Of a stretch of 64,000 nucleotides of DNA, positions 1 to 64,000 are shown in pieces. A program made the translations under genes and the position numbers. This DNA is from Pigmentiphaga sp. NML080357 (lineage in GTDB: Bacteria > Pseudomonadota > Gammaproteobacteria > Burkholderiales > Burkholderiaceae_B). Location of the stretch: contig NZ_NINW01000029.1 in assembly GCF_002188465.1 (NCBI RefSeq), positions 62,001 through 126,000 on the forward strand, given 5' to 3'. The notes under the pieces are model-generated. The model did no database searches. It saw only the letters and a list, made by a program, of their open reading frames with translations, and was not told where the DNA came from. Every line of letters begins with the position of its first letter. The stretch's first letter is position 1.

Positions 1-763
1 AGCGCGGCGGACGGCCTTCGGAGAAGGCCGCCAGGCCCTCGGCGTAGTCGGCCGAGCCGAGGATCGCCGGCAGGGCGGCCCGCTCCAGCGCCAGGCCCTC
101 GGCCAGGGAGCGGTCCATGCCGTCGCGCACCAGGCGCTTGATGGCCGATAGCGCGGGGGCGGACCGGCTGGCGAGCAGCCTGGCCAGGGCTTGTGCGCGA
201 TCCGGTAGGTCCTCGGCGGGCACGACTTCGTTGACGAGGCCGATGCCCAGTGCGTATTCGCTCGTGACCGGCTCGGCGGTCAGCATCATCTGCAATGCGC
301 GGCTGGCGCCTATCGTGCGCGGCAGGCGCTGCGTGCCGCCCGCGCCGGGAAAGGCGCCGATGCGGCTTTCCGTCAGGCCGAGCCGGATGCCGGCCGCGGC
401 GATGCGCAGGTCGCAGGCCAGCGCCAGCTCCAGCCCGCCCCCGAAGGCCAGGCCGTTCAGGACCGCCACGGTGACGCAGCGTGCGGCGGCGATCGTGTCG
501 ATGGCCGCGTTGATGCCGGCGTTGTGGGCCATGCGGGCGGCCGTATCCATGCCCTGCCGTTCCTTGAGATCGGCGCCGGCGCAGAAGGCGCGTCCGCTGC
601 CGCATATCAGAAGGACCCGCGCGCGGCGGGCGCACGCCGCGTCCACCGCCGCCTTCAGGGCCGCGACCGTGCCGACGCCGAGCGCGTTCATTCGTTCGGG
701 TCGGTCCAGCCGGATCCGGTGGATGCCCTCGTCCGGCTCGTCGCAATGCACGTCTTGGATCAT
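1..763 (-). CDS. Enoyl-CoA hydratase/isomerase family protein (3' end cut by window)
   Basis: Crotonase-fold enzyme expected to hydrate a 2-enoyl-CoA in the cytoplasm. About 254 codons are visible, close to the usual 255-265, so only the last few residues are missing. Reading from an ATG at 761-763, I see the N-terminal strand RPERMNALG, the first oxyanion-hole loop (AFCAGADLKE, near residue 60), the second one (FGGGLELALACDL, near residue 105) and the LTESRIGAFPGAGGTQR segment with a glutamate at the place of the first catalytic Glu. The start codon overlaps the stop of the upstream CoA-transferase gene by ATGA, so the two are translationally coupled. It is the last visible gene of a four-gene minus-strand operon (PrpD-like, Bug receptor, CoA-transferase, hydratase). 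The exact acyl-CoA substrate cannot be read from the sequence. Confidence 0.9.
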   Translation of the reverse strand, partial: MIQDVHCDEPDEGIHRIRLDRPERMNALGVGTVAALKAAVDAACARRARVLLICGSGRAFCAGADLKERQGMDTAARMAHNAGINAAIDTIAAARCVTVAVLNGLAFGGGLELALACDLRIAAAGIRLGLTESRIGAFPGAGGTQRLPRTIGASRALQMMLTAEPVTSEYALGIGLVNEVVPAEDLPDRAQALARLLASRSAPALSAIKRLVRDGMDRSLAEGLALERAALPAILGSADYAEGLAAFSEGRPPR

Positions 764-2019
764 GGCTTTTCTCGTTGGCGCAGGGCGCGCTCCAGATGTT
801 CACGATGTCGTGGGTGGGCGATGGCGGTCAGCCGTCGCGCCCGTTCCCGCAAGGAGCAGCCGCGCAATTGCGCCGCGCCGTATTCGGTGACGACGACGTC
901 GATATCGCTGCGGGCCGTGGTGACCGGGCGCCCGTCCAGCGAGGGGACGATGCGCGAATGCCTGCCGTCCGGCGTGGCGGACGGCAAGGCAATGATGGAG
1001 CGCCCGCCGGGGGAGGCGATTCCGGCTCGCACGAAATCGACCTGGCCGCCCACCGCGCCGAGGTAGCGCTCTCCCGCGACCTCGGCGTTGACCTGGCCGG
1101 ACAGGTCGATCTCGATGGCCGAATTGACCGTGTGGAAGGCCGGCAGGGTGGAGGTGATGGCGAGGTGGTGCGTGTAGTCGACGTTGCGCAGTTCGATCTG
1201 TCCGCTATCCAGGGCGAAATCGCGCAGGCGGCGCGTGCCGAACAGACCGCCGGTCACGGTCAGCCCGCGATCGCGCCCCTTGTGTTCGTTGGTGACCGCT
1301 CCGGCCTCGACCAGATCGACCAGCGCATCGGACACGACGCCGCTGTGGACGCCCAATTGCCGGTGGCCGCGCAGCGCATGGGCGACCGCCACCGGCAAGG
1401 TGCCGACGCCCAGCTGTATCGTTGCCCGATCGGGAATCAGCGCCGCCACTTCGCGCGCCACCGCCGCATCGGCTTCCGAGGGTTGCGGGTCCGGCATCTC
1501 GGCGATGCGATCGTCGCTCTCCACGAGCAGGTCGATGTCCGCCGCATCGACGACGGCATCGCCGCCGAGCGCGGGCAGGGCGGGATTGAGCAGCGCGACG
1601 ACGAACCGCGCCCGCCGGATCAGCGCATGCGTGAAATCCGCGATCACGCCCAGGCTATAGGCATCGCGGCCCAGGGGCGCCACCTGGATCAGCGCCACGT
1701 CGGCGCGCAGCAGCCCGAGTTCCAGCAGGGAGGGAATCGAGCCGACGTGGCAGGGCAGGATGTCGGCCAGCGCGGTGACGCGGCGGCTGTTGCCCGCTCC
1801 GTTCAGGGCCTGCAGCGTGAAGTGCTTGGCCAGCTCGGGGCGCAAGGTGTCCGACGACGACAGGCCGAACAGCAAGCTTGCAGGCGGGAGCTCGCCGCGT
1901 TGCGCCACCAGCCTTTCAGTCAGCGCGAGCGGTTCGCCGGGACCTTGCGGCCAGGCGATCACCTCGTTCGGGCGCAGGTGCTCCGCGAAGCGGAGGTCGT
2001 GCAGGCTGATGCGGTTCAT
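760..2019 (-). CDS. Acetyl-CoA hydrolase/4-hydroxybutyrate CoA-transferase family protein
   Basis: Family I-type CoA-transferase of 419 residues that should move CoA from an acyl-CoA donor to a free carboxylate. The C-terminal half has the family signatures: TIQLGVGTLP and HSGVVSDALVDL (residues about 200-235), then SAIEIDLSGQVNAE, where the glutamate is the expected thioester-forming residue, then GGQVDFVRAG and the late VVTEYGAAQLRG. It lies 7 bp after the Bug receptor gene and overlaps the hydratase by 4 bp. The context suggests it activates the carboxylic acid delivered by the Bug-linked transport system, which the hydratase then processes. Acetate, 4-hydroxybutyrate or another acid are all possible acceptors. 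Confidence 0.88.
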   Translation of the reverse strand: MNRISLHDLRFAEHLRPNEVIAWPQGPGEPLALTERLVAQRGELPPASLLFGLSSSDTLRPELAKHFTLQALNGAGNSRRVTALADILPCHVGSIPSLLELGLLRADVALIQVAPLGRDAYSLGVIADFTHALIRRARFVVALLNPALPALGGDAVVDAADIDLLVESDDRIAEMPDPQPSEADAAVAREVAALIPDRATIQLGVGTLPVAVAHALRGHRQLGVHSGVVSDALVDLVEAGAVTNEHKGRDRGLTVTGGLFGTRRLRDFALDSGQIELRNVDYTHHLAITSTLPAFHTVNSAIEIDLSGQVNAEVAGERYLGAVGGQVDFVRAGIASPGGRSIIALPSATPDGRHSRIVPSLDGRPVTTARSDIDVVVTEYGAAQLRGCSLRERARRLTAIAHPRHREHLERALRQREKP

Positions 2020-2026
2020 GCCGGGC

Positions 2027-3007
2027 CTACTCGGTCTGGAACTGCCTGCTCTTGACCAGCGCCGCCCAGCGCTCGAGCTCCGCCTTGATCAGGCCGCCGA
2101 ACTGGTCGGGCGTGCCGGGCCGCGCCGCCGCGCCTTCCCGGGCAAGAATGTCGCGGACCTCGGGCAGGCCGATGATGGCATTCAGCTCCTCGTTCAGCCT
2201 CTTGACCACGGCCGGCGGCGTGCGCGCAGGCGCCATCAGACCCCACCACACGTCGAGCCGGAATCCCGGCAATCCCGCCTCCGACGCGGTGGGAATCTCG
2301 GGCGCGAGCGGCGACCGCTGGTCGCTGGTGATGGCGAGCGCGCGCATCCTGCCCTCGCGGATGTAAGGCACGGCCGAGGACAGGCTGGGCAGCAGCATCT
2401 GCAGGTTGTTCGCCATCAGGTCCGTGAAGGCGAGGGAGATCCCCTTGTAGGGGACGTGCACCAGCTGTATGCCGGCGGCTGACGCCAACAGCTCCGTGCC
2501 CAGGTGATTGATGCCGCCGACTCCGGCCGAACCGTAGAAGATCTTCTTCGGTGCCGCACGGGCAAGGTCGATCAGTTCGTGCAGAGTAGCGGCCTTCACG
2601 CTGTTGGCCACGACCACGACGAAGGGGCCCGCGCCGATTTCGCCGACCGGAGCGAGGTCCTTCGTCACGTCATAGGGGAGCGACTTGCCGATGACGCTGT
2701 TCGTGATGATGGAGGTGGAGGCGAACAGCAGCGTGTATCCGTCGGGGGGCGCCTTGGCGACCATGTCGGTGCCTATCGTTCCGCCGGCGCCGCCGCGGTT
2801 GTCCACCACGACGGCCTGGCCCAGGCGCGCGCCGAGCTTGCTGGCGATGATGCGGGAGAGATTGTCGTTGCTGCCACCGGGCGCGAACGGGACGATGAGC
2901 TTGATGGGCCGGTCCGGCCAGTCCGCGGCCGCTGGAAGGGAATGCAGGCACAGCAGCGCGCCGGCTGCCCAGACGGCCCCTGCCGCGATACGGGTAAGAG
3001 AACGCAT
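2027..3007 (-). CDS. Bug-family tripartite tricarboxylate receptor (periplasmic binding protein)
   Basis: Periplasmic solute-binding protein of 326 residues. A Sec signal peptide covers residues 1-28 (hydrophobic AAGAVWAAGALLCLHSL, then AAA before the mature start). The mature protein shows the Bug hallmarks: PIKLIVPFAPGGSNDNLSR, the DNRGGAGGTIGTD loop, APPDGYTLLF, and HVPYKG near residue 180. Bug proteins bind carboxylates for TctAB-type transporters or for sensing; no tctA/tctB genes are nearby, so this one is an orphan receptor. The ATG has a strong Shine-Dalgarno (AAGGAGGAG). It sits 86 bp after the PrpD-like gene and 7 bp before the CoA-transferase, so a role in capturing that pathway's acid is likely. 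Confidence 0.93.
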   Translation of the reverse strand: MRSLTRIAAGAVWAAGALLCLHSLPAAADWPDRPIKLIVPFAPGGSNDNLSRIIASKLGARLGQAVVVDNRGGAGGTIGTDMVAKAPPDGYTLLFASTSIITNSVIGKSLPYDVTKDLAPVGEIGAGPFVVVVANSVKAATLHELIDLARAAPKKIFYGSAGVGGINHLGTELLASAAGIQLVHVPYKGISLAFTDLMANNLQMLLPSLSSAVPYIREGRMRALAITSDQRSPLAPEIPTASEAGLPGFRLDVWWGLMAPARTPPAVVKRLNEELNAIIGLPEVRDILAREGAAARPGTPDQFGGLIKAELERWAALVKSRQFQTE

Positions 3008-3093
3008 GGCTTGTCTCCTCCTTGTGTCCCCGGGACGTATCGGCGGCCCTGGGGGCGGGTTTGCTTGCATGATCACTGCGAGAGGCGTTTCCG

Positions 3094-4530
3094 TCAGGAA
3101 GGGGGGGCAAGGACGTCGGCCAGGACGCGGGCATCGCCCATGTCCTCCAGCCGGTCGACCATCCCGCGCAAGCGCGGGACGGCGTCCCGGGAAAGCGCAA
3201 GGGCGGCGTGGGCGAAGCAGTCGTGCGCCTTGGCGTCGGCGGCGACGGGTGGCATGGGCCGGGAGGGATGTCCCAGCGGGACGTCGATCCTGGCATCGCG
3301 GACGGTCCCGTCGACCAGTTCGGCGCGCATCACCGCCGGCGTTACGTTGCGGCCCTGCCGGCGCTCGATGTCGTCGTCGACATAGGCATCGACGAGCCGG
3401 GCCAGCGCGAGGATATCGGGGCGGGCGAGGGCACTCGTCTCGAAATGCCCGAGACCGACGTGGCCATCGACGAGCGCCGCCGCCACGGTATAGGGCAGGC
3501 TGAACTGGCTCTGCACCACGCTCTGCGGCGCCTTGCGGACGTCCACCGGCGTACACACCGCCTCGTAGGCCTGCCGGTTCACCCCCACGCGCAGGCGCCG
3601 GATGCGGTGCGGGGCCAGTCCCTCTCGCCGCAGCGCCAGCGCCGCGTCGATCGCGCTGTGATTCAGGCGGCAGCAGGGATAGGGCTTGTAGCTCAACCGG
3701 ACGAACTCGTAGTCCTTCCCGAGGCCGCTGCGCAAGGCCTCCCGGTCGCAGCGGTCGCGCAGATAGACGCGCAGGAAGCCATCCTCGCCCTCGAAGGTCC
3801 TGCGCGCGCCCCGTATGCCGCGCCGCGCCAGCTGGACCGACACCAGCGCGGCCTGGGCCGCGAATCCCGGCTGCATGCGTTTGGTGAGCGCGCCGTCGCG
3901 CGTGACCTGGTGGTTGCCCGCGACTTGCGAATAGGCAATGCCCAGGGCGTTCGCCGTCTGTTCCGGGTCGAGCCCCAGTATCCGCGAGGCCGCGACGGTG
4001 GCGGCGAAGTAGCCGAACAACGGGGTGTAGATGAAGCCGGTCTCGATGATGCTGGCCTGGGTGGCCACGCCCAGCCGGCATATCGTCTCCAGGCCCGCCG
4101 CGACGGCGGCGAGGAAGTCCTCGCCGGGGGTCGTGCCGCGCAATGCGGCGGCGGCCAGCGCGGCGGGGACGACCGACACGCCGGCATGCAGCACGGCGGC
4201 GTCGTGCGTGTCGTCGTAGTCGCGGGCATGGGCCATCATGCCGTTGACCCATGCCGCCTGGTGGGCGGGAACGCGGTCGCCGAAAACGAGGATGGCCGCC
4301 TGCGGCGCGCCGCCCCATTCCGTGGCGAGGGCGCGCACTTCGGCCACGCCTTGCGCGCTCGAGCCGGCGGCGGCGCAGGCCAGGGTGTCGAAGATATTGG
4401 CTTGGACCGCCGCGACGGCTTCGGCGGGAAGACGGGAGGCGGACAGCGTGCAGGCGAAGCGGGCGAGGACGGCGGAATAGTCCTCGTCCATGGGGCGCGC
4501 CGCGGTTGCCGGTCCGGTTGCCAAGCCCAT
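3094..4530 (-). CDS. MmgE/PrpD family protein
   Basis: 478-residue member of the family that includes 2-methylcitrate dehydratase and cis-aconitate decarboxylase. Visible family features are an all-helical N-terminal domain with NIFDTLACAAAG, NGMMAHARDYDDTHD (near residue 100), SQVAGNHQVTRDGALTKRM (near residue 215) and YKPYPCCRLNHSAIDAA (near residue 305). I chose the ATG at 4528-4530 because AGGAA lies 7 bp ahead; upstream in-frame codons and the ATG at 4491 are alternatives. First gene of the operon with the Bug receptor, CoA-transferase and hydratase, and divergent from a LysR regulator, which probably controls it. It may dehydrate or decarboxylate a hydroxy or tricarboxylic acid; the family alone does not say which. 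Confidence 0.9.
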   Translation of the reverse strand: MGLATGPATAARPMDEDYSAVLARFACTLSASRLPAEAVAAVQANIFDTLACAAAGSSAQGVAEVRALATEWGGAPQAAILVFGDRVPAHQAAWVNGMMAHARDYDDTHDAAVLHAGVSVVPAALAAAALRGTTPGEDFLAAVAAGLETICRLGVATQASIIETGFIYTPLFGYFAATVAASRILGLDPEQTANALGIAYSQVAGNHQVTRDGALTKRMQPGFAAQAALVSVQLARRGIRGARRTFEGEDGFLRVYLRDRCDREALRSGLGKDYEFVRLSYKPYPCCRLNHSAIDAALALRREGLAPHRIRRLRVGVNRQAYEAVCTPVDVRKAPQSVVQSQFSLPYTVAAALVDGHVGLGHFETSALARPDILALARLVDAYVDDDIERRQGRNVTPAVMRAELVDGTVRDARIDVPLGHPSRPMPPVAADAKAHDCFAHAALALSRDAVPRLRGMVDRLEDMGDARVLADVLAPPS

Positions 4531-4826
4531 GGCCGTTCCTAGACCCGATGGGGAAGAGGGATGCGCGTCCGCGCGATGCGGGGCCATCCTATAATTTCGG
4601 CAGAGCACGATGCCCGCCCGCCCGCGGTGTTCCGACTGCCGTCCGCGGCCCTGTCGTTGGAATGCTCCATGCTTGTCTCCGGCGCGTCGTTACCGCTCGT
4701 TCATCGTTGTGGATGCAGTGTAGGAAGCGGCCCGACGCCCGGTCCATGGGTTTTTTCGGGACACGGTGTGCTCGTTTTCCGAACGATCCGCCCCATCCTC
4801 GCCGACGCAGGAGGAAAGCCGGGACC

Positions 4827-5744
4827 ATGTTGATCGATCTAGTCCAGCTGCGGACGTTCGTCGCGGTTGCCGAGGAGCAGCACCTCACCCGCGCCGCCGA
4901 GCGGCTGCACATCAGCCAGTCCGCGGCCAGCGCCCACGTCCGCACCGTCGAGGAAGTCCTGGGCACCCAGCTTTTCGTGCGCACCAATCGCAGCCTGGAG
5001 CTGACGCGCGCGGGCCAGCTGCTGCTGGAGAAGGCCAAGGCCCTGCTCAACGAAGCCGTCCTCTTCGCATCGTTCGCTCGCGAGATTCACGGCAAGACCG
5101 AAGGGCACCTGATCGTCGGCGCGGGCAGCGAATCGGCGTCCAGCCGCATCGGCGAGATCGTCGGCGTATTGCGCCAGCGCCATCCGCTGATCAGCGTCGA
5201 CCTGTATGCGCGGCCTTCTTCCGGCGCGCGGCAGGGGCTCAAGACCGGGGAGCTCGACGTCGGACTGCTGCTCGGGCGTCCATTGGACCCCGGCTTCTGC
5301 TATTACGAGATTGCCCGCATCGCTTTCAGGGTGGCCGGGCCCGTGGCCTGGCAGGCCCAGATCGAACGGGCCGGATGGGCGGAACTGGCGGGCATGCCGT
5401 GGATTTCCCCGGCGGACGCCGCGATGGCCTATTCGCCGGTCCTGGAGCGGGTGTTCGGAGAGCGGGGGCTGGAGCTCAATACCGTCGCCCGGTTCGACAA
5501 TGCCACGCTGGGGCGGGCCATGCTGCAGGCGGGCGTGGGCCTGATGCTGATGCGCGAGGAGCACGTCTCCCATGGCCTGCAGGACGGGACGCTTGCCGTG
5601 TCTCCGCTGGTGCATTGCGAGCTGCAGCTGCTCATCGCGCACAGGGAGAGCCGGCGGAACGATCCGCTCATCCAGGCTTTCATGGATTCGGCGTCCCAGG
5701 TGTGGCCGCGCATGCAGGCCTTGCAGCCTCACGCCACGCATTAG
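4827..5744 (+). CDS. LysR-family transcriptional regulator (divergent from prpD-like operon)
   Basis: 305-residue LysR-type regulator. The N-terminal winged helix-turn-helix is complete (LRTFVAVAEEQHLTRAAERL, then HISQSAASAHVRTVEEVLG), followed by RTNRSLELTRAG, which ends the HTH domain. A substrate-binding domain of two alpha/beta lobes follows (GELDVGLLLG near residue 145; GVGLMLMREE near residue 245). A good Shine-Dalgarno, AGGAGGAAAG, precedes the ATG at 4827. It is transcribed away from the PrpD/Bug/CoA-transferase/hydratase operon across a gap of about 296 bp, the usual layout for an activator responding to the pathway's substrate. The effector is unknown. Confidence 0.93.
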   Translation: MLIDLVQLRTFVAVAEEQHLTRAAERLHISQSAASAHVRTVEEVLGTQLFVRTNRSLELTRAGQLLLEKAKALLNEAVLFASFAREIHGKTEGHLIVGAGSESASSRIGEIVGVLRQRHPLISVDLYARPSSGARQGLKTGELDVGLLLGRPLDPGFCYYEIARIAFRVAGPVAWQAQIERAGWAELAGMPWISPADAAMAYSPVLERVFGERGLELNTVARFDNATLGRAMLQAGVGLMLMREEHVSHGLQDGTLAVSPLVHCELQLLIAHRESRRNDPLIQAFMDSASQVWPRMQALQPHATH

Positions 5745-5767
5745 CGTCCGTGTCGCGTCGCTCGCCT

Positions 5768-6670
5768 TCACGCATTCAGTTGCCGCACGCGCTCCGCGAC
5801 GAAATCCCGCAGATCGCGCAGCAGCGGCGTGATCTGCCGCCGGCCCGGCACGACCAGGTACAGCGGCGAGTTCTGGGTTGTCCAGTCGGTGCAGAGCGCG
5901 CGTAGCCTGCCGGCGCGCAGATCGGCCATCACGTCGAAACCGGCCTTGTAGGCAATGCCCCGGCCGGAGAGGGCCCAGCGCCGCACCACGTCGCCGTCGT
6001 TCGAGACGTTGCTGGCGCGCACCCGTACGCTGATCGCTTGCCCGCCCTTGCGCCAGAAGCGCCAGTGGTCGTGCACGTCGTCGCCGAGCATGAAGCACAG
6101 GCAATCGTGCCGCACGAGATCGCGCGGCGTTTCCGGCATGCCGCGTCTTTCCAGGTAGTCGGGCGCGGCGCACAGCACCCGGTGATTGGATGCCGCCAGG
6201 GGCAGGGCGACCAGGTCGGAGTCCGGCGGCTTGCCGAAGCGGAATGCCGCGTCGACGGGCTCGCTGTAGACGTTCGCGACGCGGTCCGACAGGTGCAGCC
6301 TGACGTGGACCTGGGGGTGGCGTTCCTGGAAATCGTCCAGCCAGGGCAACAGCACGTTGCGCCCGAAATCCGAGGGCGCGGCCAGCTTCAGCGTGCCGCG
6401 CGATGCCGGCCGGCCCGTCGCCAGTTGCTGGCTGGCCTGCTGCAGCGCGGCCAGTGCCGGCCGGCATTGGGCGAGGAACGCTTCGCCGTCGGGCGTCAGC
6501 CGCAGGCTGCGGGTGGACCGCACGAACAACTGGGCCCCGAGTTCCGTTTCGAGGCGCTTGAGCGCGGCGCTGGCCGCGGCGGGGGTCAGGTCCAGCGCCC
6601 GCGCCGTCGCCGATAGGCTGCCGCTGTCCGCCGTGCGTACGAAGATGTCGAGGTCCTGGAGGGATTTCAT
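5768..6670 (-). CDS. LysR-family transcriptional regulator (divergent from quinone oxidoreductase)
   Basis: 300-residue LysR-type regulator of the subgroup often paired with oxidoreductase genes. HTH: LDIFVRTADSGSLSATARAL, DLTPAAASAALKRLETELGAQLF, then RSTRSLRLTPDGEAFL. The effector domain begins about residue 90 (GTLKLAAPSDFGRNVLLPWL). An AAAGGGA Shine-Dalgarno lies before the ATG at 6670. It is divergent from the medium-chain dehydrogenase at 6864, and the intergenic DNA carries an AT-rich repeat that could be its operator. Members of this subgroup often repress or activate the neighbouring reductase in response to electrophiles, but that is family knowledge, not seen here. Confidence 0.92.
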   Translation of the reverse strand: MKSLQDLDIFVRTADSGSLSATARALDLTPAAASAALKRLETELGAQLFVRSTRSLRLTPDGEAFLAQCRPALAALQQASQQLATGRPASRGTLKLAAPSDFGRNVLLPWLDDFQERHPQVHVRLHLSDRVANVYSEPVDAAFRFGKPPDSDLVALPLAASNHRVLCAAPDYLERRGMPETPRDLVRHDCLCFMLGDDVHDHWRFWRKGGQAISVRVRASNVSNDGDVVRRWALSGRGIAYKAGFDVMADLRAGRLRALCTDWTTQNSPLYLVVPGRRQITPLLRDLRDFVAERVRQLNA

Positions 6671-6700
6671 CCCGGTTGTCCCTTTGCCGTTACTGCGCCA

Positions 6701-6751
6701 TTATCAAATATTTTTTGAAAGTCAGTTCAAAGGCCAGGGTGTTTATCAAAT
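6701..6751. promoter_or_regulatory. Candidate LysR binding region (direct repeat TTATCAAAT)
   Basis: In the 193-bp divergent gap the 9-mer TTATCAAAT occurs at 6701-6709 and again at 6743-6751, 42 bp apart (four helical turns). The first copy overlaps an inverted repeat TCAAA (6704-6708) / TTTGA (6714-6718). LysR dimers commonly bind such paired AT-rich sites. No footprint or alignment supports this yet. Confidence 0.35.
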
Positions 6752-6863
6752 TCCCGTGCGAGGGGAAGATAGCTTCCGTTTCGCCGGTTCCGCCACCGTC
6801 GGCGGGTTCGCCACGATGAGCGGTCCGGTAGCGTCCCCTTCTTCAACCCAGGAAACGATCATC

Positions 6864-7883
6864 ATGAAAGCCGTTGGCTACGAACGCCCCTTGCCCATCG
6901 ACCATGCCGAAGCGCTGCTCGACATCACCCTGCCCGAGCCGACGGCCACCGGCCGCGACCTGCTGGTGGAGGTCAAGGCGGTCTCCGTCAATCCGGTCGA
7001 CACGAAAGTGCGCAAGAGCGCCGCGCCCGCGGACGGCGAGCGTTACAAGGTGCTCGGCTGGGATGCGAGCGGCGTGGTCCGGGCCGTTGGCCCCGATGTC
7101 ACGCTGTTCAAGCCGGGCGATCGCGTCTGGTATGCCGGTTCGATCGCCCGCGCCGGGACCAACAGCGAGCTGCATCTCGTGGATGAACGCATTGTCGGCC
7201 GCGCGCCGCAATCGCTCGATTTTGCGCAGGCCGCCGCGCTGCCGCTGACCACCATCACGGCCTGGGAGATGCTGTTCGATCGCCTGGGCATCGTCCCGGG
7301 CAAGGCGCCGACGGAGCGGTCGCTGCTCATCATCGGGGCGGCGGGCGGCGTGGGGTCGATCATGACCCAGCTGGCTGCCCGCCTGACGCCGCTCACCGTC
7401 ATCGGCACGGCCTCGCGTGCCGAGACCCAGGCCTGGGTGCGCGGGCTGGGAGCGCATCATGTCATCGACCATGGCAAGCCCCTGGGCGAAGAGATGAAGC
7501 GCATCGGGTTCGCCCACGTCGACTACGTCGCGAGCCTGACCCATACCGACGCGCACCTGGACCAGATCGTCGACGTCGTTGCTCCGCAAGGCCGTTTCGG
7601 CCTGATCGACGATCCCGCCTCGCTCGACGCGACGCGGTTCAAGCGCAAGGCGGTGTCGGTGCATTGGGAGTCGATGTTCACGCGCTCGCTCTATGGCACC
7701 GGCGACATGATCGGCCAGCACCGGCTGCTCAATGAAGTGGCGGACCTGGTCGATGCCGGATTGATACGAACGACGCTGAACGAGCGCTTCGGCGCCATCG
7801 ACGCCGCCAATCTCAGGCGCGCGCATGCGCTGATCGAGTCGGGCACGGCGCGGGGGAAAGTGGTGCTGGAAGGCTGGCGCTGA
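6864..7883 (+). CDS. Zinc-type alcohol dehydrogenase-like / quinone oxidoreductase family protein
   Basis: 339-residue medium-chain dehydrogenase/reductase. The N-terminal GroES-like domain has SVNPVDTKVRKS and VLGWDASGVVRAVG; the nucleotide fold carries IIGAAGGVGSIMTQLA near residue 155, typical of NADPH binding. The structural and catalytic zinc cysteines of true alcohol dehydrogenases are absent, as in the quinone oxidoreductase branch. A Shine-Dalgarno AGGAAA precedes the ATG at 6864. Probably reduces quinones or alpha,beta-unsaturated carbonyls with NADPH in the cytoplasm. Divergent from the LysR regulator at 5768-6670, which likely controls it. Tail-to-tail with crcB (3 bp apart), so the two are not co-transcribed. 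Confidence 0.9.
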   Translation: MKAVGYERPLPIDHAEALLDITLPEPTATGRDLLVEVKAVSVNPVDTKVRKSAAPADGERYKVLGWDASGVVRAVGPDVTLFKPGDRVWYAGSIARAGTNSELHLVDERIVGRAPQSLDFAQAAALPLTTITAWEMLFDRLGIVPGKAPTERSLLIIGAAGGVGSIMTQLAARLTPLTVIGTASRAETQAWVRGLGAHHVIDHGKPLGEEMKRIGFAHVDYVASLTHTDAHLDQIVDVVAPQGRFGLIDDPASLDATRFKRKAVSVHWESMFTRSLYGTGDMIGQHRLLNEVADLVDAGLIRTTLNERFGAIDAANLRRAHALIESGTARGKVVLEGWR

Positions 7884-7886
7884 TCG

Positions 7887-8270
7887 TCAGGATTGCCGCA
7901 GGCCGGTGTAGGTCACGATGCCGAGCAGCGTCATTGCGACCGAACCGCCGACGTGGGCGAGTATGGAAGCCGCCAGCCAGCCCAGCCGCTGCTGCTGGAT
8001 CAGGGCGACCAATTCCGCCGAGAACGTCGAGAACGTGGTCAGTCCGCCGCAGAAGCCGGTGATGATCAGCAGCCGCCAGTGCGGCGGGAGGGCGGGATTG
8101 CCGGAGAAGTAGGCAAGCGCGAGGCCGATCACGTAGGCGCCGATGAGGTTCGCGGCGAGGGTGCCGGGCGGCAGCGCTGGAAAAACGGCGTTGAACGCGA
8201 TCGCCAAGCCCCAGCGGCAGAGCGCGCCGATGGCGGCCCCCACGGCAATGGCGATGATCACGAGCAGCAT
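7887..8270 (-). CDS. crcB: CrcB/Fluc fluoride ion channel
   Basis: 127-residue inner-membrane protein with four predicted transmembrane helices. It carries the Fluc family signatures: GALCRWGLA near residue 16, NLIGAYVIG near residue 41, and [15 protein letters not shown] near residue 72, where the asparagine, the phenylalanines and the TTFSTF segment line the fluoride pores. Fluc forms antiparallel dimers that let fluoride leave the cell. The ATG at 8270 has AAGGAG 7 bp upstream, enclosed in a small hairpin. The transcript leader contains a fluoride riboswitch about 100 nt upstream, which strongly confirms the function and indicates induction by fluoride. Confidence 0.97.
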
Positions 8271-8271
8271 G

Positions 8272-8286
8272 CGGCACTCCTTGCCG
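8272..8286 (-). promoter_or_regulatory. crcB Shine-Dalgarno in a hairpin loop
   Basis: On the minus strand the arms CGGCA and TGCCG enclose the loop AGGAG, which is the Shine-Dalgarno of crcB, immediately before the start codon. This could limit basal translation. The stem is short (5 bp), so the effect may be small. Confidence 0.4.
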
Positions 8287-8341
8287 GACGGCGGCGGTCT
8301 TGTTTCAGGAAAGTGGCCCGGTCGGCAAGGTGGAGGGCGCG

Positions 8342-8375
8342 TGCCTACAGCCCCCGCGGCCGGGATCCGTAGGCA
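8342..8375 (-). promoter_or_regulatory. Expression-platform hairpin of the fluoride riboswitch
   Basis: The arm TGCCTAC at the 3' end of the aptamer (8369-8375) can pair with GTAGGCA (8342-8348) just downstream in the crcB leader. The same bases are needed for the aptamer pseudoknot, so the two folds exclude each other. Without fluoride the hairpin would form; with fluoride the aptamer would hold its strand. No U-tract follows, so control could be through Rho, pausing or translation rather than a classic terminator. Confidence 0.6.
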
Positions 8376-8422
8376 TCATCAGCCGCGAGCGCGGCGGTTC
8401 GGGGAGGAATGCCATCTCCGGC
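8369..8422 (-). ncRNA. Fluoride riboswitch (crcB motif)
   Basis: Read on the minus strand, the leader of crcB shows the motif in full: a P1 stem-loop GGAG-ATGGCATTC-CTCC, the linker CCGAACC, a second stem GCCGC-GCTC-GCGGC, then TGATGATGCCTAC. GGCAT in the first loop can pair with ATGCC in the 3' strand to give the pseudoknot that encloses fluoride in known structures. It lies upstream of a crcB gene on the same strand, as expected. Bases recognised by eye from the known consensus; a covariance-model search would settle exact ends. Confidence 0.92.
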
Positions 8423-8584
8423 GAAAAGTTTATACGATGGCATCGCGCAGGCAAAGCCCGCCATGGAGCGCGCCATTCGGCGCTAAGCTATGTCTGGCGC
8501 GCATCGTACGCCGGTCTTGCGCGACGGCGCGCCAGCGCATCTTTCCTCCTACCGTTTGCCGACGCCTCTCATCGACATCCCGAC
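8423..8584 (+). other. Leader/promoter region of amn
   Basis: This DNA separates the fluoride riboswitch (minus strand) from amn (plus strand). It must hold the crcB promoter and probably the amn promoter, but I see no convincing -35/-10 pair. It contains an inverted repeat CTGGCGCGC (8494-8502) / GCGCGCCAG (8527-8535) that could form a long stem in the amn leader. There is no gene in it. Confidence 0.4.
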
Positions 8585-10072
8585 ATGAACGCCCCCGCCC
8601 GCGCCCATCTCCGCCAGCCACCGCCGTGGCCCGCCGAATCCTTTCGCGACCCGCAGGCCGCCGTCCAGCGGCTGGTCGACATCTATGCGCGCAACACGGC
8701 TTTCCTTTGCGACAGCTTCCGGGAAGTGGTCGCGACGCAGGCCACGGCTCCGGGCCGCATCCGCGCCTGCTATCCGTTCATACGCATACGCGTGGATACC
8801 TACGACGAGGTCGATACCCGCCTGTCGTACGGCCACGTGGCCGAGCCGGGCGTATATCAGACCACCGTGACCCAGCCGGAGCTGTTCCGCTCGTACCTGA
8901 CCGAACAGATCGGCCAGCTGCTCAAGAACCACGGCGTCGCCGTCGAGATCGGCGAATCCGACGTGCCCATCGCGCTGCACTTCGCGTTCCCCGATGGCAC
9001 CTATGTCGAGGGCCAGGACATCGAAGCGCTGAAACGGCCATTGCGCGATTTGTTCGACACGCCGGACCTGGCGGTCACCGATGACGCCATCGTCAACGGC
9101 ACGCGGCCGCACCAGCCCGGCGAGCCGCAGCCGCTGGCTCCCTTCACCGCTCCGCGCATCGACTATTCGCTCCATCGCCTGCAGCACTACACCGCCACCG
9201 CCCCGGCGTACTTCCAGAATTTCGTGCTTTTCACCAATTACCAGTTCTACGTGGACGAGTTCTGCCTGCGGGCACGCTCGCTGGTGGCCAAAGGCCTCTA
9301 CGACGCGCTGGTCGAACCCGGCAATCGCGTGACGCGGGCCGGGGAAGCCGGGCCGACGCCCGCCGCGCCGGTATCGCGGCTGCCGCAGATGCCCGCCTAT
9401 CACCTGATCCGCGAGGGGCATTCGGGCATCACGCTGGTCAACATCGGCGTCGGCCCGTCCAACGCCAAGACCATTACCGACCATATCGCCGTGCTGCGCC
9501 CGCATGCCTGGCTCATGCTGGGCCACTGCGCTGGCCTGCGCGCCTCGCAGCGGCTGGGCGACTACGTGCTGGCGCATGGCTACGTGCGCGAAGACCACGT
9601 GCTCGACGGCGACCTGCCGACCTGGGTGCCCATCCCGCCGCTGGCCGAAGTGCAGGTCGCGCTGGAGCATGCGGTCGAGGAAGTGGCGGGGCTGTCCGGC
9701 TGGGACCTCAAGCGCATCATGCGCACCGGCACGGTGGCCACCATCGATAACCGCAACTGGGAGCTGCGCGAACACCTGGAGCCGGTGCAGCGGTTCTCGC
9801 AGTCGCGCGCCATCGCCCTCGACATGGAATCGGCCACCATTGCCGCCAACGGTTTCCGGTTCCGGGTGCCATACGGGACCCTCTTGTGCGTGTCCGACAA
9901 ACCGCTGCACGGCGAGCTGAAACTGCCCGGCATGGCCAGCGCGTTCTATCGCCGGCAGGTCGGGCAGCACCTGGACATCGGGCTGCGGGCGCTCGAGATA
10001 CTCAGCAAGATGCCGCCCGAGCGGCTGCATTCCAGGAAGCTGCGCAGCTTCCTGGAGACCGCGTTCCAGTAG
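8585..10072 (+). CDS. amn: AMP nucleosidase
   Basis: 495-residue cytoplasmic enzyme that splits AMP into adenine and ribose 5-phosphate; length fits the family (484 in E. coli). The N-terminal half (YPFIRIRVDTYDEVDTRLSYG, near residue 65, through LHFAFPDGTYVEG) is the Amn-specific domain. The C-terminal half is the nucleoside-phosphorylase fold: GHSGITLVNIGVGPSNAKT near residue 280, LMLGHCAGLR near residue 305, and LDMESATIAANGFRFRVPYG near residue 412, containing the catalytic-site methionine/glutamate pair. The ATG at 8585 is favoured because homologous sequence starts there, although the Shine-Dalgarno is weak. Stands alone; the next gene (EAL protein) is 59 bp downstream on the same strand. 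Confidence 0.96.
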   Translation: MNAPARAHLRQPPPWPAESFRDPQAAVQRLVDIYARNTAFLCDSFREVVATQATAPGRIRACYPFIRIRVDTYDEVDTRLSYGHVAEPGVYQTTVTQPELFRSYLTEQIGQLLKNHGVAVEIGESDVPIALHFAFPDGTYVEGQDIEALKRPLRDLFDTPDLAVTDDAIVNGTRPHQPGEPQPLAPFTAPRIDYSLHRLQHYTATAPAYFQNFVLFTNYQFYVDEFCLRARSLVAKGLYDALVEPGNRVTRAGEAGPTPAAPVSRLPQMPAYHLIREGHSGITLVNIGVGPSNAKTITDHIAVLRPHAWLMLGHCAGLRASQRLGDYVLAHGYVREDHVLDGDLPTWVPIPPLAEVQVALEHAVEEVAGLSGWDLKRIMRTGTVATIDNRNWELREHLEPVQRFSQSRAIALDMESATIAANGFRFRVPYGTLLCVSDKPLHGELKLPGMASAFYRRQVGQHLDIGLRALEILSKMPPERLHSRKLRSFLETAFQ

Positions 10073-10131
10073 CCTTGCCGCCTGCCTCGCGGTAGCATGC
10101 GCACCATCGGCCATTGGTGGAGAGGCAGCGC

Positions 10132-11735
10132 GTGGCTAACCGGGGGCGGCGTCACGATACGAGGCGGTGGTTGAGGCGGCTGCCGGTATTGGCGGCCGCG
10201 GCGTTGCCGGTATTGGTGGCGGTGCCTTTCGTCTATATGCAGGCGAAGAGCCTGGCGCGCCACGACGCCCGTGGGGCCGCCGAGGTAGTAATGCGCCAGG
10301 CCGATGCCATGTTCGCCGAGGCCGACCGGCTGGCCGCCGAAATGGCCTCCCAGGCCGGCAAGTCCTGCGCCGACGCCGGCGCCGTGCTGCACGAAGCGGC
10401 TTTCCAGCCGTATTTCCGGGCCGTCGTGCTGGTGCGCGACAAAGTCCTCTACTGTTCCTCCGTCACGGGCGCATTCGCGTTGCCGCTCGAACAATTGCTG
10501 CCGGGGGACCCGGTCCCGGCGGGACGGTCCTTTCGTTTCGCCGCGGGCACGCCCATGGTGCCCAGGCGTCCCGCCGTGATGGCGATACGCCTGGACGAGG
10601 CCGGCAACGGCGCCATCGTCACCGTGGACGGCCGCTACCTGAGGGATCTGCTGGATTCGGTAGGCGGCAGCGGCCGCTACCGGATCGGGATCGAGTCGAT
10701 CGACGGCAGGCACGGCCTCGCAGGCCGGAAGACGGGCGTCCCGTCCCCCGGGCGTCCTTCGTGCAGGAAGTGGTTTCGGCCGACTATCCGTTCCGGGTGC
10801 GGTCCCAGGCGGACGCCGCCTTGCTCGCCGAGTACAGGAAGCGCCTGGCGGGCAGCTACGCGCCCTTCGTCGTCCTGCTTGCCCTCTTGTTCGGTTATCT
10901 GTGCCGCCATTTCCTGAAGTACCAGTTTTCGCTGGCGGCAGGTATCCGGCGCGGCATGCGCCGGGGCGAGTTCCAGGTCCACTACCAGCCGGTCATCGAC
11001 CTGCGCGATGGATCGTGCGCGGGCGCCGAGGCGCTGATGCGGTGGTTCCGGCCGGGCCAGGGGCCAGTGCGGCCCGACATCTTCTTCGCCGTGGCCGAGG
11101 CCAACGGGCTTTCCATTCCCTTGACGCGGCATCTGTTCAAGCTGGTGGGGCGCGATCTGCGCCATTGTCCGATGGGACCGCAGTTCCGCCTGGGCCTGAA
11201 CATTACCGCGGGCCATTTTGCGCGTCCCGACATCGTCGACGACGTGGCCCGCCTGCGGCAGGTCGTCGGGTCGGGCGCCGCCGATTTCGTGCTCGAGATT
11301 ACCGAGCGGGAGCCCTTGCCTCCCATCGACCAGGTCTACGAGAACATGGGCGTGCTCAATGCCAGCGGCGTCAAGCTGGCGATCGACGACTTCGGCACCG
11401 GCCACAGCTCGCTTGCCTATCTCGAGAAGTTTCCCGTCGATTACCTGAAGATAGACCGCGGCTTCGTATCCGCCATCGGCACGGACGCGGTCAATGCCTC
11501 GGTCCTCGAAATGATCATCGGGCTGGCTGCGCGGCTGGACGTGGAACTGACCGCGGAAGGCGTGGAGACGCGCGAGCAGCTCGACTATCTTGCCGCCAAG
11601 GGCGTGCACTACGCGCAGGGCTTCCTGTATGCCAAGCCCATGCCCATCGAGCAGCTCCAGGCATGGGTGCGCGAGCATCGCGGCCGCCTGCCCGCCGGGG
11701 GGGCCGCCACGGATAGCGTGCCGGCCGTGGCCTGA
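10132..11735 (+). pseudogene. CSS-motif cyclic-di-GMP phosphodiesterase (EAL), interrupted by a frameshift
   Basis: Inner-membrane c-di-GMP phosphodiesterase resembling the E. coli PdeB/C/D/F/G group. From a GTG at 10132 (GGAGAGG 7 bp ahead) the first frame gives a transmembrane helix (VLAAAALPVLVAVPFV), a periplasmic domain with the CSS motif (LYCSS near residue 105), and runs to GIESIDGRHGLAG. Homology then continues in another frame from about 10755 (ASFVQEVVSADYPF): a second transmembrane helix (FVVLLALLFGYL) and a full EAL domain with EALMRW, FVLEITE, IDDFGTG, YLKIDR and TAEGVET, all catalytic residues present. Moving from frame to frame needs one extra base; the likely site is the run of five C at 10745-10749. 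It may be an assembly error, a true mutation, or phase-variable slippage. The downstream part could be translated alone as a soluble or single-helix EAL protein. Confidence 0.8.
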
Positions 11736-11763
11736 GGCCGTCACGGGCGCAGGCGCCTGGCGG

Positions 11764-12519
11764 TCAGGCCTGCAGCTTCTCCGCCGCCATGTCCCAGACC
11801 TGCTGGCCGAGGGGATGGCGCTGTTCCTCGATGATGTGCGCCATCAGTCCCGCGGTGCGGCCGATCAGGGTCAGCGCCTTGCCTTGCTCGGGCGTCAGGC
11901 CCATGTCCAGCGTGATCGCGCCTTTGGCGCCCGTGGCGTTGAGTGGGATCTTGCGACCCGTGGCACGGCTGGCCGCGGCCGCCAGTTCCACCGCGAAGCG
12001 GCAATAGGTGCCGTAGTAGCCGCAGTCGCGCGCGATCTCGAACATTTTTTCGCACCGGGGGTCGCCGTCCACGTGGACGGGGTGGCCGACGCCGGGAATC
12101 TTGCGCTTGGCCGCACGGGTCTCGTGCACGCAGCGTTCGGCGGCTTCCCGCAGTTGCGCGTCGGTCCAGTGCTCCTGCGCCGGCAGCGCGTCGCGCAGAA
12201 AGCGCGCGCTGTACTCGATGACGCCGAGGAAGCGGCTGCCCGCGCCCAGCAGGCCGGCGGCCAGCGCGCCCTGCATGGCCTCTGGCGCGCCGTGCAGCGT
12301 CAGCCGTGCGGACAGCGCACTGGGCGTGAGTCCGTGGTCGGTGGCGCTGACCAGGAACAGGTTGAGCATGCGCTTGAGCCGGGCGTCGGGAAATTTGCCC
12401 AGCAGCTCCAGCGCCATCACATCGATGAAGTCGCGCTGGTCGAACAGGTCGTGCACGAGGTCGTAGCCCCGGACGGTAATGCGGTGGGCGTCGCCGCCGC
12501 CGATTTCGCTGCGTGTCAT
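11764..12519 (-). CDS. Citrate synthase-like protein, probable citryl-CoA lyase
   Basis: 251-residue protein of the short citrate-synthase fold group annotated as citryl-CoA lyase; true citrate synthases are about 430 residues. Visible motifs are ITVRGYDLVHDLFDQRDFID at the N-terminus, LTPSALSARLT near residue 65, and the active-site-like GVGHPVHVDGDPR near residue 140, followed by NATGAKGAITLDMGL. Such enzymes cleave (or form) a C-C bond between acetyl-CoA and a keto acid. GAGGAAAG precedes the ATG at 12519. Last gene of a seven-gene operon, 14 bp after the ADP-forming CoA ligase. Together with the MaoC hydratase and SDR it suggests retro-aldol cleavage of a CoA thioester. The substrate need not be citryl-CoA. 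Confidence 0.82.
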   Translation of the reverse strand: MTRSEIGGGDAHRITVRGYDLVHDLFDQRDFIDVMALELLGKFPDARLKRMLNLFLVSATDHGLTPSALSARLTLHGAPEAMQGALAAGLLGAGSRFLGVIEYSARFLRDALPAQEHWTDAQLREAAERCVHETRAAKRKIPGVGHPVHVDGDPRCEKMFEIARDCGYYGTYCRFAVELAAAASRATGRKIPLNATGAKGAITLDMGLTPEQGKALTLIGRTAGLMAHIIEEQRHPLGQQVWDMAAEKLQA

Positions 12520-12533
12520 GTCGGATTCTTTCC

Positions 12534-14648
12534 TCAATGGATGACGCCGTCGAGCGCGACGGCGCCTTGGCCTTGCTCGAGCACCAGCAAGGGATTGATT
12601 TCCAGCGCCTGGGCGCCGTCGCCGAGCGACAGGAATAGTGCGGCCGTCTTCTCGATCGCATCGATCAGTGCCGCCCGGTCCAAGGCCGGTCGGCCGCGGT
12701 GCGCGGCGAGCAGCCTGGCTACCCGGGTCTCGTCCACCATGGCCTCGATGGCGCGGCGGTCGGCCGGCAGACGGCATCGCGCGACGTCGGCCATGATCTC
12801 TACCGCCACGCCCCCCGCGCCGAAGGACAGCATGGGACCGAACACGGCATCGCGGTGCACGCCCACCAGGGTTTCGATACCGCCGCGCACCATCTCGGCG
12901 ACGAGCACGCCGCGCAGCACGGAGGCGCCGACGCCGTGCGCGACGGCGGCCGTCATGATGGCCTCGAAGGCCCGCTCGACAGCTGTCTCGTCGGCAAGGT
13001 CCAGTACCACGCCGCCGACGTCGCTCTTGTGCTGCACCCCGTCGGCGATCAGCTTCAGCGCGACCGGAAAGCCTATTTCGCGCGCGGCGATCGCGGCTTC
13101 ACGCGCGGTGGCTGCGACGGCCTCCCGCGGGATGCGCAGGCCGTGCCGCGCGAACAGCGCCTTGGCCTGTGCCTCGTTCCAGGGGCCGGATACCGGCGGC
13201 ACGGACGGCGCCGCCACGGGCAGGCGAGCGAGTTCCGCGTGCGGCGCGCGCAGGTACGCGTCGCAGCGGGCCATGGCTTGCATGGCGTTGCGCAGGCTGT
13301 AGATCGGCGGGAACCCTTGCTCGATCAGCAGATCGTGAGCCGGGCCGCGGCGACTGCTCATCCAGACCGGCACGAACGGAATGGGCGCGTGGCGCGCGAT
13401 ATCCATCAGGTTGCGGACCGAGATTTCGGTGGTGGCCGCGTAGTTGGACGTGATCGGATAGACGACCGCGTCGATGCCCGGGTCGGCGAACAGCGGTTCC
13501 AGGCAGCGGCGCGCCAGCGCGGTGTCGGTCAGGGCCTTGGTGGTCAGGTCCACGGGGTTGGTCAGTGCCGCGTACGACGGCGCATGCCGGGCCATGGTCT
13601 CGATGGTGGCGGCGGACAGCTCGGCCATTTCCAGGCCGGCGGCGCCGATCATGTCGGCCGCCAGCACGCCGGCGCCGCCGGACGACGAATAGACGCAGAT
13701 GCGCCGGAACGGTTTGCCGCCGGCGCGCGCGAGCAGGCCGGCGACATCCAGCATTTCATCCAGGTCGTTGACGCGGATTACGCCGTATTGCCTGAAGACG
13801 GCCTCGTTGACGGCGTCTTCGCCGGCCAGCGATGCCGTATGGGATTGCGCCGCTTGCGCGCCGAAGGCGGAGCGGCCGACCTTGAGCACCGCCACCGGCT
13901 TGCCGGCCCGGTGCGCCGCCTGGACCGCGGCGATGAAGCGCGTGCCGTCCTTGATGCCTTCCATGACCACGCAGATCGCGCGCACGTCCTCCTGGCCGGC
14001 CAGCCAGGCAATGAAGTCGGCGCTGTCGAGATCGACCTCGTTGCCCGTGGAAAACCATCGGCCGAAATGCACGCCGCGGTCGCTGCCCTGCATGAGCGAG
14101 CGGCCCAGGCCGCCGCCTTGCGTCACCAGCGCCAGGGGGCCGCCCCGGCCGTCGTTGCGGAACTCCGTCGAGAAGGTCAGGCCCAGGCGCGGGGCGAGAG
14201 AAGTCAGCCCCGCGCAGTTGGGGCCGTAGATGCGCATGCCCGAGGCGCGGGCGAGTTCGCGCATCGCCTGCTCCGTCGCCTTGCCTTGCTCGCCGGCCTC
14301 GGCGAACCCCCCGGTGAAGACCACCGCCGTGCCGACGCCGCGCGCCGCGCAGCGTTGCAGCGCCTCCATGGTGCCATCGGCGGGCACCAGCAGCAGGGCG
14401 ACGTCGATGGCGTTCGCGGGCACGCTGTCGATGTCGAGGTAGAGCGGATGGCCCTTGAGCTCCCCGCCGCGCGGATTCACCAGGTAAACGGTGCCTTGGA
14501 AATCGGAATGCTCGAGGACGTTCTCCACGGTCGTATGACCCAGGGAGCCCGGCGTGGCGGACGCGCCGACGATCATGATGGAGCGTGGCGCCATCAGGCG
14601 GTCGAGATCGGCGAATCGGAGGAAGGAAGGGGAGGCGGCCATTGTCAT
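12534..14648 (-). CDS. Acyl-CoA synthetase, ADP-forming (acetate-CoA ligase family)
   Basis: 704-residue enzyme joining the alpha (CoA-binding and ligase) and beta (ATP-grasp) parts of the NDP-forming acyl-CoA synthetase superfamily in one chain. Residues about 15-130 form the CoA-binding Rossmann fold (APRSIMIVGASATPGSLGHT, VYLVNPRGGELKG), then GMRIYGPNCAGL near residue 150, the phosphohistidine region SHTASLAGED near residue 270, and the ATP-grasp domain from about residue 490 (FPVALKLIADGVQHKSDVGG, ALEINPLLVLEQG). The ATG at 14648 overlaps the MaoC stop by ATGA. It would convert a carboxylate, ATP and CoA to acyl-CoA and ADP. In context it probably activates the acid produced by the aldehyde dehydrogenase in the same operon. 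Confidence 0.92.
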   Translation of the reverse strand: MTMAASPSFLRFADLDRLMAPRSIMIVGASATPGSLGHTTVENVLEHSDFQGTVYLVNPRGGELKGHPLYLDIDSVPANAIDVALLLVPADGTMEALQRCAARGVGTAVVFTGGFAEAGEQGKATEQAMRELARASGMRIYGPNCAGLTSLAPRLGLTFSTEFRNDGRGGPLALVTQGGGLGRSLMQGSDRGVHFGRWFSTGNEVDLDSADFIAWLAGQEDVRAICVVMEGIKDGTRFIAAVQAAHRAGKPVAVLKVGRSAFGAQAAQSHTASLAGEDAVNEAVFRQYGVIRVNDLDEMLDVAGLLARAGGKPFRRICVYSSSGGAGVLAADMIGAAGLEMAELSAATIETMARHAPSYAALTNPVDLTTKALTDTALARRCLEPLFADPGIDAVVYPITSNYAATTEISVRNLMDIARHAPIPFVPVWMSSRRGPAHDLLIEQGFPPIYSLRNAMQAMARCDAYLRAPHAELARLPVAAPSVPPVSGPWNEAQAKALFARHGLRIPREAVAATAREAAIAAREIGFPVALKLIADGVQHKSDVGGVVLDLADETAVERAFEAIMTAAVAHGVGASVLRGVLVAEMVRGGIETLVGVHRDAVFGPMLSFGAGGVAVEIMADVARCRLPADRRAIEAMVDETRVARLLAAHRGRPALDRAALIDAIEKTAALFLSLGDGAQALEINPLLVLEQGQGAVALDGVIH

Positions 14649-15130
14649 GCCTGGCCCTCGCGCAGCTTCATCAGCGTGACCCAGGCGCTTTCCATGACGG
14701 TCTCCCCGCGCTGGTTCAGCACCGTGCGGTCGAGGGTCACCCTTCCGGTGCCGGGACGGCTCCGCGACAATCGTTTGTCGCCCACGGACAGGGCCACGTG
14801 GATGGTGTCGCCGATCAGCACCGGCTTGCGCCAGCGGCACGACAGTTCGGTCAGCGCCAGGCGGGACTTGTCCATCAGCCGGTACACCGGCATGCGCGTC
14901 GTCAGGCCGGAGGCGATGGCCAGCGTCAGCAGGCCGTGCGCGGCGCGTTGGCCGAAAGGATGCTGCGCGGCATGGACGGCGTCGGTGTGCAGGGCGTTGT
15001 AGTCGCCCGAGAGCCCGGCGAAATTGACCACGTCGGCCTCGGTGACGGTACGGCGCGGGCTGAGCCATTGCGCGCCCGGCTCCAGGTCTTCGTAATAGAG
15101 CGCGGCTTGCAGGTATTGTTCGATGTCCAT
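14645..15130 (-). CDS. MaoC-like acyl-CoA hydratase/dehydratase
   Basis: 161-residue hot-dog protein. The hydratase-2 motif is present (residues about 40-75): DVVNFAGLSGDYNALHTD, in which Asp, Asn and His are in the catalytic spacing, and FGQRAAHGLLTLAIASGL after it. Start at 15130 is chosen because GAGGA lies 8 bp upstream; a GTG at 15154 is possible but would overlap the SDR gene. It would add water to, or remove it from, an enoyl-/3-hydroxyacyl-CoA. It lies 10 bp after the SDR and overlaps the CoA ligase, so it is part of the same operon. Confidence 0.88.
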   Translation of the reverse strand: MDIEQYLQAALYYEDLEPGAQWLSPRRTVTEADVVNFAGLSGDYNALHTDAVHAAQHPFGQRAAHGLLTLAIASGLTTRMPVYRLMDKSRLALTELSCRWRKPVLIGDTIHVALSVGDKRLSRSRPGTGRVTLDRTVLNQRGETVMESAWVTLMKLREGQA

Positions 15131-15140
15131 GGATGGTTCC

Positions 15141-15887
15141 TCAGGAACGGCCACCGGTGACGTGGAGCGTCTCGCCGGTGATGAAGCCGGCCAGGGACGA
15201 AGCCAGGAAGGCGACGGCGGCCGCCACGTCTTCCGGATCGCCCAGGCGGGCCACCGGCGTATTCTGTCTGGCGCGTTCGGTCAGCGTGTCGTAGTCGGCG
15301 CGTTGCCGCATGCGCGGCGTCGAGATCACGCCCGGCGCCACGGCATTGGCGGTAATGCCGAATTTGCCCGATTCCAGCGCCAGCGACCGGGTGAACCCGA
15401 TCAGGCCGGCCTTGGCCGCCGAGTAGTTGGTCTGGCCGGGGTTGCCGCGATGCGCCCGCGAGGCGATGTTGATGATGCGGCCGAATCTGCCTTGCATCAT
15501 GCCGGGCAGCACCGCGCGCGAGCAGTGGAACGCACCCTGCAACGTAACGTCGAGGACGGCATGCCAGTCTTCTTCCTTCATTTTGGTCAGGTAGGCGTCA
15601 CGCGCGAAGCCGGCGTTGTTGACCAGGATGTCGATGCGGCCGAACCGGGCCTGCGCCTCGCCTACCGCGGCGCCGACTTCCTCGCGCGACGTGACGTCGG
15701 CGCGGCAGCCCTGCACGCGGGCGCCCGCTCCCTCGAGCAGTGCCACCGCCTGGGAGATGGCTTCCTCGTTGGCGTCGCAGATGACGATGTTGGCCTGTTC
15801 CTGGGCCAGGCGCTGGGCTATGGCCAGCCCCAGCGTGCCGGCACCGCCGGTGATGAAGGCAGTGCGGTCCTTGATTCCGAGATCCAT
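15141..15887 (-). CDS. SDR-family oxidoreductase (FabG-like)
   Basis: 248-residue classical short-chain dehydrogenase. Cofactor motif TGGAGTLG near residue 14, ICDANEE after the second strand (acidic residue, suggesting NAD(H) preference), NNAGFARDAYL near residue 90, catalytic serine in NIASRAHRG and the YSAAK tyrosine-lysine pair near residue 155, then NAVAPGVISTPR. Likely oxidises a 3-hydroxyacyl-CoA or related hydroxy compound. Sits between a Bug receptor gene (47 bp upstream) and the MaoC hydratase (10 bp downstream), matching consecutive hydration and oxidation steps. Confidence 0.9.
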   Translation of the reverse strand: MDLGIKDRTAFITGGAGTLGLAIAQRLAQEQANIVICDANEEAISQAVALLEGAGARVQGCRADVTSREEVGAAVGEAQARFGRIDILVNNAGFARDAYLTKMKEEDWHAVLDVTLQGAFHCSRAVLPGMMQGRFGRIINIASRAHRGNPGQTNYSAAKAGLIGFTRSLALESGKFGITANAVAPGVISTPRMRQRADYDTLTERARQNTPVARLGDPEDVAAAVAFLASSLAGFITGETLHVTGGRS

Positions 15888-15934
15888 GATTCGTGGTGTG
15901 AGTAGATGAAGAGTGTCCCAGGCGGGGGCGATGG

Positions 15935-16897
15935 TCAGTCGATGCGGATCTTCGCCCGCTCGATCAATTCCTTGGCGGCCTTGCGTTCCTTCTCGAGGAA
16001 GACGGCGAAGTCGTCGGGCGAGCTGCCGACCAGCGGCGTGTTGATGGAGGCGAAGCGCTCCTGCACGACCGGGTCCTTGAGCGTGTCGCGGAAGGCGGCG
16101 GCCAGCTTGTCGATGATGGGGCGCGGCGTCCCCGCCGGCGCGACCACGGCCTGCCACGTGGTGACCGAGAAGCCGGGTACTCCCGCTTCGGCCACGGTCG
16201 GCACGTTGGGCAGGTCTTCCACCCGCTTGGGGCCGGTCAGGGCCAGCGCGCGCAAGGTGCCGCTCTTGATGTGAGGATTGGTGGTCGAGCGGCTATCGGC
16301 CATGAAATCCAGCCTGCCGGCCAGCAGGTCCTGGATCGCCGGCCCGCTGCCCTTGTAAGGCACGTGCGTCATCGACGCGCCCAGCGCGATGGACAGCGAG
16401 GCTCCGGCAATGTGCATGGAGCTGCCGTTGCCCGCCGAGCCGTAGTTCAGCGGCGTGCCGCGTTTGGCGGCGGCGATCAGGTCGCCCATGGTCTTGTAGG
16501 GCGAGTCCTTGGGCACCACCACGACCAGCGGCGAGTCAGTCAATTGCGTGACGGGAGTGAAGGCCTTGGCCGGATCGAGCTTGTTGCCCGCATACAGGTA
16601 TTGATTGACGGCCAGCGGACCGACGTTGGCCCACAGTATGGTGTAGCCGTCCGGCGCGGCCGCGGCCACCGTGTCGTTGGCGATGTTGCCGTTCGCGCCC
16701 GGCTTGTATTCGGGCACCACGGGCTGGCCCAGCCGTTTCGACAATTCGTCCTGGACCATCCGGAACGCGATGTCGGACGCTCCGCCCGGCGCGAAGCCGA
16801 TCACTACCCGTATGGGCTTGGCCGGATAGTCGGCCACGGCCGGGGCGGCCACCGCCATGGCGGCGCCGAGCAAGAGGGTCCGATGAAAGCGTGTCAT
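15935..16897 (-). CDS. Bug-family tripartite tricarboxylate receptor (periplasmic binding protein)
   Basis: 320-residue periplasmic receptor with signal peptide at residues 1-22 (LLLGAAMAVAAPAVA). Family motifs: PIRVVIGFAPGGASDIAFR, EYKPGANGNIANDTVA, APDGYTILW, and HVPYKGSGPAIQDLLAGRLDFMAD. A clear AAGGAG lies 6 bp before the ATG at 16897. It binds a carboxylate, but no TctA/TctB membrane partners are in the window. It is the second Bug gene here and shares only family-level sequence with the one at 2027-3007, so it is not a recent duplicate. Placed between the aldehyde dehydrogenase and SDR genes of the operon, it probably binds the pathway's acidic substrate or a related one. Confidence 0.93.
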   Translation of the reverse strand: MTRFHRTLLLGAAMAVAAPAVADYPAKPIRVVIGFAPGGASDIAFRMVQDELSKRLGQPVVPEYKPGANGNIANDTVAAAAPDGYTILWANVGPLAVNQYLYAGNKLDPAKAFTPVTQLTDSPLVVVVPKDSPYKTMGDLIAAAKRGTPLNYGSAGNGSSMHIAGASLSIALGASMTHVPYKGSGPAIQDLLAGRLDFMADSRSTTNPHIKSGTLRALALTGPKRVEDLPNVPTVAEAGVPGFSVTTWQAVVAPAGTPRPIIDKLAAAFRDTLKDPVVQERFASINTPLVGSSPDDFAVFLEKERKAAKELIERAKIRID

Positions 16898-16943
16898 GCC
16901 TGTCTCCTTATAGGAATGGGTTGAAGACCGCCCAGGGCGGCCG

Positions 16944-18410
<1,467 letters not shown>

Positions 18411-18425
18411 GAATGACTCAGGAGC

Positions 18426-19661
18426 TCAGGGAAGTGTCGGGGCATGAAGACCGCGGCTGCGCGCGGCGATTGCCAGGTAGAGGCGCGCTGTCGCGTCGCG
18501 GTCGAGCGGGCGCGGGTTGAGCCGCGTCGATGGACTTTGCAGCGCGCGATCGGCCAGGGCGAGCGCGTCGGCGTCTTCCAGCGCGACCGGAGGCAGGCGC
18601 TCCGGCAGCCCACCCAGCGAGCGCATGCCGCGGACCGCTTCGAGCAACCGGCGAGCGGCCTCGGCATCGCCATCGGCAGGGCCGGCCAGTCCGCCCAGGC
18701 GCGCGGCCCGCGCATAGTGGCCCTGGGCGGTTTCCATCGTGTATTCGGCGATCGGGTCCAGGATGGCGGCCAGCACTTCGGCGTGGGCCAGGTCCACCCG
18801 ATCCTCCAGCGGCGTGCACAGGCCATGGACCGCGTCCACCCGTTTCATCCCTATGGCGATGCCCGCGAGGTAGCTGGCCATCAGCATGGCGGCGCGCGCC
18901 TCCAGGTCGTCCGGCGCCGCCAGCACTCGCGGATAGGCATGCAGGGCGCGTGCGAGCGCGGCCGCGGCCAGCGCCTCGCCCACGGGGGCCTCGCAGGTAT
19001 TGACCAGCGCACCCATGGCGTGCAGCACCGCGTCGAAACCGCCTGCCGCCGTGGCGTGGCGGGGAAGGCCGAGCGTGAGTTCGGGCACCAGCGCCACCGC
19101 ACTCGGGCGGCTGCGCGCGCTGCGGAACATCAGCTTGCGGCCTTGTTCGTCCTTGACGAGGGCCGCGGTGCTGCTTTCGCTGCCGGTACCGGCAGTCGTC
19201 GGAATAGCCAGGAAGCGGGGATCCGTGGGGCACGGCAGGCCGGCCATCCAGGCATTGTCGGGTGCGAGCAGTTCGACAGGATCGCCATGGCCGCCGAACA
19301 CGGTGGCGTAGGCAACCTTGGCCGTGTCGATCGCGCTGCCGCCGCCCACCGCGACCAGCGCATCGCATGCGCCGGCCCGAATGGCCCCCGCCGCGGCGCG
19401 GACGTCGGCCAGACCGGGGTTGGGACGCACGCCGTCATGGACCGCGGCGATCCGGCATCCGGCGCGCGCCGCCGCCTGCTCCAGCTGCGCGGCGGCCAGC
19501 GGCCAGACGCACGGGTCGGCGACGACCGCGACGCGCCGCGTCCCGCGCAGCACGTGCGCGACGAAAGACCACACGCCAGGACCGTGCCCGCAATGGCCGG
19601 GCCACAGGATGGTCGATCCGTGTGCAGCCGGGGAAAGTGATGGCGGCGCGCTTGCGCTCAA
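18426..19661 (-). CDS. Iron-containing alcohol dehydrogenase (maleylacetate reductase-like)
   Basis: 411-residue group III alcohol dehydrogenase. NAD-binding GGGSAIDTAKVAYA near residue 105 and PTTAGTGSESS near residue 155 are clear. Metal-site positions appear as GGFDAVLHAMGALV (Asp, His) and DAVHGLCTPLEDRVDLAHAE (two His). Translation appears to begin at a TTG (19659-19661): AAGGAG is 8 bp ahead and no in-frame ATG is near. It may reduce or oxidise an alcohol/aldehyde, or reduce maleylacetate, since the two subfamilies look alike. First gene of the seven-gene operon and divergent from the IclR regulator across about 98 bp that holds a 17-bp palindrome. Confidence 0.88.
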   Translation of the reverse strand: MSASAPPSLSPAAHGSTILWPGHCGHGPGVWSFVAHVLRGTRRVAVVADPCVWPLAAAQLEQAAARAGCRIAAVHDGVRPNPGLADVRAAAGAIRAGACDALVAVGGGSAIDTAKVAYATVFGGHGDPVELLAPDNAWMAGLPCPTDPRFLAIPTTAGTGSESSTAALVKDEQGRKLMFRSARSRPSAVALVPELTLGLPRHATAAGGFDAVLHAMGALVNTCEAPVGEALAAAALARALHAYPRVLAAPDDLEARAAMLMASYLAGIAIGMKRVDAVHGLCTPLEDRVDLAHAEVLAAILDPIAEYTMETAQGHYARAARLGGLAGPADGDAEAARRLLEAVRGMRSLGGLPERLPPVALEDADALALADRALQSPSTRLNPRPLDRDATARLYLAIAARSRGLHAPTLP

Positions 19662-19687
19662 CGTGCGTCTCCTTTATAATTTGCACT

Positions 19688-19704
19688 GCGAATTAATAAT
19701 TCGC
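19688..19704. promoter_or_regulatory. 17-bp palindrome, probable IclR operator
   Basis: GCGAATTAATAATTCGC is a perfect palindrome (8-bp arms about a central A) in the gap between the divergent iron-ADH and IclR genes. IclR dimers bind palindromes of this size. A TATAAT hexamer lies at 19675-19680 next to it. The position suggests control of both directions, including autoregulation. Confidence 0.65.
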
Positions 19705-19759
19705 TAAACGGATTCAGCTTAGCGGCAAGCACTGGCCGCCGTCAATGCCTGGAGAACGC

Positions 19760-20545
19760 ATGGCAGAGGTCCCCGATCGTCCTGAACCCGAAGATCGCCA
19801 GTTCGTCGTGGCGTTGGCGCGCGGGCTGGAAATCCTGCGCTGCTTCGATGCGGAGCACCGCCTGCTCGGCACGACCGAGATCGCGGCGCGCACCGGCCTG
19901 CCCCAGCCGACCGTCTGGAGGCTGTCCCACACGCTGCAGAAGCTGGGCTATCTGGTCATGGTGCCGGGTGCCGAGAAACTGCGGCTCGGGCCGGCGGCGG
20001 TGGCCCTGGGCGGTGCCGCGCTGGCGGGACAAGAGTCGCTCGACCTCGTCCGGCCGCGCATGCAGGAGCTTGCCGATCGCTATCATTCGGCCGTTGCGCT
20101 GGGCCGCCGCGACGGCGACAGCATCGTCTACTTGCTGCGCTGCCAGGGCGATTCGCCGCTATTGATGAATTTGCGGGTAGGCTCGCGCATCCCGCTGTAT
20201 CGCAGCGCCATCGGCTGGGCGTACCTGGCCTCGGCCGCGGCCGGCGACCGCGACCAAGCGCAGCAGGAGGCGGGGGCGCCCGGCCCCGAGGCCTTGCAGG
20301 CGTTTCGCGACGCGATGGAGCTTTACGACGAACGCGGCTTCGTCATCCATTGCCGGCCCCAGCACCACGTCAACACGGTCGCCACGGCCATCGTCGTGCA
20401 GGGCAACGACCGCTACGTCATCAGTTGCGGAGGCCCGGCGTCGGCCTTGCCCGTAGAGTTCATCCTGGATGAGGTCGGTCCCGAGCTGGTCAAGCTCGCC
20501 GCCGAGCTCCAGCCCATCTTCTTGCTTGGCAGGCGCTACGCATGA
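19760..20545 (+). CDS. IclR-family transcriptional regulator
   Basis: 261-residue IclR protein. The winged HTH is at residues about 12-70 (VVALARGLEILRCFDAEHRLLG, then TEIAARTGLPQPTVWRLSHTLQKLGYL), followed by the effector domain with HSAVALGRRDGDSIVYLLR and YRSAIGWAYLA. The ATG at 19760 has GGAGA about 7 bp ahead; an in-frame ATG at 19745 lacks one. It is divergent from the seven-gene catabolic operon and overlaps the nitronate monooxygenase gene by ATGA. It most likely controls both, through the palindrome at 19688-19704. The effector is unknown. Confidence 0.93.
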   Translation: MAEVPDRPEPEDRQFVVALARGLEILRCFDAEHRLLGTTEIAARTGLPQPTVWRLSHTLQKLGYLVMVPGAEKLRLGPAAVALGGAALAGQESLDLVRPRMQELADRYHSAVALGRRDGDSIVYLLRCQGDSPLLMNLRVGSRIPLYRSAIGWAYLASAAAGDRDQAQQEAGAPGPEALQAFRDAMELYDERGFVIHCRPQHHVNTVATAIVVQGNDRYVISCGGPASALPVEFILDEVGPELVKLAAELQPIFLLGRRYA

Positions 20546-21561
20546 ATTCCTCGTTTGCTTCTCCGGCTCCGGCCCTGGATACGCCCATCACGCGTCTGTT
20601 CGGCATCCGCTATCCGGTGCTGCTCGGCGGCATGATGTGGCTGTCCGATGCCTCGCTCGTTGCCGCGGCCGTCAATGCCGGGGCCATGGGATTCATCACC
20701 GCGCGCTCATCGGCCGATGCCGCGGCATTTCGCGATCAATTGCAGAAATGCCGGGCGCTCACGGGCGGCAGGCCTTACGGCGTCAACCTGACGCTGTCGC
20801 GCCGCCAGGGCGCCAACGATGGGGTGATCGACATGCTGCGCGTCGCCCTGGACGAAGGCGTCCGTCATTTCGAAACCGCCGGTCTGCCGCCTGCTCCGCT
20901 GTTGCCCGCGTTGCGCGAGGCCGGAGCGGTCGTTATCCACAAATGCGCCCACATCCGCCACGCAGTCTCGGCCGAACGCATGGGCGTGGATGCCGTCGCG
21001 CTGGTCGGCATGGAGGAAGGCGGACACCCCGGCGCAAACCAGTTGCCGACTTTCGTCAACGGCGCGTTCGCGCTCGACAGGCTCTCCATTCCGCTGGCGC
21101 TGGGCGGCGGCATCGGCCATGGCCGGCAGATCGCGGCGGCATTGGCGATGGGTGCAGACGCCGTGGTCATGGGAAGCCGCTTCACCACCGCTGCCGAGAC
21201 CCCGGCGCATCCCGCCTACAAGCAACGCGTGGTCGAGGCGGACGAGCATTGTTCGCGCGCGGTGCTGTCGAGCCTGGGCGATACCTGGCGCGTGCTCGAC
21301 AACGAGAATGCGCGCCGGGTGGCGCAGTTGGAAAGCGAAGGCGCGCGCACCTACGAGGCCTTTGGCGAGCTCATCCGCGGCCATCGCGCGCGCGACTACG
21401 CCTATGCCCGCGGCCTGCACGAGGAAGGCATGCTTTCGCTGGGACCGGCCGCCGGTTTTTCCCAATCGATCGAACCGTTCGCGCAGACGCTGCAGGCGCT
21501 GATGAAGCAGTGCCGGGATGCCTTGCTTCGGGGGGGCCGGCTGGCCGGTATGGGAGCCTGA
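20542..21561 (+). CDS. Nitronate monooxygenase family protein (2-nitropropane dioxygenase-like)
   Basis: 339-residue FMN-dependent TIM-barrel enzyme. Motifs include YPVLLGGMMWLSDASLVAAA at the N-terminus, AGAMGFITARSS, GVNLTLS, AVALVGMEEGGHPG near residue 155 with the family's catalytic-type histidine, and PLALGGGIGHGRQIAAALAMGADAVVMGSRF near residue 195, the FMN phosphate site. True members oxidise nitronates; others act as enoyl reductases or unknown FMN oxidoreductases. It is translationally coupled to the iclR gene and therefore probably part of the same regulon as the divergent operon, whose chemistry does not obviously involve a nitro compound. Confidence 0.88.
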   Translation: MNSSFASPAPALDTPITRLFGIRYPVLLGGMMWLSDASLVAAAVNAGAMGFITARSSADAAAFRDQLQKCRALTGGRPYGVNLTLSRRQGANDGVIDMLRVALDEGVRHFETAGLPPAPLLPALREAGAVVIHKCAHIRHAVSAERMGVDAVALVGMEEGGHPGANQLPTFVNGAFALDRLSIPLALGGGIGHGRQIAAALAMGADAVVMGSRFTTAAETPAHPAYKQRVVEADEHCSRAVLSSLGDTWRVLDNENARRVAQLESEGARTYEAFGELIRGHRARDYAYARGLHEEGMLSLGPAAGFSQSIEPFAQTLQALMKQCRDALLRGGRLAGMGA

Positions 21562-21646
21562 GGCTGGCTCCTGACCGCTCCGCGGCCACGGGTGGAATGG
21601 GCGGTGAGCTAAGATCTCCCATCCCCCGGTTCTTTTCCGTTCCAGC

Positions 21647-22852
21647 ATGTCCCTGCTCCAGCGCGTCTTTCCCGCCTTGTCCGAGCCCACGATGCGGCGC
21701 TACCTCATGGGGCAGGGCGTGTCGGTGCTGGGCAGCTGGACACAGAACATCACGCTCAACCTCGTCGTCTACCATCTGTCGGGGTCCGCCGCCGTGCTGG
21801 CCCTGCTCAACTTCCTCCTCTATGGCCCGCAACTGGTCGTGGCGCCCCTGGCCGGCGCTCGGATCAACTCGGCCAATGCGCGCCGCGCGACGCTCGCGGT
21901 CCTCTACACGTCGATGGCGGTCGCCTGTTCGCTCGCGCTGCTGTCGTTGCTGCACATTCTCGTCCTGCCCATCATTCTTGCGCTGGCGCTGTGCGCCGGC
22001 ATCCTGAACGCGATCGAGTCGCCGGCCCGGCAGGTGCTGCTGCTCACGGGGCTGGAGGATCCGGCCCTGCTGCCCAACGCCATCGCCATGAACACCATGG
22101 TCTACAACGTCGGCCGAATGGTGGGCCCCAGCCTGGCCGCCATCATCTATCCCCTGTTCGGGCAGTCCGCGGCCTTCCTGACCTATGCCGGCGCGCTGCT
22201 CTTCATGGCGTGGTGCGTGCGCTCCATGCCGCGGCGCGCCGGCCCGGCCCAGGCCTCCATGCCGGAGCGGTCCGGGCTGCGCAATGCCCTGGTGTACGTG
22301 CTGGACGACCGCTTTACCGCGAAGTACCTCTCCATCCTGGCCTGCATGGGGCTGCTGGCCGGCAGCTACCAGACTCTGGTGCCGCTGCTGGCGGACCACG
22401 TCTACCACGACGCGGCCAAGTACACGGGCATATTCTTCGCCTGCGCCGGCATGGGGTCGCTCACAGCCGCCGTGGTGCTGTCTTCCTCCATCGCCGCGCG
22501 CACCGCCGACCTGCTTCGGGTGGCGCCGTGGTCTGCCTGCGTCGCCCTGGCCCTGCTGTCGACCACCTGGAGCGGCATCGTGAGCGCGGCTGCCTTCGTG
22601 CTGCTGGGCTTCAGCCTGACCTTTGCGGCCACCTCCACCAACGCCACGATCCAGCGCCGCTGCCCGGAATCCGTGCGGGGCGCGCTGGTCGGCCTCTATG
22701 GCATGGCCTACAACGGGACGATGCCCTTCGGCTACCTGCTGGTGGGGTCATTTTCCGAGGCCTTCGCCGTGACCGGCGCCTTCGGTACCATGGCGGCGGT
22801 GCTGGCCGCCTGCGTGGGGTTGGTGACCTTGCTGTATTGGCGCAAGACCTGA
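21647..22852 (+). CDS. Major facilitator superfamily transporter (EntS-like, MFS_3)
   Basis: 401-residue inner-membrane protein with about 11-12 hydrophobic segments. Family features are GQGVSVLGSWTQNITLNLVVYHLSGS at the N-terminus and ESPARQVLLLTGLEDPALLPNAIAMNTMVYNVGRMVGPSLA near residues 120-165, typical of the MFS_3 exporter group, which includes siderophore exporters. Substrate unknown. It lies between the nitronate monooxygenase gene and the first glycosyltransferase, with gaps of 85 and 109 bp, so it could be a monocistronic unit. No clear Shine-Dalgarno at the ATG. Confidence 0.88.
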   Translation: MSLLQRVFPALSEPTMRRYLMGQGVSVLGSWTQNITLNLVVYHLSGSAAVLALLNFLLYGPQLVVAPLAGARINSANARRATLAVLYTSMAVACSLALLSLLHILVLPIILALALCAGILNAIESPARQVLLLTGLEDPALLPNAIAMNTMVYNVGRMVGPSLAAIIYPLFGQSAAFLTYAGALLFMAWCVRSMPRRAGPAQASMPERSGLRNALVYVLDDRFTAKYLSILACMGLLAGSYQTLVPLLADHVYHDAAKYTGIFFACAGMGSLTAAVVLSSSIAARTADLLRVAPWSACVALALLSTTWSGIVSAAAFVLLGFSLTFAATSTNATIQRRCPESVRGALVGLYGMAYNGTMPFGYLLVGSFSEAFAVTGAFGTMAAVLAACVGLVTLLYWRKT

Positions 22853-22961
22853 AGGCGCCGTTCAATAACCGGATTTGGCGGGGATCGCCATTCCTTTTAC
22901 GACCAGCGGCGTATCTCGCCGGGGGTAGAATCCATACCGCTTCGTGCCCATTCGCTTTTCC

Positions 22962-24065
22962 ATGCGCGTCCTTCACATATTCAAGATCTATTTCCCCGAT
23001 GCCTACGGGGGGATCGAACAGGCCATCCACAGTATCGCCGCCGGCGGTGCCGCGCATGGCATCGAAAGCCGCGTCCTGACGCTGTCGCCCCGGGGCCGGA
23101 GAGTCGACACGGATGCCACGGGCTATGCCATCCACCGCTATCCGAGAAATCTGAATGTCGCCTCTACCGGCATGTCGTTGCAGTTTCTCACGCATTTCCG
23201 GAGGGAGGCCGAGTGGGCCGACCTCCTGCATTTCCATTTTCCGTGGCCATTCGGCGACCTGGCGTATTTGCTGTCGGGCGTGGCCACGCCGGCGGTCCTG
23301 ACCTACCATTCGGACATCATCAAGCAAGACCAGCTCCTTAAGCTCTACAAGCCCTTGCGAGACCGCCATCTGGCGCGGATGAAACGGATCGTCGCCACCT
23401 CGCCCAACTACGTGAAAAGCAGCGAGGTGCTGCAGCGCTGGCGCGACAAGGTCGATGTCATTCCCTGCGGCATTGCGGCCAGGGGGCCAAGGGACCCGGA
23501 GTCCCTGTGGCGCTGGCGCCAGCGCCTGGGCGAGCGTTTCTTTGCCTTTCTCGGCGTGCCCAGGTACTACAAGGGGCTCGACTTCCTGCTGCAGGCACAG
23601 GTCGGGCGCGACTATCCGCTCGCATTGATCGGCGACGGCGAGGAGCGGGCCGCGCTGGAGGCGCAGGCGCGCCGGCTCGGGCTGAAGAACGTGCATTTCC
23701 TCGGCGTGCTCGACGACGAGGAGAAGACCGACGTGCTGGCGGCCGCAAGTGGTTTCGTCTTTCCTTCCCACGTCCGCACCGAGGCATTCGGATTGGCGCT
23801 GGCTGAGGCGGCGCAGCAGGGCTTGCCCATGATCTCGTGCGAAATCGGCACCGGCACGAGTTTCGTCAACCTGCATGAAGAAACCGGCCTTGTCGTGCCG
23901 CCGCGCGACCCGCAGGCATTGGGGCTGGCCCTGGACCGATTCTGGAACGATCCCGAACAGGCCAGGCAATGGGGCGCGAATGCCCGCCGCCGCTATCTCG
24001 AGCTTTTTACCGAAGACGCCATGGTGCGCGGCTACGTCAGGTGCTACGGGGACGTCCTCGGATAG
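22962..24065 (+). CDS. Glycosyltransferase family 4 protein
   Basis: 367-residue GT-B fold retaining glycosyltransferase. The N-terminal MRVLHIFKIYFPDAYGGIEQ with a glycine-rich acceptor loop and the C-terminal EX7E-type motif VRTEAFGLALAEAAQQGLP (near residue 270) are characteristic. LLHFHFPWPFGDLAYLL and YHSDIIKQDQLLKLY lie between. The start could also be a GTG at 22944; the ATG at 22962 matches where family sequence begins. No cluster partner overlaps it on the plus strand, and it converges on the next glycosyltransferase (minus strand, 22 bp away). Sugar donor and acceptor cannot be told. Confidence 0.88.
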   Translation: MRVLHIFKIYFPDAYGGIEQAIHSIAAGGAAHGIESRVLTLSPRGRRVDTDATGYAIHRYPRNLNVASTGMSLQFLTHFRREAEWADLLHFHFPWPFGDLAYLLSGVATPAVLTYHSDIIKQDQLLKLYKPLRDRHLARMKRIVATSPNYVKSSEVLQRWRDKVDVIPCGIAARGPRDPESLWRWRQRLGERFFAFLGVPRYYKGLDFLLQAQVGRDYPLALIGDGEERAALEAQARRLGLKNVHFLGVLDDEEKTDVLAAASGFVFPSHVRTEAFGLALAEAAQQGLPMISCEIGTGTSFVNLHEETGLVVPPRDPQALGLALDRFWNDPEQARQWGANARRRYLELFTEDAMVRGYVRCYGDVLG

Positions 24066-24087
24066 GACCTCCGCCTCGAGAGGCGCC

Positions 24088-25239
24088 TTAGAGCAGGCTT
24101 CGGTACACCGCCGCCGTGGCCGCCGCGGTTCGTTCGAGAGAGAACAGGCGTGCCTGCGCGACCCCCCTGGCTATGCACTGGCGCCGGATATCGGGTGAGC
24201 GGACCAGGTCTCGCATGGCGGCGGCGATTTCCCCCGCATCCAGCGGATCCACCAGCAACGCGGCATCGCCCGCAACCTCCGGCAGCGAAGCCAGGTTCGA
24301 TGTGACCACCGGCGTGCCGCTCGCGAAGGCCTCCAGCACAGGCAGGCCGAAACCCTCGTGCAGGGAAGGGAACACCAGCGCGGCGGCGTGCCGGTAAAGA
24401 GCACGCACGTCGCCATCGTCGTCGATGTCATCGAGCCACAGGACGCCGTCGTCGCGCATGGCGCGCATGCGGGCGATCGTGCCGGCGCTGCGCCACCCCG
24501 GCCGGCCGACGATCAACAACCGATGTTCCCGCCGGAGCGGGGAAGGCAATTGCCGGTAGGCATCCAGCAGGCGGTCCACGTTCTTGCGCGGCTGCAGCGT
24601 GCCCACGAACAGGAAATAGCCGGCGCGCAAGTGCAGCCGCTCAGCCAGGCGTCGGAAGCGTATCCCGGCGTCGCCTTCGTCAAACCAGGTCGCCTCGATG
24701 CCGTTCGGCACGACGTGGATCTTCCTTTCATCCACGCCGAAGTAGCGCACCAGCTCCTCAACTGCGGCATGCGAGATGGCGATATAGGCGTCGCCCAGCG
24801 CGCCCGCGCGCCGCAGCAGCCGGTTGCGCAGCCAGCGCAGGCGCGGGGAGGCCCACTCCGGATGGCTCAGCGGCGCGGCATCGTGCAGCGTGATGACGCT
24901 GGGGCAACTCGTGCGTAGCGCCATGTGATCCGTGCAGTGGAAAACGTCCACCGGCATGGAGAGCGGGGCCAGTATGCCCAACATCTGGCCCGCAGTCGTG
25001 ATTCCGTAGGAATGCGGCAGGTACCGGCCATGCCGCAGCGGCGCCCGCGCGCGCCCGGCATCCGGCCAGGCGTATCCCACCGGCATGCAGCCGTAGCGGG
25101 GAAGGCCGCCGATCAACGCCGCCGTATACGTCCCGATACCGTCCCTGTGGGGCCGCAGCGCAGGTTCGGCCTTGGTGGACGAGATGCCCACCTTGATGGT
25201 GGTTGTCGTGTCCGTTGACGGCGCGGGGCGATCTGTCAT
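24088..25239 (-). CDS. Glycosyltransferase family 4 protein
   Basis: 383-residue GT-B enzyme. The acceptor domain has DGIGTYTAALIGGLPRYG and DVFHCTDHMALRTSCPSVITLHD. The donor domain begins near residue 205 with YFLFVGTLQPRKNVDRLLDAY and holds the nucleotide-sugar motif FPSLHEGFGLPVLEAFASGTPVV near residue 300. Related enzymes are mannosyl- or rhamnosyltransferases of exopolysaccharide clusters. Stands apart from the main minus-strand operon (the small ORFs and kinase lie between), so it is probably transcribed separately. Start ATG at 25239 has only a weak Shine-Dalgarno. Confidence 0.9.
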   Translation of the reverse strand: MTDRPAPSTDTTTTIKVGISSTKAEPALRPHRDGIGTYTAALIGGLPRYGCMPVGYAWPDAGRARAPLRHGRYLPHSYGITTAGQMLGILAPLSMPVDVFHCTDHMALRTSCPSVITLHDAAPLSHPEWASPRLRWLRNRLLRRAGALGDAYIAISHAAVEELVRYFGVDERKIHVVPNGIEATWFDEGDAGIRFRRLAERLHLRAGYFLFVGTLQPRKNVDRLLDAYRQLPSPLRREHRLLIVGRPGWRSAGTIARMRAMRDDGVLWLDDIDDDGDVRALYRHAAALVFPSLHEGFGLPVLEAFASGTPVVTSNLASLPEVAGDAALLVDPLDAGEIAAAMRDLVRSPDIRRQCIARGVAQARLFSLERTAAATAAVYRSLL

Positions 25240-25336
25240 GCTGCGTGGAATCCGTGGGGCCAGCGCGCAGTATAGTCAAGCGGCACGGTAGGCACGGGGA
25301 TTGCTGGCGTCGTTCACCGGCCCAGAGGAGATAGAC

Positions 25337-25564
25337 ATGCCGTCCCATTCCAGACGTGACCGAAACGAACCGGCTCCGGGTACGGCGCCGGAGCGTCCCG
25401 CGCCGGCCGGGCTTCCCGAAGCCTCGGTCGAGCAGACGGGAAACGAGGATCCGGGCAGCGAGCTCACCGAATTGCAGTCGCCCGAACCGCCGGCCAGCAC
25501 TCCTCGGGGAAGCGGCCCCGGCGGACAGCCGGCGGACCGCCCGGGCGGGCGCCCGCGGAGGTGA
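25337..25564 (+). CDS. Small hydrophilic disordered protein, unknown function
   Basis: 75-residue reading frame with a strong Shine-Dalgarno (AGGAG 6 bp before the ATG). The predicted product is rich in Pro, Gly, Glu, Arg and Ser with no hydrophobic segment, so it should be soluble and largely disordered. I recognise no domain. The next small frame (25628) has similar composition and also a good Shine-Dalgarno, so both are more likely real than chance. They lie on the plus strand between a glycosyltransferase and a histidine kinase. Low-complexity composition could also arise from GC-rich DNA. Confidence 0.5.
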   Translation: MPSHSRRDRNEPAPGTAPERPAPAGLPEASVEQTGNEDPGSELTELQSPEPPASTPRGSGPGGQPADRPGGRPRR

Positions 25565-25627
25565 CGAGCCGGACCCGGGAGGCACGAAGCTTGCGACACA
25601 TGATCCGTACGCTTTTTGGAGATCCGC

Positions 25628-25846
25628 ATGACACGCGAGCAGACTTCCCCCAAACCCTCGTCTGGCGACAAGCCAGCCACCGGCAAGCCGGAGACGCCCA
25701 AGCGCGAACGCACGATCGGTAATCATCCGGTCGATCCCAACAGCATGCCGGCCCGGATCGGCCTGCCAGTGGGGGTGGATCGCGAGACGGCCGCCGACCC
25801 GGGCAGGCAGACGCCGGACGCGCCCAAGACCGACAATCGCAGTTGA
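25628..25846 (+). CDS. Small hydrophilic disordered protein, unknown function
   Basis: 72-residue frame starting at an ATG with GGAG 7 bp upstream. Product is rich in Pro, Lys, Thr and Asp (MTREQTSPKPSSGDKPATG at the start) with a slightly ordered central stretch HPVDPNSMPARIGLPVGVD. No recognised domain. It follows the other small gene by 63 bp, suggesting co-transcription, and its stop abuts the stop of the histidine kinase on the other strand. Possibly stress-related, but only the kinase neighbour suggests that. Confidence 0.55.
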   Translation: MTREQTSPKPSSGDKPATGKPETPKRERTIGNHPVDPNSMPARIGLPVGVDRETAADPGRQTPDAPKTDNRS

Positions 25847-26971
25847 TCAGCCCGGCGCCGGATCGGTCGGCAGCCACAGCTTGAACGTCGTGCCCGACTC
25901 CGATGAGGTGACGCTGAGCGTCCCCCGGTGGGCGGCCGCGATCTGGCGGGCGATGTACAGCCCCAGCCCGAGGCCGGTGCGGCGTTTTTCGGCGCCGTAC
26001 CGGGGGCCGCGCATGAGAGGATCGAAGATCTGGTGCCGCATGTGGGCCGGGATGGGCGGGCCGTCATTGTGGACCTCGGCCACTACTCCCTGCTCGACGC
26101 AGCGCACACGGAGCGAGACGGGCCGGTCGGGATAGCCGTGCTGGACGGCGTTGCTCAGCAAGTTCACCAGCAATTGCGCGAGGCGGTTGGCATCCCAGCG
26201 GCCGGTCAGGTCGCCCGCGCAGTCGAGCACGAATTCCTGGTTCGGATTAACCGTCCGGATCTCATCCACCGCCCGATTGCATACGTCTTCCAGATCGGTG
26301 CGGGCAACGGTCAGGGGCAGAGTGCTTCCGAGCCGTGTGCGGGCGAAGTCCAGCAGGTCGTCGATCATGCGCTGCATCCGCGCGCCGCTGTGCTCGATGC
26401 GGGCCGCGGCCTTCAGGCATTTCTCCGGAAGTTCCTTGGAATGCAGGAGCAACTGCGCCGACATGGCGATGGCTCCCAGCGGGGTCCGCAGGTCATGGGC
26501 CAGTATGCCGACGAAAAGGTCGCGCGCCCGCTCCAGGCCGGCCGAATAGCGGGCGATGGATTCCTTCAGCGCCTGGTCCAGCGCCTCGTTGAACCGCACC
26601 AGGTCCTGGCAGGCGTCCCCCTCCATGACATCCACTTCGCGCCCCCACCGGCTCACCACGTTGGCGCGCAGGGCGCAATATTCGGAAACCATTTCGGTCA
26701 GGGTGAATCCGGCGCGCAGGCGATTGCGGGCATGGACCCGCGCCTGGCGCGCGGTGCCGCCGGTCGCGTTGGAAGTGCAGGCGTCCGGGCCACCCAGGTT
26801 GTCGACCTCGGCGCGCAGATCGGCGGCCAATTGCCGCAACAGCGATCGGGCCGACGTCTGCAGTGCCTGCTCGGATACCGCCGTGCGCCGGAGATCGAGC
26901 TGGCGGGCGAAGTTCGTCCAGTCGCTCATGAGCAAGTCCAGATTCGCGTCGATGAAATCGGCCAATCTCAT
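25847..26971 (-). CDS. Soluble sensor histidine kinase with RsbRD-like N-terminal domain
   Basis: 374-residue kinase without transmembrane segments. Residues 1-130 are helical (RLADFIDANLDLLMSDWTNFAR, then GFTLTEMVSEYCALRANVVSRW) and resemble the RsbRD N-terminal sensor domain. The HisKA domain has the phospho-accepting histidine in ILAHDLRTPLGAI near residue 160. The ATPase domain shows the N box LLVNLLSNAVQHG, G1 HNDGPPIP, an F-box-like region (IFDPLMRG) and G2 TGLGLGLYIAR. The start at 26971 is preferred (GGAGG just ahead). No response regulator gene is adjacent; the nearest receiver domain is in the ABC-transporter fusion at 37438-40179. It lies 129 bp after the UDP-xylose synthase gene on the same strand. 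Confidence 0.9.
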   Translation of the reverse strand: MRLADFIDANLDLLMSDWTNFARQLDLRRTAVSEQALQTSARSLLRQLAADLRAEVDNLGGPDACTSNATGGTARQARVHARNRLRAGFTLTEMVSEYCALRANVVSRWGREVDVMEGDACQDLVRFNEALDQALKESIARYSAGLERARDLFVGILAHDLRTPLGAIAMSAQLLLHSKELPEKCLKAAARIEHSGARMQRMIDDLLDFARTRLGSTLPLTVARTDLEDVCNRAVDEIRTVNPNQEFVLDCAGDLTGRWDANRLAQLLVNLLSNAVQHGYPDRPVSLRVRCVEQGVVAEVHNDGPPIPAHMRHQIFDPLMRGPRYGAEKRRTGLGLGLYIARQIAAAHRGTLSVTSSESGTTFKLWLPTDPAPG

Positions 26972-27100
26972 AGCCCCTCCGGCGTATGCGGCCATGCGGA
27001 CGCTTCGCGGGACATCGGCCACGAGCCGTGCCGGCGAGGCGGGACGGCGGGATGCGCCAGGCTGTTCGCGCTGGCGCGATCCGCCGCCGCATTGTAGTCC

Positions 27101-28117
27101 CTACGCCTGGCTCGCGACCGGATGAGAAAGACCGGTTACAACATGCGAGGCCGGCCGATCGGCCGGCCCGAAGTAGCGTTGCCTGAAATAGGCGAGTGTG
27201 CGGGCCAGGCCCTCCTCCAGCGAGGTGGCCGGCTGCCAGCCCAACATGCGCTGCGCCAGTCCGATGTCCGGGCACCGGCGCACCGGATCGTCCTGGGGCA
27301 GGGGGCGATGAACGATCTCCGGCGCCGTGCCGGCCAGACTCCGGATCTTCTCGGCGATCTCGAGCATGGTGGTCTCGTGCGTATTGCCCAGGTTCACCGG
27401 TCCCGTGAAATCGTCGGGGCTGTTCATCAGCCGGATCAGTCCGTCCACCAGGTCGTCGACATAGCAGAAAGAGCGTGTCTGGCTGCCATCCCCATACACC
27501 GTCAGCGGTTCGCCCGCGAGGGCTTGCATGGCGAGATTGGAAACCACCCGGCCATCGTCGGGCCGCATGTGAGGGCCATAGGTGTTGAAGATCCGCGCGA
27601 TCTTCACCTTCAGCCCGTATTGCCGGTGATAGTCCGCGAACAGGGTTTCGGCGCAGCGCTTGCCCTCGTCGTAGCATGCCCGCACGCCATTGGGATTGAC
27701 GTGGCCCCAGTAATCCTCGCGCTGGGGATGCATGTCGGGATCGCCGTATACCTCGCTCGTGGACGCCTGCAGGATCCGCGCGTCCAGCCGCTTGGCCAGG
27801 CCCAGCATGTTGATCGACCCGTGCACGCAGGTCTTGGTGGTCTGCACCGGATCGTGCTGGTAATGCACCGGCGAGGCGGGGCAGGCGAGATTGTAGATCT
27901 CGTCGGCTTCCACGTAGAGGGGAAAGGTGATGTCGTGACGCAGCAGTTCGAAGGCCGGATGACCGATCAGGTGCGCGATGTTGGCCTTGGTTCCCGTGTA
28001 GAAATTGTCGACGCACAGCACCTCGTGGCCGGCCTCGATCAAGCGGGTGCACAGGTGCGACCCCAGGAAGCCGGCGCCCCCGGTGACGACGATGCGTCGT
28101 GGCAGACGGATACTCAT
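27101..28117 (-). CDS. UDP-glucuronate decarboxylase (UDP-xylose synthase)
   Basis: 338-residue extended SDR that oxidises and decarboxylates UDP-glucuronate to UDP-xylose using bound NAD. Clear markers: [13 protein letters not shown] at the N-terminus, [25 protein letters not shown] near residue 78 (highly specific to this family), the catalytic STSEVYGDP and [10 protein letters not shown] with Tyr and Lys near residue 145, and [15 protein letters not shown]. Its substrate would come from the UDP-glucose dehydrogenase at 42006-43373. Start overlaps the stop of the upstream glycosyltransferase by ATGA. Final sugar-nucleotide gene of a nine-gene operon read from 35428 downward. Confidence 0.95.
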
Positions 28118-29115
28118 GATTGCACCTCCGCGGGTTCTGCCGCAGCCGGGCTGGCGGCGCCGACGGCCTCGTCCAGGACGGCGGTCCAGTCGCGCACGAA
28201 CCGGTCGATGCCGAAGCGCTGCAAGGCGCGCAGGCGGGCTTCCTGTCCCCAGGCGCGAGCCAGCTCGGGATCGGCCAGCAGCTCGTGCATGACGTCGGCC
28301 AGATGGTCGATCCGCGTGTCGACATAGCCGTTCGCGCCGCTTTCGATCACCGTGCTCATTTCCGTGGTCGCGAGGCCCACCACCGGCACGCCGGCCATCA
28401 TGGCCTCGATCACGGCCAACCCAAGGCTGGTGTAGCGGATGGGATTGAAGAAGAATCGGTAGCGCGCCATGAGCGCGGGCAGCTCCAGATTCGGTACCTC
28501 GCCGATGCCGCCCAGCGATTCGGCGTCCATCCCGGCCAGATCGAGCGGCACGCGCGTGCGCAGGGCGTCGAAAACATCGGCGCCGAGACGCCGGCCGCGT
28601 CGCCGCAGGTGGTTGACCACGACGATGCCGCGCGGAATCGTGCCCTGGTACTCCACGTCGGGCGGCAGCCGCACGCCATGCTCGACGACGCGCGTGGGCG
28701 TGCAGCCGCTGTCCCACATGAGGGCATTGAACGGCGTGACATGGACCAGGGTGCCTCGCGGCTCCTGGAACCAGTGGACGGTGTTGGTGGGATGCTGCTG
28801 CGGAGGATCGTGTTCGAGATAGATTTGCGGCAACTGGCGTTGCGCCGCCGACAGCAGCTCGGTGCGGTCTTCCAGGTAGGCCTGCTTGGACTGGTACAGC
28901 ACGCAGTCGAAGCGCTGGTCGCGCACGCGATCGGCGGGAATTTCGCGGACGTTGCGCCCCCAGGGCAGGCCGGGACCCAGGGGCGCATAGCCGGGACCGC
29001 CGCCCGGCCGCACGACGACGTAGAAGTCATGCGGAACGTGAGTCAGGTAGTAGAGATAGTTGCCGTGTACGTGCCAGGTCAGAATGCGCAACCGGCGTCC
29101 GGGGGTTTCAGGCAT
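28114..29115 (-). CDS. Glycosyltransferase (GT4-like)
   Basis: 333-residue GT-B protein. The N-terminal half [26 protein letters not shown] and [19 protein letters not shown] is typical of a small group of glycosyltransferases in exopolysaccharide regions; the C-terminal EX7E-like segment is [21 protein letters not shown] near residue 225. Shorter than many GT4 enzymes because the acceptor domain is compact. Overlaps the GT9 gene upstream by 8 bp and the UDP-xylose synthase gene downstream by 4 bp, so it is translated within one coupled operon. It may be the enzyme that uses UDP-xylose, judged from position only. Confidence 0.85.
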
Positions 29116-30193
29116 AGCTGGGCTCCTTGCAAAGCATGCGTTCGGCTTGGCGGATAACGTCCGAGGTCTTGACTCCCAGCGCGCAGGGATGACCGATCGG
29201 GCACGCCGGGTGGGCGCAAGGCCGGCAGGCGACGTCGTGCCAGAGGACCACGTGCTTCGAGCGGTCGGCGGGCGCCCATCGATGCACGTCGCTGCCGCTG
29301 GCGATCACCACGCTGGGAGTGCGCATTGCCGCCGCCACGTGCGAGACGCCGGTGTCGTTGCAGACCAGCAGGCGGCTGCGCTCGAGCAGCGCGGCCAGGA
29401 CGCCCAGGCCGGTGCGTCCGGCCAGGTCGCACAGCGGCTCGCTTGCCAGGTCGGCCACCTTGCGCGTCAGCGGACGTTCTTCGTCGCTGCCGGTCAAGGC
29501 CACGTCGAAGCCGGCGTGGACGAGGACGGACGCCACCGCGGCATAGCGCTCCGCTGGCCACCGGCGCGAGGCGAGCCGCGCGCCGGGATGCACGAGGACC
29601 GTGCGGCCGGGGCGCAATCCTGCTTCCCGTGCGAGGGCGGATGCGGCCTCGCGGTCGCCGTCGGCGAGCGGAAATTCGAGCCGGGCGTCGCCGCACGGCA
29701 CGTCCAGGAATCGCATGAGCGCCAGATAGCGTTCGACTTCGGGCAGATGGTCCGGCCATGGCAGCCACCAGGCGTCGGCCTCGGCCCCCGTGACCGGTCC
29801 TGGCTGGAAACCGGCGACGCGTGCCGCCCCCAGCCTGCGCACGATGTCGTTCGTGATGGCGCCGCTGCCATGCAGTTGCAGCGCGACGTCGAAGCGCTGG
29901 GATCGCGCCCAGTCGTAGAACGCCGGCAGCGCTTCCTCGCGAGCGGCCTGTTCGGGCATGCCTGTCGTACCCGGAAACGGCGCCAGTGCGTCGAGGTACC
30001 GGCTGAAGCGCTGCTGGAACGACGCGGCGCCGGGCAGCCCGATCAAGGTGATGTGGGCGCGCGGGAAGCGTGCGCGCAATGCGCGCAGGGCGGGAACCGA
30101 ACACAGAAGGTCGCCTAGTTGCAACGCCCTGAACACGGCGATGCGGGCAGGCTCCGGGTGCCAGAGCGGGTGGAGCGCGGAGGGGGCGGTCAT
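29108..30193 (-). CDS. Glycosyltransferase family 9 protein (heptosyltransferase-like)
   Basis: 361-residue GT9 enzyme of the ADP-heptose:LPS heptosyltransferase family. N-terminus IAVFRALQLGDLLCSVPALRAL contains the conserved GDLL loop; the donor site shows VHPGARLASRRWPAERY near residue 195 and CNDTGVSHVAAAMRTPSVVI near residue 265. A late cysteine-rich stretch (CRPCAHPACPIGHPC near residue 320) is common in this subgroup. Together with the second GT9 (32938) and a GmhB-like phosphatase it implies use of ADP-heptose or a similar donor. Overlaps both neighbours in the operon. Confidence 0.9.
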   Translation of the reverse strand: MTAPSALHPLWHPEPARIAVFRALQLGDLLCSVPALRALRARFPRAHITLIGLPGAASFQQRFSRYLDALAPFPGTTGMPEQAAREEALPAFYDWARSQRFDVALQLHGSGAITNDIVRRLGAARVAGFQPGPVTGAEADAWWLPWPDHLPEVERYLALMRFLDVPCGDARLEFPLADGDREAASALAREAGLRPGRTVLVHPGARLASRRWPAERYAAVASVLVHAGFDVALTGSDEERPLTRKVADLASEPLCDLAGRTGLGVLAALLERSRLLVCNDTGVSHVAAAMRTPSVVIASGSDVHRWAPADRSKHVVLWHDVACRPCAHPACPIGHPCALGVKTSDVIRQAERMLCKEPSYA

Positions 30194-31179
30194 AGGAACC
30201 TCGCCTTGAAGTGCCAGGCGCCTCGCAGGCGCCAGAACAGGGACAAGGGGGGGATCAGGATGGAAGTCACCAGCATTTCGGCGACATGCGAAGGGGCGTG
30301 CGACGCGCCCCGCAACCGCGCGGCGCAGAACTGCAGCGTCAGCGCCGCCCAGACGGCAAGCCCCGTCCAGGCCAGCCATGGCACGCCCGCGACGGCCCCG
30401 GCGACGGCGACCGCGGCGCCGGCGACGATGGCGAAGTAGTTCCATGGCGGCCGGCGCCGTATCCGCTGGCGATACAGCGAAGGATGCTTCTTGTAGAGCA
30501 ATGCGTCGAAGAAGACCTTGCGCTGCTGCCTGACGCTGATCCCCGGCGGCGCGGGGCGCACTGGATGCAGGACGACCGCGTCTTCCGCCCGGGCGATGCG
30601 ATAGCCCCGCGCCAGAAGCATGAACTGCAGGTCCGAATCTTCTCGCCACGCCAGCGTGAAGCGTTCGTCGAAACCGCCGACGGCAAGAAGCGCGCTCTTG
30701 CGGACCAGGCAGTTGGCGGTGGCGAATTCGGCTTGTTCCAGGCCGCCGGTATCCCGTTCGTGATCACGCGGCCTGTCGGGCAGCGGCACGCGTATCCGGC
30801 CGACGACGGCGGCAACGTCGTCGGCCATGGCGGCCAGTCCTCGCGACAGCCAGGAGGGCGTCGGCACGGTATCGTCGTCGGTAAAGGCAATAACGGGCGC
30901 GCGCGCGCTTTCCCATCCGCGGTTGCGCGCGCCCGAAGGCCCCTGGGTGCCCACCGCTTCCAGATAGCGCACCGCCAGTCCGCGCCGCTCCTGTTCCTTG
31001 GCGAGCGCCTCCACCACCCGGCGCGTATCCGCATCGGGGCCGTCGTCCACCACCAGCAGCTCGAAGCTCGCCGGGTCGAGATCCTGCGAGGCGATCGCCT
31101 GCAGGCAGCGCTGCAGCATCCGTGGCCGGCGGTAAGTGGGAACCACCACCGACACCCGCAGGAGGCCGGCGGCGCTCAC
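30190..31179 (-). CDS. Glycosyltransferase family 2 protein, membrane-attached
   Basis: 329-residue inverting GT-A enzyme. The catalytic domain has VSVVVPTYRRPRMLQRCL, LLVVDDGPD, FTDDDTVP (DXD) near residue 95, and EFATANCLVRKSALLAVGGFDE with WREDSDLQ (the ED base) near residue 170. Two hydrophobic C-terminal segments (YFAIVAGAAVAVAGAVAG and LAWTGLAVWAALTLQF, residues about 255-290) should anchor it in the inner membrane. It starts at a GTG (31177-31179) that overlaps the carbamoyltransferase stop (GTGA). Sugar specificity not readable. Confidence 0.9.
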   Translation of the reverse strand: MSAAGLLRVSVVVPTYRRPRMLQRCLQAIASQDLDPASFELLVVDDGPDADTRRVVEALAKEQERRGLAVRYLEAVGTQGPSGARNRGWESARAPVIAFTDDDTVPTPSWLSRGLAAMADDVAAVVGRIRVPLPDRPRDHERDTGGLEQAEFATANCLVRKSALLAVGGFDERFTLAWREDSDLQFMLLARGYRIARAEDAVVLHPVRPAPPGISVRQQRKVFFDALLYKKHPSLYRQRIRRRPPWNYFAIVAGAAVAVAGAVAGVPWLAWTGLAVWAALTLQFCAARLRGASHAPSHVAEMLVTSILIPPLSLFWRLRGAWHFKARFL

Positions 31180-32915
31180 GCCGACTTCTCCAGCAGGAAC
31201 GAGCCGATGGCGAGCGCGTCCAGCGGCGACGTCCAGAAGCATTCGATCGCATCGCGAGGCGTGCATACGACAGGTTCGCCGCGCGTGTTGAACGACGTGT
31301 TCACCAGTACCGGCACGCCGGTGCGACGTTCGAACGCCGCCAGCAGGTCGTAGTAGAGCGGATGCTGGGCGCGCCGCACGGTCTGCACGCGGGCGGTGCC
31401 GTCCGTATGGCGGACGGCAGGTATGCGCGCGGCCTTGTCCTCCAGCACGTCGAAGACGAACAGCATGAACGGCGCGACGATGGGGCCGGGCCGGCCGGTG
31501 GCGAACCAGTCGCGCGCGCGTTCCTCCATGACCACCGGTGCGACCGGGCGGAAATCTTCCCGGTCCTTGATTTCGTTGAGGCGGGCCTGCATGCCGGGGT
31601 CGATGGGAGAGGCCAGGATGGAACGCGCGCCGAGCGCCCGCGGACCGAATTCCATGCGTCCCTGGAACCATCCGACGATCTTGTCCTGGGCAAGCAATTC
31701 CGCGGTGGCCTCGGCAATGTCGTCCGGCTTGCGATAGGAGAGCTTGGAGCGTTGCAGGAAAGCCTCGATCTCCTCGTCATCGAATTCCGGACCAAGGAAA
31801 GCGTGGTCCATGGCCCATCGCCGGCCCTCGCCGGCTCGCTGCTGGCTGTCCACCCAGAGCGCGGCGCCCAGCGAGGTGCCGGAGTCCCCGGCCGCGGGTT
31901 GCACCCACACCTGGCTGAACGGCCCGTTTTCGCGCAGCCGCGCGTTCATGACGCAATTGAGCGCCACGCCGCCGGCCATGCACAGGTTGGGCGATCCGGT
32001 TTCCCGGTGCAGCCAGCGCGCCATGCGCTCGACTGTCTGCTCGAGGGCGAATTGCAGCGAACGGGCGAGGTCGTAGTGGCGTTCCTCGAGCGGTCCGCCG
32101 CGCCGCCGTGGCGGACCGAACCGTTCGGCGAGCGCAAGCGGGGAAACCGTGTAGTCGCCGTCGTCGCCCACGCGCATGATTTCTTCGAAGAAGTCGACGT
32201 AGCGTGGTTGGCCGAACGACGCCAGCGCCATGACCTTGTATTCGTCAGAGGAATGCAGGAAACCCAGGTAACGCGTGACCTCCTCGTACAGCAGGCCCAG
32301 CGAATGCGGCAGGTTGACCTGCTTGATGCGCCGGTATCGCCCCTGCGCGTAATGGCCGTAGCTGGTGGTGGCGCTCTCGCCGCGTCCGTCCATGGTCAAT
32401 ACCGCCGCCTCGTCGAACGGCGCTGCCAGGAAGGCGCTGGCCTCGTGGGCGAGGTGATGCTCGACGAAGTGCCAGCGCCGGATGATGTCGGCCGCGGTGG
32501 CGCCGCGCAGCCGCTCCTGGAGGTGGTGGGGCGCGCCGTCGGCAAGTTGCCGCGGCGCGTTCACCACATACGAGAGGAACAGCGGATCCCAGGGCGAGGA
32601 CGTGGCGGTAGGGCTGCTGCTGCGCGAGGGCTCCAGCGGCAGCACGATGTGGCCTTCCGGAGCTTGTTCCTGCAACAGCAGGCTCGGGTCGTAGGAATAG
32701 GCGAAATGATCGACCTGGCCGATGTCGATTCCCGCATGGGCAAGACAGTAGTCGATCGCATGGAACGGCAACTGCCAGGTCGTGAACGGCAGCGGGCGCT
32801 TGCCGTGCTTGACGTGGGTGAAGCGCTCTTCTTCCGCTGCCGCCAGCACCACGCCATCGCGTACGAGGGTGGCGGAACAGTCGTGGTAAACGGCATTGAT
32901 TCCCAATGTGTACAT
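31176..32915 (-). CDS. Carbamoyltransferase (NodU/CmcH/WapO family)
   Basis: 579-residue enzyme that transfers a carbamoyl group from carbamoyl phosphate, through carbamoyl-adenylate, to a hydroxyl. The N-terminal Kae1-like domain has LGINAVYHDCSATLVRDG, AAEEERFTHVKHGK and HHLAHEASAFLAAPFDEAAVLTMDGRGE near residue 155 (metal-binding histidines). Then EYKVMALASFG, MAGGVALNCVMNARL near residue 315, and the C-terminal MEFGPRALGARSILASP, DREDFRPVAPVV and PVLVNTSFNTRGEPVV. GAGGAG precedes the ATG at 32915. Homologues decorate Nod factors, antibiotics and LPS core heptose. With two GT9 genes beside it, carbamoylation of a heptose is a reasonable guess. Confidence 0.95.
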   Translation of the reverse strand: MYTLGINAVYHDCSATLVRDGVVLAAAEEERFTHVKHGKRPLPFTTWQLPFHAIDYCLAHAGIDIGQVDHFAYSYDPSLLLQEQAPEGHIVLPLEPSRSSSPTATSSPWDPLFLSYVVNAPRQLADGAPHHLQERLRGATAADIIRRWHFVEHHLAHEASAFLAAPFDEAAVLTMDGRGESATTSYGHYAQGRYRRIKQVNLPHSLGLLYEEVTRYLGFLHSSDEYKVMALASFGQPRYVDFFEEIMRVGDDGDYTVSPLALAERFGPPRRRGGPLEERHYDLARSLQFALEQTVERMARWLHRETGSPNLCMAGGVALNCVMNARLRENGPFSQVWVQPAAGDSGTSLGAALWVDSQQRAGEGRRWAMDHAFLGPEFDDEEIEAFLQRSKLSYRKPDDIAEATAELLAQDKIVGWFQGRMEFGPRALGARSILASPIDPGMQARLNEIKDREDFRPVAPVVMEERARDWFATGRPGPIVAPFMLFVFDVLEDKAARIPAVRHTDGTARVQTVRRAQHPLYYDLLAAFERRTGVPVLVNTSFNTRGEPVVCTPRDAIECFWTSPLDALAIGSFLLEKSA

Positions 32916-32937
32916 GGACAGCTCCTCGATGTGGGGC

Positions 32938-34128
32938 TCAGGCGGCGGCCCGCCGGCTCGTGGGGGATGCGGGCAGCGGCATGCGGCGGCGCATGTCCAG
33001 CAGCTCCTGTGCGGCCCGCACGGCCCTTTCCGGCTCGACTCCGGCCAGGCAGGCATGGTGGCCTTCCGGGCACACGCTGCGATAGCAGTACTTGCACGGC
33101 ACGTCATGGCTGAGCAGGCGGTGTTCGATCCCCCAGGGCGCGTGCTGGGGATTGGTCAGCGCATAGAGATCGGCCACCGGCGTGCCGACCGCGGCGGCGA
33201 TGTGGACCGGTCCGCTGTTGTTCGAGACCAGGACCGCCGCTTCGGCAAGCAGTGCGCCCAGCTCGCCCAGCGAGAGTTCGCCCGCGGTATTGATCGCCCG
33301 GTGTCCCGACAGTGTGTCCACATGTTCGACCAGCGCCCGCTCGCCGCTGCCGCCGGTAAGCACGACGGGGGCGGTGGCGGCCAGCTGCCGGACGACCTGC
33401 GCGAACAGTTCGGGGGGGTAGCGCCGGGATGGCGCGCTGGCGCCGGCATGCACAACGATGCAGGAACCGAGGTCCCTGACGCCCCGCCGAGCCAGTTTCT
33501 CTTGCACGGCCCGGCGATCCCGCGGCTGCACCGCGAACTCCAGCGTCTCGGTCGGCGCACGCGCACCGACCGAGGCCACCAGGTCCAGCTGGCGCCGGGC
33601 CTCGTGGCGGCCGCCGTCCATGGGCGCGTCGTCCTTGATCCAGTGGGTAAGGAGGCGATAGGGGTTCTCGCGGGAGTGGGCCAGAATGCGCGGGATGCCC
33701 GCCAGCATGCACATCAGGGCGGCGGGCAGCGCGCTCTGGCTGTAGACCGTGAAAATGGCTGCCGCGTCGTAGCGGCCTGCTCGCAGCCGTTCGATCATCG
33801 CCAGATCGGGACCCGGGTCGGGCCCGCGATGATTCTTCACCCAGGGCGCCTCGTAGGCGATGACCTCATCCACGCTGGGCAGATGCGGGGCAAGCAGCGC
33901 GCCCGCGCCCGAGCACAGCAGGGTGATGCGCCGCCCTGGCCGCGACAGCTTCAGCGCACGCAGGGCGGGAGTCGTCATCAACACGTCGCCCAGGTTGTCC
34001 AGCCGCACGCAAAGAACATTGGACGCGCCGGACCAATCGAGAGCGCTCGCTGCTGTTGCCTCCTGTCGCTGCGCATTCTCCCCGAGGGAGGGAACGCGCC
34101 CTTCGGGCGGCCGAGCGGGCGCGTTCAT
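32938..34128 (-). CDS. Glycosyltransferase family 9 protein (heptosyltransferase-like)
   Basis: 396-residue GT9 protein. VLCVRLDNLGDVLMTTPALRAL near residue 40 carries the GD loop; VHAGASAPSRRYPPELF near residue 230 and VSNNSGPVHIAAAVGTPVADLYA near residue 305 form the donor site. The C-terminal cysteine cluster (CKYCYRSVCPEGHHAC) mirrors that of the other GT9 here. The first 30 residues are extra and low in complexity, so translation could begin further in. Its start overlaps the GmhB-like gene by ATGA, linking heptose precursor processing to transfer. Confidence 0.9.
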   Translation of the reverse strand: MNAPARPPEGRVPSLGENAQRQEATAASALDWSGASNVLCVRLDNLGDVLMTTPALRALKLSRPGRRITLLCSGAGALLAPHLPSVDEVIAYEAPWVKNHRGPDPGPDLAMIERLRAGRYDAAAIFTVYSQSALPAALMCMLAGIPRILAHSRENPYRLLTHWIKDDAPMDGGRHEARRQLDLVASVGARAPTETLEFAVQPRDRRAVQEKLARRGVRDLGSCIVVHAGASAPSRRYPPELFAQVVRQLAATAPVVLTGGSGERALVEHVDTLSGHRAINTAGELSLGELGALLAEAAVLVSNNSGPVHIAAAVGTPVADLYALTNPQHAPWGIEHRLLSHDVPCKYCYRSVCPEGHHACLAGVEPERAVRAAQELLDMRRRMPLPASPTSRRAAA

Positions 34129-34706
34129 GCGACCTCCCTGGCGCGCAGCGCCACCGCCACGAGCGTGGCGGCCTGCTCGAAGCCGTCGACGATGTAGTCC
34201 GGCTCGCGGTGCGGGCCGCGCACCCATTCGGTCTCGTGGCCGTTGTTCAGCAAGACGGTGCGGCAGCCTGCGCGGCTGCCCGCTTCCACGTCGTCGAGGA
34301 TGTCGCCGATGAACCACGAGCGTTCCAGGTCCAGGTCGTGCTCGCGGGCGGCCTGGCGCAACAGTCCCGGCTGCGGCTTGCGGCAGGTGCACGGCAAGGC
34401 GTAGGCGCGGCGTACGCCCCTGGCCAGGTGCGGACAGTAGTAGAAGCCGTTCAGGTGCGCATGGGCTGTCTCGAACATGCGGGCGAGCTGGAGGTGCACG
34501 CCGATCAGCGCATCTTCCTCGAACAGGCCCAGGGCGACGCCCGGCTGGTTGGTGATGACGAACATCGGCGCCCTGGTGCCGGCAAGGCGCCGCAATCCAG
34601 CCTCCACGCCGGCCTCGAAGCGCATGCGTTTCGGGTCCACGTTATAGGCTTCGTTCACCAGCAGGGTGCCGTCCTTGTCCAGGAAAATGGCAGGTTTCAG
34701 GGCCAT
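34125..34706 (-). CDS. gmhB: HAD-IIIA phosphatase, GmhB-like (heptose-bisphosphate phosphatase)
   Basis: 193-residue haloacid-dehalogenase hydrolase. Motif I is FLDKDGTLL at residues 8-16 with both aspartates; motif II is in VITNQPGVA near residue 52; the zinc loop CPHLARG...CTCRKPQPG near residues 90-115 has the Cys-His-Cys-Cys pattern of GmhB; motif IV is FIGDILDDVEAG near residue 130. GmhB removes the 7-phosphate from heptose 1,7-bisphosphate during ADP-heptose synthesis. No gmhA, hldE or hldD is in this window, so it may serve a dedicated branch or back up a chromosomal copy. Overlaps the SDR gene upstream by 10 bp and the GT9 gene downstream by 4 bp. Confidence 0.88.
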   Translation of the reverse strand: MALKPAIFLDKDGTLLVNEAYNVDPKRMRFEAGVEAGLRRLAGTRAPMFVITNQPGVALGLFEEDALIGVHLQLARMFETAHAHLNGFYYCPHLARGVRRAYALPCTCRKPQPGLLRQAAREHDLDLERSWFIGDILDDVEAGSRAGCRTVLLNNGHETEWVRGPHREPDYIVDGFEQAATLVAVALRAREVA

Positions 34707-35428
34707 GATGTTTCTCGCATCGGCAGCACCATGACCTCCGGAATCACGGTCTCTTCGGGCTGCATCAGCACGAAGCGCACGGTGCGGGCGACATTGCCGG
34801 GGTCCTGCAGGGTGTTTACGTCGATGTCGGCGAAGCGATCGAGCAGGAACGGCGTGCGCATGCCGCCTGCGACGACCGCGGAGACCTTGATCCCGTGGGG
34901 CCTCAGTTCGGCATGCAGCGCATGCGAGAGCCCCAGCAGGCCCCACTTGGTGGCGTGGTAGACCGCGGCGTTGGGCCATGCGCGCTTGGAAGCCGTCGAG
35001 GCGATGTTGACGATGTGTCCGTGACCCCGCTCCTTCATGTAGGCGCATGCGTACTTGGAGACCAGGAACGGTCCGGTCAGGTTGGTCCGCAGGATGCGGT
35101 CCCAGTCCGCCAGCCCCAGTTCCTCGATGGGGACGGTCAGGTCGATGGCCGCGTTGTTGACCACGGCATCGAGATGGCCGAAGCGGGAGATTGCCCGGTC
35201 CACCGCGGCCCGCACGTCGCTTTCGTTGCCGACGTCAAAGCCTATGGCGTCGGTGTGCGCGCCGATGCGGCGCGCCGTGGCATGGGCCGCCTGTTCGTCG
35301 ATGTCGCCGACCAGCACGTGCGCGCCATCGGCTGCCAGCTCCTGGCAGATGGCAGCGCCCAGGCCGCGGCCTCCTCCCGTAACCAATATCGTCTTGCCTG
35401 CCATGCTGGCGGGTGCTCTGGATGTCAT
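34697..35428 (-). CDS. SDR-family oxidoreductase
   Basis: 243-residue classical short-chain dehydrogenase. TGGGRGLGAAIC near residue 17, VGDIDEQ after the second strand (acidic, NAD preference), NNAAIDLTVP near residue 90, catalytic serine in NIASTASKRA and YHATK near residue 155. The usual PG motif after the active site is replaced by AVVAGGMRTPF. Probably oxidises or reduces a sugar or sugar-nucleotide intermediate of the cluster. First gene of the strictly overlapping set; it lies 18 bp after the glycosyltransferase at 35447. Confidence 0.9.
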   Translation of the reverse strand: MTSRAPASMAGKTILVTGGGRGLGAAICQELAADGAHVLVGDIDEQAAHATARRIGAHTDAIGFDVGNESDVRAAVDRAISRFGHLDAVVNNAAIDLTVPIEELGLADWDRILRTNLTGPFLVSKYACAYMKERGHGHIVNIASTASKRAWPNAAVYHATKWGLLGLSHALHAELRPHGIKVSAVVAGGMRTPFLLDRFADIDVNTLQDPGNVARTVRFVLMQPEETVIPEVMVLPMRETSWP

Positions 35429-35446
35429 GCGGTTCTCCTTTGTGTG

Positions 35447-36739
35447 CTACTTGGCGGCGAGCGCTTCTTCGGCCGTGCGCTCGTAGTGGCTGCGCCGGGA
35501 AGCCATCGCCGGTTGGGCCAGGCCCGCATAGGCCCGCAACATGTCGCGGGCGACGCCGCTCCAGGTGAACATCTTCTGCGCGCGGCGCAGGCCATTGCGG
35601 CCCAGGCGCTGCGCGGTCTGTGCGTGCGTGGCGAGATAGGCCAGGCGGTCGGCCAGGGCTTCGGGATCGCGCGGCGGCACCAGATAGCCGGTCTTGCCGT
35701 CCACCACCGTCGAGCGTATGCCCCCCACCGCCGCGCCTATGACGGGACGCGCGCAGGCCATGGCCTCCACGGGCGTAATGCCGAACGGCTCGTACCAGGG
35801 CGTCGTCACGAATACGTCGCAGGCTCCATAGAACAGCGAGAGCTGCTCGCGGTCGCGCCGTCCGCAGAATTCGACCGTGTCGGCTACCCCGGCCTGCGCG
35901 GCGATATCGCGGAGCCTGCCCAGCTCCGGCGTGGAGAGGTCGTCGGGCTTGGATGCGTCGCCGCCCACGACGTAGAGCTTGGCATCCACGCCGTGGCGGC
36001 GGCGCAAGACGCCGAGTGCCTGGATCACGTTGTCCACGCCCTTGCGCGGTACCATGCGGCCCAGTTGCAGCACGGAGAAGCGTTCGGGATCCCATCCAAG
36101 CGCCAGCCGCGCCGCGGTCTTGTCCATGGGCGTGAATTCCTGCGCTTCGAAGCCGCACGGAATGATGTCGATCTTGGCGGGGTCGGCGCCGTAGTGCTCG
36201 ACCAGGTCCTCCAGGTCCTGGGGGCATTCGGCGATCAGTTTCTCGGCACGGCGCACCAGTTCGAGCTCGATGGCGTAGCGTTCGGCCGGAAAGCGGTCGG
36301 CGCTGCCCTGGTGCTGGCGCCGCACGCGGTCGAGCGCGTGGAAGGTCATGACCAGCGGCACGCCGAACTCGCGCGTCGCGGGCAGGCAGGCCAGCCCCGA
36401 CATGAAGAAATTGGCGTGGACGATGTCGTAGATCGGCCAGTTGTTGCGGAAGTAGTTCAGCAGGAACTCGCCGAACTGCCCCATGTAGGGCAGCAGCGAT
36501 TCCTTGGGAATGGGCCGTGCGGGACCGGCCGGCACGTGGATGACGCGTATGCCCGGCTGCCAGGCAAGGGTCCTGGGTTGCGAAGGGTCGTCCTGGCGCG
36601 TGAAGACGTCGACCCGGTGGCCCTGGGCGGCGAGTTCCCGCGCCAGGTTGGCGACGTAGATGTTCTGTCCTCCGCTGTCCACGCTGCCAGGCGGGGCGAG
36701 CGGAGACGCGTGTTCACTGACGAGGGCGATGGTGCGCAT
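35447..36739 (-). CDS. Glycosyltransferase family 4 protein (MshA/sucrose-phosphate-synthase-like)
   Basis: 430-residue GT-B enzyme. The N-terminal SVDSGGQNIYVANLARELAAQGHRVDVFTR is the loop of the MshA/sucrose-phosphate synthase branch. Donor-domain motifs are QLGRMVPRKGVDNVIQAL near residue 230, the PWYEPFGITPVEAMACARPVIG EX7E segment near residue 325, and TGYLVPPRDPEALADRL. An AAGGGA Shine-Dalgarno precedes the ATG at 36739; an upstream GTG at 36766 is an alternative. Unusually long for the cluster and probably uses a hexose or GDP/UDP sugar. First gene of the operon that runs to the UDP-xylose synthase; the promoter should lie in the 143 bp upstream. Confidence 0.88.
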   Translation of the reverse strand: MRTIALVSEHASPLAPPGSVDSGGQNIYVANLARELAAQGHRVDVFTRQDDPSQPRTLAWQPGIRVIHVPAGPARPIPKESLLPYMGQFGEFLLNYFRNNWPIYDIVHANFFMSGLACLPATREFGVPLVMTFHALDRVRRQHQGSADRFPAERYAIELELVRRAEKLIAECPQDLEDLVEHYGADPAKIDIIPCGFEAQEFTPMDKTAARLALGWDPERFSVLQLGRMVPRKGVDNVIQALGVLRRRHGVDAKLYVVGGDASKPDDLSTPELGRLRDIAAQAGVADTVEFCGRRDREQLSLFYGACDVFVTTPWYEPFGITPVEAMACARPVIGAAVGGIRSTVVDGKTGYLVPPRDPEALADRLAYLATHAQTAQRLGRNGLRRAQKMFTWSGVARDMLRAYAGLAQPAMASRRSHYERTAEEALAAK

Positions 36740-36799
36740 GGTGAGATCCCTTTTGTTGATCAGCACAACAACTGGGATCCGATCCGCATCTTCTGTTCC

Positions 36800-36820
36800 C
36801 GGTTCGAGAACCGTTTCTCG
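36800..36820. promoter_or_regulatory. Overlapping inverted repeats in the glycan-operon leader
   Basis: Two mutually exclusive hairpins share bases: CGGTTC-GA-GAACCG (36800-36813) and CGAGAA-CCGT-TTCTCG (36805-36820). A further inverted repeat TTGTTG/CAACAA (36753-36758 and 36766-36771) lies closer to the glycosyltransferase start. They occupy the only gap (143 bp) before the nine-gene operon, so they may be operators or an attenuator. No U-tract follows either. Confidence 0.35.
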
Positions 36821-36882
36821 GTTGTGCAGCGCATCCTATTGGCCAGTAACGCTTACACAACCGTGAACTTCTTGCCACCCCA

Positions 36883-37404
36883 TTACAGCGTCAGGCCGCG
36901 GGTCTCGGTTTGGGCTCGTCCTTTGACGATGGCCTTGAGGCAGGCCGCCACGGTCATCGCGAAAGCCTCGTCGTACCAAGGATGTGCGCCGCTGGACGCC
37001 ACGACGTAACCGTCGAGGCACGCCGTCCCCCATAGGGTCGAGTCGTTTTTCTGCAGAAGTTGCGGGTATGCGGTCTGGACGAGGTGGCTGTCCAGGCCCG
37101 TGCGCCAGCTCAAGTAGGCCTTGCCGCGCGCGAACGCCGCATAGTCGGCATCCCAGTGCTGCGGGTCGCCCACGGCGTACTCGTAGAGGATGGCTTCTTC
37201 GAACTGGTCGCGGGCGGGAGAACTGGCGGGATCCATGATCACGAGGTAGAGAAACCCGCTTTCGCCCACCCGCTCCTTGTCCTGCATCGCGGCTTCGATC
37301 AGTGGCAAGGCCATGCGGACAGCCTGGGCGGCGGCCTGCCTGTCGGCATAGAAGCTCGGCGCGGATATCGTCGGTGACGAGGCGAGGAAGGGATTGGTGT
37401 TCAT
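36883..37404 (-). CDS. Conserved-looking hypothetical protein, possibly GlcG/HbpS-like
   Basis: 173-residue soluble protein, no signal peptide or transmembrane segment. AGGAG lies 6 bp before the ATG at 37404, so the gene is convincing. I do not recognise it firmly. The order of features (an early helix FYADRQAAAQAVRMALPLIEAA, a central ARGKAYLSWRTG helix, then GTACLDGYVVASSGAHPWYDEAFAMTVAACLKAI) resembles the GlcG/HbpS fold, a small alpha/beta protein that in Streptomyces binds haem and senses redox state. The resemblance is by eye and weak. It lies 33 bp after the ABC-receiver fusion on the same strand, so it is probably co-expressed with it. Confidence 0.7.
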   Translation of the reverse strand: MNTNPFLASSPTISAPSFYADRQAAAQAVRMALPLIEAAMQDKERVGESGFLYLVIMDPASSPARDQFEEAILYEYAVGDPQHWDADYAAFARGKAYLSWRTGLDSHLVQTAYPQLLQKNDSTLWGTACLDGYVVASSGAHPWYDEAFAMTVAACLKAIVKGRAQTETRGLTL

Positions 37405-37437
37405 AGGCGCTCCTGTTCGAAAATCGATGACGCGGGA

Positions 37438-40179
37438 TCATGCGGCCGGACCGGCGGTAGGCGGCTGGTCGGAGGACCGGGGCCGGCGGGCATCGCGGGC
37501 CAGCGTCGCCACGGTGGCGGCCAGCTCGGCGGGTTCCACCGGCTTGCCAAGGTGGACCTGGAAGCCGGCCAGCAGCGCGCGCATGCGGTCCATGGGCTGG
37601 GTCCGTCCGGTCAGGGCCACGGCCGGCATGAGATCCGGAAGCGCCGTCGACCGGCGCGATTCCATGCTGCGTATTTCCTGCAGCACCTGGTGGCCGTCCT
37701 CCTCGCCCAGCGAAAGGTCGCACAGCAGCACGTCGGGCCATTGCTCCGAAGGGGTGCGGTCCAGGTATTCGAGGGCGGCCTTGCCCGAGTTCATCGGCAG
37801 CACTTGCGCCTGGTAGGTCTCCAGTACCGCGCCGATCTGCTCCAGAACATCGGCCTGGTCGTCGATCACCATGACCCGTATGCCGGCCAGCGACACCGCG
37901 GAACCGCCCGCGCGGTCATGTCCCGCCGGGACTTCCGAGGCGACGGCGCGCAGCGGCAGGCTCAGGACGCGGGTTTCGCCCCTGCCCGTGGACGGCACGC
38001 GGGTGAGCAGCTTGCCGCCCTGTCCTTCGACCAGCGCCCTGATGTGCATGGGATCGAAGACCGTCGAGCCGTCGCCCAAGAGAGGAGCCGGCGTGGCGCC
38101 GTACTCCATCGCCACAATGGCTTCGTCGTCGCGTCCGTCGGTAATGGACAGCAGCGCGTTGCCCTCGACCGCGTCCAGCCGGAGTTCCATGCGCCCGCCT
38201 GGCGGGCTGACCGCGATGGCGTTCATGCAGAGCTCGGATACCACCTGTTGCAGGGTACTGGGATCGCCGGTGACCCGGTATGCCTGCGAGCCCATGAAGG
38301 TGTAGAGCTCGATGGAGCGCTCTTCGATGAGCGGCCGCAGGCCATCGAGCACGCCGGCTACCAGCGCCACCATGTTGACCGGTTGCTTGCTGAGCTTGCG
38401 GCTGGTGCGCTCCAGCTCGCTCTGCTTGAGCTGCAGGTTCCACATCTGGGCGTACATGCCCTGGCTGGCAAGCAGCGATTCGTGGGTGCCGCGTTCGACG
38501 ATGCGGCCCTGGTCAAGCACCAGGATCTCGTCGGCGTCCACGACGGTGGAAAGCCGGTGCGCAATGATGAGGGTGGTCCGGTCGCGCGACAGTTGCGCCA
38601 GCTCGGCCTGGATCGCGCGTTCGGCCAGCGTGTCGAGTGCGGAGGTGGCTTCGTCGAAGATGAGAATGGGCGGGTTCTTCAGGATCGCCCGCGCGATGGC
38701 GATGCGCTGGCGTTCGCCTCCCGAGAGCTTGACTCCGCGCTCGCCCACCATCGTCTCGTATTGGGCGGGCAAGGCGTTGATGAACTCATGGATGCGCGCG
38801 GCGCGGGCCGCCTCGATGATCTCCGCCATCGGGGCGCCCGGACGGCCGTAGGCGATGTTGTAGGCGACGGTTTCGTTGAACAGCGCGGTGTCCTGGGGCA
38901 CCATGCCGATGTTCGCCCGCAGGCTTTTCTGGTCGACGGCGCTCAGGGCCTGTCCGTCGATGGTGATGCGGCCGTCGTCGGGGTCGTAGAAGCGGAACAG
39001 CAGGCGAGCCAGCGTGGATTTGCCCGAGCCGCTGCCGCCGACGACGGCGACCGTCGCGCCCGGAGCGATGCGGAAATCCACGTCCCACAGGATCTGCCGG
39101 CCCGGCTCGTAGCTGAAATCGACCGATTCGAACCGGACCTCGCCGCGCGACAGGTCCAGCGGCGCCATCGTGTGCCTTTCGTCTATCTCCGGCGGCGTGT
39201 CGAGCAGCGAGAACAGCCGTTCGGCGTTGATGACCGCGTCCTTGGACTGGCGGAAGATCATCCCCAGCGTGTTGAGCGGCAGGCTGATCTGGATGATGTA
39301 GGCATTGACCAGAACCAGGCTGCCCACCGTCATCTGGCCCAGCACCACTTCGCGTCCCGCCAGCAGCATGACCGCCGCGACGCCCATGGCGATGATGGCG
39401 CTTTGCCCCACGTGCAGGACGGACAACGCCTGCTGGTTGGCCACGCCGGCCTCGCGCCATCGCTGCAGCAGCTTGCGGAACCGCACCAGCTCGTAGTGCT
39501 CGTTGGTGTAGAACTTCACGGTTTCGTAGTTGAGCAGGGTGTCGACGAGCCGGCCGCTGGTGGCCGAGTCGGCGGCGTTCATCGCTCGCTGCAGCGCCGC
39601 CCGCCGCTCCGTCAGGGCGAAGGTGAAAATGCCATAGCCGAGCAGCGCCAGCACGACGATGACGGTGAACCAGATGTCATAGCCGACCGCCAGCACGCCG
39701 GCCACGACCGCGATCTCGAATATCGTGGGAACCACGGTGAACAGCGTGGTGCCGAGCAGGAAAGTCAAGCCAGCGGCGCCGCGTTCCACGTCGCGCGCCA
39801 GCGAACCGGTCTGCCGCGTGACGTGGAAGCGTGGACCGAGCTTATGCAGGTGCGCGAACGTCCGCTCGTTGAAGTCCGCCACGACCTTGTGCAGGACCGG
39901 GGAGAACACCACGTCGCGCAGCTCGTTGAACAGCGTCCCGAGAAAGCGCAGCAAGGCGTAGGCGAGGAGCAGGAACACGGGGACCACCAGCGCGCTCGTT
40001 GGCTCGCCCAGTTCGTCCACGATGACCTTCAGCACCATCGGCACGGCCACCATGACCAGCTTGGCGAGAATGAGCAGCCCCAGGGCCGTGAACACGCGCC
40101 GACGGGCCTCCCATATGGGCGGGCCCAGCGTGCGTGCGAGTTGTCGGCTGATGGGCATGGCGCCCTGGTCTCTGGCCAT
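37438..40179 (-). CDS. ATM1-type ABC exporter fused to a histidine-kinase-like ATPase domain and a receiver domain
   Basis: 913-residue single chain. Residues about 20-330 are the six-helix ABC exporter membrane domain of ATM1/HMT1 type (HLHKLGPRFHVTRQTGSLARDVERG, LLNYETVKFYTNEHYE). The nucleotide-binding domain has Walker A GGSGSGKST near residue 380, LSGGERQR near 485 and ILIFDEATSALD near 506. Normal exporters stop near residue 600. Here it continues into a histidine-kinase ATPase-like domain (GDPSTLQQVVSELCMNAIAVSPPGG, N box near 650; SITDGRDD, G1) with a poor G2 box, and then a complete receiver: IDDQ near 768, the phospho-acceptor in LLCDLSLG near 817, ALTGRT and HLGKPV. No phospho-accepting His domain is present. 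GAGGAG lies 10 bp before the ATG at 40179. ATM1 relatives export glutathione or metal-thiol compounds, so this may be a signal-gated exporter. Confidence 0.93.
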   Translation of the reverse strand: MARDQGAMPISRQLARTLGPPIWEARRRVFTALGLLILAKLVMVAVPMVLKVIVDELGEPTSALVVPVFLLLAYALLRFLGTLFNELRDVVFSPVLHKVVADFNERTFAHLHKLGPRFHVTRQTGSLARDVERGAAGLTFLLGTTLFTVVPTIFEIAVVAGVLAVGYDIWFTVIVVLALLGYGIFTFALTERRAALQRAMNAADSATSGRLVDTLLNYETVKFYTNEHYELVRFRKLLQRWREAGVANQQALSVLHVGQSAIIAMGVAAVMLLAGREVVLGQMTVGSLVLVNAYIIQISLPLNTLGMIFRQSKDAVINAERLFSLLDTPPEIDERHTMAPLDLSRGEVRFESVDFSYEPGRQILWDVDFRIAPGATVAVVGGSGSGKSTLARLLFRFYDPDDGRITIDGQALSAVDQKSLRANIGMVPQDTALFNETVAYNIAYGRPGAPMAEIIEAARAARIHEFINALPAQYETMVGERGVKLSGGERQRIAIARAILKNPPILIFDEATSALDTLAERAIQAELAQLSRDRTTLIIAHRLSTVVDADEILVLDQGRIVERGTHESLLASQGMYAQMWNLQLKQSELERTSRKLSKQPVNMVALVAGVLDGLRPLIEERSIELYTFMGSQAYRVTGDPSTLQQVVSELCMNAIAVSPPGGRMELRLDAVEGNALLSITDGRDDEAIVAMEYGATPAPLLGDGSTVFDPMHIRALVEGQGGKLLTRVPSTGRGETRVLSLPLRAVASEVPAGHDRAGGSAVSLAGIRVMVIDDQADVLEQIGAVLETYQAQVLPMNSGKAALEYLDRTPSEQWPDVLLCDLSLGEEDGHQVLQEIRSMESRRSTALPDLMPAVALTGRTQPMDRMRALLAGFQVHLGKPVEPAELAATVATLARDARRPRSSDQPPTAGPAA

Positions 40180-40273
40180 AGGCCGCAAGCTCCTCGGCGC
40201 GCGGGGAAGGCGCCGGTGCGCGGCCCACAGCAATATGCGTACCCGGGAGGCGATCGTTGCCGGTCCCGAGAGC

Positions 40274-41206
40274 CTAGCGTTCGGGCGAGGAGGGCGCGGA
40301 CCGGTGACGCGGCAGCGGGGCCGGCCCGGCCCCCGGCGCAGCGCCTTCTCGCAGCATTCGGCGCATGGCCGCCACGTCGGGCGGAACCACTCGCCGCTGG
40401 AGCAGGATCCAGGGCAGGCCGCGCAGTACCGCGAGCGCCAGTGCGCCCGGGTTTTCCTTGCCGCGAACCTCGCGCATGACGCGCGCGGTCTCGCGGCAGG
40501 CCTCGGCCAGCGGCAGGCGCAGCCAGGCGGTCCAGATCTCGTTGCGGGCCAGCAGCCTCCGTCGCCCCGGCGCATCGCGCCGGGGCGACGGATAGTGCCG
40601 CGTCACGATTTCCGGACAGTAGGCGATGCGCCATCCCGCCGTCACCAGGTCCAGCGCCATCAAGGCTTCTTCGGCGCCGATGAAGAACGCCGGGTGATAG
40701 CCGCCCGTCTCCAGGAAGGCGCAGACGCGCATGATCGTGGCGCCGGCGAGGAATCCGAGCAGCACCTTGCCCGGCAAGCCCTGCGAGGGAAGAGGGCTGC
40801 TGGCCATGCGTTCGCACGCAGGATCGCGCCGCGCTTCCTCGCCCACCCGGACCTGCGCGCAAATGGCGGCCAGATCGGGATGGCGGTCCAGGATGTCGGC
40901 CGCGCGATCCAGCGCATGGGGCTGCCAGCAGGTATCGTCGTCGCAGAACGCGACGTAGGGCGTGCGCGCCCACCTCACGCCCAGGTTGCGGCCGGCGGCG
41001 CCGAGGTTGCGGCCCGCGGCGATCACGTGAATGTCCGGCCACGCTGTGCGCAGGGCATGCGGCGTGCCGTCCGCACTGCCGTTGTCCACGACGCAAAGCC
41101 GGACTCGATCGGGCAGTTCGCGCAGCTGCCGCACCGTGCGCAGGACTTCCTCGCACCTGTGGTGAGTCAGGACCACGATGGTGACGCGTGCGTCAGCGGG
41201 GTTCAT
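40274..41206 (-). CDS. Glycosyltransferase family 2 protein
   Basis: 310-residue GT-A enzyme. VTIVVLTHHRCEEVLRTVRQL, LCVVDNGSADGTP, AAGRNLGAAGRNLGVRWA and the DXD-like FCDDDTCW near residue 90 are visible. IGAEEALMALDL supplies the late acidic base near residue 185. No transmembrane segment is obvious. The start at 41206 overlaps the PIG-L deacetylase gene by 14 bp, so the two form a unit: a sugar is transferred and an N-acetyl group may be removed, or the reverse. The ABC fusion gene begins 94 bp downstream. Confidence 0.9.
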   Translation of the reverse strand: MNPADARVTIVVLTHHRCEEVLRTVRQLRELPDRVRLCVVDNGSADGTPHALRTAWPDIHVIAAGRNLGAAGRNLGVRWARTPYVAFCDDDTCWQPHALDRAADILDRHPDLAAICAQVRVGEEARRDPACERMASSPLPSQGLPGKVLLGFLAGATIMRVCAFLETGGYHPAFFIGAEEALMALDLVTAGWRIAYCPEIVTRHYPSPRRDAPGRRRLLARNEIWTAWLRLPLAEACRETARVMREVRGKENPGALALAVLRGLPWILLQRRVVPPDVAAMRRMLREGAAPGAGPAPLPRHRSAPSSPER

Positions 41207-41876
41207 ACGCTTCCAGCTTCCAGTATCGCTCGGGCAGCCCGGTATCCTCGTAGCCTCCCTCGCCGAAGGCACGCAATTGGCTCGCGTACCAGCGGACGGC
41301 GCGTTCCTTGGCCGGCGAGCGCGAGGCCGGCCCGGCGACCGGAGTCAACAGCAAGCCCGCCTGCAACAGCGCGGCCAGCCGCTTCTGCACGAGTCCCGCG
41401 TGGCGCCGGTACAGCGCGTCTTCGTAGAACAGCCAGGCGAGCGAGCCATGATCCCGATACAGCTGCATGCAGGCCGCGTGGGCGAGGAGATGGTCGGAGT
41501 GGAACAACCCCAGTGGGACCGCGACCGTGCCTCCCCGCAGCCGGCCGAAGACCGGAGCCAGATGAGCGGCCACGTCTTCCGGCAGGTAGTTGCCGCCGTA
41601 CTGGGCATCCATCAGATCCAGCCATATCGGCTCCGCGCCCAGTTCGGCCAGTGCGCGGGCATCCTCTTCCCGCCGCGTGCGCACGGCTTCGTCGGCGCTC
41701 AGGAAACCGCAGCGCCGGTCCCAGTCGGTGAGCGGGATGTCGTCGGGGCAGCCGGCGAACAGCGTGACCACCTGGCCGCGGTCCGCAAGGTCGAGCAGGG
41801 CGCCGCAGCTGAAGACGCCATCGTCCAGGTGAGGCGACACGACGGTCAGCAGGTCTACGGCATCGAGCGATTTCAT
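41193..41876 (-). CDS. PIG-L family deacetylase
   Basis: 227-residue zinc-dependent N-acetylglucosamine deacetylase-like protein (LmbE/PIG-L/BshB group). The metal site is visible: SPHLDDGVFSCG (PHxDD) near residue 14 and FHSDHLLAH near residue 125, the second histidine pair. Also RREEDARALAELGAEPIWLDLMDA. Such enzymes remove the acetyl group from GlcNAc linked to inositol, malate or a glycan. Here it lies before a GT2 gene in the glycan region, so an N-acetylated sugar intermediate is likely. It is divergent from ugd across 129 bp. Confidence 0.93.
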   Translation of the reverse strand: MKSLDAVDLLTVVSPHLDDGVFSCGALLDLADRGQVVTLFAGCPDDIPLTDWDRRCGFLSADEAVRTRREEDARALAELGAEPIWLDLMDAQYGGNYLPEDVAAHLAPVFGRLRGGTVAVPLGLFHSDHLLAHAACMQLYRDHGSLAWLFYEDALYRRHAGLVQKRLAALLQAGLLLTPVAGPASRSPAKERAVRWYASQLRAFGEGGYEDTGLPERYWKLEAYEPR

Positions 41877-42005
41877 CGGACATGGTCATGGGGACGATGG
41901 GCCCTTACCTTGCCACTGTTCGCCTGGCACAGGTGTAACGATGTTGCGCGGCGACCGGGGAATGGATCTTGCTGTGCGCATGGCGTTTCTCTCGGGAGCA
42001 AGACC

Positions 42006-43373
42006 ATGAATCTAGCCGTCATCGGCGCGGGCTATGTAGGCCTGGTCACCGCGGCCTGCCTGGCCGACGTGGGCAACAAGGTGTATTGCGTAGACAGCGA
42101 CCCTGCCAAGCTGCACCTGCTGCGCGGCGGCCACCTGCCTATCTATGAGCCGGGTCTCGACACGCTGGTCGCGCGCAACACGTCGGCCGGCCGCCTCGTG
42201 TTCACCGACGACCTGGCGCTTGCCGTGGCCGACGCCGACGCGGCCTTCGTCGCGGTCGGCACGCCGCCGCGCGAAGACGGCGCCGCGGACTTGGGCCATG
42301 TGCTGCAGGCGGCCCTGGAGGTGGCCCGCGTCGCTGCGCGCGACATGCTGGTGGTAATCAAGTCCACCGTGCCGGTGGGCACCTGCGATCGCGTCCGCGA
42401 GGTGATGGACGCCGAGCTGGCTCGCCGTGGGGCGCCCTACGAACTGCTGGTCGCCTCCAATCCCGAGTTCCTGAAGGAAGGACACGCCATCGACGACTTC
42501 CAGCGGCCGGACCGCATCGTCATCGGCACCTCAGACGAACACGCCTGCGCGCTGCTGCGCGCGCTGTACGCTCCCTACAACCGCAATCGCGACCGGCTCA
42601 TCTGCATGGACGTTCGCTCGGCGGAGTTCACCAAATATGCGTCCAATGCGATGCTGGCCGCCCGGATATCGCTCATGAACGAACTGGCGGGCCTGGCCGA
42701 ACGTGTCGACGCCGACATCGAGGCGGTGCGGCGCGGAACGGGCGCGGATCCCCGCATCGGCTACGACTTCCTGTACGCCGGCGCGGGCTATGGCGGCTCG
42801 TGCCTGCCCAAGGACGTGCGCGCACTGGTCCGGCTGGCCGAGGAGTACGGCGCGCCGGCCGACATACTGAACAGCGTGCAGGCGGTCAACATGAGGCAGC
42901 GGGCCGTGCTCTACGAGAAGCTCGAGCGTTTTTTCCACGGGCGGCTGGCGGGGCGCACCATCGCGGTCTGGGGGCTGGCCTTCAAGCCCGCCACCGACGA
43001 CATACGAGAGGCGCCCGCCATCGACTTGATCGGCCGCCTGCTTCGGGCCGGGGCGCTCGTGCGGGGCTACGATCCCGTGGCCGCCGCCAATGCGCTGCGC
43101 GCGCTGCGCCACGATGGCTTTTCGATCGCGGATGATGCCTATTCCGCCTGCGAAGGCGCCGACGCGCTGGTCGTCATGACCGAGTGGCGGGAATTCAAGT
43201 CGCCGGATTTCCGCGGCCTGGCGCAGGCCCTGCGGGCGCGCGCCGTGTTCGACGCGCGCAATATCTACGATCCCGGATACGTGGAGGCATGCGGATTGCG
43301 CTACGAAGGCGTCGGGCGCACCGGGTCTTCCTCGGTGCGCCGTCCGGCGGCCGTCCCGGCGGCGGTCCGGTAG
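42006..43373 (+). CDS. ugd: UDP-glucose 6-dehydrogenase
   Basis: 455-residue enzyme that oxidises UDP-glucose twice with NAD to UDP-glucuronate. IGAGYVGLVTAACLADVGNKV is the NAD-binding start; VGTPPREDGAADL near residue 83; NPEFLKEGHAIDDFQRPDRIVIG near residue 157; the catalytic lysine/asparagine in EFTKYASNAMLAARIS near residue 208; and the catalytic cysteine in GGSCLPKD near residue 263. GGGAG precedes the ATG at 42006. Its product is the substrate of the UDP-xylose synthase at 27101-28117, so together they give UDP-xylose. Divergent from the PIG-L/GT2 unit, convergent with Mn-catalase. Confidence 0.96.
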   Translation: MNLAVIGAGYVGLVTAACLADVGNKVYCVDSDPAKLHLLRGGHLPIYEPGLDTLVARNTSAGRLVFTDDLALAVADADAAFVAVGTPPREDGAADLGHVLQAALEVARVAARDMLVVIKSTVPVGTCDRVREVMDAELARRGAPYELLVASNPEFLKEGHAIDDFQRPDRIVIGTSDEHACALLRALYAPYNRNRDRLICMDVRSAEFTKYASNAMLAARISLMNELAGLAERVDADIEAVRRGTGADPRIGYDFLYAGAGYGGSCLPKDVRALVRLAEEYGAPADILNSVQAVNMRQRAVLYEKLERFFHGRLAGRTIAVWGLAFKPATDDIREAPAIDLIGRLLRAGALVRGYDPVAAANALRALRHDGFSIADDAYSACEGADALVVMTEWREFKSPDFRGLAQALRARAVFDARNIYDPGYVEACGLRYEGVGRTGSSSVRRPAAVPAAVR

Positions 43374-43387
43374 CCGCCGGGACAGGC

Positions 43388-44266
43388 TCAGCGCGTCTCG
43401 CCCGCGCCCAGCTCGGCCCCCGTGGTGGGGTCGACCTCGGGGTCCGACATGGTGCGGATCGAGAGATCTTCCACCGCGGTCTGTTCCTCGGGATTCAGGG
43501 TGACCTGGGGCAGGCCGTCGCCACCATCCACCGCGCACTGCTCTTCGCGGTCCGAGACGTAGGTGAAATGGGCATCGCTGTTCCATGAGCCGCGCATGTC
43601 CCCGGGGCCCTGCGACATGTTGAAGTACACATTGGTGAAGTGGGGGTCGCCCGGGAGCTTGCCGGGGGGGAAGTTGGGCGTCATTGCGTATAGCGCCTTC
43701 TCGAACGATTGCTGATGCGCGACCTCCCTGGTCATCAGGAATTGCAGCGCGCTCTTGACGCCCGGGTCGTCCGTCAGGTTGATCAGTCGTTCATAGATGA
43801 TCTTGGCCCGGGCCTCGGCGGCAATGTTCGAGCGCAGGTCCGCCGACGGGTCGCCGATGGAGTCGATGTAGCCGGCGTGCCACGGCGCGCCGCCCGAATT
43901 GACCAGCGCCGGACCGCCGCCGTAGAGCACCTGCGTCAAGTGGGAATCGTTGCCGGCGCCGGTGATCGAACGGTAGAGCTCCGCCGTTTCCTCGGTGGCT
44001 TCGGCCAGCTTGCCTTTGGCGCCTTTGTTGAGCATCGCGACGATGGTACCGATCACCTCGAGATGGCTCAGCTCTTCCGTGGCGATGTCCATCAGCATGT
44101 CCTTGCGGCCCGGATCGTCCTCGGCCAGGCCCTGGGTGAAGTAGCGACAAGCGGCCGCCAGTTCCCCCTGGGGCCCGCCGAACTGTTCCAGCATCAGGTT
44201 GGCCAGGCCGGGATTGCATTCCGATACCCTGACCGTGTATTGCAGTCGTTTGTTGTGCGCGAACAT
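43388..44266 (-). CDS. Manganese catalase
   Basis: 292-residue non-haem catalase with a dimanganese four-helix bundle. Ligand-bearing helices: ELAAACRYFTQGLAEDD near residue 36, ATEELSHLEVIGTIVAML near residue 68 (Glu, His), EARAKIIYERLI near residue 150, and MTREVAHQQSFEKAL near residue 178 (Glu, His). The C-terminal extension ending in PTTGAELGAGETR is typical of the family. AAGGAG lies 6 bp before the ATG at 44266. It would break down hydrogen peroxide in the cytoplasm. It is convergent with ugd and divergent from a chemotaxis receptor gene. Confidence 0.95.
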   Translation of the reverse strand: MFAHNKRLQYTVRVSECNPGLANLMLEQFGGPQGELAAACRYFTQGLAEDDPGRKDMLMDIATEELSHLEVIGTIVAMLNKGAKGKLAEATEETAELYRSITGAGNDSHLTQVLYGGGPALVNSGGAPWHAGYIDSIGDPSADLRSNIAAEARAKIIYERLINLTDDPGVKSALQFLMTREVAHQQSFEKALYAMTPNFPPGKLPGDPHFTNVYFNMSQGPGDMRGSWNSDAHFTYVSDREEQCAVDGGDGLPQVTLNPEEQTAVEDLSIRTMSDPEVDPTTGAELGAGETR

Positions 44267-44504
44267 GGAGATCTCCTTGACGAACGAGGCGTCGGTGCCG
44301 CAGGAAGCATGCCCGCGCCGGCGAAGGGCGTCCCGCCACCGGGATTTCCCTAGTGCCGGCGGGCCTTGCCCCCGGAAATACCCGCTCCAAAAACCGCTCA
44401 ACTCCTGTTCACCCTTGCCGTAAACACATACACGCCTGCCTGTGAAGGGATGTGTGCGCTCGAAACGACCGGCACGAGCCGGCAATAACGGTTTGGGGTA
44501 AGAA
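44267..44504. promoter_or_regulatory. Divergent promoter region of Mn-catalase and chemotaxis receptor
   Basis: 238-bp gap holding both promoters. It includes a short stem CCGGC-ACGA-GCCGG (44469-44482) just before the chemotaxis receptor gene. I looked for a flagellar sigma-28 site and found no convincing TAAA-N15-GCCGATAA. Confidence 0.3.
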
Positions 44505-46538
44505 ATGGGTGTGTCTCTCGGCTTGGGCCAGCGATCTCTGGCCAAGCAGGTCTTGGTGCTGGCGCTCTCCGTCAGCGCCGTCGTGTCGCTGGTGACCGCC
44601 GTCGTCGTGGCCTGGCAGGGCTTGCGCGCCGGCCAGGACGCGGTCGAGCGCGAAATGATGGACGCGCTCGGGTCGATCAACGCCAGCCTGGTCTCCACGT
44701 TCGAGTCCTCGCGCGGGCGGGTCGAGCGCCAGCTGCTTGTGTTCCAGCGCATGCTGGGCGAGCTGCCTTCGCCCGACGGCACCGTCACCGAAACCGGCGT
44801 CGCCGGAGAAATCATGACCGTGCGCGCCGGCGAGACCATCCTGAACGGCAACACCGCGATCCTGCAGCGCATGCGCAGCTACACCGGCGCCGAGCCGGAG
44901 CTGGTCGTGCGCCACAACGACCGCTGGATACGCGCCGCGACGCTGCTGCGCGGTTCGGACGGCTCGCCGCTCACCGGCCAGCCCATCCCGGCCGGGGATT
45001 TCGTCGCCACCACCATGGACACGCAGCAGGCGGCCACCGACATCGTCTACCGCAATAGCCGCTGGTACGCGATCCACGTCCGTCCCCTCAAGGACGACAA
45101 CGGCAAGATATTCGGCGGCCTTACCCTGCAGGTCGACCTGTCCGACGACGTGGGCGGCGTCCTCGACTTCATCGAGAAGACCAAGGTGGCCGGCTACGGC
45201 AACATGTTCGCGATGACGCCGCGCGTGAACGGCTCGTCCGAGTTCCTGGTGCATCCGCTCTACAAGGGCAAGACGGTGGAGGACACGCCCGAGGCGGACC
45301 GTTCCTTCTACTACAAGCTGGTCGACGAGGACCATGGCTTTGCCGAGGCCACGCGTTCCACCGACGATTCGACGATGCTGGTCGCTTTCCAGACCGTGCC
45401 GAACTGGGGGTGGACGCTGGTGGCCACGGGACCGAAGTCCCAGTTCATGGCGGCGCAGTACCGGCAGATCCTGCTGATGGTGGCCCTGCTGGTCGCCGGC
45501 GGCGTGCTGACCGGCCTGCTTACCTACTACCAGATGTCCAACGCGCTGCGGCCGGTGCGCGACGTGGTCGAGGGCATTGCGCGGCTGGGCGACGGCGACC
45601 TGACGCGCGACGTCCCCGCCGGCCCCCGTGGCTCGCGCAACGAGATCCACATCATGGCCGATCGCATCAACGCCACGCGTGCGCGCATCGCCCACCTTGC
45701 CCAACAGATGAATTCCACCGGTTCCCAGGTCGCCGCGGCCACCACGCAGACGCTCCAGGCCCTGAACCAGATCGGCAAGGGCACCGAAGTGCAGTCCGAG
45801 GCCGCCAGCGGCGTGGCGGCGGCGGTGGAACAGCTGACGGTCTCCATCTCGCAGATCGCCGACAATACGCGCGAAGCCAATAATTTCTCCAGGACCTCGA
45901 GCTCGGCGGCCGAAGAAGGCTCGGTGGTCGTGACCCAGACGGTCTCTGAAATCGAGAAGATGGCCACCCAGGTCGCCAGCTCGGCCGAGGTCGTCCAGGA
46001 GCTCGAAGCGTCCTCGCGCCAGATCTCGGCGGTGGTCAAGACCATCCAGGAGATCGCCGAGCAGACCAACCTGCTCGCCCTCAACGCCGCCATCGAGGCG
46101 GCCCGTGCCGGCGAGGAGGGCCGCGGTTTTTCCGTGGTGGCCGACGAAGTGCGGGGCCTGGCCGAACGCACCAAGTCGTCCACCTCGCAGATCGCCGAGG
46201 TCATCGCCGCGGTGCAGAAACAGACCGCGCTGGCGGCCGACGCCATGCGCCAGGTCAACGCCGACATGCAGCGTTCGGCCGAGGGGGCGCGCCAGGCCGG
46301 CGAAGTGCTGGTCCGCATCCGCGAAGCCGCCGGCCGCACGGCCGAGGTCATTGCCGATATCTCGAACGCCGCGATGGAGCAGAAGTCGGCGTCCGAGCAG
46401 ATCGCCAGCCGCGTCGAGCAGATCGCCCAGTACTCCGAAGAGTCCGCGGCGGCGGTGCAGCAATCGGTCGCTTCGGCCGAATCCCTGCAGAACCAGGCCC
46501 AGGTGCTGGACGAAACCATCCGGACCTTGCGCACCTGA
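44505..46538 (+). CDS. Methyl-accepting chemotaxis protein with periplasmic Cache domain
   Basis: 677-residue chemoreceptor. First transmembrane helix at residues about 15-37 ([20 protein letters not shown]), then a large periplasmic region of about 280 residues that resembles a double Cache sensor ([43 protein letters not shown]). Second transmembrane helix near residues 320-340 ([18 protein letters not shown]), HAMP domain to about 395, and the cytoplasmic signalling domain, whose hairpin tip [20 protein letters not shown] is near residue 515. There is no C-terminal pentapeptide for CheR docking. Ligand unknown; Cache receptors often bind amino acids or organic acids. Confidence 0.95.
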
Positions 46539-46549
46539 TTGCATGGGAG

Positions 46550-46576
46550 CCGGCGCGCCGCCGCAGGGCGCGCCGG
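46550..46576 (+). terminator. Stem-loop after the chemotaxis receptor gene
   Basis: Perfect 10-bp arms CCGGCGCGCC (46550-46559) and GGCGCGCCGG (46567-46576) with a 7-base loop, starting 12 bp after the stop. No U-tract follows, so it would act as a weak or Rho-assisted terminator or protect the 3' end. Confidence 0.45.
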
Positions 46577-46667
46577 GCGGCCGATCTCCGGCGCCAGGGC
46601 TGCCACGGCGCCCGTGGGCGGGTAAACTGCTCCCGCCTCCTTGCCACCGCCAGGATTCCCGCCCACG

Positions 46668-47942
46668 ATGACCGCCTTCTCCGTCAGCGCGATCGAACTG
46701 ATCGCCACCCTCCTGTTCGCGATCGCCATCCTCCACACTTTTTCCGTCCCGGTGTTCGCCAGGCTGGCGCACAAGGGGGGCAGGCATGCGGGGTTGTGGC
46801 ACATGCTATCGGAGGTCGAGGCCGTATTCGGGTTCTGGGCCTTCGTGCTGCTGCTGGCCATGGCCGCCCTGGCCGGCGCCGGAGCGGCCGTCGAGTACAT
46901 GGACACGCGCAACTTCACCGAGCCGCTGTTCGTGTTCGCCATCATGGTGATCGCCGCAAGCCGGCCCATCCTGAATCTCGTCACCCATCTCGTGGCCGTG
47001 ATCGCCGCCGTGGTGCCGGTCAACCGGCAGGTCGCGGTCTATTTCCTGACCTTGTCGCTGGTGCCGTTGCTCGGATCGCTCATTACCGAGCCGGCAGCGA
47101 TGACGCTGGCGGCGGTCATGCTGCGCGATACCTGCTTCCACCGCATCGAGGACACCCGTTTCAAGTACTTCACTCTGGGCGTGCTGTTCGTCAACGTCTC
47201 GATCGGCGGCGTGCTGACCTCGTACGCGGCGCCTCCGGTGCTGATGGTGGCTTCCACCTTCGGCTGGGATACCTCTTACATGCTGGCCCACTTCGGCTGG
47301 CGCGCGGCCGGCGCCGTGGCCTTGAACGCCTTGATCGCGACTCTGTGCTTCCGCCGGCTGCTGGCCGGGCCGGGGCCGGTTGCGGGCATGGAGGGCACGA
47401 GGCGCGAGGTGCCCGTCAGCGTTACCGCGGTGCACGTGGCGTTCCTGGCGGCCGTCGTGCTCTTCGCCCACCATCCCGCCGTGTTCATGGGCTTGTTCCT
47501 GCTGTTCATCGGCTATACCGAGGCCTACAAGAAGTACCAGCGGCCGCTCATGATCAAGGAGGGCCTGATGGTGGGATTCTTCCTGGCCGGGCTGGTGGTC
47601 CTGGGCGGATTGCAGAAATGGTGGCTGCAGGACCTGTTGGCCGACATGTCCCCGCTGGTGCTGTATTGGGGCGCGACCGCGCTGACGGCGGTCACCGACA
47701 ATGCCGCGCTGACCTATCTCGGATCGCTGGTGGACGGAACGTCCGAGACCTGGCGCTATATGCTCGTGGCGGGGGCCGTGACCGGCGGCGGGCTGACGGT
47801 GATCGCCAATGCGCCCAATCCCGCCGGCTTCGCCGTGCTGAAAGGTACTTTCCCGGGCGGAACCATCACGCCGCTGGCCCTGCTGCTGGGCGCGGCGCTG
47901 CCGACCGCCGTGGCGGCGGTCTTTTTCCTGTTGCCGGCCTAG
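46668..47942 (+). CDS. Putative Na+/H+ antiporter family protein
   Basis: 424-residue inner-membrane protein with about 11 hydrophobic segments. It fits the family listed as putative Na+/H+ antiporter (Na_H_antiport_3 type), which belongs to the ion-transporter clan. Conserved-looking parts are GSLITEPAAMTLAAVMLRD near residue 140 (acidic residue in a polar membrane segment), SYAAPPVLMVASTFGWD near residue 185, and ADMSPLVLYWGATALTAVTDNAALTYLG near residue 325, followed by ANAPNPAGFAVLKG. Two matching polar motifs suggest the inverted repeat common in such transporters. Substrate not established. Weak Shine-Dalgarno at the ATG. Stands alone. Confidence 0.8.
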   Translation: MTAFSVSAIELIATLLFAIAILHTFSVPVFARLAHKGGRHAGLWHMLSEVEAVFGFWAFVLLLAMAALAGAGAAVEYMDTRNFTEPLFVFAIMVIAASRPILNLVTHLVAVIAAVVPVNRQVAVYFLTLSLVPLLGSLITEPAAMTLAAVMLRDTCFHRIEDTRFKYFTLGVLFVNVSIGGVLTSYAAPPVLMVASTFGWDTSYMLAHFGWRAAGAVALNALIATLCFRRLLAGPGPVAGMEGTRREVPVSVTAVHVAFLAAVVLFAHHPAVFMGLFLLFIGYTEAYKKYQRPLMIKEGLMVGFFLAGLVVLGGLQKWWLQDLLADMSPLVLYWGATALTAVTDNAALTYLGSLVDGTSETWRYMLVAGAVTGGGLTVIANAPNPAGFAVLKGTFPGGTITPLALLLGAALPTAVAAVFFLLPA

Positions 47943-48143
47943 GGGGGGCCGCCCGCGCCCCGCGCCGGGGCGGCCACGCGCGGTCCTGCCGGCCGCAGCG
48001 GTTTTTCTGGGTAAACGCGCTAAATACCCAAAAAGTCGCTAAAATTCAAGGCTTTGATCAATTTCCAGAAGTCCGGCCGCCAGGCGCCTTGCGCGGCGTG
48101 CGGAAGGATTTTTGTGCCGAGGTATGCCTGAGGAGTCTTGGCG

Positions 48144-48473
48144 ATGCCTATCTACGCCTATAAATGCAGTGCCTGCGGACACGAGCAGGACGTGTTGCAA
48201 AAGCTGTCCGATGCCCCCCTGACCGACTGTCCCCAATGCGGGCAGGCGGCTTTTTCCAAGCAGCTGACCGCCGCCGGATTCCAGTTGAAGGGATCGGGTT
48301 GGTATGTAACGGACTTCCGCAACAACGGCGGATCCAGGTCCGCCGGGGCACCGGCGTCGTCGTCCGGCTCGTCCGAGGGCGCCGGATCGTCGAGCTCCGG
48401 ATCCGACGCCGCGTCGTCGACGTCCTCGTCGACCGCCGCCTCGTCCTCACCGGGCGCGACGGCCGCGGCCTGA
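48144..48473 (+). CDS. FmdB-family zinc-ribbon protein with serine-rich tail
   Basis: 109-residue protein. Residues 1-45 are the FmdB regulatory domain: MPIYAYKCSACGHEQDVLQK and DCPQCG give the CxxC...CxxC zinc ribbon, followed by KQLTAAGFQLKGSGWYVTDFR. The rest (about residues 65-109) is almost only Ser, Ala, Gly and Thr and must be disordered. AGGAG lies 8 bp before the ATG at 48144. Function of the family is unclear; it is often next to DUF502 and aspS in betaproteobacteria, as it is here. The tail length is likely to vary between strains. Confidence 0.93.
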   Translation: MPIYAYKCSACGHEQDVLQKLSDAPLTDCPQCGQAAFSKQLTAAGFQLKGSGWYVTDFRNNGGSRSAGAPASSSGSSEGAGSSSSGSDAASSTSSSTAASSSPGATAAA

Positions 48474-48489
48474 TCTTCGCGCGGCGCCC

Positions 48490-49122
48490 ATGTGGCGCCG
48501 CCGGTTTTTGACTGGAACCTTCGTGTTCAAACGCTACTTCGTCACCGGATTGCTGATCTGGGTCCCGCTGGTCATCACCGTGTGGGTCCTGAGCCTGGTC
48601 GTTTCCACGCTCGAAGCGGTCGTGCCGTCGGTATTGACCTCCGAGTCGTTGTTCGGCAGGCACATTCCCGGATTCGGCCTGGCGGTGGTGATCGTGGTGG
48701 TGCTGCTCACAGGCATGGGCGCCGCCAACCTGCTGGGCCGCAAGCTGCTCGAAATTTGGGAGGGACTGCTCCAGCGCATTCCGCTGGTGCGGTCCATCTA
48801 CAACTCGGTCAAGCAGGTCAGCGACACTGTGCTGGCGCCCAACGGCCAGGCCTTCCGCAAGGCGGTGCTGGTCCAGTACCCCCGCCAGGGTGCCTGGACG
48901 CTGGCGTTCCTGACTGGCACGCCGAGCGGCGAAGTGGCCGCGCATCTGCCGGCCGATTGCGTAAGCGTATACGTGCCGACGACGCCGAATCCGACGTCGG
49001 GTTTCTTTTTGATGGTGCCGCGCGCCGATATCGTCGAGCTCGGCATGACTGTGGACGCGGCCTTGAAGTACATCGTGTCGATGGGGGTGGTGGCGCCGGG
49101 TTCCCCGGCGCGGGGCAATTGA
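48490..49122 (+). CDS. DUF502-family membrane protein
   Basis: 210-residue inner-membrane protein with two transmembrane helices at residues about 17-40 ([23 protein letters not shown]) and 65-82 ([17 protein letters not shown]). Characteristic DUF502 segments are [27 protein letters not shown] near residue 98, [14 protein letters not shown] near residue 163 and LDMTVD-like [17 protein letters not shown]. Role unknown. It follows fmdB by 16 bp and precedes aspS by 76 bp on the same strand, a conserved order in the group, so an operon with aspS is likely. Confidence 0.92.
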
Positions 49123-49198
49123 CGTCGCCGACGACGTCCGGCGCGCGCGTGCGCGGCCCGGCCTCGCATCGATACACACCAATTTAGACGGAGATTCC

Positions 49199-50998
49199 AT
49201 GCGTACCTGCTATACCGGCCAGGTCTCGACCGAGTACCTGGGACAAATCGTGACCCTGTTTGGCTGGGTGCACCGTCGCCGCGACCACGGCGGCGTCATA
49301 TTCATCGACCTGCGCGACCGCGAGGGCCTGGCGCAGGTCGTCTGCGATCCCGACCGCGCGGATACTTTCCAGATTGCCGAGCGCCTGCGCAACGAGTTCT
49401 GCGTGCGCGTGACGGGCCTGGTGCGCAAGCGTCCCGAAGGCACCACCAACCCGGCGCTGAAGTCGGGCGAGATCGAAGTGCTGGCGCACGAGATCGAGAT
49501 CCTGAATGCTTCCGTCACGCCGCCGTTCCAGCTCGACGACGAGAACCTGTCGGAAACCACGCGGCTCACGCACCGGGTGCTGGACCTGCGCCGTCCGCAG
49601 ATGCAGCAGAACCTGATGCTGCGCTACCGCGTGGCCATCGAGGCGCGCAAGTATCTCGACGAGCTCGGCTTCATCGATATCGAGACTCCCATGCTCACCA
49701 AGAGCACGCCGGAAGGCGCGCGCGACTATCTCGTGCCTTCGCGCGTCAACCCGGGGCACTTCTTCGCGCTGCCGCAGTCGCCGCAGCTGTTCAAGCAGCT
49801 GCTGATGGTCTCGGGTTTCGACCGCTACTACCAGATCGTCAAGTGCTTCCGCGACGAAGACCTGCGCGCCGATCGCCAGCCCGAATTCACGCAGATCGAT
49901 TGCGAGACTTCGTTCCTGAATGAGCACGAGATCCGCGATATCTTCGAGAACATGATCCGCCACGTCTTCAAGGCGGTGAAGGGAGTGGAACTGGCCGACC
50001 CGTTCCCCGTGATGCCGTGGAGCGAGGCCATGGGCCGCTTCGGCTCCGACAAGCCGGACCTGCGTGTCAAGCTCGAGTTCACCGAGCTGACCGACGTCAT
50101 GAAAGACGTGGACTTCAAGGTGTTCGCGAGCGCGGCCAACAGCGCGGGCGGCCGTGTGGTGGCGCTGCGCGTGCCCGGCGGCGCCGAGCTCAGCCGCAGC
50201 GAGATCGACGCCTTCACCCAGTTCGTCGGCATCTATGGCGCGCGGGGCCTGGCGTGGATCAAGGTCAACGAGCTGGCCAAGGGACGCGACGGGTTGCAAT
50301 CGCCCATCGTCAAGAACATCCACGATGCCGCATTGCAGGAGCTGCTGCGCCGCAGCGGTGCGCAGGACGGCGACATCCTGTTCTTCGGCGCGGACAAGGC
50401 GCGCATCGTCAACGATTCGATCGGCGCGCTGCGGGTGAAGATCGGCCATAGCGAGTTCGGCCGCAAGCAGGGCCTGGTCGAGGGGGATTGGAAGCCGCTG
50501 TGGGTGGTGGACTTCCCGATGTTCGAGTACGACGAGGAGGAGCAGCGCTACACCGCGGCCCACCATCCGTTCACTTCGCCCAAGGATGGCCACGAGGACC
50601 TGCTGGAGTCGGATCCCGGCGCCTGCCTCGCTAAGGCCTATGACATGGTGCTGAATGGCTGGGAGATCGGCGGCGGCTCGGTTCGTATCCATCGCGAGGA
50701 AGTACAGAGCAAGGTGTTCCGGGCGCTGAAGATCGGTGCCGAGGAGGCGCAGGCCAAGTTCGGCTTCCTGCTGGACGCGCTGCAATACGGCGCGCCGCCG
50801 CATGGCGGGATCGCCTTCGGCCTGGATCGGATCGTGACGATGATGGCCGGGGCGGAATCGATCCGCGACGTGATTGCCTTCCCCAAGACGCAGCGCGCGC
50901 AGTGCCTGCTGACGGGGGCGCCGTCGGAGGTGGACGAGAAGCAGCTGCGCGAGCTGCACATCCGCCTGCGTGCGGCGGAGGTCAAGACGGCGCAGTAA
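49199..50998 (+). CDS. aspS: Aspartyl-tRNA synthetase
   Basis: 599-residue class IIb synthetase of the bacterial type. The N-terminal OB fold binds the anticodon ([23 protein letters not shown], residues about 20-45). Motif 1 is near residue 155 ([23 protein letters not shown]). [21 protein letters not shown] and motif 2 [19 protein letters not shown] follow, residues about 195-235. The bacterial GAD insertion is at about 290-420. Motif 3 is [16 protein letters not shown] near residue 540. GGAG precedes the ATG. Charges tRNA-Asp (and, in bacteria lacking AsnRS, tRNA-Asn). A strong intrinsic terminator follows. Confidence 0.98.
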
Positions 50999-51021
50999 CG
51001 CTCGCTATCCGTTCTGCCGCG

Positions 51022-51054
51022 AGGCCCCGCTTTCTTGTGAAGCGGGGCCTTTTT
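51022..51054 (+). terminator. Rho-independent terminator after aspS
   Basis: Perfect 11-bp arms AGGCCCCGCTT (51022-51032) and AAGCGGGGCCT (51040-51050) with a 7-base loop, followed by a T-rich run (TTTTTG). Classic intrinsic terminator, 24 bp after the aspS stop. Confidence 0.95.
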
Positions 51055-51119
51055 GTTTGTCGAGGCGCGCATGGCGCCTGCGGCAAGGCGTATGGTCGCG
51101 CCCTCAGCGGGAAGGCGCT

Positions 51120-51746
51120 TCAGCTTACGGGGCGGATTCTATAGACGCATCGGCCCGCGCCGGCGAGCAGGTGTTGTTCGCGTTCGACGCGCGTGCCGTC
51201 GCCCGTGATTTCCTGGAACAGCTGCAGTTCGGAGCGGCAGAAACCCTGGCAGGCCTGGGCCGCCGCGCAGATGGGGCAGTGGTCTTCCACGAACAGCCAG
51301 TCGGCGCCGTCGCGTTCCACGCGCGCCATGTAGCCCTCGACGGAGCGGACCCGGGCCAGTTGCTCCAGGCGCTCGGGCAGGCTTGCTCCGGTGCACGTGG
51401 CCAGGTAGGCGGTGCGGGCTTCCTCCTCCCGCTTCGAGATCAGGCGATCCAGTCCTTCTTCGCCGAACAGCTGCCGGATCGAATCGATCAATTGCGCCGT
51501 GAGCTGGGCGTGTGTGTCGGGAAAGCGACGGTTTCCGGCTTCTGTCAGCACCCAGTCCTGGCGCGGGCGGCCGGCGCCGCTGGCCGGTTGCTGGCGGCCT
51601 TCCACCAGGCCCGCGGCCACCAGCTTCTGCACCTGCTGGCGCGCGGCTTCGGTGGTCAGTTCCAGCTTGCGCGCGAGCGTGGCGGTGGAGACCGGCCCGT
51701 GGGTCTTGATGAAGAAGAGGATGCGGTCGGCGGTGGGAAATACCAT
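51120..51746 (-). CDS. Helix-turn-helix regulator with C-terminal cysteine cluster (SufR-like)
   Basis: 208-residue predicted transcriptional regulator of the COG2345/SufR type. The N-terminal winged HTH is clear (ILFFIKTHGPVSTATLARKL, ELTTEAARQQVQKLVAAGLV, then a GRPRQDWVLTEAG wing). The C-terminal domain has a cysteine set: DHCPIC, then ACQGFC (first and last Cys 12 residues apart), a histidine in EREQH and a final cysteine in GRCVYRI. Such clusters bind Fe-S or metal in SufR proteins. The ATG at 51746 is chosen; a TTG at 51758 is possible. Divergent from the RND efflux operon, whose promoter lies between paired inverted-repeat arms, so it probably represses that operon and itself. Confidence 0.85.
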   Translation of the reverse strand: MVFPTADRILFFIKTHGPVSTATLARKLELTTEAARQQVQKLVAAGLVEGRQQPASGAGRPRQDWVLTEAGNRRFPDTHAQLTAQLIDSIRQLFGEEGLDRLISKREEEARTAYLATCTGASLPERLEQLARVRSVEGYMARVERDGADWLFVEDHCPICAAAQACQGFCRSELQLFQEITGDGTRVEREQHLLAGAGRCVYRIRPVS

Positions 51747-51762
51747 TCTATTTTCCAAGGCC

Positions 51763-51803
51763 TTTCTTGCATAAATAAAAGTGGCTCTCTAATATGCAAG
51801 AAA
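51763..51803. promoter_or_regulatory. Paired operator arms over the RND efflux promoter
   Basis: Perfect 11-bp inverted repeat: TTTCTTGCATA (51763-51773) and TATGCAAGAAA (51793-51803), centres 30 bp apart (about three helical turns). The left arm covers the -35 box and the right arm overlaps the -10 box of the predicted efflux promoter. An outer pair AAGGCC (51757-51762) / GGCCTT (51818-51823) extends the symmetry. Very likely the binding site of the divergent cysteine-cluster regulator. Confidence 0.7.
51767..51795 (+). promoter_or_regulatory. Sigma-70 promoter of the RND efflux operon
   Basis: TTGCAT (51767-51772) and TAATAT (51790-51795) are separated by 17 bp, a near-consensus sigma-70 promoter reading toward the adaptor gene. 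Both boxes lie within or touch the operator arms. The start would be near 51802, about 110 bp before the adaptor ATG. Confidence 0.65.
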
Positions 51804-51911
51804 TTGCTTTGATAATAGGCCTTGCCGGTCCCGGTGTCGAGAAAGTCAATGTCCGACGTATGCAATCACCCGGATACCAGGCGCGGCCGACGCCCCCTTC
51901 AAGGTCCCATC

Positions 51912-53021
51912 ATGCGCAAAAGAATAATGGTCGGCTCGGCGATAGTTGCCGCGGCGGCCCTTGCCGTCGGCCTTCGTGTCGTCGCTTCCGACAGCGACGC
52001 TCCCGCGGCCTCCGCATCCTATCCCCCTCCCAAGGTGGCTCTCGCCTCCGTCCAGCGGGTGCACTTGCCCCGGGCCTATATCGGCGTCGGAGAACTCGAG
52101 GCGGCGCGGCAGGTCATGGTGGCGGCCGAGGTTGGCGGACGGGTGACCCGCATCGCGTTCGAATCGGGGCAGCGGGTCAAGGCGGGACAAGTCTTGCTGC
52201 AGCTCAACGACGCGCCCGAACAGGCCGAGGCCCGGCGCCTGGAGGCGCAGTGGCGCAATGCCGAAATCCTGCATGCCCGCGTGCGCAAGCTGGTCGCGGA
52301 AGACGCCGCGACCCAGGAGCAACTGGACAATGCGCGCGCCAGCCTCGACATGGCGCAGGGCGAGCTGCAGCGCATCCGCGCCGTCATCGCGCAGAAGACC
52401 GTGCGTGCGCCGTTCGGCGGAGTGCTGGGCATACGGCGGGTACACGAGGGGCAGTACCTGAATCCTGCCGATCCCATCGTCAGCCTGGTGGACGCGGCGT
52501 CCCTGCGCGCCAATTTCTCGCTGGACGAGCAGGCCAGTCCCAGGCTGCGCCCCGGCCAGCCGGTGGAGGTGCAGGTGGACGCTTACCCGGGCCGGCGCTT
52601 CCGGGCGGCCATCACTGCGGTGGACCCGATGATTACCCGGTCCCGTACCGTGCGGGTCCAGGCCAGCCTGCCCAATCCGGACGGCGTGCTCCAGGCCGGC
52701 ATGTACGCCAGCGTGCGGGTGGAACGGCAGGACACGCCGCCCGCGGTGCTGGCCATTCCCGAAACCGCGGTCACGTACACGGCCTATGGCGATACCGTGT
52801 TCGTCGCGCGCGAGGAGGACGGCAAGGGGCTGGTGGTCAAGCGGGTGGCGGTGAAGGTCGGCGTCCGCCACAACGGCCTGGTGGAAATCGAAGAGGGCCT
52901 GCGCGAGAACGACCGCGTCGTGACCTCGGGTCAGTTGCGGCTCGGCGACGGCATGCCGGTCCAGGCCATGGCCGGCGATTCGCTGCGTATTCCCGCGGCC
53001 GCAGCGGCGCCCGGCGTCTGA
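51912..53021 (+). CDS. RND efflux periplasmic adaptor subunit (membrane fusion protein)
   Basis: 369-residue membrane-fusion protein. N-terminal signal/anchor at residues 5-25 (MVGSAIVAAAALAVGLRVVA), no lipobox cysteine. Lipoyl halves are GGRVTRIAFESGQRVKAGQVLLQL near residue 75 and VRAPFGGVLGIRRVHEGQYL near residue 160, flanking an alpha-helical hairpin (residues about 100-155). Beta-barrel and membrane-proximal domains follow (GLVEIEEGLRENDRVVTSGQL). Start at 51912 fits the signal sequence; upstream ATGs do not. First gene of the efflux operon; links the inner-membrane pump to the outer-membrane channel. Confidence 0.93.
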   Translation: MRKRIMVGSAIVAAAALAVGLRVVASDSDAPAASASYPPPKVALASVQRVHLPRAYIGVGELEAARQVMVAAEVGGRVTRIAFESGQRVKAGQVLLQLNDAPEQAEARRLEAQWRNAEILHARVRKLVAEDAATQEQLDNARASLDMAQGELQRIRAVIAQKTVRAPFGGVLGIRRVHEGQYLNPADPIVSLVDAASLRANFSLDEQASPRLRPGQPVEVQVDAYPGRRFRAAITAVDPMITRSRTVRVQASLPNPDGVLQAGMYASVRVERQDTPPAVLAIPETAVTYTAYGDTVFVAREEDGKGLVVKRVAVKVGVRHNGLVEIEEGLRENDRVVTSGQLRLGDGMPVQAMAGDSLRIPAAAAAPGV

Positions 53022-53039
53022 ACCTCCACGGGTGCCCTC

Positions 53040-56000
53040 ATGAAGTTCACAGACATTTTCGTCCGCCGGCCCGTGCTGGCCTTGGTGGTGAGCGCGCTGA
53101 TCCTGCTCCTGGGGCTGCTGTCGCTGACGCGCCTGCCGATCCGCCAGTATCCGCTGCTGGAGAGTTCCACCATTACCGTGACCACCGAGTATCCCGGCGC
53201 TTCCGCCGAGTTGATGCAAGGCTTCGTCACCCAGCCGATCGCCCAGGCGGTGTCCTCGGTGGAAGGACTGGACTACCTGGCGTCGTCATCGGTGCAGGGC
53301 CGCAGCGTGGTGACGCTGCGCATGGAGCTGAACCGCGATTCCACCCAGGCGCTGGCAGAGGTCATGGCCAAGGTCAACCAGGTGCGCTATCGCCTTCCCG
53401 AGCAGGCCTACGATCCGGTGATCGAGCGGTCGGCGGGCGAATCCACCGACGTGGCCTATGTGGGTTTTGCCAGCGATACGCTGTCGATGCCGGCCCTGAG
53501 CGATTACGTGCGCCGGGTGGTCGAGCCCAAGTTTTCCACCATCGAGGGCGTCGCCAAGGTATCAGTCTACGGCGGGCAGCGCCTGGCGATGCGGTTGTGG
53601 CTGGATCCCGACCGGCTGGCGGGGAGGGGCCTGACCGCCGCCGACGTGGCCGAGGCCGTGCGGCGCAACAACTACCAGGCGGCGCCCGGCAAGGTGAAAG
53701 GCATGTACGTGATCGCCAACGTGCGCGTCAACACCGACCTGGTCAGCGTCGAGGAATTCCGCGACATGGTGATACGCAGCGATGCCAACGGGCTGGTGCG
53801 GCTGCGCGACGTGGGCACCGTGGAGCTGGGCGCGGCCGCGACCGAGAGCAGCGCCACCATGGACGGCGTGCCGGCCATCCACGTAGGGCTGGCGGCCACG
53901 CCGTCCGGCAATCCGCTGGTGATCGTGGACGGCATACGCAAGCAGCTGGAAGAAATCCGCAAGACCTTGCCGCCCGGCGTGGAGGCGAAGCTTGCGTTCG
54001 AGACCTCGCGTTTCATCAAGGCTTCGATCGACGAGGTGATGCACACATTGATCGAGGCCTTGATCATCGTCGTGATGGTGATCTACCTGTGCCTGGGCTC
54101 CCTGCGAACCGTGCTGGTCCCGATCGCCACCATTCCCCTGTCCATGCTCGGCGCGGCGGCGCTCATGCTGATGTTCGGCTTCAGCATCAACCTGCTCACG
54201 CTGCTGGCCATGGTGCTGGCCATCGGGCTGGTGGTGGACGACGCCATCGTAGTGGTCGAGAACGTGCATCGCCACATCGAGGAAGGGCGTTCGCCCGCGG
54301 CGGCGGCCCTGATCGGCGCGCGCGAAGTGGCGGGGCCGGTGATCGCCATGACGCTGACGCTGGCCGCGGTCTATGCGCCCATCGGCCTGATGGGCGGCCT
54401 GACGGGCGCACTGTTCAAGGAGTTCGCCTTCACGCTGGCCGGATCGGTGGTGGTGTCCGGGGTGATCGCGTTGACGCTGTCGCCTGTGATGAGTTCCTTC
54501 CTGCTCCCCGCGCAGCAGAACGAGGGCCGCATGGCGCGGCTGGCGGAGCGCTTCTTCGGCGGCCTGACGAGGCGCTATGCGGCCGTGCTGCAGTATTCGC
54601 TGCGCCATCGTTGGATAACCGGCGCGCTCGCGCTGGCGGTATGTATCAGCCTGCCCATCCTGTACGCGATGCCGCAGCGCGAACTGGCGCCGGTCGAGGA
54701 CCAGGCCAGCGTGCTGACGGCAGTCAAGTCTCCGCAGCATGCCAATCTCGATTATGTGGAACATTTCTCGCGCAAGCTGGACGAGGTCTACCAGAGCCTG
54801 CCCGAGACCACCGGCCGCTGGATCATCAACGGCAGTGACGGGCTGGCTTCCAGCATAGGCGGCATCGACCTGTCTCCGTGGGACGAGCGCAAGCGGTCGG
54901 CGGCGCAGGTCCAGGCCGACCTGCAGGCCGCGGTCAACGACGTGGAAGGCAGCAGCATCTTCGTGTTCCAGATGCCCGCGCTGCCGGGCTCCACGGGCGG
55001 CCTGCCGGTGCAGATGGTGCTGCGCAGCTCGCTCGACTACCGCACCCTGTTCGATGCGATGGAGGACATCAAGCAGCGGGCGCGCCAGAGCGGCCTGTTC
55101 GCCGTCGTGGACAGCGACCTCGATTTCAACAATCCCGTGGTGCAGATCCGGGTGGATCGCGCCAAGGCGAACAGCCTGGGCATACGCATGCGCGACGTCG
55201 GCGAATCGCTGGCGGTGCTGGTGGGCGAGAACTACATCAACCGCTTCGGCATGGACGGCCGCTCCTACGACGTCATCCCGCAAAGCACGCGCGAGCGGCG
55301 ATTGACGCCCGAGGCGCTGGCCAGCCAGTACGTGCGCACCGCGGACGATACGCTGGTTCCGCTGTCGACCGTCGTATCGGTATCGATGCAGGTCGAGCCG
55401 AACAAGCTGACTCAGTTCGACCAGCAGAATTCAGCCACGTTCCAGGCGATTCCGGCGCCCGGCGTGACGCTCGGCGACGCGGTGGCCTTCCTCGACTCGG
55501 TCGCGGCCGGCCTGCCCGCGGACTTCAGCCACGATTGGCAGTCCGACGCCCGCCAGTACAAGCAGGAGGGCAGCGCGCTGGCGCTCGCCTTCGCCGCCGC
55601 CCTGATCGTCATCTACCTGGTGCTTGCCGCCCAGTACGAAAGCCTGGTCGATCCGCTCATCATCCTGATCACCGTGCCGCTGTCGATCTGCGGCGCCCTG
55701 GTGCCGCTGGCCATGGGTGTCGCCACGCTCAACATCTATACCCAGATCGGGCTGGTGACCCTGATCGGGCTGATCAGCAAGCACGGCATCCTGATGGTGG
55801 AGTTCGCCAATGAGTTGCGCGCCGCCGGGCGATTGTCGCCGGCCGAGGCGGTGCTGCGCGCCGCGCAGATACGCCTGCGGCCCATCCTGATGACCACGGC
55901 GGCCATGGTGTTCGGACTGGTGCCGCTGCTGTTCGCCTCCGGGGCGGGGGCGCAAAGCCGTTTCGGACTCGGCTCGGTCATCGTCTGCGGCATGATCGTG

Positions 56001-56123
56001 GGTACGCTGTTCACCTTGTTCGTGCTGCCCACCGTGTACTCGGTGCTCGCGCGCGACCACGCCACGGGCGAGGCGCGCCGCCGCGAGCTGGCGCAGGCGG
56101 ATGCGGCGCCGCACCTGCATTGA
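53040..56123 (+). CDS. RND-family multidrug efflux permease
   Basis: 1027-residue HAE1-type pump (proton antiporter) of the inner membrane, with 12 transmembrane helices and two large periplasmic loops. Start FTDIFVRRPVLALVVSALILLLG is typical. The proton-relay aspartates are in GLVVDDAIVVVENVHRHIEEG near residue 398, and the matching lysine in GLISKHGILMVEFANELR near residue 907. STITVTTEYPGASAELMQGFVTQP is near residue 40. It is 18 bp after the adaptor gene and 10 bp before the outer-membrane channel gene. Closest in feel to MexI/MexK-like pumps; substrates not known from sequence. Confidence 0.95.
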   Translation: MKFTDIFVRRPVLALVVSALILLLGLLSLTRLPIRQYPLLESSTITVTTEYPGASAELMQGFVTQPIAQAVSSVEGLDYLASSSVQGRSVVTLRMELNRDSTQALAEVMAKVNQVRYRLPEQAYDPVIERSAGESTDVAYVGFASDTLSMPALSDYVRRVVEPKFSTIEGVAKVSVYGGQRLAMRLWLDPDRLAGRGLTAADVAEAVRRNNYQAAPGKVKGMYVIANVRVNTDLVSVEEFRDMVIRSDANGLVRLRDVGTVELGAAATESSATMDGVPAIHVGLAATPSGNPLVIVDGIRKQLEEIRKTLPPGVEAKLAFETSRFIKASIDEVMHTLIEALIIVVMVIYLCLGSLRTVLVPIATIPLSMLGAAALMLMFGFSINLLTLLAMVLAIGLVVDDAIVVVENVHRHIEEGRSPAAAALIGAREVAGPVIAMTLTLAAVYAPIGLMGGLTGALFKEFAFTLAGSVVVSGVIALTLSPVMSSFLLPAQQNEGRMARLAERFFGGLTRRYAAVLQYSLRHRWITGALALAVCISLPILYAMPQRELAPVEDQASVLTAVKSPQHANLDYVEHFSRKLDEVYQSLPETTGRWIINGSDGLASSIGGIDLSPWDERKRSAAQVQADLQAAVNDVEGSSIFVFQMPALPGSTGGLPVQMVLRSSLDYRTLFDAMEDIKQRARQSGLFAVVDSDLDFNNPVVQIRVDRAKANSLGIRMRDVGESLAVLVGENYINRFGMDGRSYDVIPQSTRERRLTPEALASQYVRTADDTLVPLSTVVSVSMQVEPNKLTQFDQQNSATFQAIPAPGVTLGDAVAFLDSVAAGLPADFSHDWQSDARQYKQEGSALALAFAAALIVIYLVLAAQYESLVDPLIILITVPLSICGALVPLAMGVATLNIYTQIGLVTLIGLISKHGILMVEFANELRAAGRLSPAEAVLRAAQIRLRPILMTTAAMVFGLVPLLFASGAGAQSRFGLGSVIVCGMIVGTLFTLFVLPTVYSVLARDHATGEARRRELAQADAAPHLH

Positions 56124-56133
56124 GGAGATTCGC

Positions 56134-57552
56134 ATGAACAGAAGATACGCCACGCTTGCCGTGCTGGCCGCCGTGGCGCTGGCGGGCGGCTGCGCCGTGG
56201 GGCCGCGCTATGCCGAGCCGGAGGTGCCGAAGATCGAACTCGCCAGCGCCGAGAAAGCGCAATTCAGCACGGTTTCCGTCGCCCGGTCTCCATGGTGGTC
56301 TTTTTTCGAGGATCCCGAACTGGAGCGGCTGATCGGCGCCGCGCTGGACGGCAACCACGACGTGCGGCAGGCATATGCCAGCCTCTTGGCCGCGCGCGCC
56401 GTGTTCGACGAGCGCGAGCTCGATCGCTACCCCGCCGTGACCGCGCAGGCATCCTACCGCCGCAGCATCCAGCAACAGGCCACGCCCGGCGGCGATCCGG
56501 AGCGCAAGCCCGCCGAGACCTTCCGTGCCGGTTTCGACGCGCAATGGGAAATCGACCTGTTCGGGCGGCTGGCGCACCTGAGCCGCTCGGCTCAGGCCAA
56601 TGCCGAGGCCGCGCAGGCCGAGCTGGACGGGATGCGGCTCGCCATCGCCGCCGACGTGGCCCGCTATCACTACGAGTACCTGGGATTGCAGCGCCGGCTC
56701 GAGGTGGCGCGCGCCGAGGTCGAGAACTGGCGCCGGACGGTGCGCCTGGTGCAGGCCGGCGTCGAACAGGGGCGGGGCCTGCGGGAGGACCTGGAGAACG
56801 CCCGCGCGAACCTGGCGCGCAGCGAAGCCGCCATCGCGCCGCTCTTGGCGTCCGCCCAGGAAACCAGGTACCGGCTCGATGTGCTGCTGGGCCGGCGGCC
56901 GGGCGAGACACCGGTCGGGCAGGGGATGCAGCGGCAGGCGCCCTTGGTAGGGCGGCTGCCGCTGGGCGACGCCGATTTCCTTATCCGTCGTCGTCCCGAC
57001 GTGGTGCGTGCCGAGCGCTTGCTCGCGGCCAGCACCGAGGACGTGGGCGCCGCGACGGCCGATCTCTATCCCCGGCTGAGCCTGGGCGGATTCATCGGCT
57101 TTTTCGCTCTGCGCGGCGGTGACCTGGGCAGCGCCGCGCGCGCCTTCGAGGTCGGACCCACGGTGGATTGGCCAGCCTTCCGGCTGGGTAGTGCCAGGGC
57201 GCGGTTGCGCGCCTCGCAGGCCCGGTCCGCCGGCGCGTCGGCGCGCTATGAACAGGTGCTGTTGCAGGCCCAGGAGGAAGTCGAGCGCGCGTTGACCCGG
57301 CTGGCTCGAGAGCAGGAACGGCTGGCCGCGCTGGCGCAGTCGGCCTCGCATGCGCAGGCCGCGCTCGACATCGCCACCAGGCGCTATCGGCTGGGCGCCG
57401 GTCCTTATCTTGCCGTTCTGGAGAACCAGCGCAGCTACTACCAGATCAGCCAGGAGGCCGCCCAGGCCGAGACCGCGTCGTACGTCAACGCCGTGGCGTT
57501 GTACAAGGCGCTCGGGTGGGGCATGGACGATGCGGGGCGGGAGCATCCATGA
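56134..57552 (+). CDS. Outer-membrane efflux lipoprotein (NodT/OprM family)
   Basis: 472-residue TolC-like channel. Lipoprotein signal with lipobox LAGGC, the cysteine at residue 20. Two repeats of the outer-membrane efflux fold: WWSFFEDPELERLIGAALDGNHDVRQAYA near residue 53 and RRPDVVRAERLLAASTEDVGAATADLYPRLSL near residue 285; EIDLFGRL is near residue 140. GAGGAG 7 bp before the ATG at 56134. Completes the tripartite pump; the final gene of the operon. Confidence 0.95.
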   Translation: MNRRYATLAVLAAVALAGGCAVGPRYAEPEVPKIELASAEKAQFSTVSVARSPWWSFFEDPELERLIGAALDGNHDVRQAYASLLAARAVFDERELDRYPAVTAQASYRRSIQQQATPGGDPERKPAETFRAGFDAQWEIDLFGRLAHLSRSAQANAEAAQAELDGMRLAIAADVARYHYEYLGLQRRLEVARAEVENWRRTVRLVQAGVEQGRGLREDLENARANLARSEAAIAPLLASAQETRYRLDVLLGRRPGETPVGQGMQRQAPLVGRLPLGDADFLIRRRPDVVRAERLLAASTEDVGAATADLYPRLSLGGFIGFFALRGGDLGSAARAFEVGPTVDWPAFRLGSARARLRASQARSAGASARYEQVLLQAQEEVERALTRLAREQERLAALAQSASHAQAALDIATRRYRLGAGPYLAVLENQRSYYQISQEAAQAETASYVNAVALYKALGWGMDDAGREHP

Positions 57553-57661
57553 GTTCGCCCCGACCATAGCCGAGGCATCCTGGGCGAGCTGGCTGTTCGC
57601 CGTTTTCGAGGCGGCGCCGGCCTTGGGCCTGTTGCTGTTGCTCCGGATCCTGCGTTAGCCG

Positions 57662-58090
57662 CTACGGCGGATTCAGCTCCGACTCCTGCCAGGGATCGTA
57701 GCTGCCGAAGTGCCAGATATAGCCTTCGGGGTCCTGCAGGCTGTAGCCCTTGCCGCCGTAGTCTTCCTCGCGGATGGGCCGCACCACCATCGCGCCGGCG
57801 TTGACGGCGGTCGCGTAGTGCGCGTCGGGATCGGTCACGATGATGTATGGCGTCTGGGTCTGGCGGCCGCCGATGTCGGCCGGCATTGCCGTGATTTTGC
57901 TCATCAGTTCGCTCTTGCCCGAACCGAGCATGATCATGCCGTTTCCAAACGCAAGCTCGGCATGGGCGATGTCGCCGGACTCGCCGGGCACCACCAGGTG
58001 CTTGGTGAAGCCGAAGGCCCGGCACAGCCAGTCGATCGCGGCGGGAGCATCGCGATACACCAGGCACGGAATGATGGTCGATTTCGCCAT
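57662..58090 (-). CDS. VOC (glyoxalase/bleomycin-resistance) family protein
   Basis: 142-residue protein of the vicinal-oxygen-chelate fold, YnfE/PhnB-like subgroup. It has STIIPCLVYRDAPAAIDWLCRAFGF at the start, HAELAFGNGMIMLG in the middle and YSLQDPEGYIWHFGSYDP at the end, which are the paired beta-alpha-beta modules. GGAGGG lies 5 bp before the ATG at 58090. Function not predictable; members include glyoxalases, resistance proteins and uncharacterised enzymes. Convergent with the efflux operon; 75 bp upstream is a LysR gene on the same strand. Confidence 0.88.
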   Translation of the reverse strand: MAKSTIIPCLVYRDAPAAIDWLCRAFGFTKHLVVPGESGDIAHAELAFGNGMIMLGSGKSELMSKITAMPADIGGRQTQTPYIIVTDPDAHYATAVNAGAMVVRPIREEDYGGKGYSLQDPEGYIWHFGSYDPWQESELNPP

Positions 58091-58165
58091 GAAACCCTCC
58101 GGATGTGGGATGGTGATCCCGGGAACCGTAGCATGCGCTTCCCGCCGCGAACAACCGCGCAACCG

Positions 58166-59056
58166 TTACCTCGTGTTCGGCGCAGCTTCCAGTTCGGCCG
58201 CCTGCGCCACGAGCCCGTCGATCAGCGTGCCGAGCGCCGCATGCTGCTCGCCGGGCTGGCGCGCGACGATGCCGATTTCGCGGAAGAACGGCGTCCCCGG
58301 CAGCTCGACGATGCGCACCTGCGCATCGCTTGCCGCGTTTACCAGCGTCCCGGGAATGATGGCGCAGCCGAGCCCTTCGCGGACCATGCGCAAGATGACC
58401 TCGGGTTCGTCCAGCTCCATGAAATCATCCACGTGAGCGGCGTGGCGCCTCAGGAACTGGTCGACCAGGTGTCCGCCGTGCGACCTGCGGTTGTAGCGGA
58501 TGAAGGGCAGGGTGGCCGCTACCTGCGCCCAGTTCCCTCGCGCATCGCGAGGCGCGATGCCGACATAGCGCTCGCGCATCAGCGCGATCCACTTCAGGTG
58601 TCGCGGCAGGTTGAGGTTGGGCTTGATCAGCACGGCCAGGTCCAGCTCCTCTTCGTCCACCTGGACCAGCAACTGCGCCGACATGCCCGGCACGACGTTC
58701 ACGTGCACGGAGGGATAGGCCTGGCGGAACCGGCGCAGTGCGCCGGGCAGCAAGCCGAGCTGTGCCGTGGAAATGGCGCCGATGCTGGCGGCGACGGGCG
58801 CCGGCCGGCTGCCGGCGCCGCGCATTTCCCGGTAACGCTCGACGATGTGCTCGGCTTCCGGCAGCAGTTGCCGCCCCCGCTCGCTCAGCCGCACCGATTT
58901 GCCCGCGCGCTCGAACAGCTGGCAGCCCAGGTCCTCCTCCAGCCGCTTGATCTGCGTGCTGACGGCCGACTGGGTCAAGCCTAGTTGCGCCCCGGCCGCG
59001 GAAAAAGACGAGGACCGAGCCGCGGCGATGAAGGTCTGGAGGTAGCGGATGACCAT
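58166..59056 (-). CDS. LysR-family transcriptional regulator
   Basis: 296-residue LysR protein. HTH RYLQTFIAAARSSSFSAAGAQ, LTQSAVSTQIKRLEEDLGCQLF, then RLSERGRQLLPEAE. The effector domain starts near residue 90 (ASIGAISTAQLGLLPGALRRF). AGGAAGG sits just before the ATG at 59056. It is divergent from a VOC-family protein gene (59182) across an AT-rich 125-bp gap. It likely regulates that gene, and possibly the VOC gene downstream of it. Confidence 0.93.
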   Translation of the reverse strand: MVIRYLQTFIAAARSSSFSAAGAQLGLTQSAVSTQIKRLEEDLGCQLFERAGKSVRLSERGRQLLPEAEHIVERYREMRGAGSRPAPVAASIGAISTAQLGLLPGALRRFRQAYPSVHVNVVPGMSAQLLVQVDEEELDLAVLIKPNLNLPRHLKWIALMRERYVGIAPRDARGNWAQVAATLPFIRYNRRSHGGHLVDQFLRRHAAHVDDFMELDEPEVILRMVREGLGCAIIPGTLVNAASDAQVRIVELPGTPFFREIGIVARQPGEQHAALGTLIDGLVAQAAELEAAPNTR

Positions 59057-59148
59057 GCCTTCCTGCGGAATATATCAAATAAATTTATGACAAGAGCGAA
59101 AAACTTTCGTTTCATATTAGAAGTTTCGTTCAATACAATCAAGGAACC

Positions 59149-59165
59149 GGCCCGTGACACGGGCC
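59149..59165 (+). promoter_or_regulatory. 17-bp palindrome before the VOC gene
   Basis: GGCCCGTGACACGGGCC has 8-bp arms about a central A and lies just ahead of the Shine-Dalgarno (GGAG) and start at 59182. It could be a protein-binding site or an mRNA leader hairpin. The AT-rich DNA before it (59071-59140) contains a TAAATTTA palindrome and repeated TTTCGTT, probably the LysR-controlled promoter. Confidence 0.4.
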
Positions 59166-59181
59166 TATTCCGGAGCATTCC

Positions 59182-59604
59182 ATGGCTGGCATTCCGCTTT
59201 TCCACCTCGCGTTTCCCGTGGACGACCTGGCGCAGGCGCGCGCGTTCTACGGCGATCTGCTCGGCTGTCCCGAGGGCCGCAGTTCCGATGCCTGGGTCGA
59301 TTTCAATTTCTATGGTCACCAGATCGTGGCCCATCTGTCGCCCGGCGAGGCGGGCACGCGCCACACCAGCGCCGTCGACGGCGACGATGTGCCGGTCCGG
59401 CATTTCGGCGCCATCCTTCCCATGGAAGAATGGGAGGCGCTGGCCGACAAGCTGCGCCGGGCGGGAATCGACTTCGTGATCGAACCCCATGTCCGGTTCA
59501 AGGGCGAAGTCGGCGAACAGGCTACTATGTTCTTTATGGACCCTTCGGGCAATGCGCTCGAGTTCAAGGCATTTGGCGACCTCAGCCAGGTGTTCGCGAA
59601 ATAG
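59182..59604 (+). CDS. VOC (glyoxalase/dioxygenase) family protein
   Basis: 140-residue vicinal-oxygen-chelate protein. [29 protein letters not shown] with the first metal-type histidine, [14 protein letters not shown], then [30 protein letters not shown] with the last glutamate. Similar small proteins are annotated as glyoxalases or extradiol dioxygenase-like. GGAG precedes the ATG. Divergent from a LysR regulator, so probably induced by an unknown small molecule. A DUF423 gene follows 53 bp downstream and may be co-transcribed. Confidence 0.9.
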
Positions 59605-59657
59605 GCCGTCTCGGCAGCGCGCGACCCGGGCGGGGCCGTTTTTCAAGGAAGCGCTGC

Positions 59658-60026
59658 ATGTTGTTATCTTCTCGAGTCTTGCTGGGCTGCGCCGCTCCCA
59701 TGGGAGCGGCGGGTGTGATGCTGGCCGCCATGGCCACGCACCTGTCGGGCGGCGGCCTCTTGTCCACCGCCGCGCTGTTCCTGCTGCTGCATGCGGCCGC
59801 GGTTGCCGGCCTCGCGGCCATGGCGCCGCACCTCCAGCGCGGCCGGCCCGTTCTGGTAGGCGCCACCGCCCTCATCATCGCCGGTACGCTGCTGTTCTCC
59901 GTCGACCTGGCCATGCGCCAGCTGGCCGGCATGAAACTGCTCTGGGGCACCGCCCCCTTCGGCGGCGGCGCCATGATCGTAGGCTGGCTGGGCATCGCCA
60001 TCGCCGCCCTCGTCCCCGAACGCTGA
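59658..60026 (+). CDS. DUF423-family membrane protein
   Basis: 122-residue protein with four hydrophobic helices, matching DUF423 (YgdD/YwdK-like). GAAGVMLAAMATHLSGGGLLSTAALFLLLHAAAVAGLA and LLFSVDLAMRQLAG, then LLWGTAPFGGGAMIVGWLGIAI show the family pattern. AAGGAA lies 8 bp before the ATG at 59658. Inner-membrane protein of unknown function. Confidence 0.88.
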   Translation: MLLSSRVLLGCAAPMGAAGVMLAAMATHLSGGGLLSTAALFLLLHAAAVAGLAAMAPHLQRGRPVLVGATALIIAGTLLFSVDLAMRQLAGMKLLWGTAPFGGGAMIVGWLGIAIAALVPER

Positions 60027-60176
60027 CCCGCCGAGCGACATCCCTTTCTTGCGCTCAAGGCCCCGGCCCCGGTTCCGGCTCCGCTAAAGAAGGAAAGAAA
60101 GGAACGCCGCTCTCTATGCCGGCCTGGTAGTCCCCCAGGACACGGCGGATCCGGCTTTGCCGGCCCGCGCGTGTCG

Positions 60177-60211
60177 CCCCCTTGAGGCGGACGCCCGGAG
60201 GGCGTAGGGGG
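60177..60211. repeat. REP-like intergenic hairpin element
   Basis: An outer stem CCCCC (60177-60181) / GGGGG (60207-60211) encloses CGCCC-GGA-GGGCG (60192-60204). A further stem CCGGC-TTT-GCCGG lies at about 60151-60163, and GCGTAGGGGG recurs at about 60227. The style resembles the scattered intergenic hairpin repeats of Alcaligenaceae; only one copy is seen in this window. It lies just past the stop of the FMN reductase gene and may serve as its terminator. Confidence 0.4.
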
Positions 60212-60222
60212 TGGGCTTCCCT

Positions 60223-60783
60223 TCAGCGCGTAGGGGGGAGCCTTTCCACCCACGCAACATACCGATCCACGAACCCCTGGACGAACTTGGCCGTGGCCTC
60301 GTTCGTGATCTTGCCGTCTGCATCGATCAGGCCGGCCGAGTATTGGACGAAGATGCTGGGCTGCGGCAGCACGGCGACGTCCAGCGCCGACAGCACCATG
60401 CGCAGGTGTTCCTGGGCCAGGGCCGTGCCGACCTGGCTCGGCGAGGCGCCCATGATGCCCGCCGCCTTGCCTGCCCAGGAGCTCTTGCCCGCCGGGCGCG
60501 AGCCCCAGTCGATGGCGTTCTTCAGTACGCCCGGATAGGATCGGTTGTATTCGGGAGTAAAGAACAGCAATCCCTGCACGGATTCCACCTGCTGCTTGAA
60601 CTTGACCGCCGGCGCCGGAAGGGCGGCGTCGAGGTCCTGGTTGTACAGGGGCAGCTCGCCGATGGGGATTTCCTCGGTCTGCATGTGCGCGGGCAGGAGC
60701 GCGGATACCGCTTTCGCCAGCTGGCGGTTGAATGAGTCCTTGCGGAGGCTGCCGATGATCACGCCAATCTTGGTGGTGCTCAT
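60223..60783 (-). CDS. NADPH-dependent FMN reductase
   Basis: 186-residue flavodoxin-like reductase. IGVIIGSLRKDSFNRQLAKAV is the FMN phosphate loop; IPIGELPLYNQDLD and FFTPEYNRSYPGVLKNAIDWGSRP near residue 75-100 are characteristic of the ChrR/YieF azoreductase-chromate reductase group; GIMGASPSQVGTALAQEHLR follows. Reduces FMN, quinones or chromate with NAD(P)H in the cytoplasm. Last residues lie in a repeat-like GC-rich sequence, so the exact C-terminus may vary between strains. Divergent from the EEP nuclease gene. Confidence 0.93.
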   Translation of the reverse strand: MSTTKIGVIIGSLRKDSFNRQLAKAVSALLPAHMQTEEIPIGELPLYNQDLDAALPAPAVKFKQQVESVQGLLFFTPEYNRSYPGVLKNAIDWGSRPAGKSSWAGKAAGIMGASPSQVGTALAQEHLRMVLSALDVAVLPQPSIFVQYSAGLIDADGKITNEATAKFVQGFVDRYVAWVERLPPTR

Positions 60784-60984
60784 GAAGATTCCCGGATCTG
60801 GATGAAAAATGGGGATGCCGGAACCCGGTGGCGCCTTGCGCTCGCGTGCCGGTCGTTCCGGAACGAGGACTGCCGGTTCATGATAGCGCAGGGCGGGGTG
60901 TTTCCTGGCGATGCACTTGTATCCGCATGCGTGCACGGCCGCGTATCCACTAGAATGGATTCCTTCTGCCCCCTGCCGTGCACG

Positions 60985-61857
60985 ATGTCCGTTGTCCGTA
61001 TCGTCAGCTACAACATCCACAAGGGCCTCTCGGCCCTGGGGAAGCGCGAATCCGTGCAGGAGCTGCGCCTGGGCCTGCACGGGCTGCGAGCCGATCTTGC
61101 CTTCCTGCAGGAAGTGCAGGGCCGCAACGACAGATCCGGCACGCTGCACGAGCAACACCAGATGCTGGCGGCCGCGCTGCGGCTGGAGGCCGCCTACGGC
61201 CGCAACGCCGTCTACCGGCACACCGACCATGGGAATGCGCTGCTGTCGCGATTCCCCATCCTGTCGCACCAGAACCAGGACATCTCCGACCACCGGCTGG
61301 AGCAGCGGGGGCTGCTGCACGCGTGCGTAGCCATCGGCCGGCACGAGGTGCATTGTTTCGTGGTGCACCTGGGCCTGTTCGCCGGCAGCCGCACGCGGCA
61401 GGTGGCGGCCCTGGTTTCCCGTATCGAGGAAGCCGTGCCGCCCGGGGCTCCCATCCTGATCGCCGGCGATTTCAACGATTGGAACAACGTGCTGTCCGAC
61501 ATCCTCGTCAGGCGCCTGGAGGTGCACGAGGTGTTCGCGACGGCGCCGCGCGGCAATAACGTCGAGCTGCCCCGGCTGCGCGATTCGGTCCGGATGCTCG
61601 GCAAGGTACTGCGAGGCGGCGAGGCCACGCCATGGCGGCTTCGCGCGAGCCTGGCAAGCCCGCCCAAGCTCGGCATGGGCAATGAGCTGCTCGCGCCGAG
61701 ACCGCCGCGCACGTTCCCCGCGATCTTCCCGTGGCTGCGGCTGGACCGGATCTACCAGCGCGGTTTTTCGGTCAGGCAGGCCAGCGTGCTGTACGGGCGG
61801 CCGTGGACGCGGTTGTCGGACCACGCACCGTTGCTTGCCGAGCTGGAGCTACCCTGA
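60985..61857 (+). CDS. Endonuclease/exonuclease/phosphatase family protein
   Basis: 290-residue member of the exonuclease III/DNase I-like fold. SYNIHKGLSALGKRES, the metal glutamate in FLQEVQGR near residue 45, HTDHGNALLSRFPI near residue 80, FVVHLGLF with catalytic histidine near residue 130, the GDFNDWNN motif near residue 165, and the final SDHAPLLAEL. An in-frame ATG at 60955 would add ten residues (MDSFCPLPCT); family sequence starts at the later ATG. Could act on nucleic acid, phosphoinositide-like or other phosphodiesters; the substrate is not clear. Its end overlaps the end of the MFS gene by 9 bp. Confidence 0.88.
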   Translation: MSVVRIVSYNIHKGLSALGKRESVQELRLGLHGLRADLAFLQEVQGRNDRSGTLHEQHQMLAAALRLEAAYGRNAVYRHTDHGNALLSRFPILSHQNQDISDHRLEQRGLLHACVAIGRHEVHCFVVHLGLFAGSRTRQVAALVSRIEEAVPPGAPILIAGDFNDWNNVLSDILVRRLEVHEVFATAPRGNNVELPRLRDSVRMLGKVLRGGEATPWRLRASLASPPKLGMGNELLAPRPPRTFPAIFPWLRLDRIYQRGFSVRQASVLYGRPWTRLSDHAPLLAELELP

Positions 61858-63201
61858 CACGCGGGTCCCGGGGCGGGCGGCGCTGACCGCCGAGGCGGCC
61901 GCCAGGAAAACGGAGGCCAGCACCAGGCCGGTGGTCGAGCCGTGCGCGGGCACGGCCGTGAAAGCCAGCGCAACCAGCGCGGCCCCCAGCGCCATGCCGA
62001 ACTGGCGGGCCGTTGCCTGCAGGCCGCCGGCGCCGCCGCTGCGATGGCGCGGCGCAGCGGTCAGCATGACGCGGTTATTGGGCGTCTGGAACATGCCGAA
62101 ACCCGTACCGCATACCACCATGCAAGCCATGACCCAGCCGTTGGGCGTGTCCACCGGCAGCAGGACGATCAGGACCAGGCCGAGGGCGACCAGGCCGGCT
62201 CCCACCGAACAAAGGATGGCGGGCACGATGCTTTCCGACAGGCGGCCGGCCAGCGGCGCGGCGATCGCCACGGCCAGCGGCCAAGGCACCATCAGCATGC
62301 CCATTTCCAGCTGGCTGCGCCCCAGCACCTGCTGGAAGTAGAAGGGCAGCGAAATATAGGAAATGGTCTGGCCCGAGAATGCGCATACCGACGCGCCTAC
62401 CGAGAACGCGAACTGCCGTATGCGCAGCAGGTCGAGCGGCAGGAGCGGCGTGGCCTGCGTGAGTTCGCGCCGAACCAGGGCGACGCCGGCGATCGCCGCG
62501 CCGCACAGCAGGACGGCCGCGGTCTTGATGTCGGGCAGCAGGCGGTCGACGCCGACCACCAGCAGGCCGAAGGTCAGGCCGCTGAGGATGGCGCTGAGCG
62601 CGTCGAAACGCCGCTTGGCCAGTTCGGTCTCGGGCAGCATGCGGCTGCCTATGGACAGGATGAACAGGCCGATCGGGATGTTGACCGCGAACAGCCACGG
62701 CCACGACGATAGGGACAGGATCAGGGATCCCAGCATCGGGCCGGCGGCCGACGAGGTGGCCACCACCAGCGCGTTGTAGCCGATCGCCCGCCCGAACTGC
62801 TTCTGCGAATAGATGAAACGCAGCAGCGCCGGCGTGACGCTCATGACGGCCGCCGCCCCGAGGCCCTGGAAGACGCGGAAGGAGATCAGCATCGTGAAGC
62901 TGTGCGACATCGCGCAGCCCGCCGAGGCGATGGTGAAGGCGGCCAGGCCAGCGCCGAACACCCGGCGGTAGCCCAGGATCTCGCCCAGCGACGAGAATGG
63001 CAGCAGCGCGACCACGATGGCCAATTGGTAGGTGTTGACGATCCACACGGCCTGCGCGGGGGATACGCCGAGATCCCGCGCGATGGAGGGCAGCGCGACG
63101 TTGGTGATGGTGGTCTCCAGGACCGTCATCGCCATCGCCAGCATCGTCGCTGTCAAGGCCCAGTATTTGCGCGGCGGGGGGAGTCCGTCCAGGGAAGACA
63201 T
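61849..63201 (-). CDS. MFS transporter, DHA2 family (drug:H+ antiporter-like)
   Basis: 450-residue inner-membrane exporter with about 14 hydrophobic segments. Typical DHA2 start MLAMAMTVLETTITNVALPSIARDLGVSPAQAVWIVNTYQLAIVV, with SSLGEILGYRRVFGAGL and RVFQGLGAAAVMSVTPALLR. Central and late motifs: SSAAGPMLGSLI, PLLPLDLLRIRQFA, GMFQTPNNRVMLTAAPRHRSGGAGGLQATARQFG. Start at 63201; the Shine-Dalgarno is weak. It should expel small hydrophobic drugs or similar compounds. No regulator is adjacent; the dipeptidase gene lies 44 bp upstream on the same strand. Confidence 0.92.
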   Translation of the reverse strand: MSSLDGLPPPRKYWALTATMLAMAMTVLETTITNVALPSIARDLGVSPAQAVWIVNTYQLAIVVALLPFSSLGEILGYRRVFGAGLAAFTIASAGCAMSHSFTMLISFRVFQGLGAAAVMSVTPALLRFIYSQKQFGRAIGYNALVVATSSAAGPMLGSLILSLSSWPWLFAVNIPIGLFILSIGSRMLPETELAKRRFDALSAILSGLTFGLLVVGVDRLLPDIKTAAVLLCGAAIAGVALVRRELTQATPLLPLDLLRIRQFAFSVGASVCAFSGQTISYISLPFYFQQVLGRSQLEMGMLMVPWPLAVAIAAPLAGRLSESIVPAILCSVGAGLVALGLVLIVLLPVDTPNGWVMACMVVCGTGFGMFQTPNNRVMLTAAPRHRSGGAGGLQATARQFGMALGAALVALAFTAVPAHGSTTGLVLASVFLAAASAVSAARPGTRVSG

Positions 63202-63245
63202 GTTCTTATTGTGGGCACGCCCCCGCGCGGGGCGCAAGGCGCGGG

Positions 63246-64000
63246 TCAGCGTACGGGGAAGTTGAAATAGGTGTCCGGATACGGTTCGTCATCCAGGGTG
63301 TAGTGCCACCACTCCTCGGGCAGGTTGCGAAAACCGTGTCTGGCCATCAGGCCCTTGAGGAACTGGCGGTTGTGCCGGACAGCCTCGGGTAAATCTGGAT
63401 TGTCAGTATGCGACTTTACATCAAAAAGATCGAACGGGGTTCCCATGTCCACTTCGCCGTTGGGCAGCAGCGGGCCCTGCGTGGGGAGTGATTGCGCACG
63501 TTCCGGGTCGCGCGCCGCAAGCGTCAGGTCGACGGTGCTGCCCCGGCTGTGGCTGGAACGCTCGGCGATGTACCCGAGCTCGAGCAGCGCTTCCTTGGCC
63601 ACTCCCGGAAAGTATTCGGCCTTGGTCTGCTGGCTGGCGGCATCGCGGGTCCAGGCGACGAAGTCGCTGACCGCGCGCTGCGGGCGATAGCAATCGAACA
63701 CCTTGAGGGTCAAGCCCCGGGGGCGGAGCTCGCGCTGCACGGCGAGCAGGCGCCGCGCGGCGGGTTCGGTCAGGATGCAGGTGGGAGCGTCGTAGCCCGC
63801 GGCCGGCCGGCCCATGAAATTGGCGCTGCCGTGATAGCGGATGTCCAGCCGCACGGTCTGGGCCACGTCGGTCAGGTGGACGAAGCCCACCGGAATGGGC
63901 GGCGGTTCGTCCTGGGCATGGGCGGCGGGCGCCAGCAAGGCCGCGGCGGCGAGGCAGGCGCCCGTGGCCTGGGCCAACGGACTGGCGCCTCCGCGGTCTT
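63246..64000 (-). CDS. D-alanyl-D-alanine dipeptidase (VanX/DdpX-like), 5' end cut by window
   Basis: M15D zinc peptidase that splits D-Ala-D-Ala; at least 244 residues are seen. The reading frame is open to the window edge, and hydrophobic ACLAAAALLAPAAHAQ before DEPPPIPVGF looks like the end of a signal peptide, so the true start is probably outside. An in-frame TTG at 63977 is less likely to be it. The zinc and active-site residues are in SSHSRGSTVDLTL (SxHxxGxxxD) and PEEWWHYT (Glu, His); DVAQTVRLDIRYHGSANFMGRP and KVFDCYRPQRAV are family features. Likely periplasmic, helping recycle peptidoglycan D-Ala-D-Ala. Confidence 0.9.
   Translation of the reverse strand, partial: DRGGASPLAQATGACLAAAALLAPAAHAQDEPPPIPVGFVHLTDVAQTVRLDIRYHGSANFMGRPAAGYDAPTCILTEPAARRLLAVQRELRPRGLTLKVFDCYRPQRAVSDFVAWTRDAASQQTKAEYFPGVAKEALLELGYIAERSSHSRGSTVDLTLAARDPERAQSLPTQGPLLPNGEVDMGTPFDLFDVKSHTDNPDLPEAVRHNRQFLKGLMARHGFRNLPEEWWHYTLDDEPYPDTYFNFPVR

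Follow-up and report, generated by a model that had tools for sequence, protein, structure and literature searches.

Receivers of two-component systems usually have DNA-binding or enzymatic domains as outputs. In ABC transporters, a regulatory C-terminal domain behind the nucleotide-binding domain (NBD), which could control ATPase activity, is found in MalK and MetN, as in the protein described here; unlike it, MalK and MetN belong to importers with small-molecule or protein effectors and are not known to contain a receiver. Transporters joined to a kinase are represented by the transceptors CbrA (SLC5-kinase) and the Kuenenia Amt-kinase, according to the parts of the publications available. 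None of the matches listed in the open-licence literature, a scope that leaves aside most subscription papers, describes a fusion of an ABC exporter with a receiver.

The window (the whole analyzed stretch of 64,000 nt from Pigmentiphaga sp. NML080357) encodes a protein in which an exporter, a degenerate kinase-like domain and a complete receiver are joined in one chain (Table 1), confirming the single uninterrupted frame proposed in the initial annotation: the 913-aa frame is open on the minus strand from 40179 to 37438. The protein is matched by the Pfam profiles ABC_membrane (residues 30-301, 113.8 bits, cut-off 28), ABC_tran (residues 366-513, 120.4 bits, cut-off 25) and, in the C-terminal region, Response_reg (residues 769-890, 59.9 bits, cut-off 30.2), while HATPase_c, also expected there, gives only a partial match (residues 638-681, 21.5 bits) below its cut-off of 26.4. 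We take the sites at 381, 485 and 505 to be Walker A, LSGGE and Walker B of the NBD, and the one at 539, directly C-terminal of the ABC_tran match, to be the H-loop. The AlphaFold2 model of the C-terminus has a mean pLDDT of 88.5, and its matches in PDB are histidine-kinase catalytic domains and a receiver.

Table 1. Coordinates of the fusion gene, its domains and the surrounding genes in the window
Feature	Coordinates	Strand	Comment
ABC exporter–pseudo-histidine-kinase–receiver fusion, 913 aa	37438..40179	minus	start ATG 40179; in-frame ATG 40158 is an alternative start
ABC exporter transmembrane domain, residues 30-301	39277..40092	minus	Pfam ABC_membrane; pocket altered: Gln at NaAtm1 210, His at 269
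Nucleotide-binding domain, residues 366-513	38641..39084	minus	Pfam ABC_tran
Degenerate histidine-kinase ATPase domain, residues ~600-745	37945..38382	minus	without HisKA, DxGxG, G2, lid
Receiver domain, residues 769-890	37510..37875	minus	D773, D774, acceptor D821, T857, K879
173-aa protein, predicted HbpS/GlcG-like (DUF336) fold	36883..37404	minus	33 bases past exporter stop; relatives near fusion in 25/70 loci
Glycosyltransferase family 2	40274..41272	minus	relatives near fusion in 39/70 loci
PIG-L family deacetylase	41193..41876	minus	relatives in 26/70 loci
Glycosyltransferase family 4	35447..36766	minus	relatives in 45/70 loci
Short-chain dehydrogenase	34697..35428	minus	relatives in 31/70 loci
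HAD-family phosphatase (3' part)	34125..35048	minus	open frame; start probably ~34700; relatives annotated HAD / HAD-IIIA hydrolase
Glycosyltransferase family 9 (heptosyltransferase type)	32938..34392	minus	open frame; relatives in 45/70 loci
Carbamoyltransferase	31176..33107	minus	open frame, conserved part from ~32914; near fusion in 52/70 loci
Glycosyltransferase family 2 (3' part)	30190..31671	minus	open frame
Glycosyltransferase, probably family 9	29108..30649	minus	open frame; basis: relatives annotated family 9; relatives in 42/70 loci
Glycosyltransferase group 1 / family 4	28117..29115	minus	probable last gene of same-strand run; relatives in 39/70 loci
UDP-glucose dehydrogenase	41178..43373	plus (opposite strand)	open frame; domains in residues 277-699

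A survey for the same architecture, suggested in the initial annotation, revealed a conserved family: the fusion is present in 42 of the 268 genomes of the window's family, and in a scan of named genomes it was found in 69 of the best 80 loci of 464 relatives, which, being the best matches, give no frequency. Its recurrence in 39 other family genomes (in the copy L064 the contig breaks off ahead of the receiver) and in the second collection rules out an assembly error or an artificial fusion of frames. Within the family, 40 genomes were identified with residues 590-765 as the query, at most 13 candidates being scored per genome; G193 and G194, matching this query only at 1e-8, were recognized as fusions via the exporter query. 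For 132 of the remaining 226 family genomes, queries with the exporter or the full-length protein (48, 4 and 80 genomes with up to 27, 129 and 11 scored candidates, respectively) revealed no further fusions, and the fusion-free status of the other 94 rests on the query of residues 590-765. Many related betaproteobacteria carry a fusion of an export pump, a dead kinase and an intact phosphorylation switch. The existence of the family, as well as the glycan cluster and the altered substrate pocket described below, was absent from the initial reading.

The C-terminal 310-320 residues of the fusion align, almost from end to end, with the HATPase-receiver part of hybrid histidine kinases (HisKA-HATPase-receiver; for example L127, L147, L151, L157), and the predicted fold of the fusion C-terminus agrees with their HATPase and receiver domains. 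A chance HATPase match was considered and rejected: the Pfam score alone is below the cut-off, yet the alignment with hybrid kinases and the predicted fold support descent.

Histidine kinases are characterized by HisKA with its phospho-accepting His and by the N, G1 and G2 boxes with the ATP lid, and the fusion falls outside this class. In particular, the G1 box described as clear in the initial annotation reads T-D-G-R instead of D-x-G-x-G, with Asp681 and Arg683 identical in 40/40 sequences of the close alignment, though not invariant across the wider set. The equally clear N box stands for the window protein, which has Asn653, but not for its relatives, as fewer than half of the sequences of the close alignment (19 of 40) share this Asn. 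G2, initially described as degraded, is missing in the fusions together with the ATP lid; ordinary hybrid kinases of the same alignment retain both. The G1 and G2 boxes of kinases are absent from every fusion inspected (40 in one alignment and 23 in the wider one), and this loss, together with that of the lid, rules out a functional kinase core. Pfam detects no HisKA domain in the window protein, and its ABC–ATPase linker contains no His, as was noted initially (residues 560-770 hold only His 566, 712 and 754); no phospho-accepting His was seen in the linkers of 23 aligned fusions.

The receiver, in addition to its Response_reg match, has the acid pair D773/D774, the acceptor Asp, T857 and K879, as expected from the initial annotation, which had placed the acceptor near residue 817 rather than at 821. 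The receiver set comprised 87 non-redundant sequences (those with identical C-terminal 600 residues were dropped), of which L064 has no receiver due to the contig end. Asp821 is kept in 86/86 family receivers, so the case that would have undermined the signalling idea, homologues all lacking the acceptor, does not occur; D774 is kept in 83/86, Ser or Thr in position 857 in 85/86, and K879 in 83/86. Damage is seen in a small number of receivers, with both acids and Lys lost in L055 and L120 and one acid lost in L073. The retention of receiver residues beside a decaying kinase-like part fits a receiver that accepts phosphoryl groups from an outside source and acts on the exporter. Gating of transport by phosphorylation is a plausible hypothesis.

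Among proteins of solved structure, the exporter part matches AtAtm3 (521 bits) and NaAtm1 (497 bits) best. Glutathione-binding residues R212, R216, N275 and R329 are described for R. capsulatus in the available part of the source (PMC6424863); these are equated here with R206, R210, N269 and R323 of NaAtm1. The substrate pocket was compared in 85 non-redundant sequences (identical C-terminal 600 residues dropped) with one gap, probably L119, whose frame is partial. Y195, R206, Q272, P314, G319 and R323 (NaAtm1 numbering) are kept in 84/84 fusions, while R210 is replaced in all 84 (by Gln in 80) and N269 is replaced by His in 82/84. Position 317 is occupied by Thr, Ala or Ser in 83/84 fusions, in contrast to Phe or Met in ATM1-type exporters. 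R210 and N269 are retained by 34 of the 35 unfused exporters read, that is, by the window genome's own canonical paralogue, 28 loci (those read of the 40 unfused matches to the exporter query) and five of six further ones. The label ATM1-type given initially holds for the half-exporter layout and the nearest solved relatives, but plain ATM1 is too strong, as the full set of glutathione residues is not present and two pocket residues differ almost family-wide. As R210 and N269 are replaced, the exporter is filed as an ATM1-derived subfamily, rather than ATM1 proper, with an apparently retuned substrate pocket. The retained R206, Q272 and R323, which are glutathione contacts in ATM1 proteins, would also fit a glutathione-like substrate.

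Judged by gene neighbourhood and distribution, the fusion is tightly linked to, and co-occurs with, genes for what looks like an unusual sugar chain. Groups of neighbours were obtained by BLAST and clustering of open frames within ~10 kb on each side of 70 loci; related families (SDR, GT) may be mixed, and short contigs were counted as misses. Individual cluster genes neighbour the fusion at as many as 52 of these 70 loci, their order and orientation varying. Carbamoyltransferase, counted at 1e-260 or better (47 family genomes), is present in 42/42 fusion genomes of the family and in 5/226 others, and the two are found together also in genomes where a long distance separates them (G199, G211, G126, G193). 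In fifteen more family genomes, none with the fusion, the matches are all weaker (7e-124 to 7e-117, 43-48% identity). In the order sample (E up to 1e-40, 30 of 38 matches classified, so that diverged fusions may escape), carbamoyltransferase is found in 7/7 genomes with a detected fusion and in 3/392 others. The Fisher p-values, 7e-44 and 4e-13, overstate independence, since the genomes are related.

Several genomes deviate from this pattern. The cluster is almost complete in G048 and G177, where no fusion was detected and the best exporter match is canonical. G226, also without a detected fusion, contains much of the cluster with the HbpS-like protein, and none of its exporter matches goes beyond 4.8e-87. 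Two genomes of the order sample, G689 and G852, likewise combine cluster genes with canonical best exporter matches. Therefore, the cluster can exist without the fusion exporter. G132 and G235 have carbamoyltransferase without a detected fusion, these genomes being 86% and 70% complete. The Pseudomonas core-LPS cluster with a PIG-L protein, carbamoyltransferase and MsbA (PMC8005017, available in part) is similar by description only, and in the publications, as far as accessible, nothing linked the cluster to the lxa (low-oxygen) locus of Burkholderia cenocepacia, which had been considered as its possible known location.

Genome G769 encodes, among cluster genes, an unfused exporter with the Q/H pocket. 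In the FastTree phylogeny it groups with the fusions (local support 1.0) and is placed beside L125 (local support 0.61), which fits either ancestral absence or loss of the tail. Since an unfused exporter with the altered pocket sits inside the cluster, the receiver gives the impression of a regulatory addition to the exporter.

The neighbourhoods of the 70 loci showed no kinase or regulator linked across the family. The intact kinase at 25847-27022 shows no family-wide linkage: close relatives (76-77% identical) accompany the cluster in no more than three further genomes of the genus, and two fusion-free genomes also carry one. Kinase-like genes (cluster 13) occur near 13/70 fusions, about as expected, by a rough estimate, in kinase-rich genomes.

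The best reading as a whole, to which we assign a probability of about 0.4, is a receiver-regulated, retuned ATM1-derived exporter serving the surrounding glycan pathway. The exporter would be a homodimeric type IV ABC exporter of the ATM1 group. A gene fusion would have brought in the C-terminal half of a hybrid histidine kinase, leaving the phospho-accepting domain behind, after which the ATPase domain decayed to a pseudokinase scaffold and the receiver remained intact. Asp821 would be phosphorylated by a separate histidine kinase, a histidine phosphotransfer protein or a small phosphodonor; we infer that the two receivers of the dimer then repack beside the two NBDs, directly changing the ATPase and transport rate upwards or downwards. 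The substrate may be the product of the carbamoyltransferase/glycosyltransferase/UDP-sugar cluster or something needed alongside. Against this stand the lack of a consistently linked kinase, the occurrence of the cluster without the fusion in some genomes and the few damaged receivers. The wider proposal, a widespread betaproteobacterial class of exporters in which phosphorylation of the fused receiver by two-component signalling switches the pump itself at the post-translational level, controlling export linked to a carbamoylated, heptose-/UDP-sugar-derived glycan, is more tentative.

The pump could instead carry a glutathione-related substrate (conjugate, polysulfide or metal complex), as is thought for ATM1, with the receiver tuning it under stress and the cluster being a mere neighbour in a stress-gene island. 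The kinship with ATM1 proteins, the invariant R206, Q272 and R323 and the occurrence of stress-type genes at some fusion loci (in the window for manganese catalase, and elsewhere for hemerythrin, DUF892 and iron-permease proteins) agree with this, but R210 and N269 are replaced almost family-wide, a canonical paralogue with both is encoded in the same genome, and the co-occurrence with carbamoyltransferase persists over large distances, so that we consider it unlikely. It is less probable still that the exporter is itself the sensor, a transceptor whose receiver relays or soaks up phosphoryl groups and so governs the activity of other proteins, with glycan gene transcription as a possible target. 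Signalling transporter-kinase fusions are known, in the published parts seen, for CbrA and the Kuenenia Amt-kinase, and in Burkholderia multivorans two sigma-54-type regulators and two kinase-like proteins are located near the cluster; however, without a functional kinase core the fusion could not start a signal alone, and family-wide linkage to a regulator or kinase is not seen. Finally, the kinase-like and receiver domains might form a structural tail, serving as a dimer or scaffold contact, with no regulated phosphorylation. Lost catalytic boxes in the middle domain, damaged receivers in L055 and L120 and the tailless relative in G769 are compatible with such a role, while the universal Asp821 and the other catalytic residues, conserved nearly as well and far above the decayed neighbour domain, make it quite improbable.

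Compared to the preferred reading's parent systems, the fusion differs from hybrid histidine kinases by the absence of HisKA, the phospho-accepting His, G1/G2 and the lid, and by an exporter in place of the sensor. With ATM1/ABCB7-type exporters (NaAtm1, AtAtm3) it shares the TMD-NBD half-transporter layout in residues 12-588 and R206, Q272 and R323, while differing in R210 (Gln), N269 (His), position 317 and ~320 extra residues with the pseudokinase and receiver. With an uncharacterized, strongly co-occurring glycan cluster tied to an exporter subfamily whose pocket differs in a defined way, the question of the substrate can be tested, and a comparison set is at hand: Q/H exporters with the fused tail, the unfused Q/H exporter of G769 and unfused paralogues of the canonical type, including that of the window's own genome.

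As CbrA and the Kuenenia Amt-kinase are described in the accessible texts, they likewise combine a transporter and two-component domains in a single chain, but theirs is a transporter with a kinase, and the fusion, an ABC exporter with a dead kinase and an intact-looking receiver, lacks the catalytically intact kinase core that defines a transporter-kinase transceptor. This difference suggests that the direction of information is likely reversed. A conserved receiver on an exporter motor would let two-component systems set transport directly, and the fusion would then be a response regulator with an ABC transporter as its output domain.

The exporter, kinase-like ATPase domain and receiver named in the initial annotation lie, as it stated, in one frame; the single gene fills the whole span on the minus strand, and the same protein in one frame is encoded at all 39 other loci from the search of the window's family, one of which ends at a contig edge before the receiver. 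The receiver retains every key residue claimed for it (D773, D774, D821, T857, K879). In the profile search the predicted ATPase domain gets only a weak, partial match below cut-off. The C-terminus was modelled with confidence (mean pLDDT 88.5); structures resembling the model include kinase catalytic domains and a receiver, the top match being the full-length hybrid kinase ShkA. The N-box Asn is indeed present here, but the G1 box, described as clear, is replaced by D-G-R, while G2, described as degraded, is missing together with the ATP lid. In agreement with the annotation, the window sequence has no His in the linker joining the ABC and kinase-like parts. MsbA ranks first in NCBIfam, where all of the 25 matches listed are below cut-offs, and the nearest solved structures for the exporter part are the ATM1 proteins AtAtm3 and NaAtm1.

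Coordinates of the fusion, its domains and other features (window positions unless a locus or residues are given)
Feature	Position	Strand	Details
Fusion gene	37438-40179	minus	product of 913 aa
ABC_membrane	residues 30-301		Pfam
ABC_tran	residues 366-513		Pfam
HATPase_c	residues 638-681		Pfam, weak partial match below cut-off
Response_reg	residues 769-890		Pfam
Small protein	36883-37404	minus	173 aa
Histidine kinase	25847-27022	minus	intact; RsbRD_N, HisKA, HATPase
Manganese catalase	43388-44872	minus	close to glycan cluster
AcrB-type RND efflux pump	53040-56123	plus	unrelated to fusion
Fusion of genome G103, locus L055	9280-14163		1628-codon open frame; degenerate receiver, acceptor Asp retained
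Stand-alone pseudokinase-receiver, Solimonas aquatica, locus L143	9932-10867		same kind as fusion C-terminus
Unfused exporter of genome G769, locus L244	7934-9892		Gln/His/Ser pocket

The search with residues 590-765 across the 268 genomes of the family gave 40 genomes at 4e-25 or better, the remaining listed matches being 2.4e-9 or worse; a more diverged fusion is present in two further genomes of the window's genus (G193, G194). A scan of named genomes by C-terminal alignment gave 464 relatives, of which the best 80 were kept. Of these, 69 are ABC fusions, counting L119, whose frame is partial; the other 11 are not fused to an ABC exporter. Among these 80, the closest relatives come from the window's genus, Pigmentiphaga, and fusions are found in Bordetella, Achromobacter, Pusillimonas, Paraburkholderia, Cupriavidus, Caballeronia, Methylibium, Rhizobacter and others, as well as in Azoarcus, Solimonas soli and a metagenome genome labelled Gammaproteobacteria. 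The labels given to them in plasmid records are 'ATP-binding cassette domain-containing protein' or 'ABC transporter transmembrane domain-containing protein'.

In the window the fusion belongs to a same-strand run (about 41.9 to 28.1 kb) in the order PIG-L deacetylase, GT2 glycosyltransferase, fusion, small protein, GT4, SDR, HAD phosphatase, GT9, carbamoyltransferase, GT2, GT9-like gene and GT group 1 gene, with UDP-glucose dehydrogenase on the opposite strand. At 70 loci (the window and 69 others) the neighbours are carbamoyltransferase (52), GT9 and GT4 (45 each), second GT9 (42), GT2 and the last GT (39 each), SDR (31), PIG-L (26), small protein (25) and HAD (24). The cluster lies downstream on the same strand in many Alcaligenaceae, divergent and upstream of the fusion in Paraburkholderia, downstream on the opposite strand in Caballeronia, and upstream in Solimonas soli. 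This variation in order and orientation between clades speaks for a functional link and against mere inheritance of gene order. Catalase, hemerythrin and ferritin-like genes adjoin the fusion in Paraburkholderia sp. D15.

The small protein, on either side of the fusion across loci, has no Pfam match for the window copy; 6 of 24 aligned members weakly match HbpS-like (best E 2.8e-4). Its model (mean pLDDT 90.1) predicts an HbpS/GlcG-like fold, resembling NahX, EfgA, a putative heme-binding protein, a DUF336 protein and the PduO C-terminal domain (E 7e-4 to 8e-3, TM about 0.5). As a guess, it may serve the exporter as a chaperone or by sensing a ligand. In Vibrio penaeicida and Rhodococcus, relatives stand next to genes for polysaccharide lyases or sugar oxidation. 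For the histidine kinase just beyond the cluster, close relatives near the cluster are confined to three further genomes of the genus; in G195 and G197 a relative occurs without the fusion.

Counted at 1e-260 or better and per genome, related genomes not being independent, the carbamoyltransferase is present in 47/268 family genomes, comprising all 42 with the fusion and 5 of 226 others; 15 more have only a weaker relative. Mixed genera agree exactly, both genes being present in 7/11, 6/43, 7/9 and 3/6 genomes (g1, g2, g9, g10) and neither in the remainder, and in G199, G211, G126 and G193 the two are on separate contigs or far apart. In the order-wide sample (n=399) carriers are 7/7 genomes with a detected fusion versus 3/392 others, one of the three being G769. 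As counter-evidence, G048 and G177 hold nearly all cluster genes, and G689 and G852 some, with canonical best exporter matches; G226 holds much of the cluster, including the small protein, with no close exporter found. The carriers G132 and G235, with no detected fusion, are incomplete genomes.

Homologues keep the acceptor Asp, on which the annotation had staked its signalling idea, in 86/86 receivers (87 non-redundant fusions, 86 with a receiver). The second acid is kept in 83, the first in 82 (plus two Glu), Lys in 83 (otherwise Arg) and Ser/Thr in 85; both acids and Lys are gone in L055 and L120. The N-box Asn occurs in only 19 of 40 sequences, and G1/G2 in none of the fusions inspected (sets of 40 and 23), versus both boxes in 6/6 hybrid kinases aligned alongside. 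As receiver residues are kept and G1/G2 lost, we read this as selection for a receiver that an outside donor phosphorylates. For the stand-alone Solimonas aquatica protein, no ABC exporter was found within about 10 kb in its 20.8-kb locus.

In NaAtm1 numbering, Y195, R206, Q272, P314, G319 and R323 are invariant in 84/84 fusions, while R210 is replaced by Gln (80/84; Glu 3, Leu 1), N269 by His (82/84; Asn 2), and Thr, Ala or Ser stands at position 317 (83/84; Met 1). R210, N269 and Phe317 are all kept in 34 of 35 unfused exporters, namely the own-genome paralogue, 28/28 loci (of 40 unfused matches, from genomes without a fusion or beside one) and 5 of 6 others. The exception, from G769, ends shortly past the NBD, where fusions continue, and is flanked by a GT4 gene on one side and more cluster genes on the other; in the tree it forms with the fusions a single clade apart from unfused exporters (local support 1.0). 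So the pocket change goes with the glycan cluster, the receiver being very common but not obligatory, and the G769 exporter is a natural control for the receiver.

A glutathione-type substrate is possible: Arg212, Arg216, Asn275 and Arg329 of the R. capsulatus exporter are among residues binding glutathione or its derivatives (PMC6424863; the shift to NaAtm1 numbering is ours), and R206 and R323 are common to both pockets, whereas R210 and N269 are replaced almost throughout the fusion family. Less probable is that the fusion signals outward, since its kinase part is unable to initiate a signal, and least probable that the kinase-like and receiver part is an inert tail, against which the receiver conservation speaks. 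Because the kinase part lacks this ability, and the receiver lies behind the NBD of what, judged by relatives, is a homodimeric motor, we favour modulation of the exporter's ATPase: an outside donor would phosphorylate the receiver, which would act on the motor.

No description of an ABC exporter-receiver fusion was found among the matches listed from open-licence literature, and transporter-kinase fusions are already known, so that the protein counts as a variant on a known theme; if gating holds, it would possibly be a new class of response-regulator output. CbrA and Amt-kinase join a transporter to a kinase, whereas here an ABC exporter is joined to a receiver.
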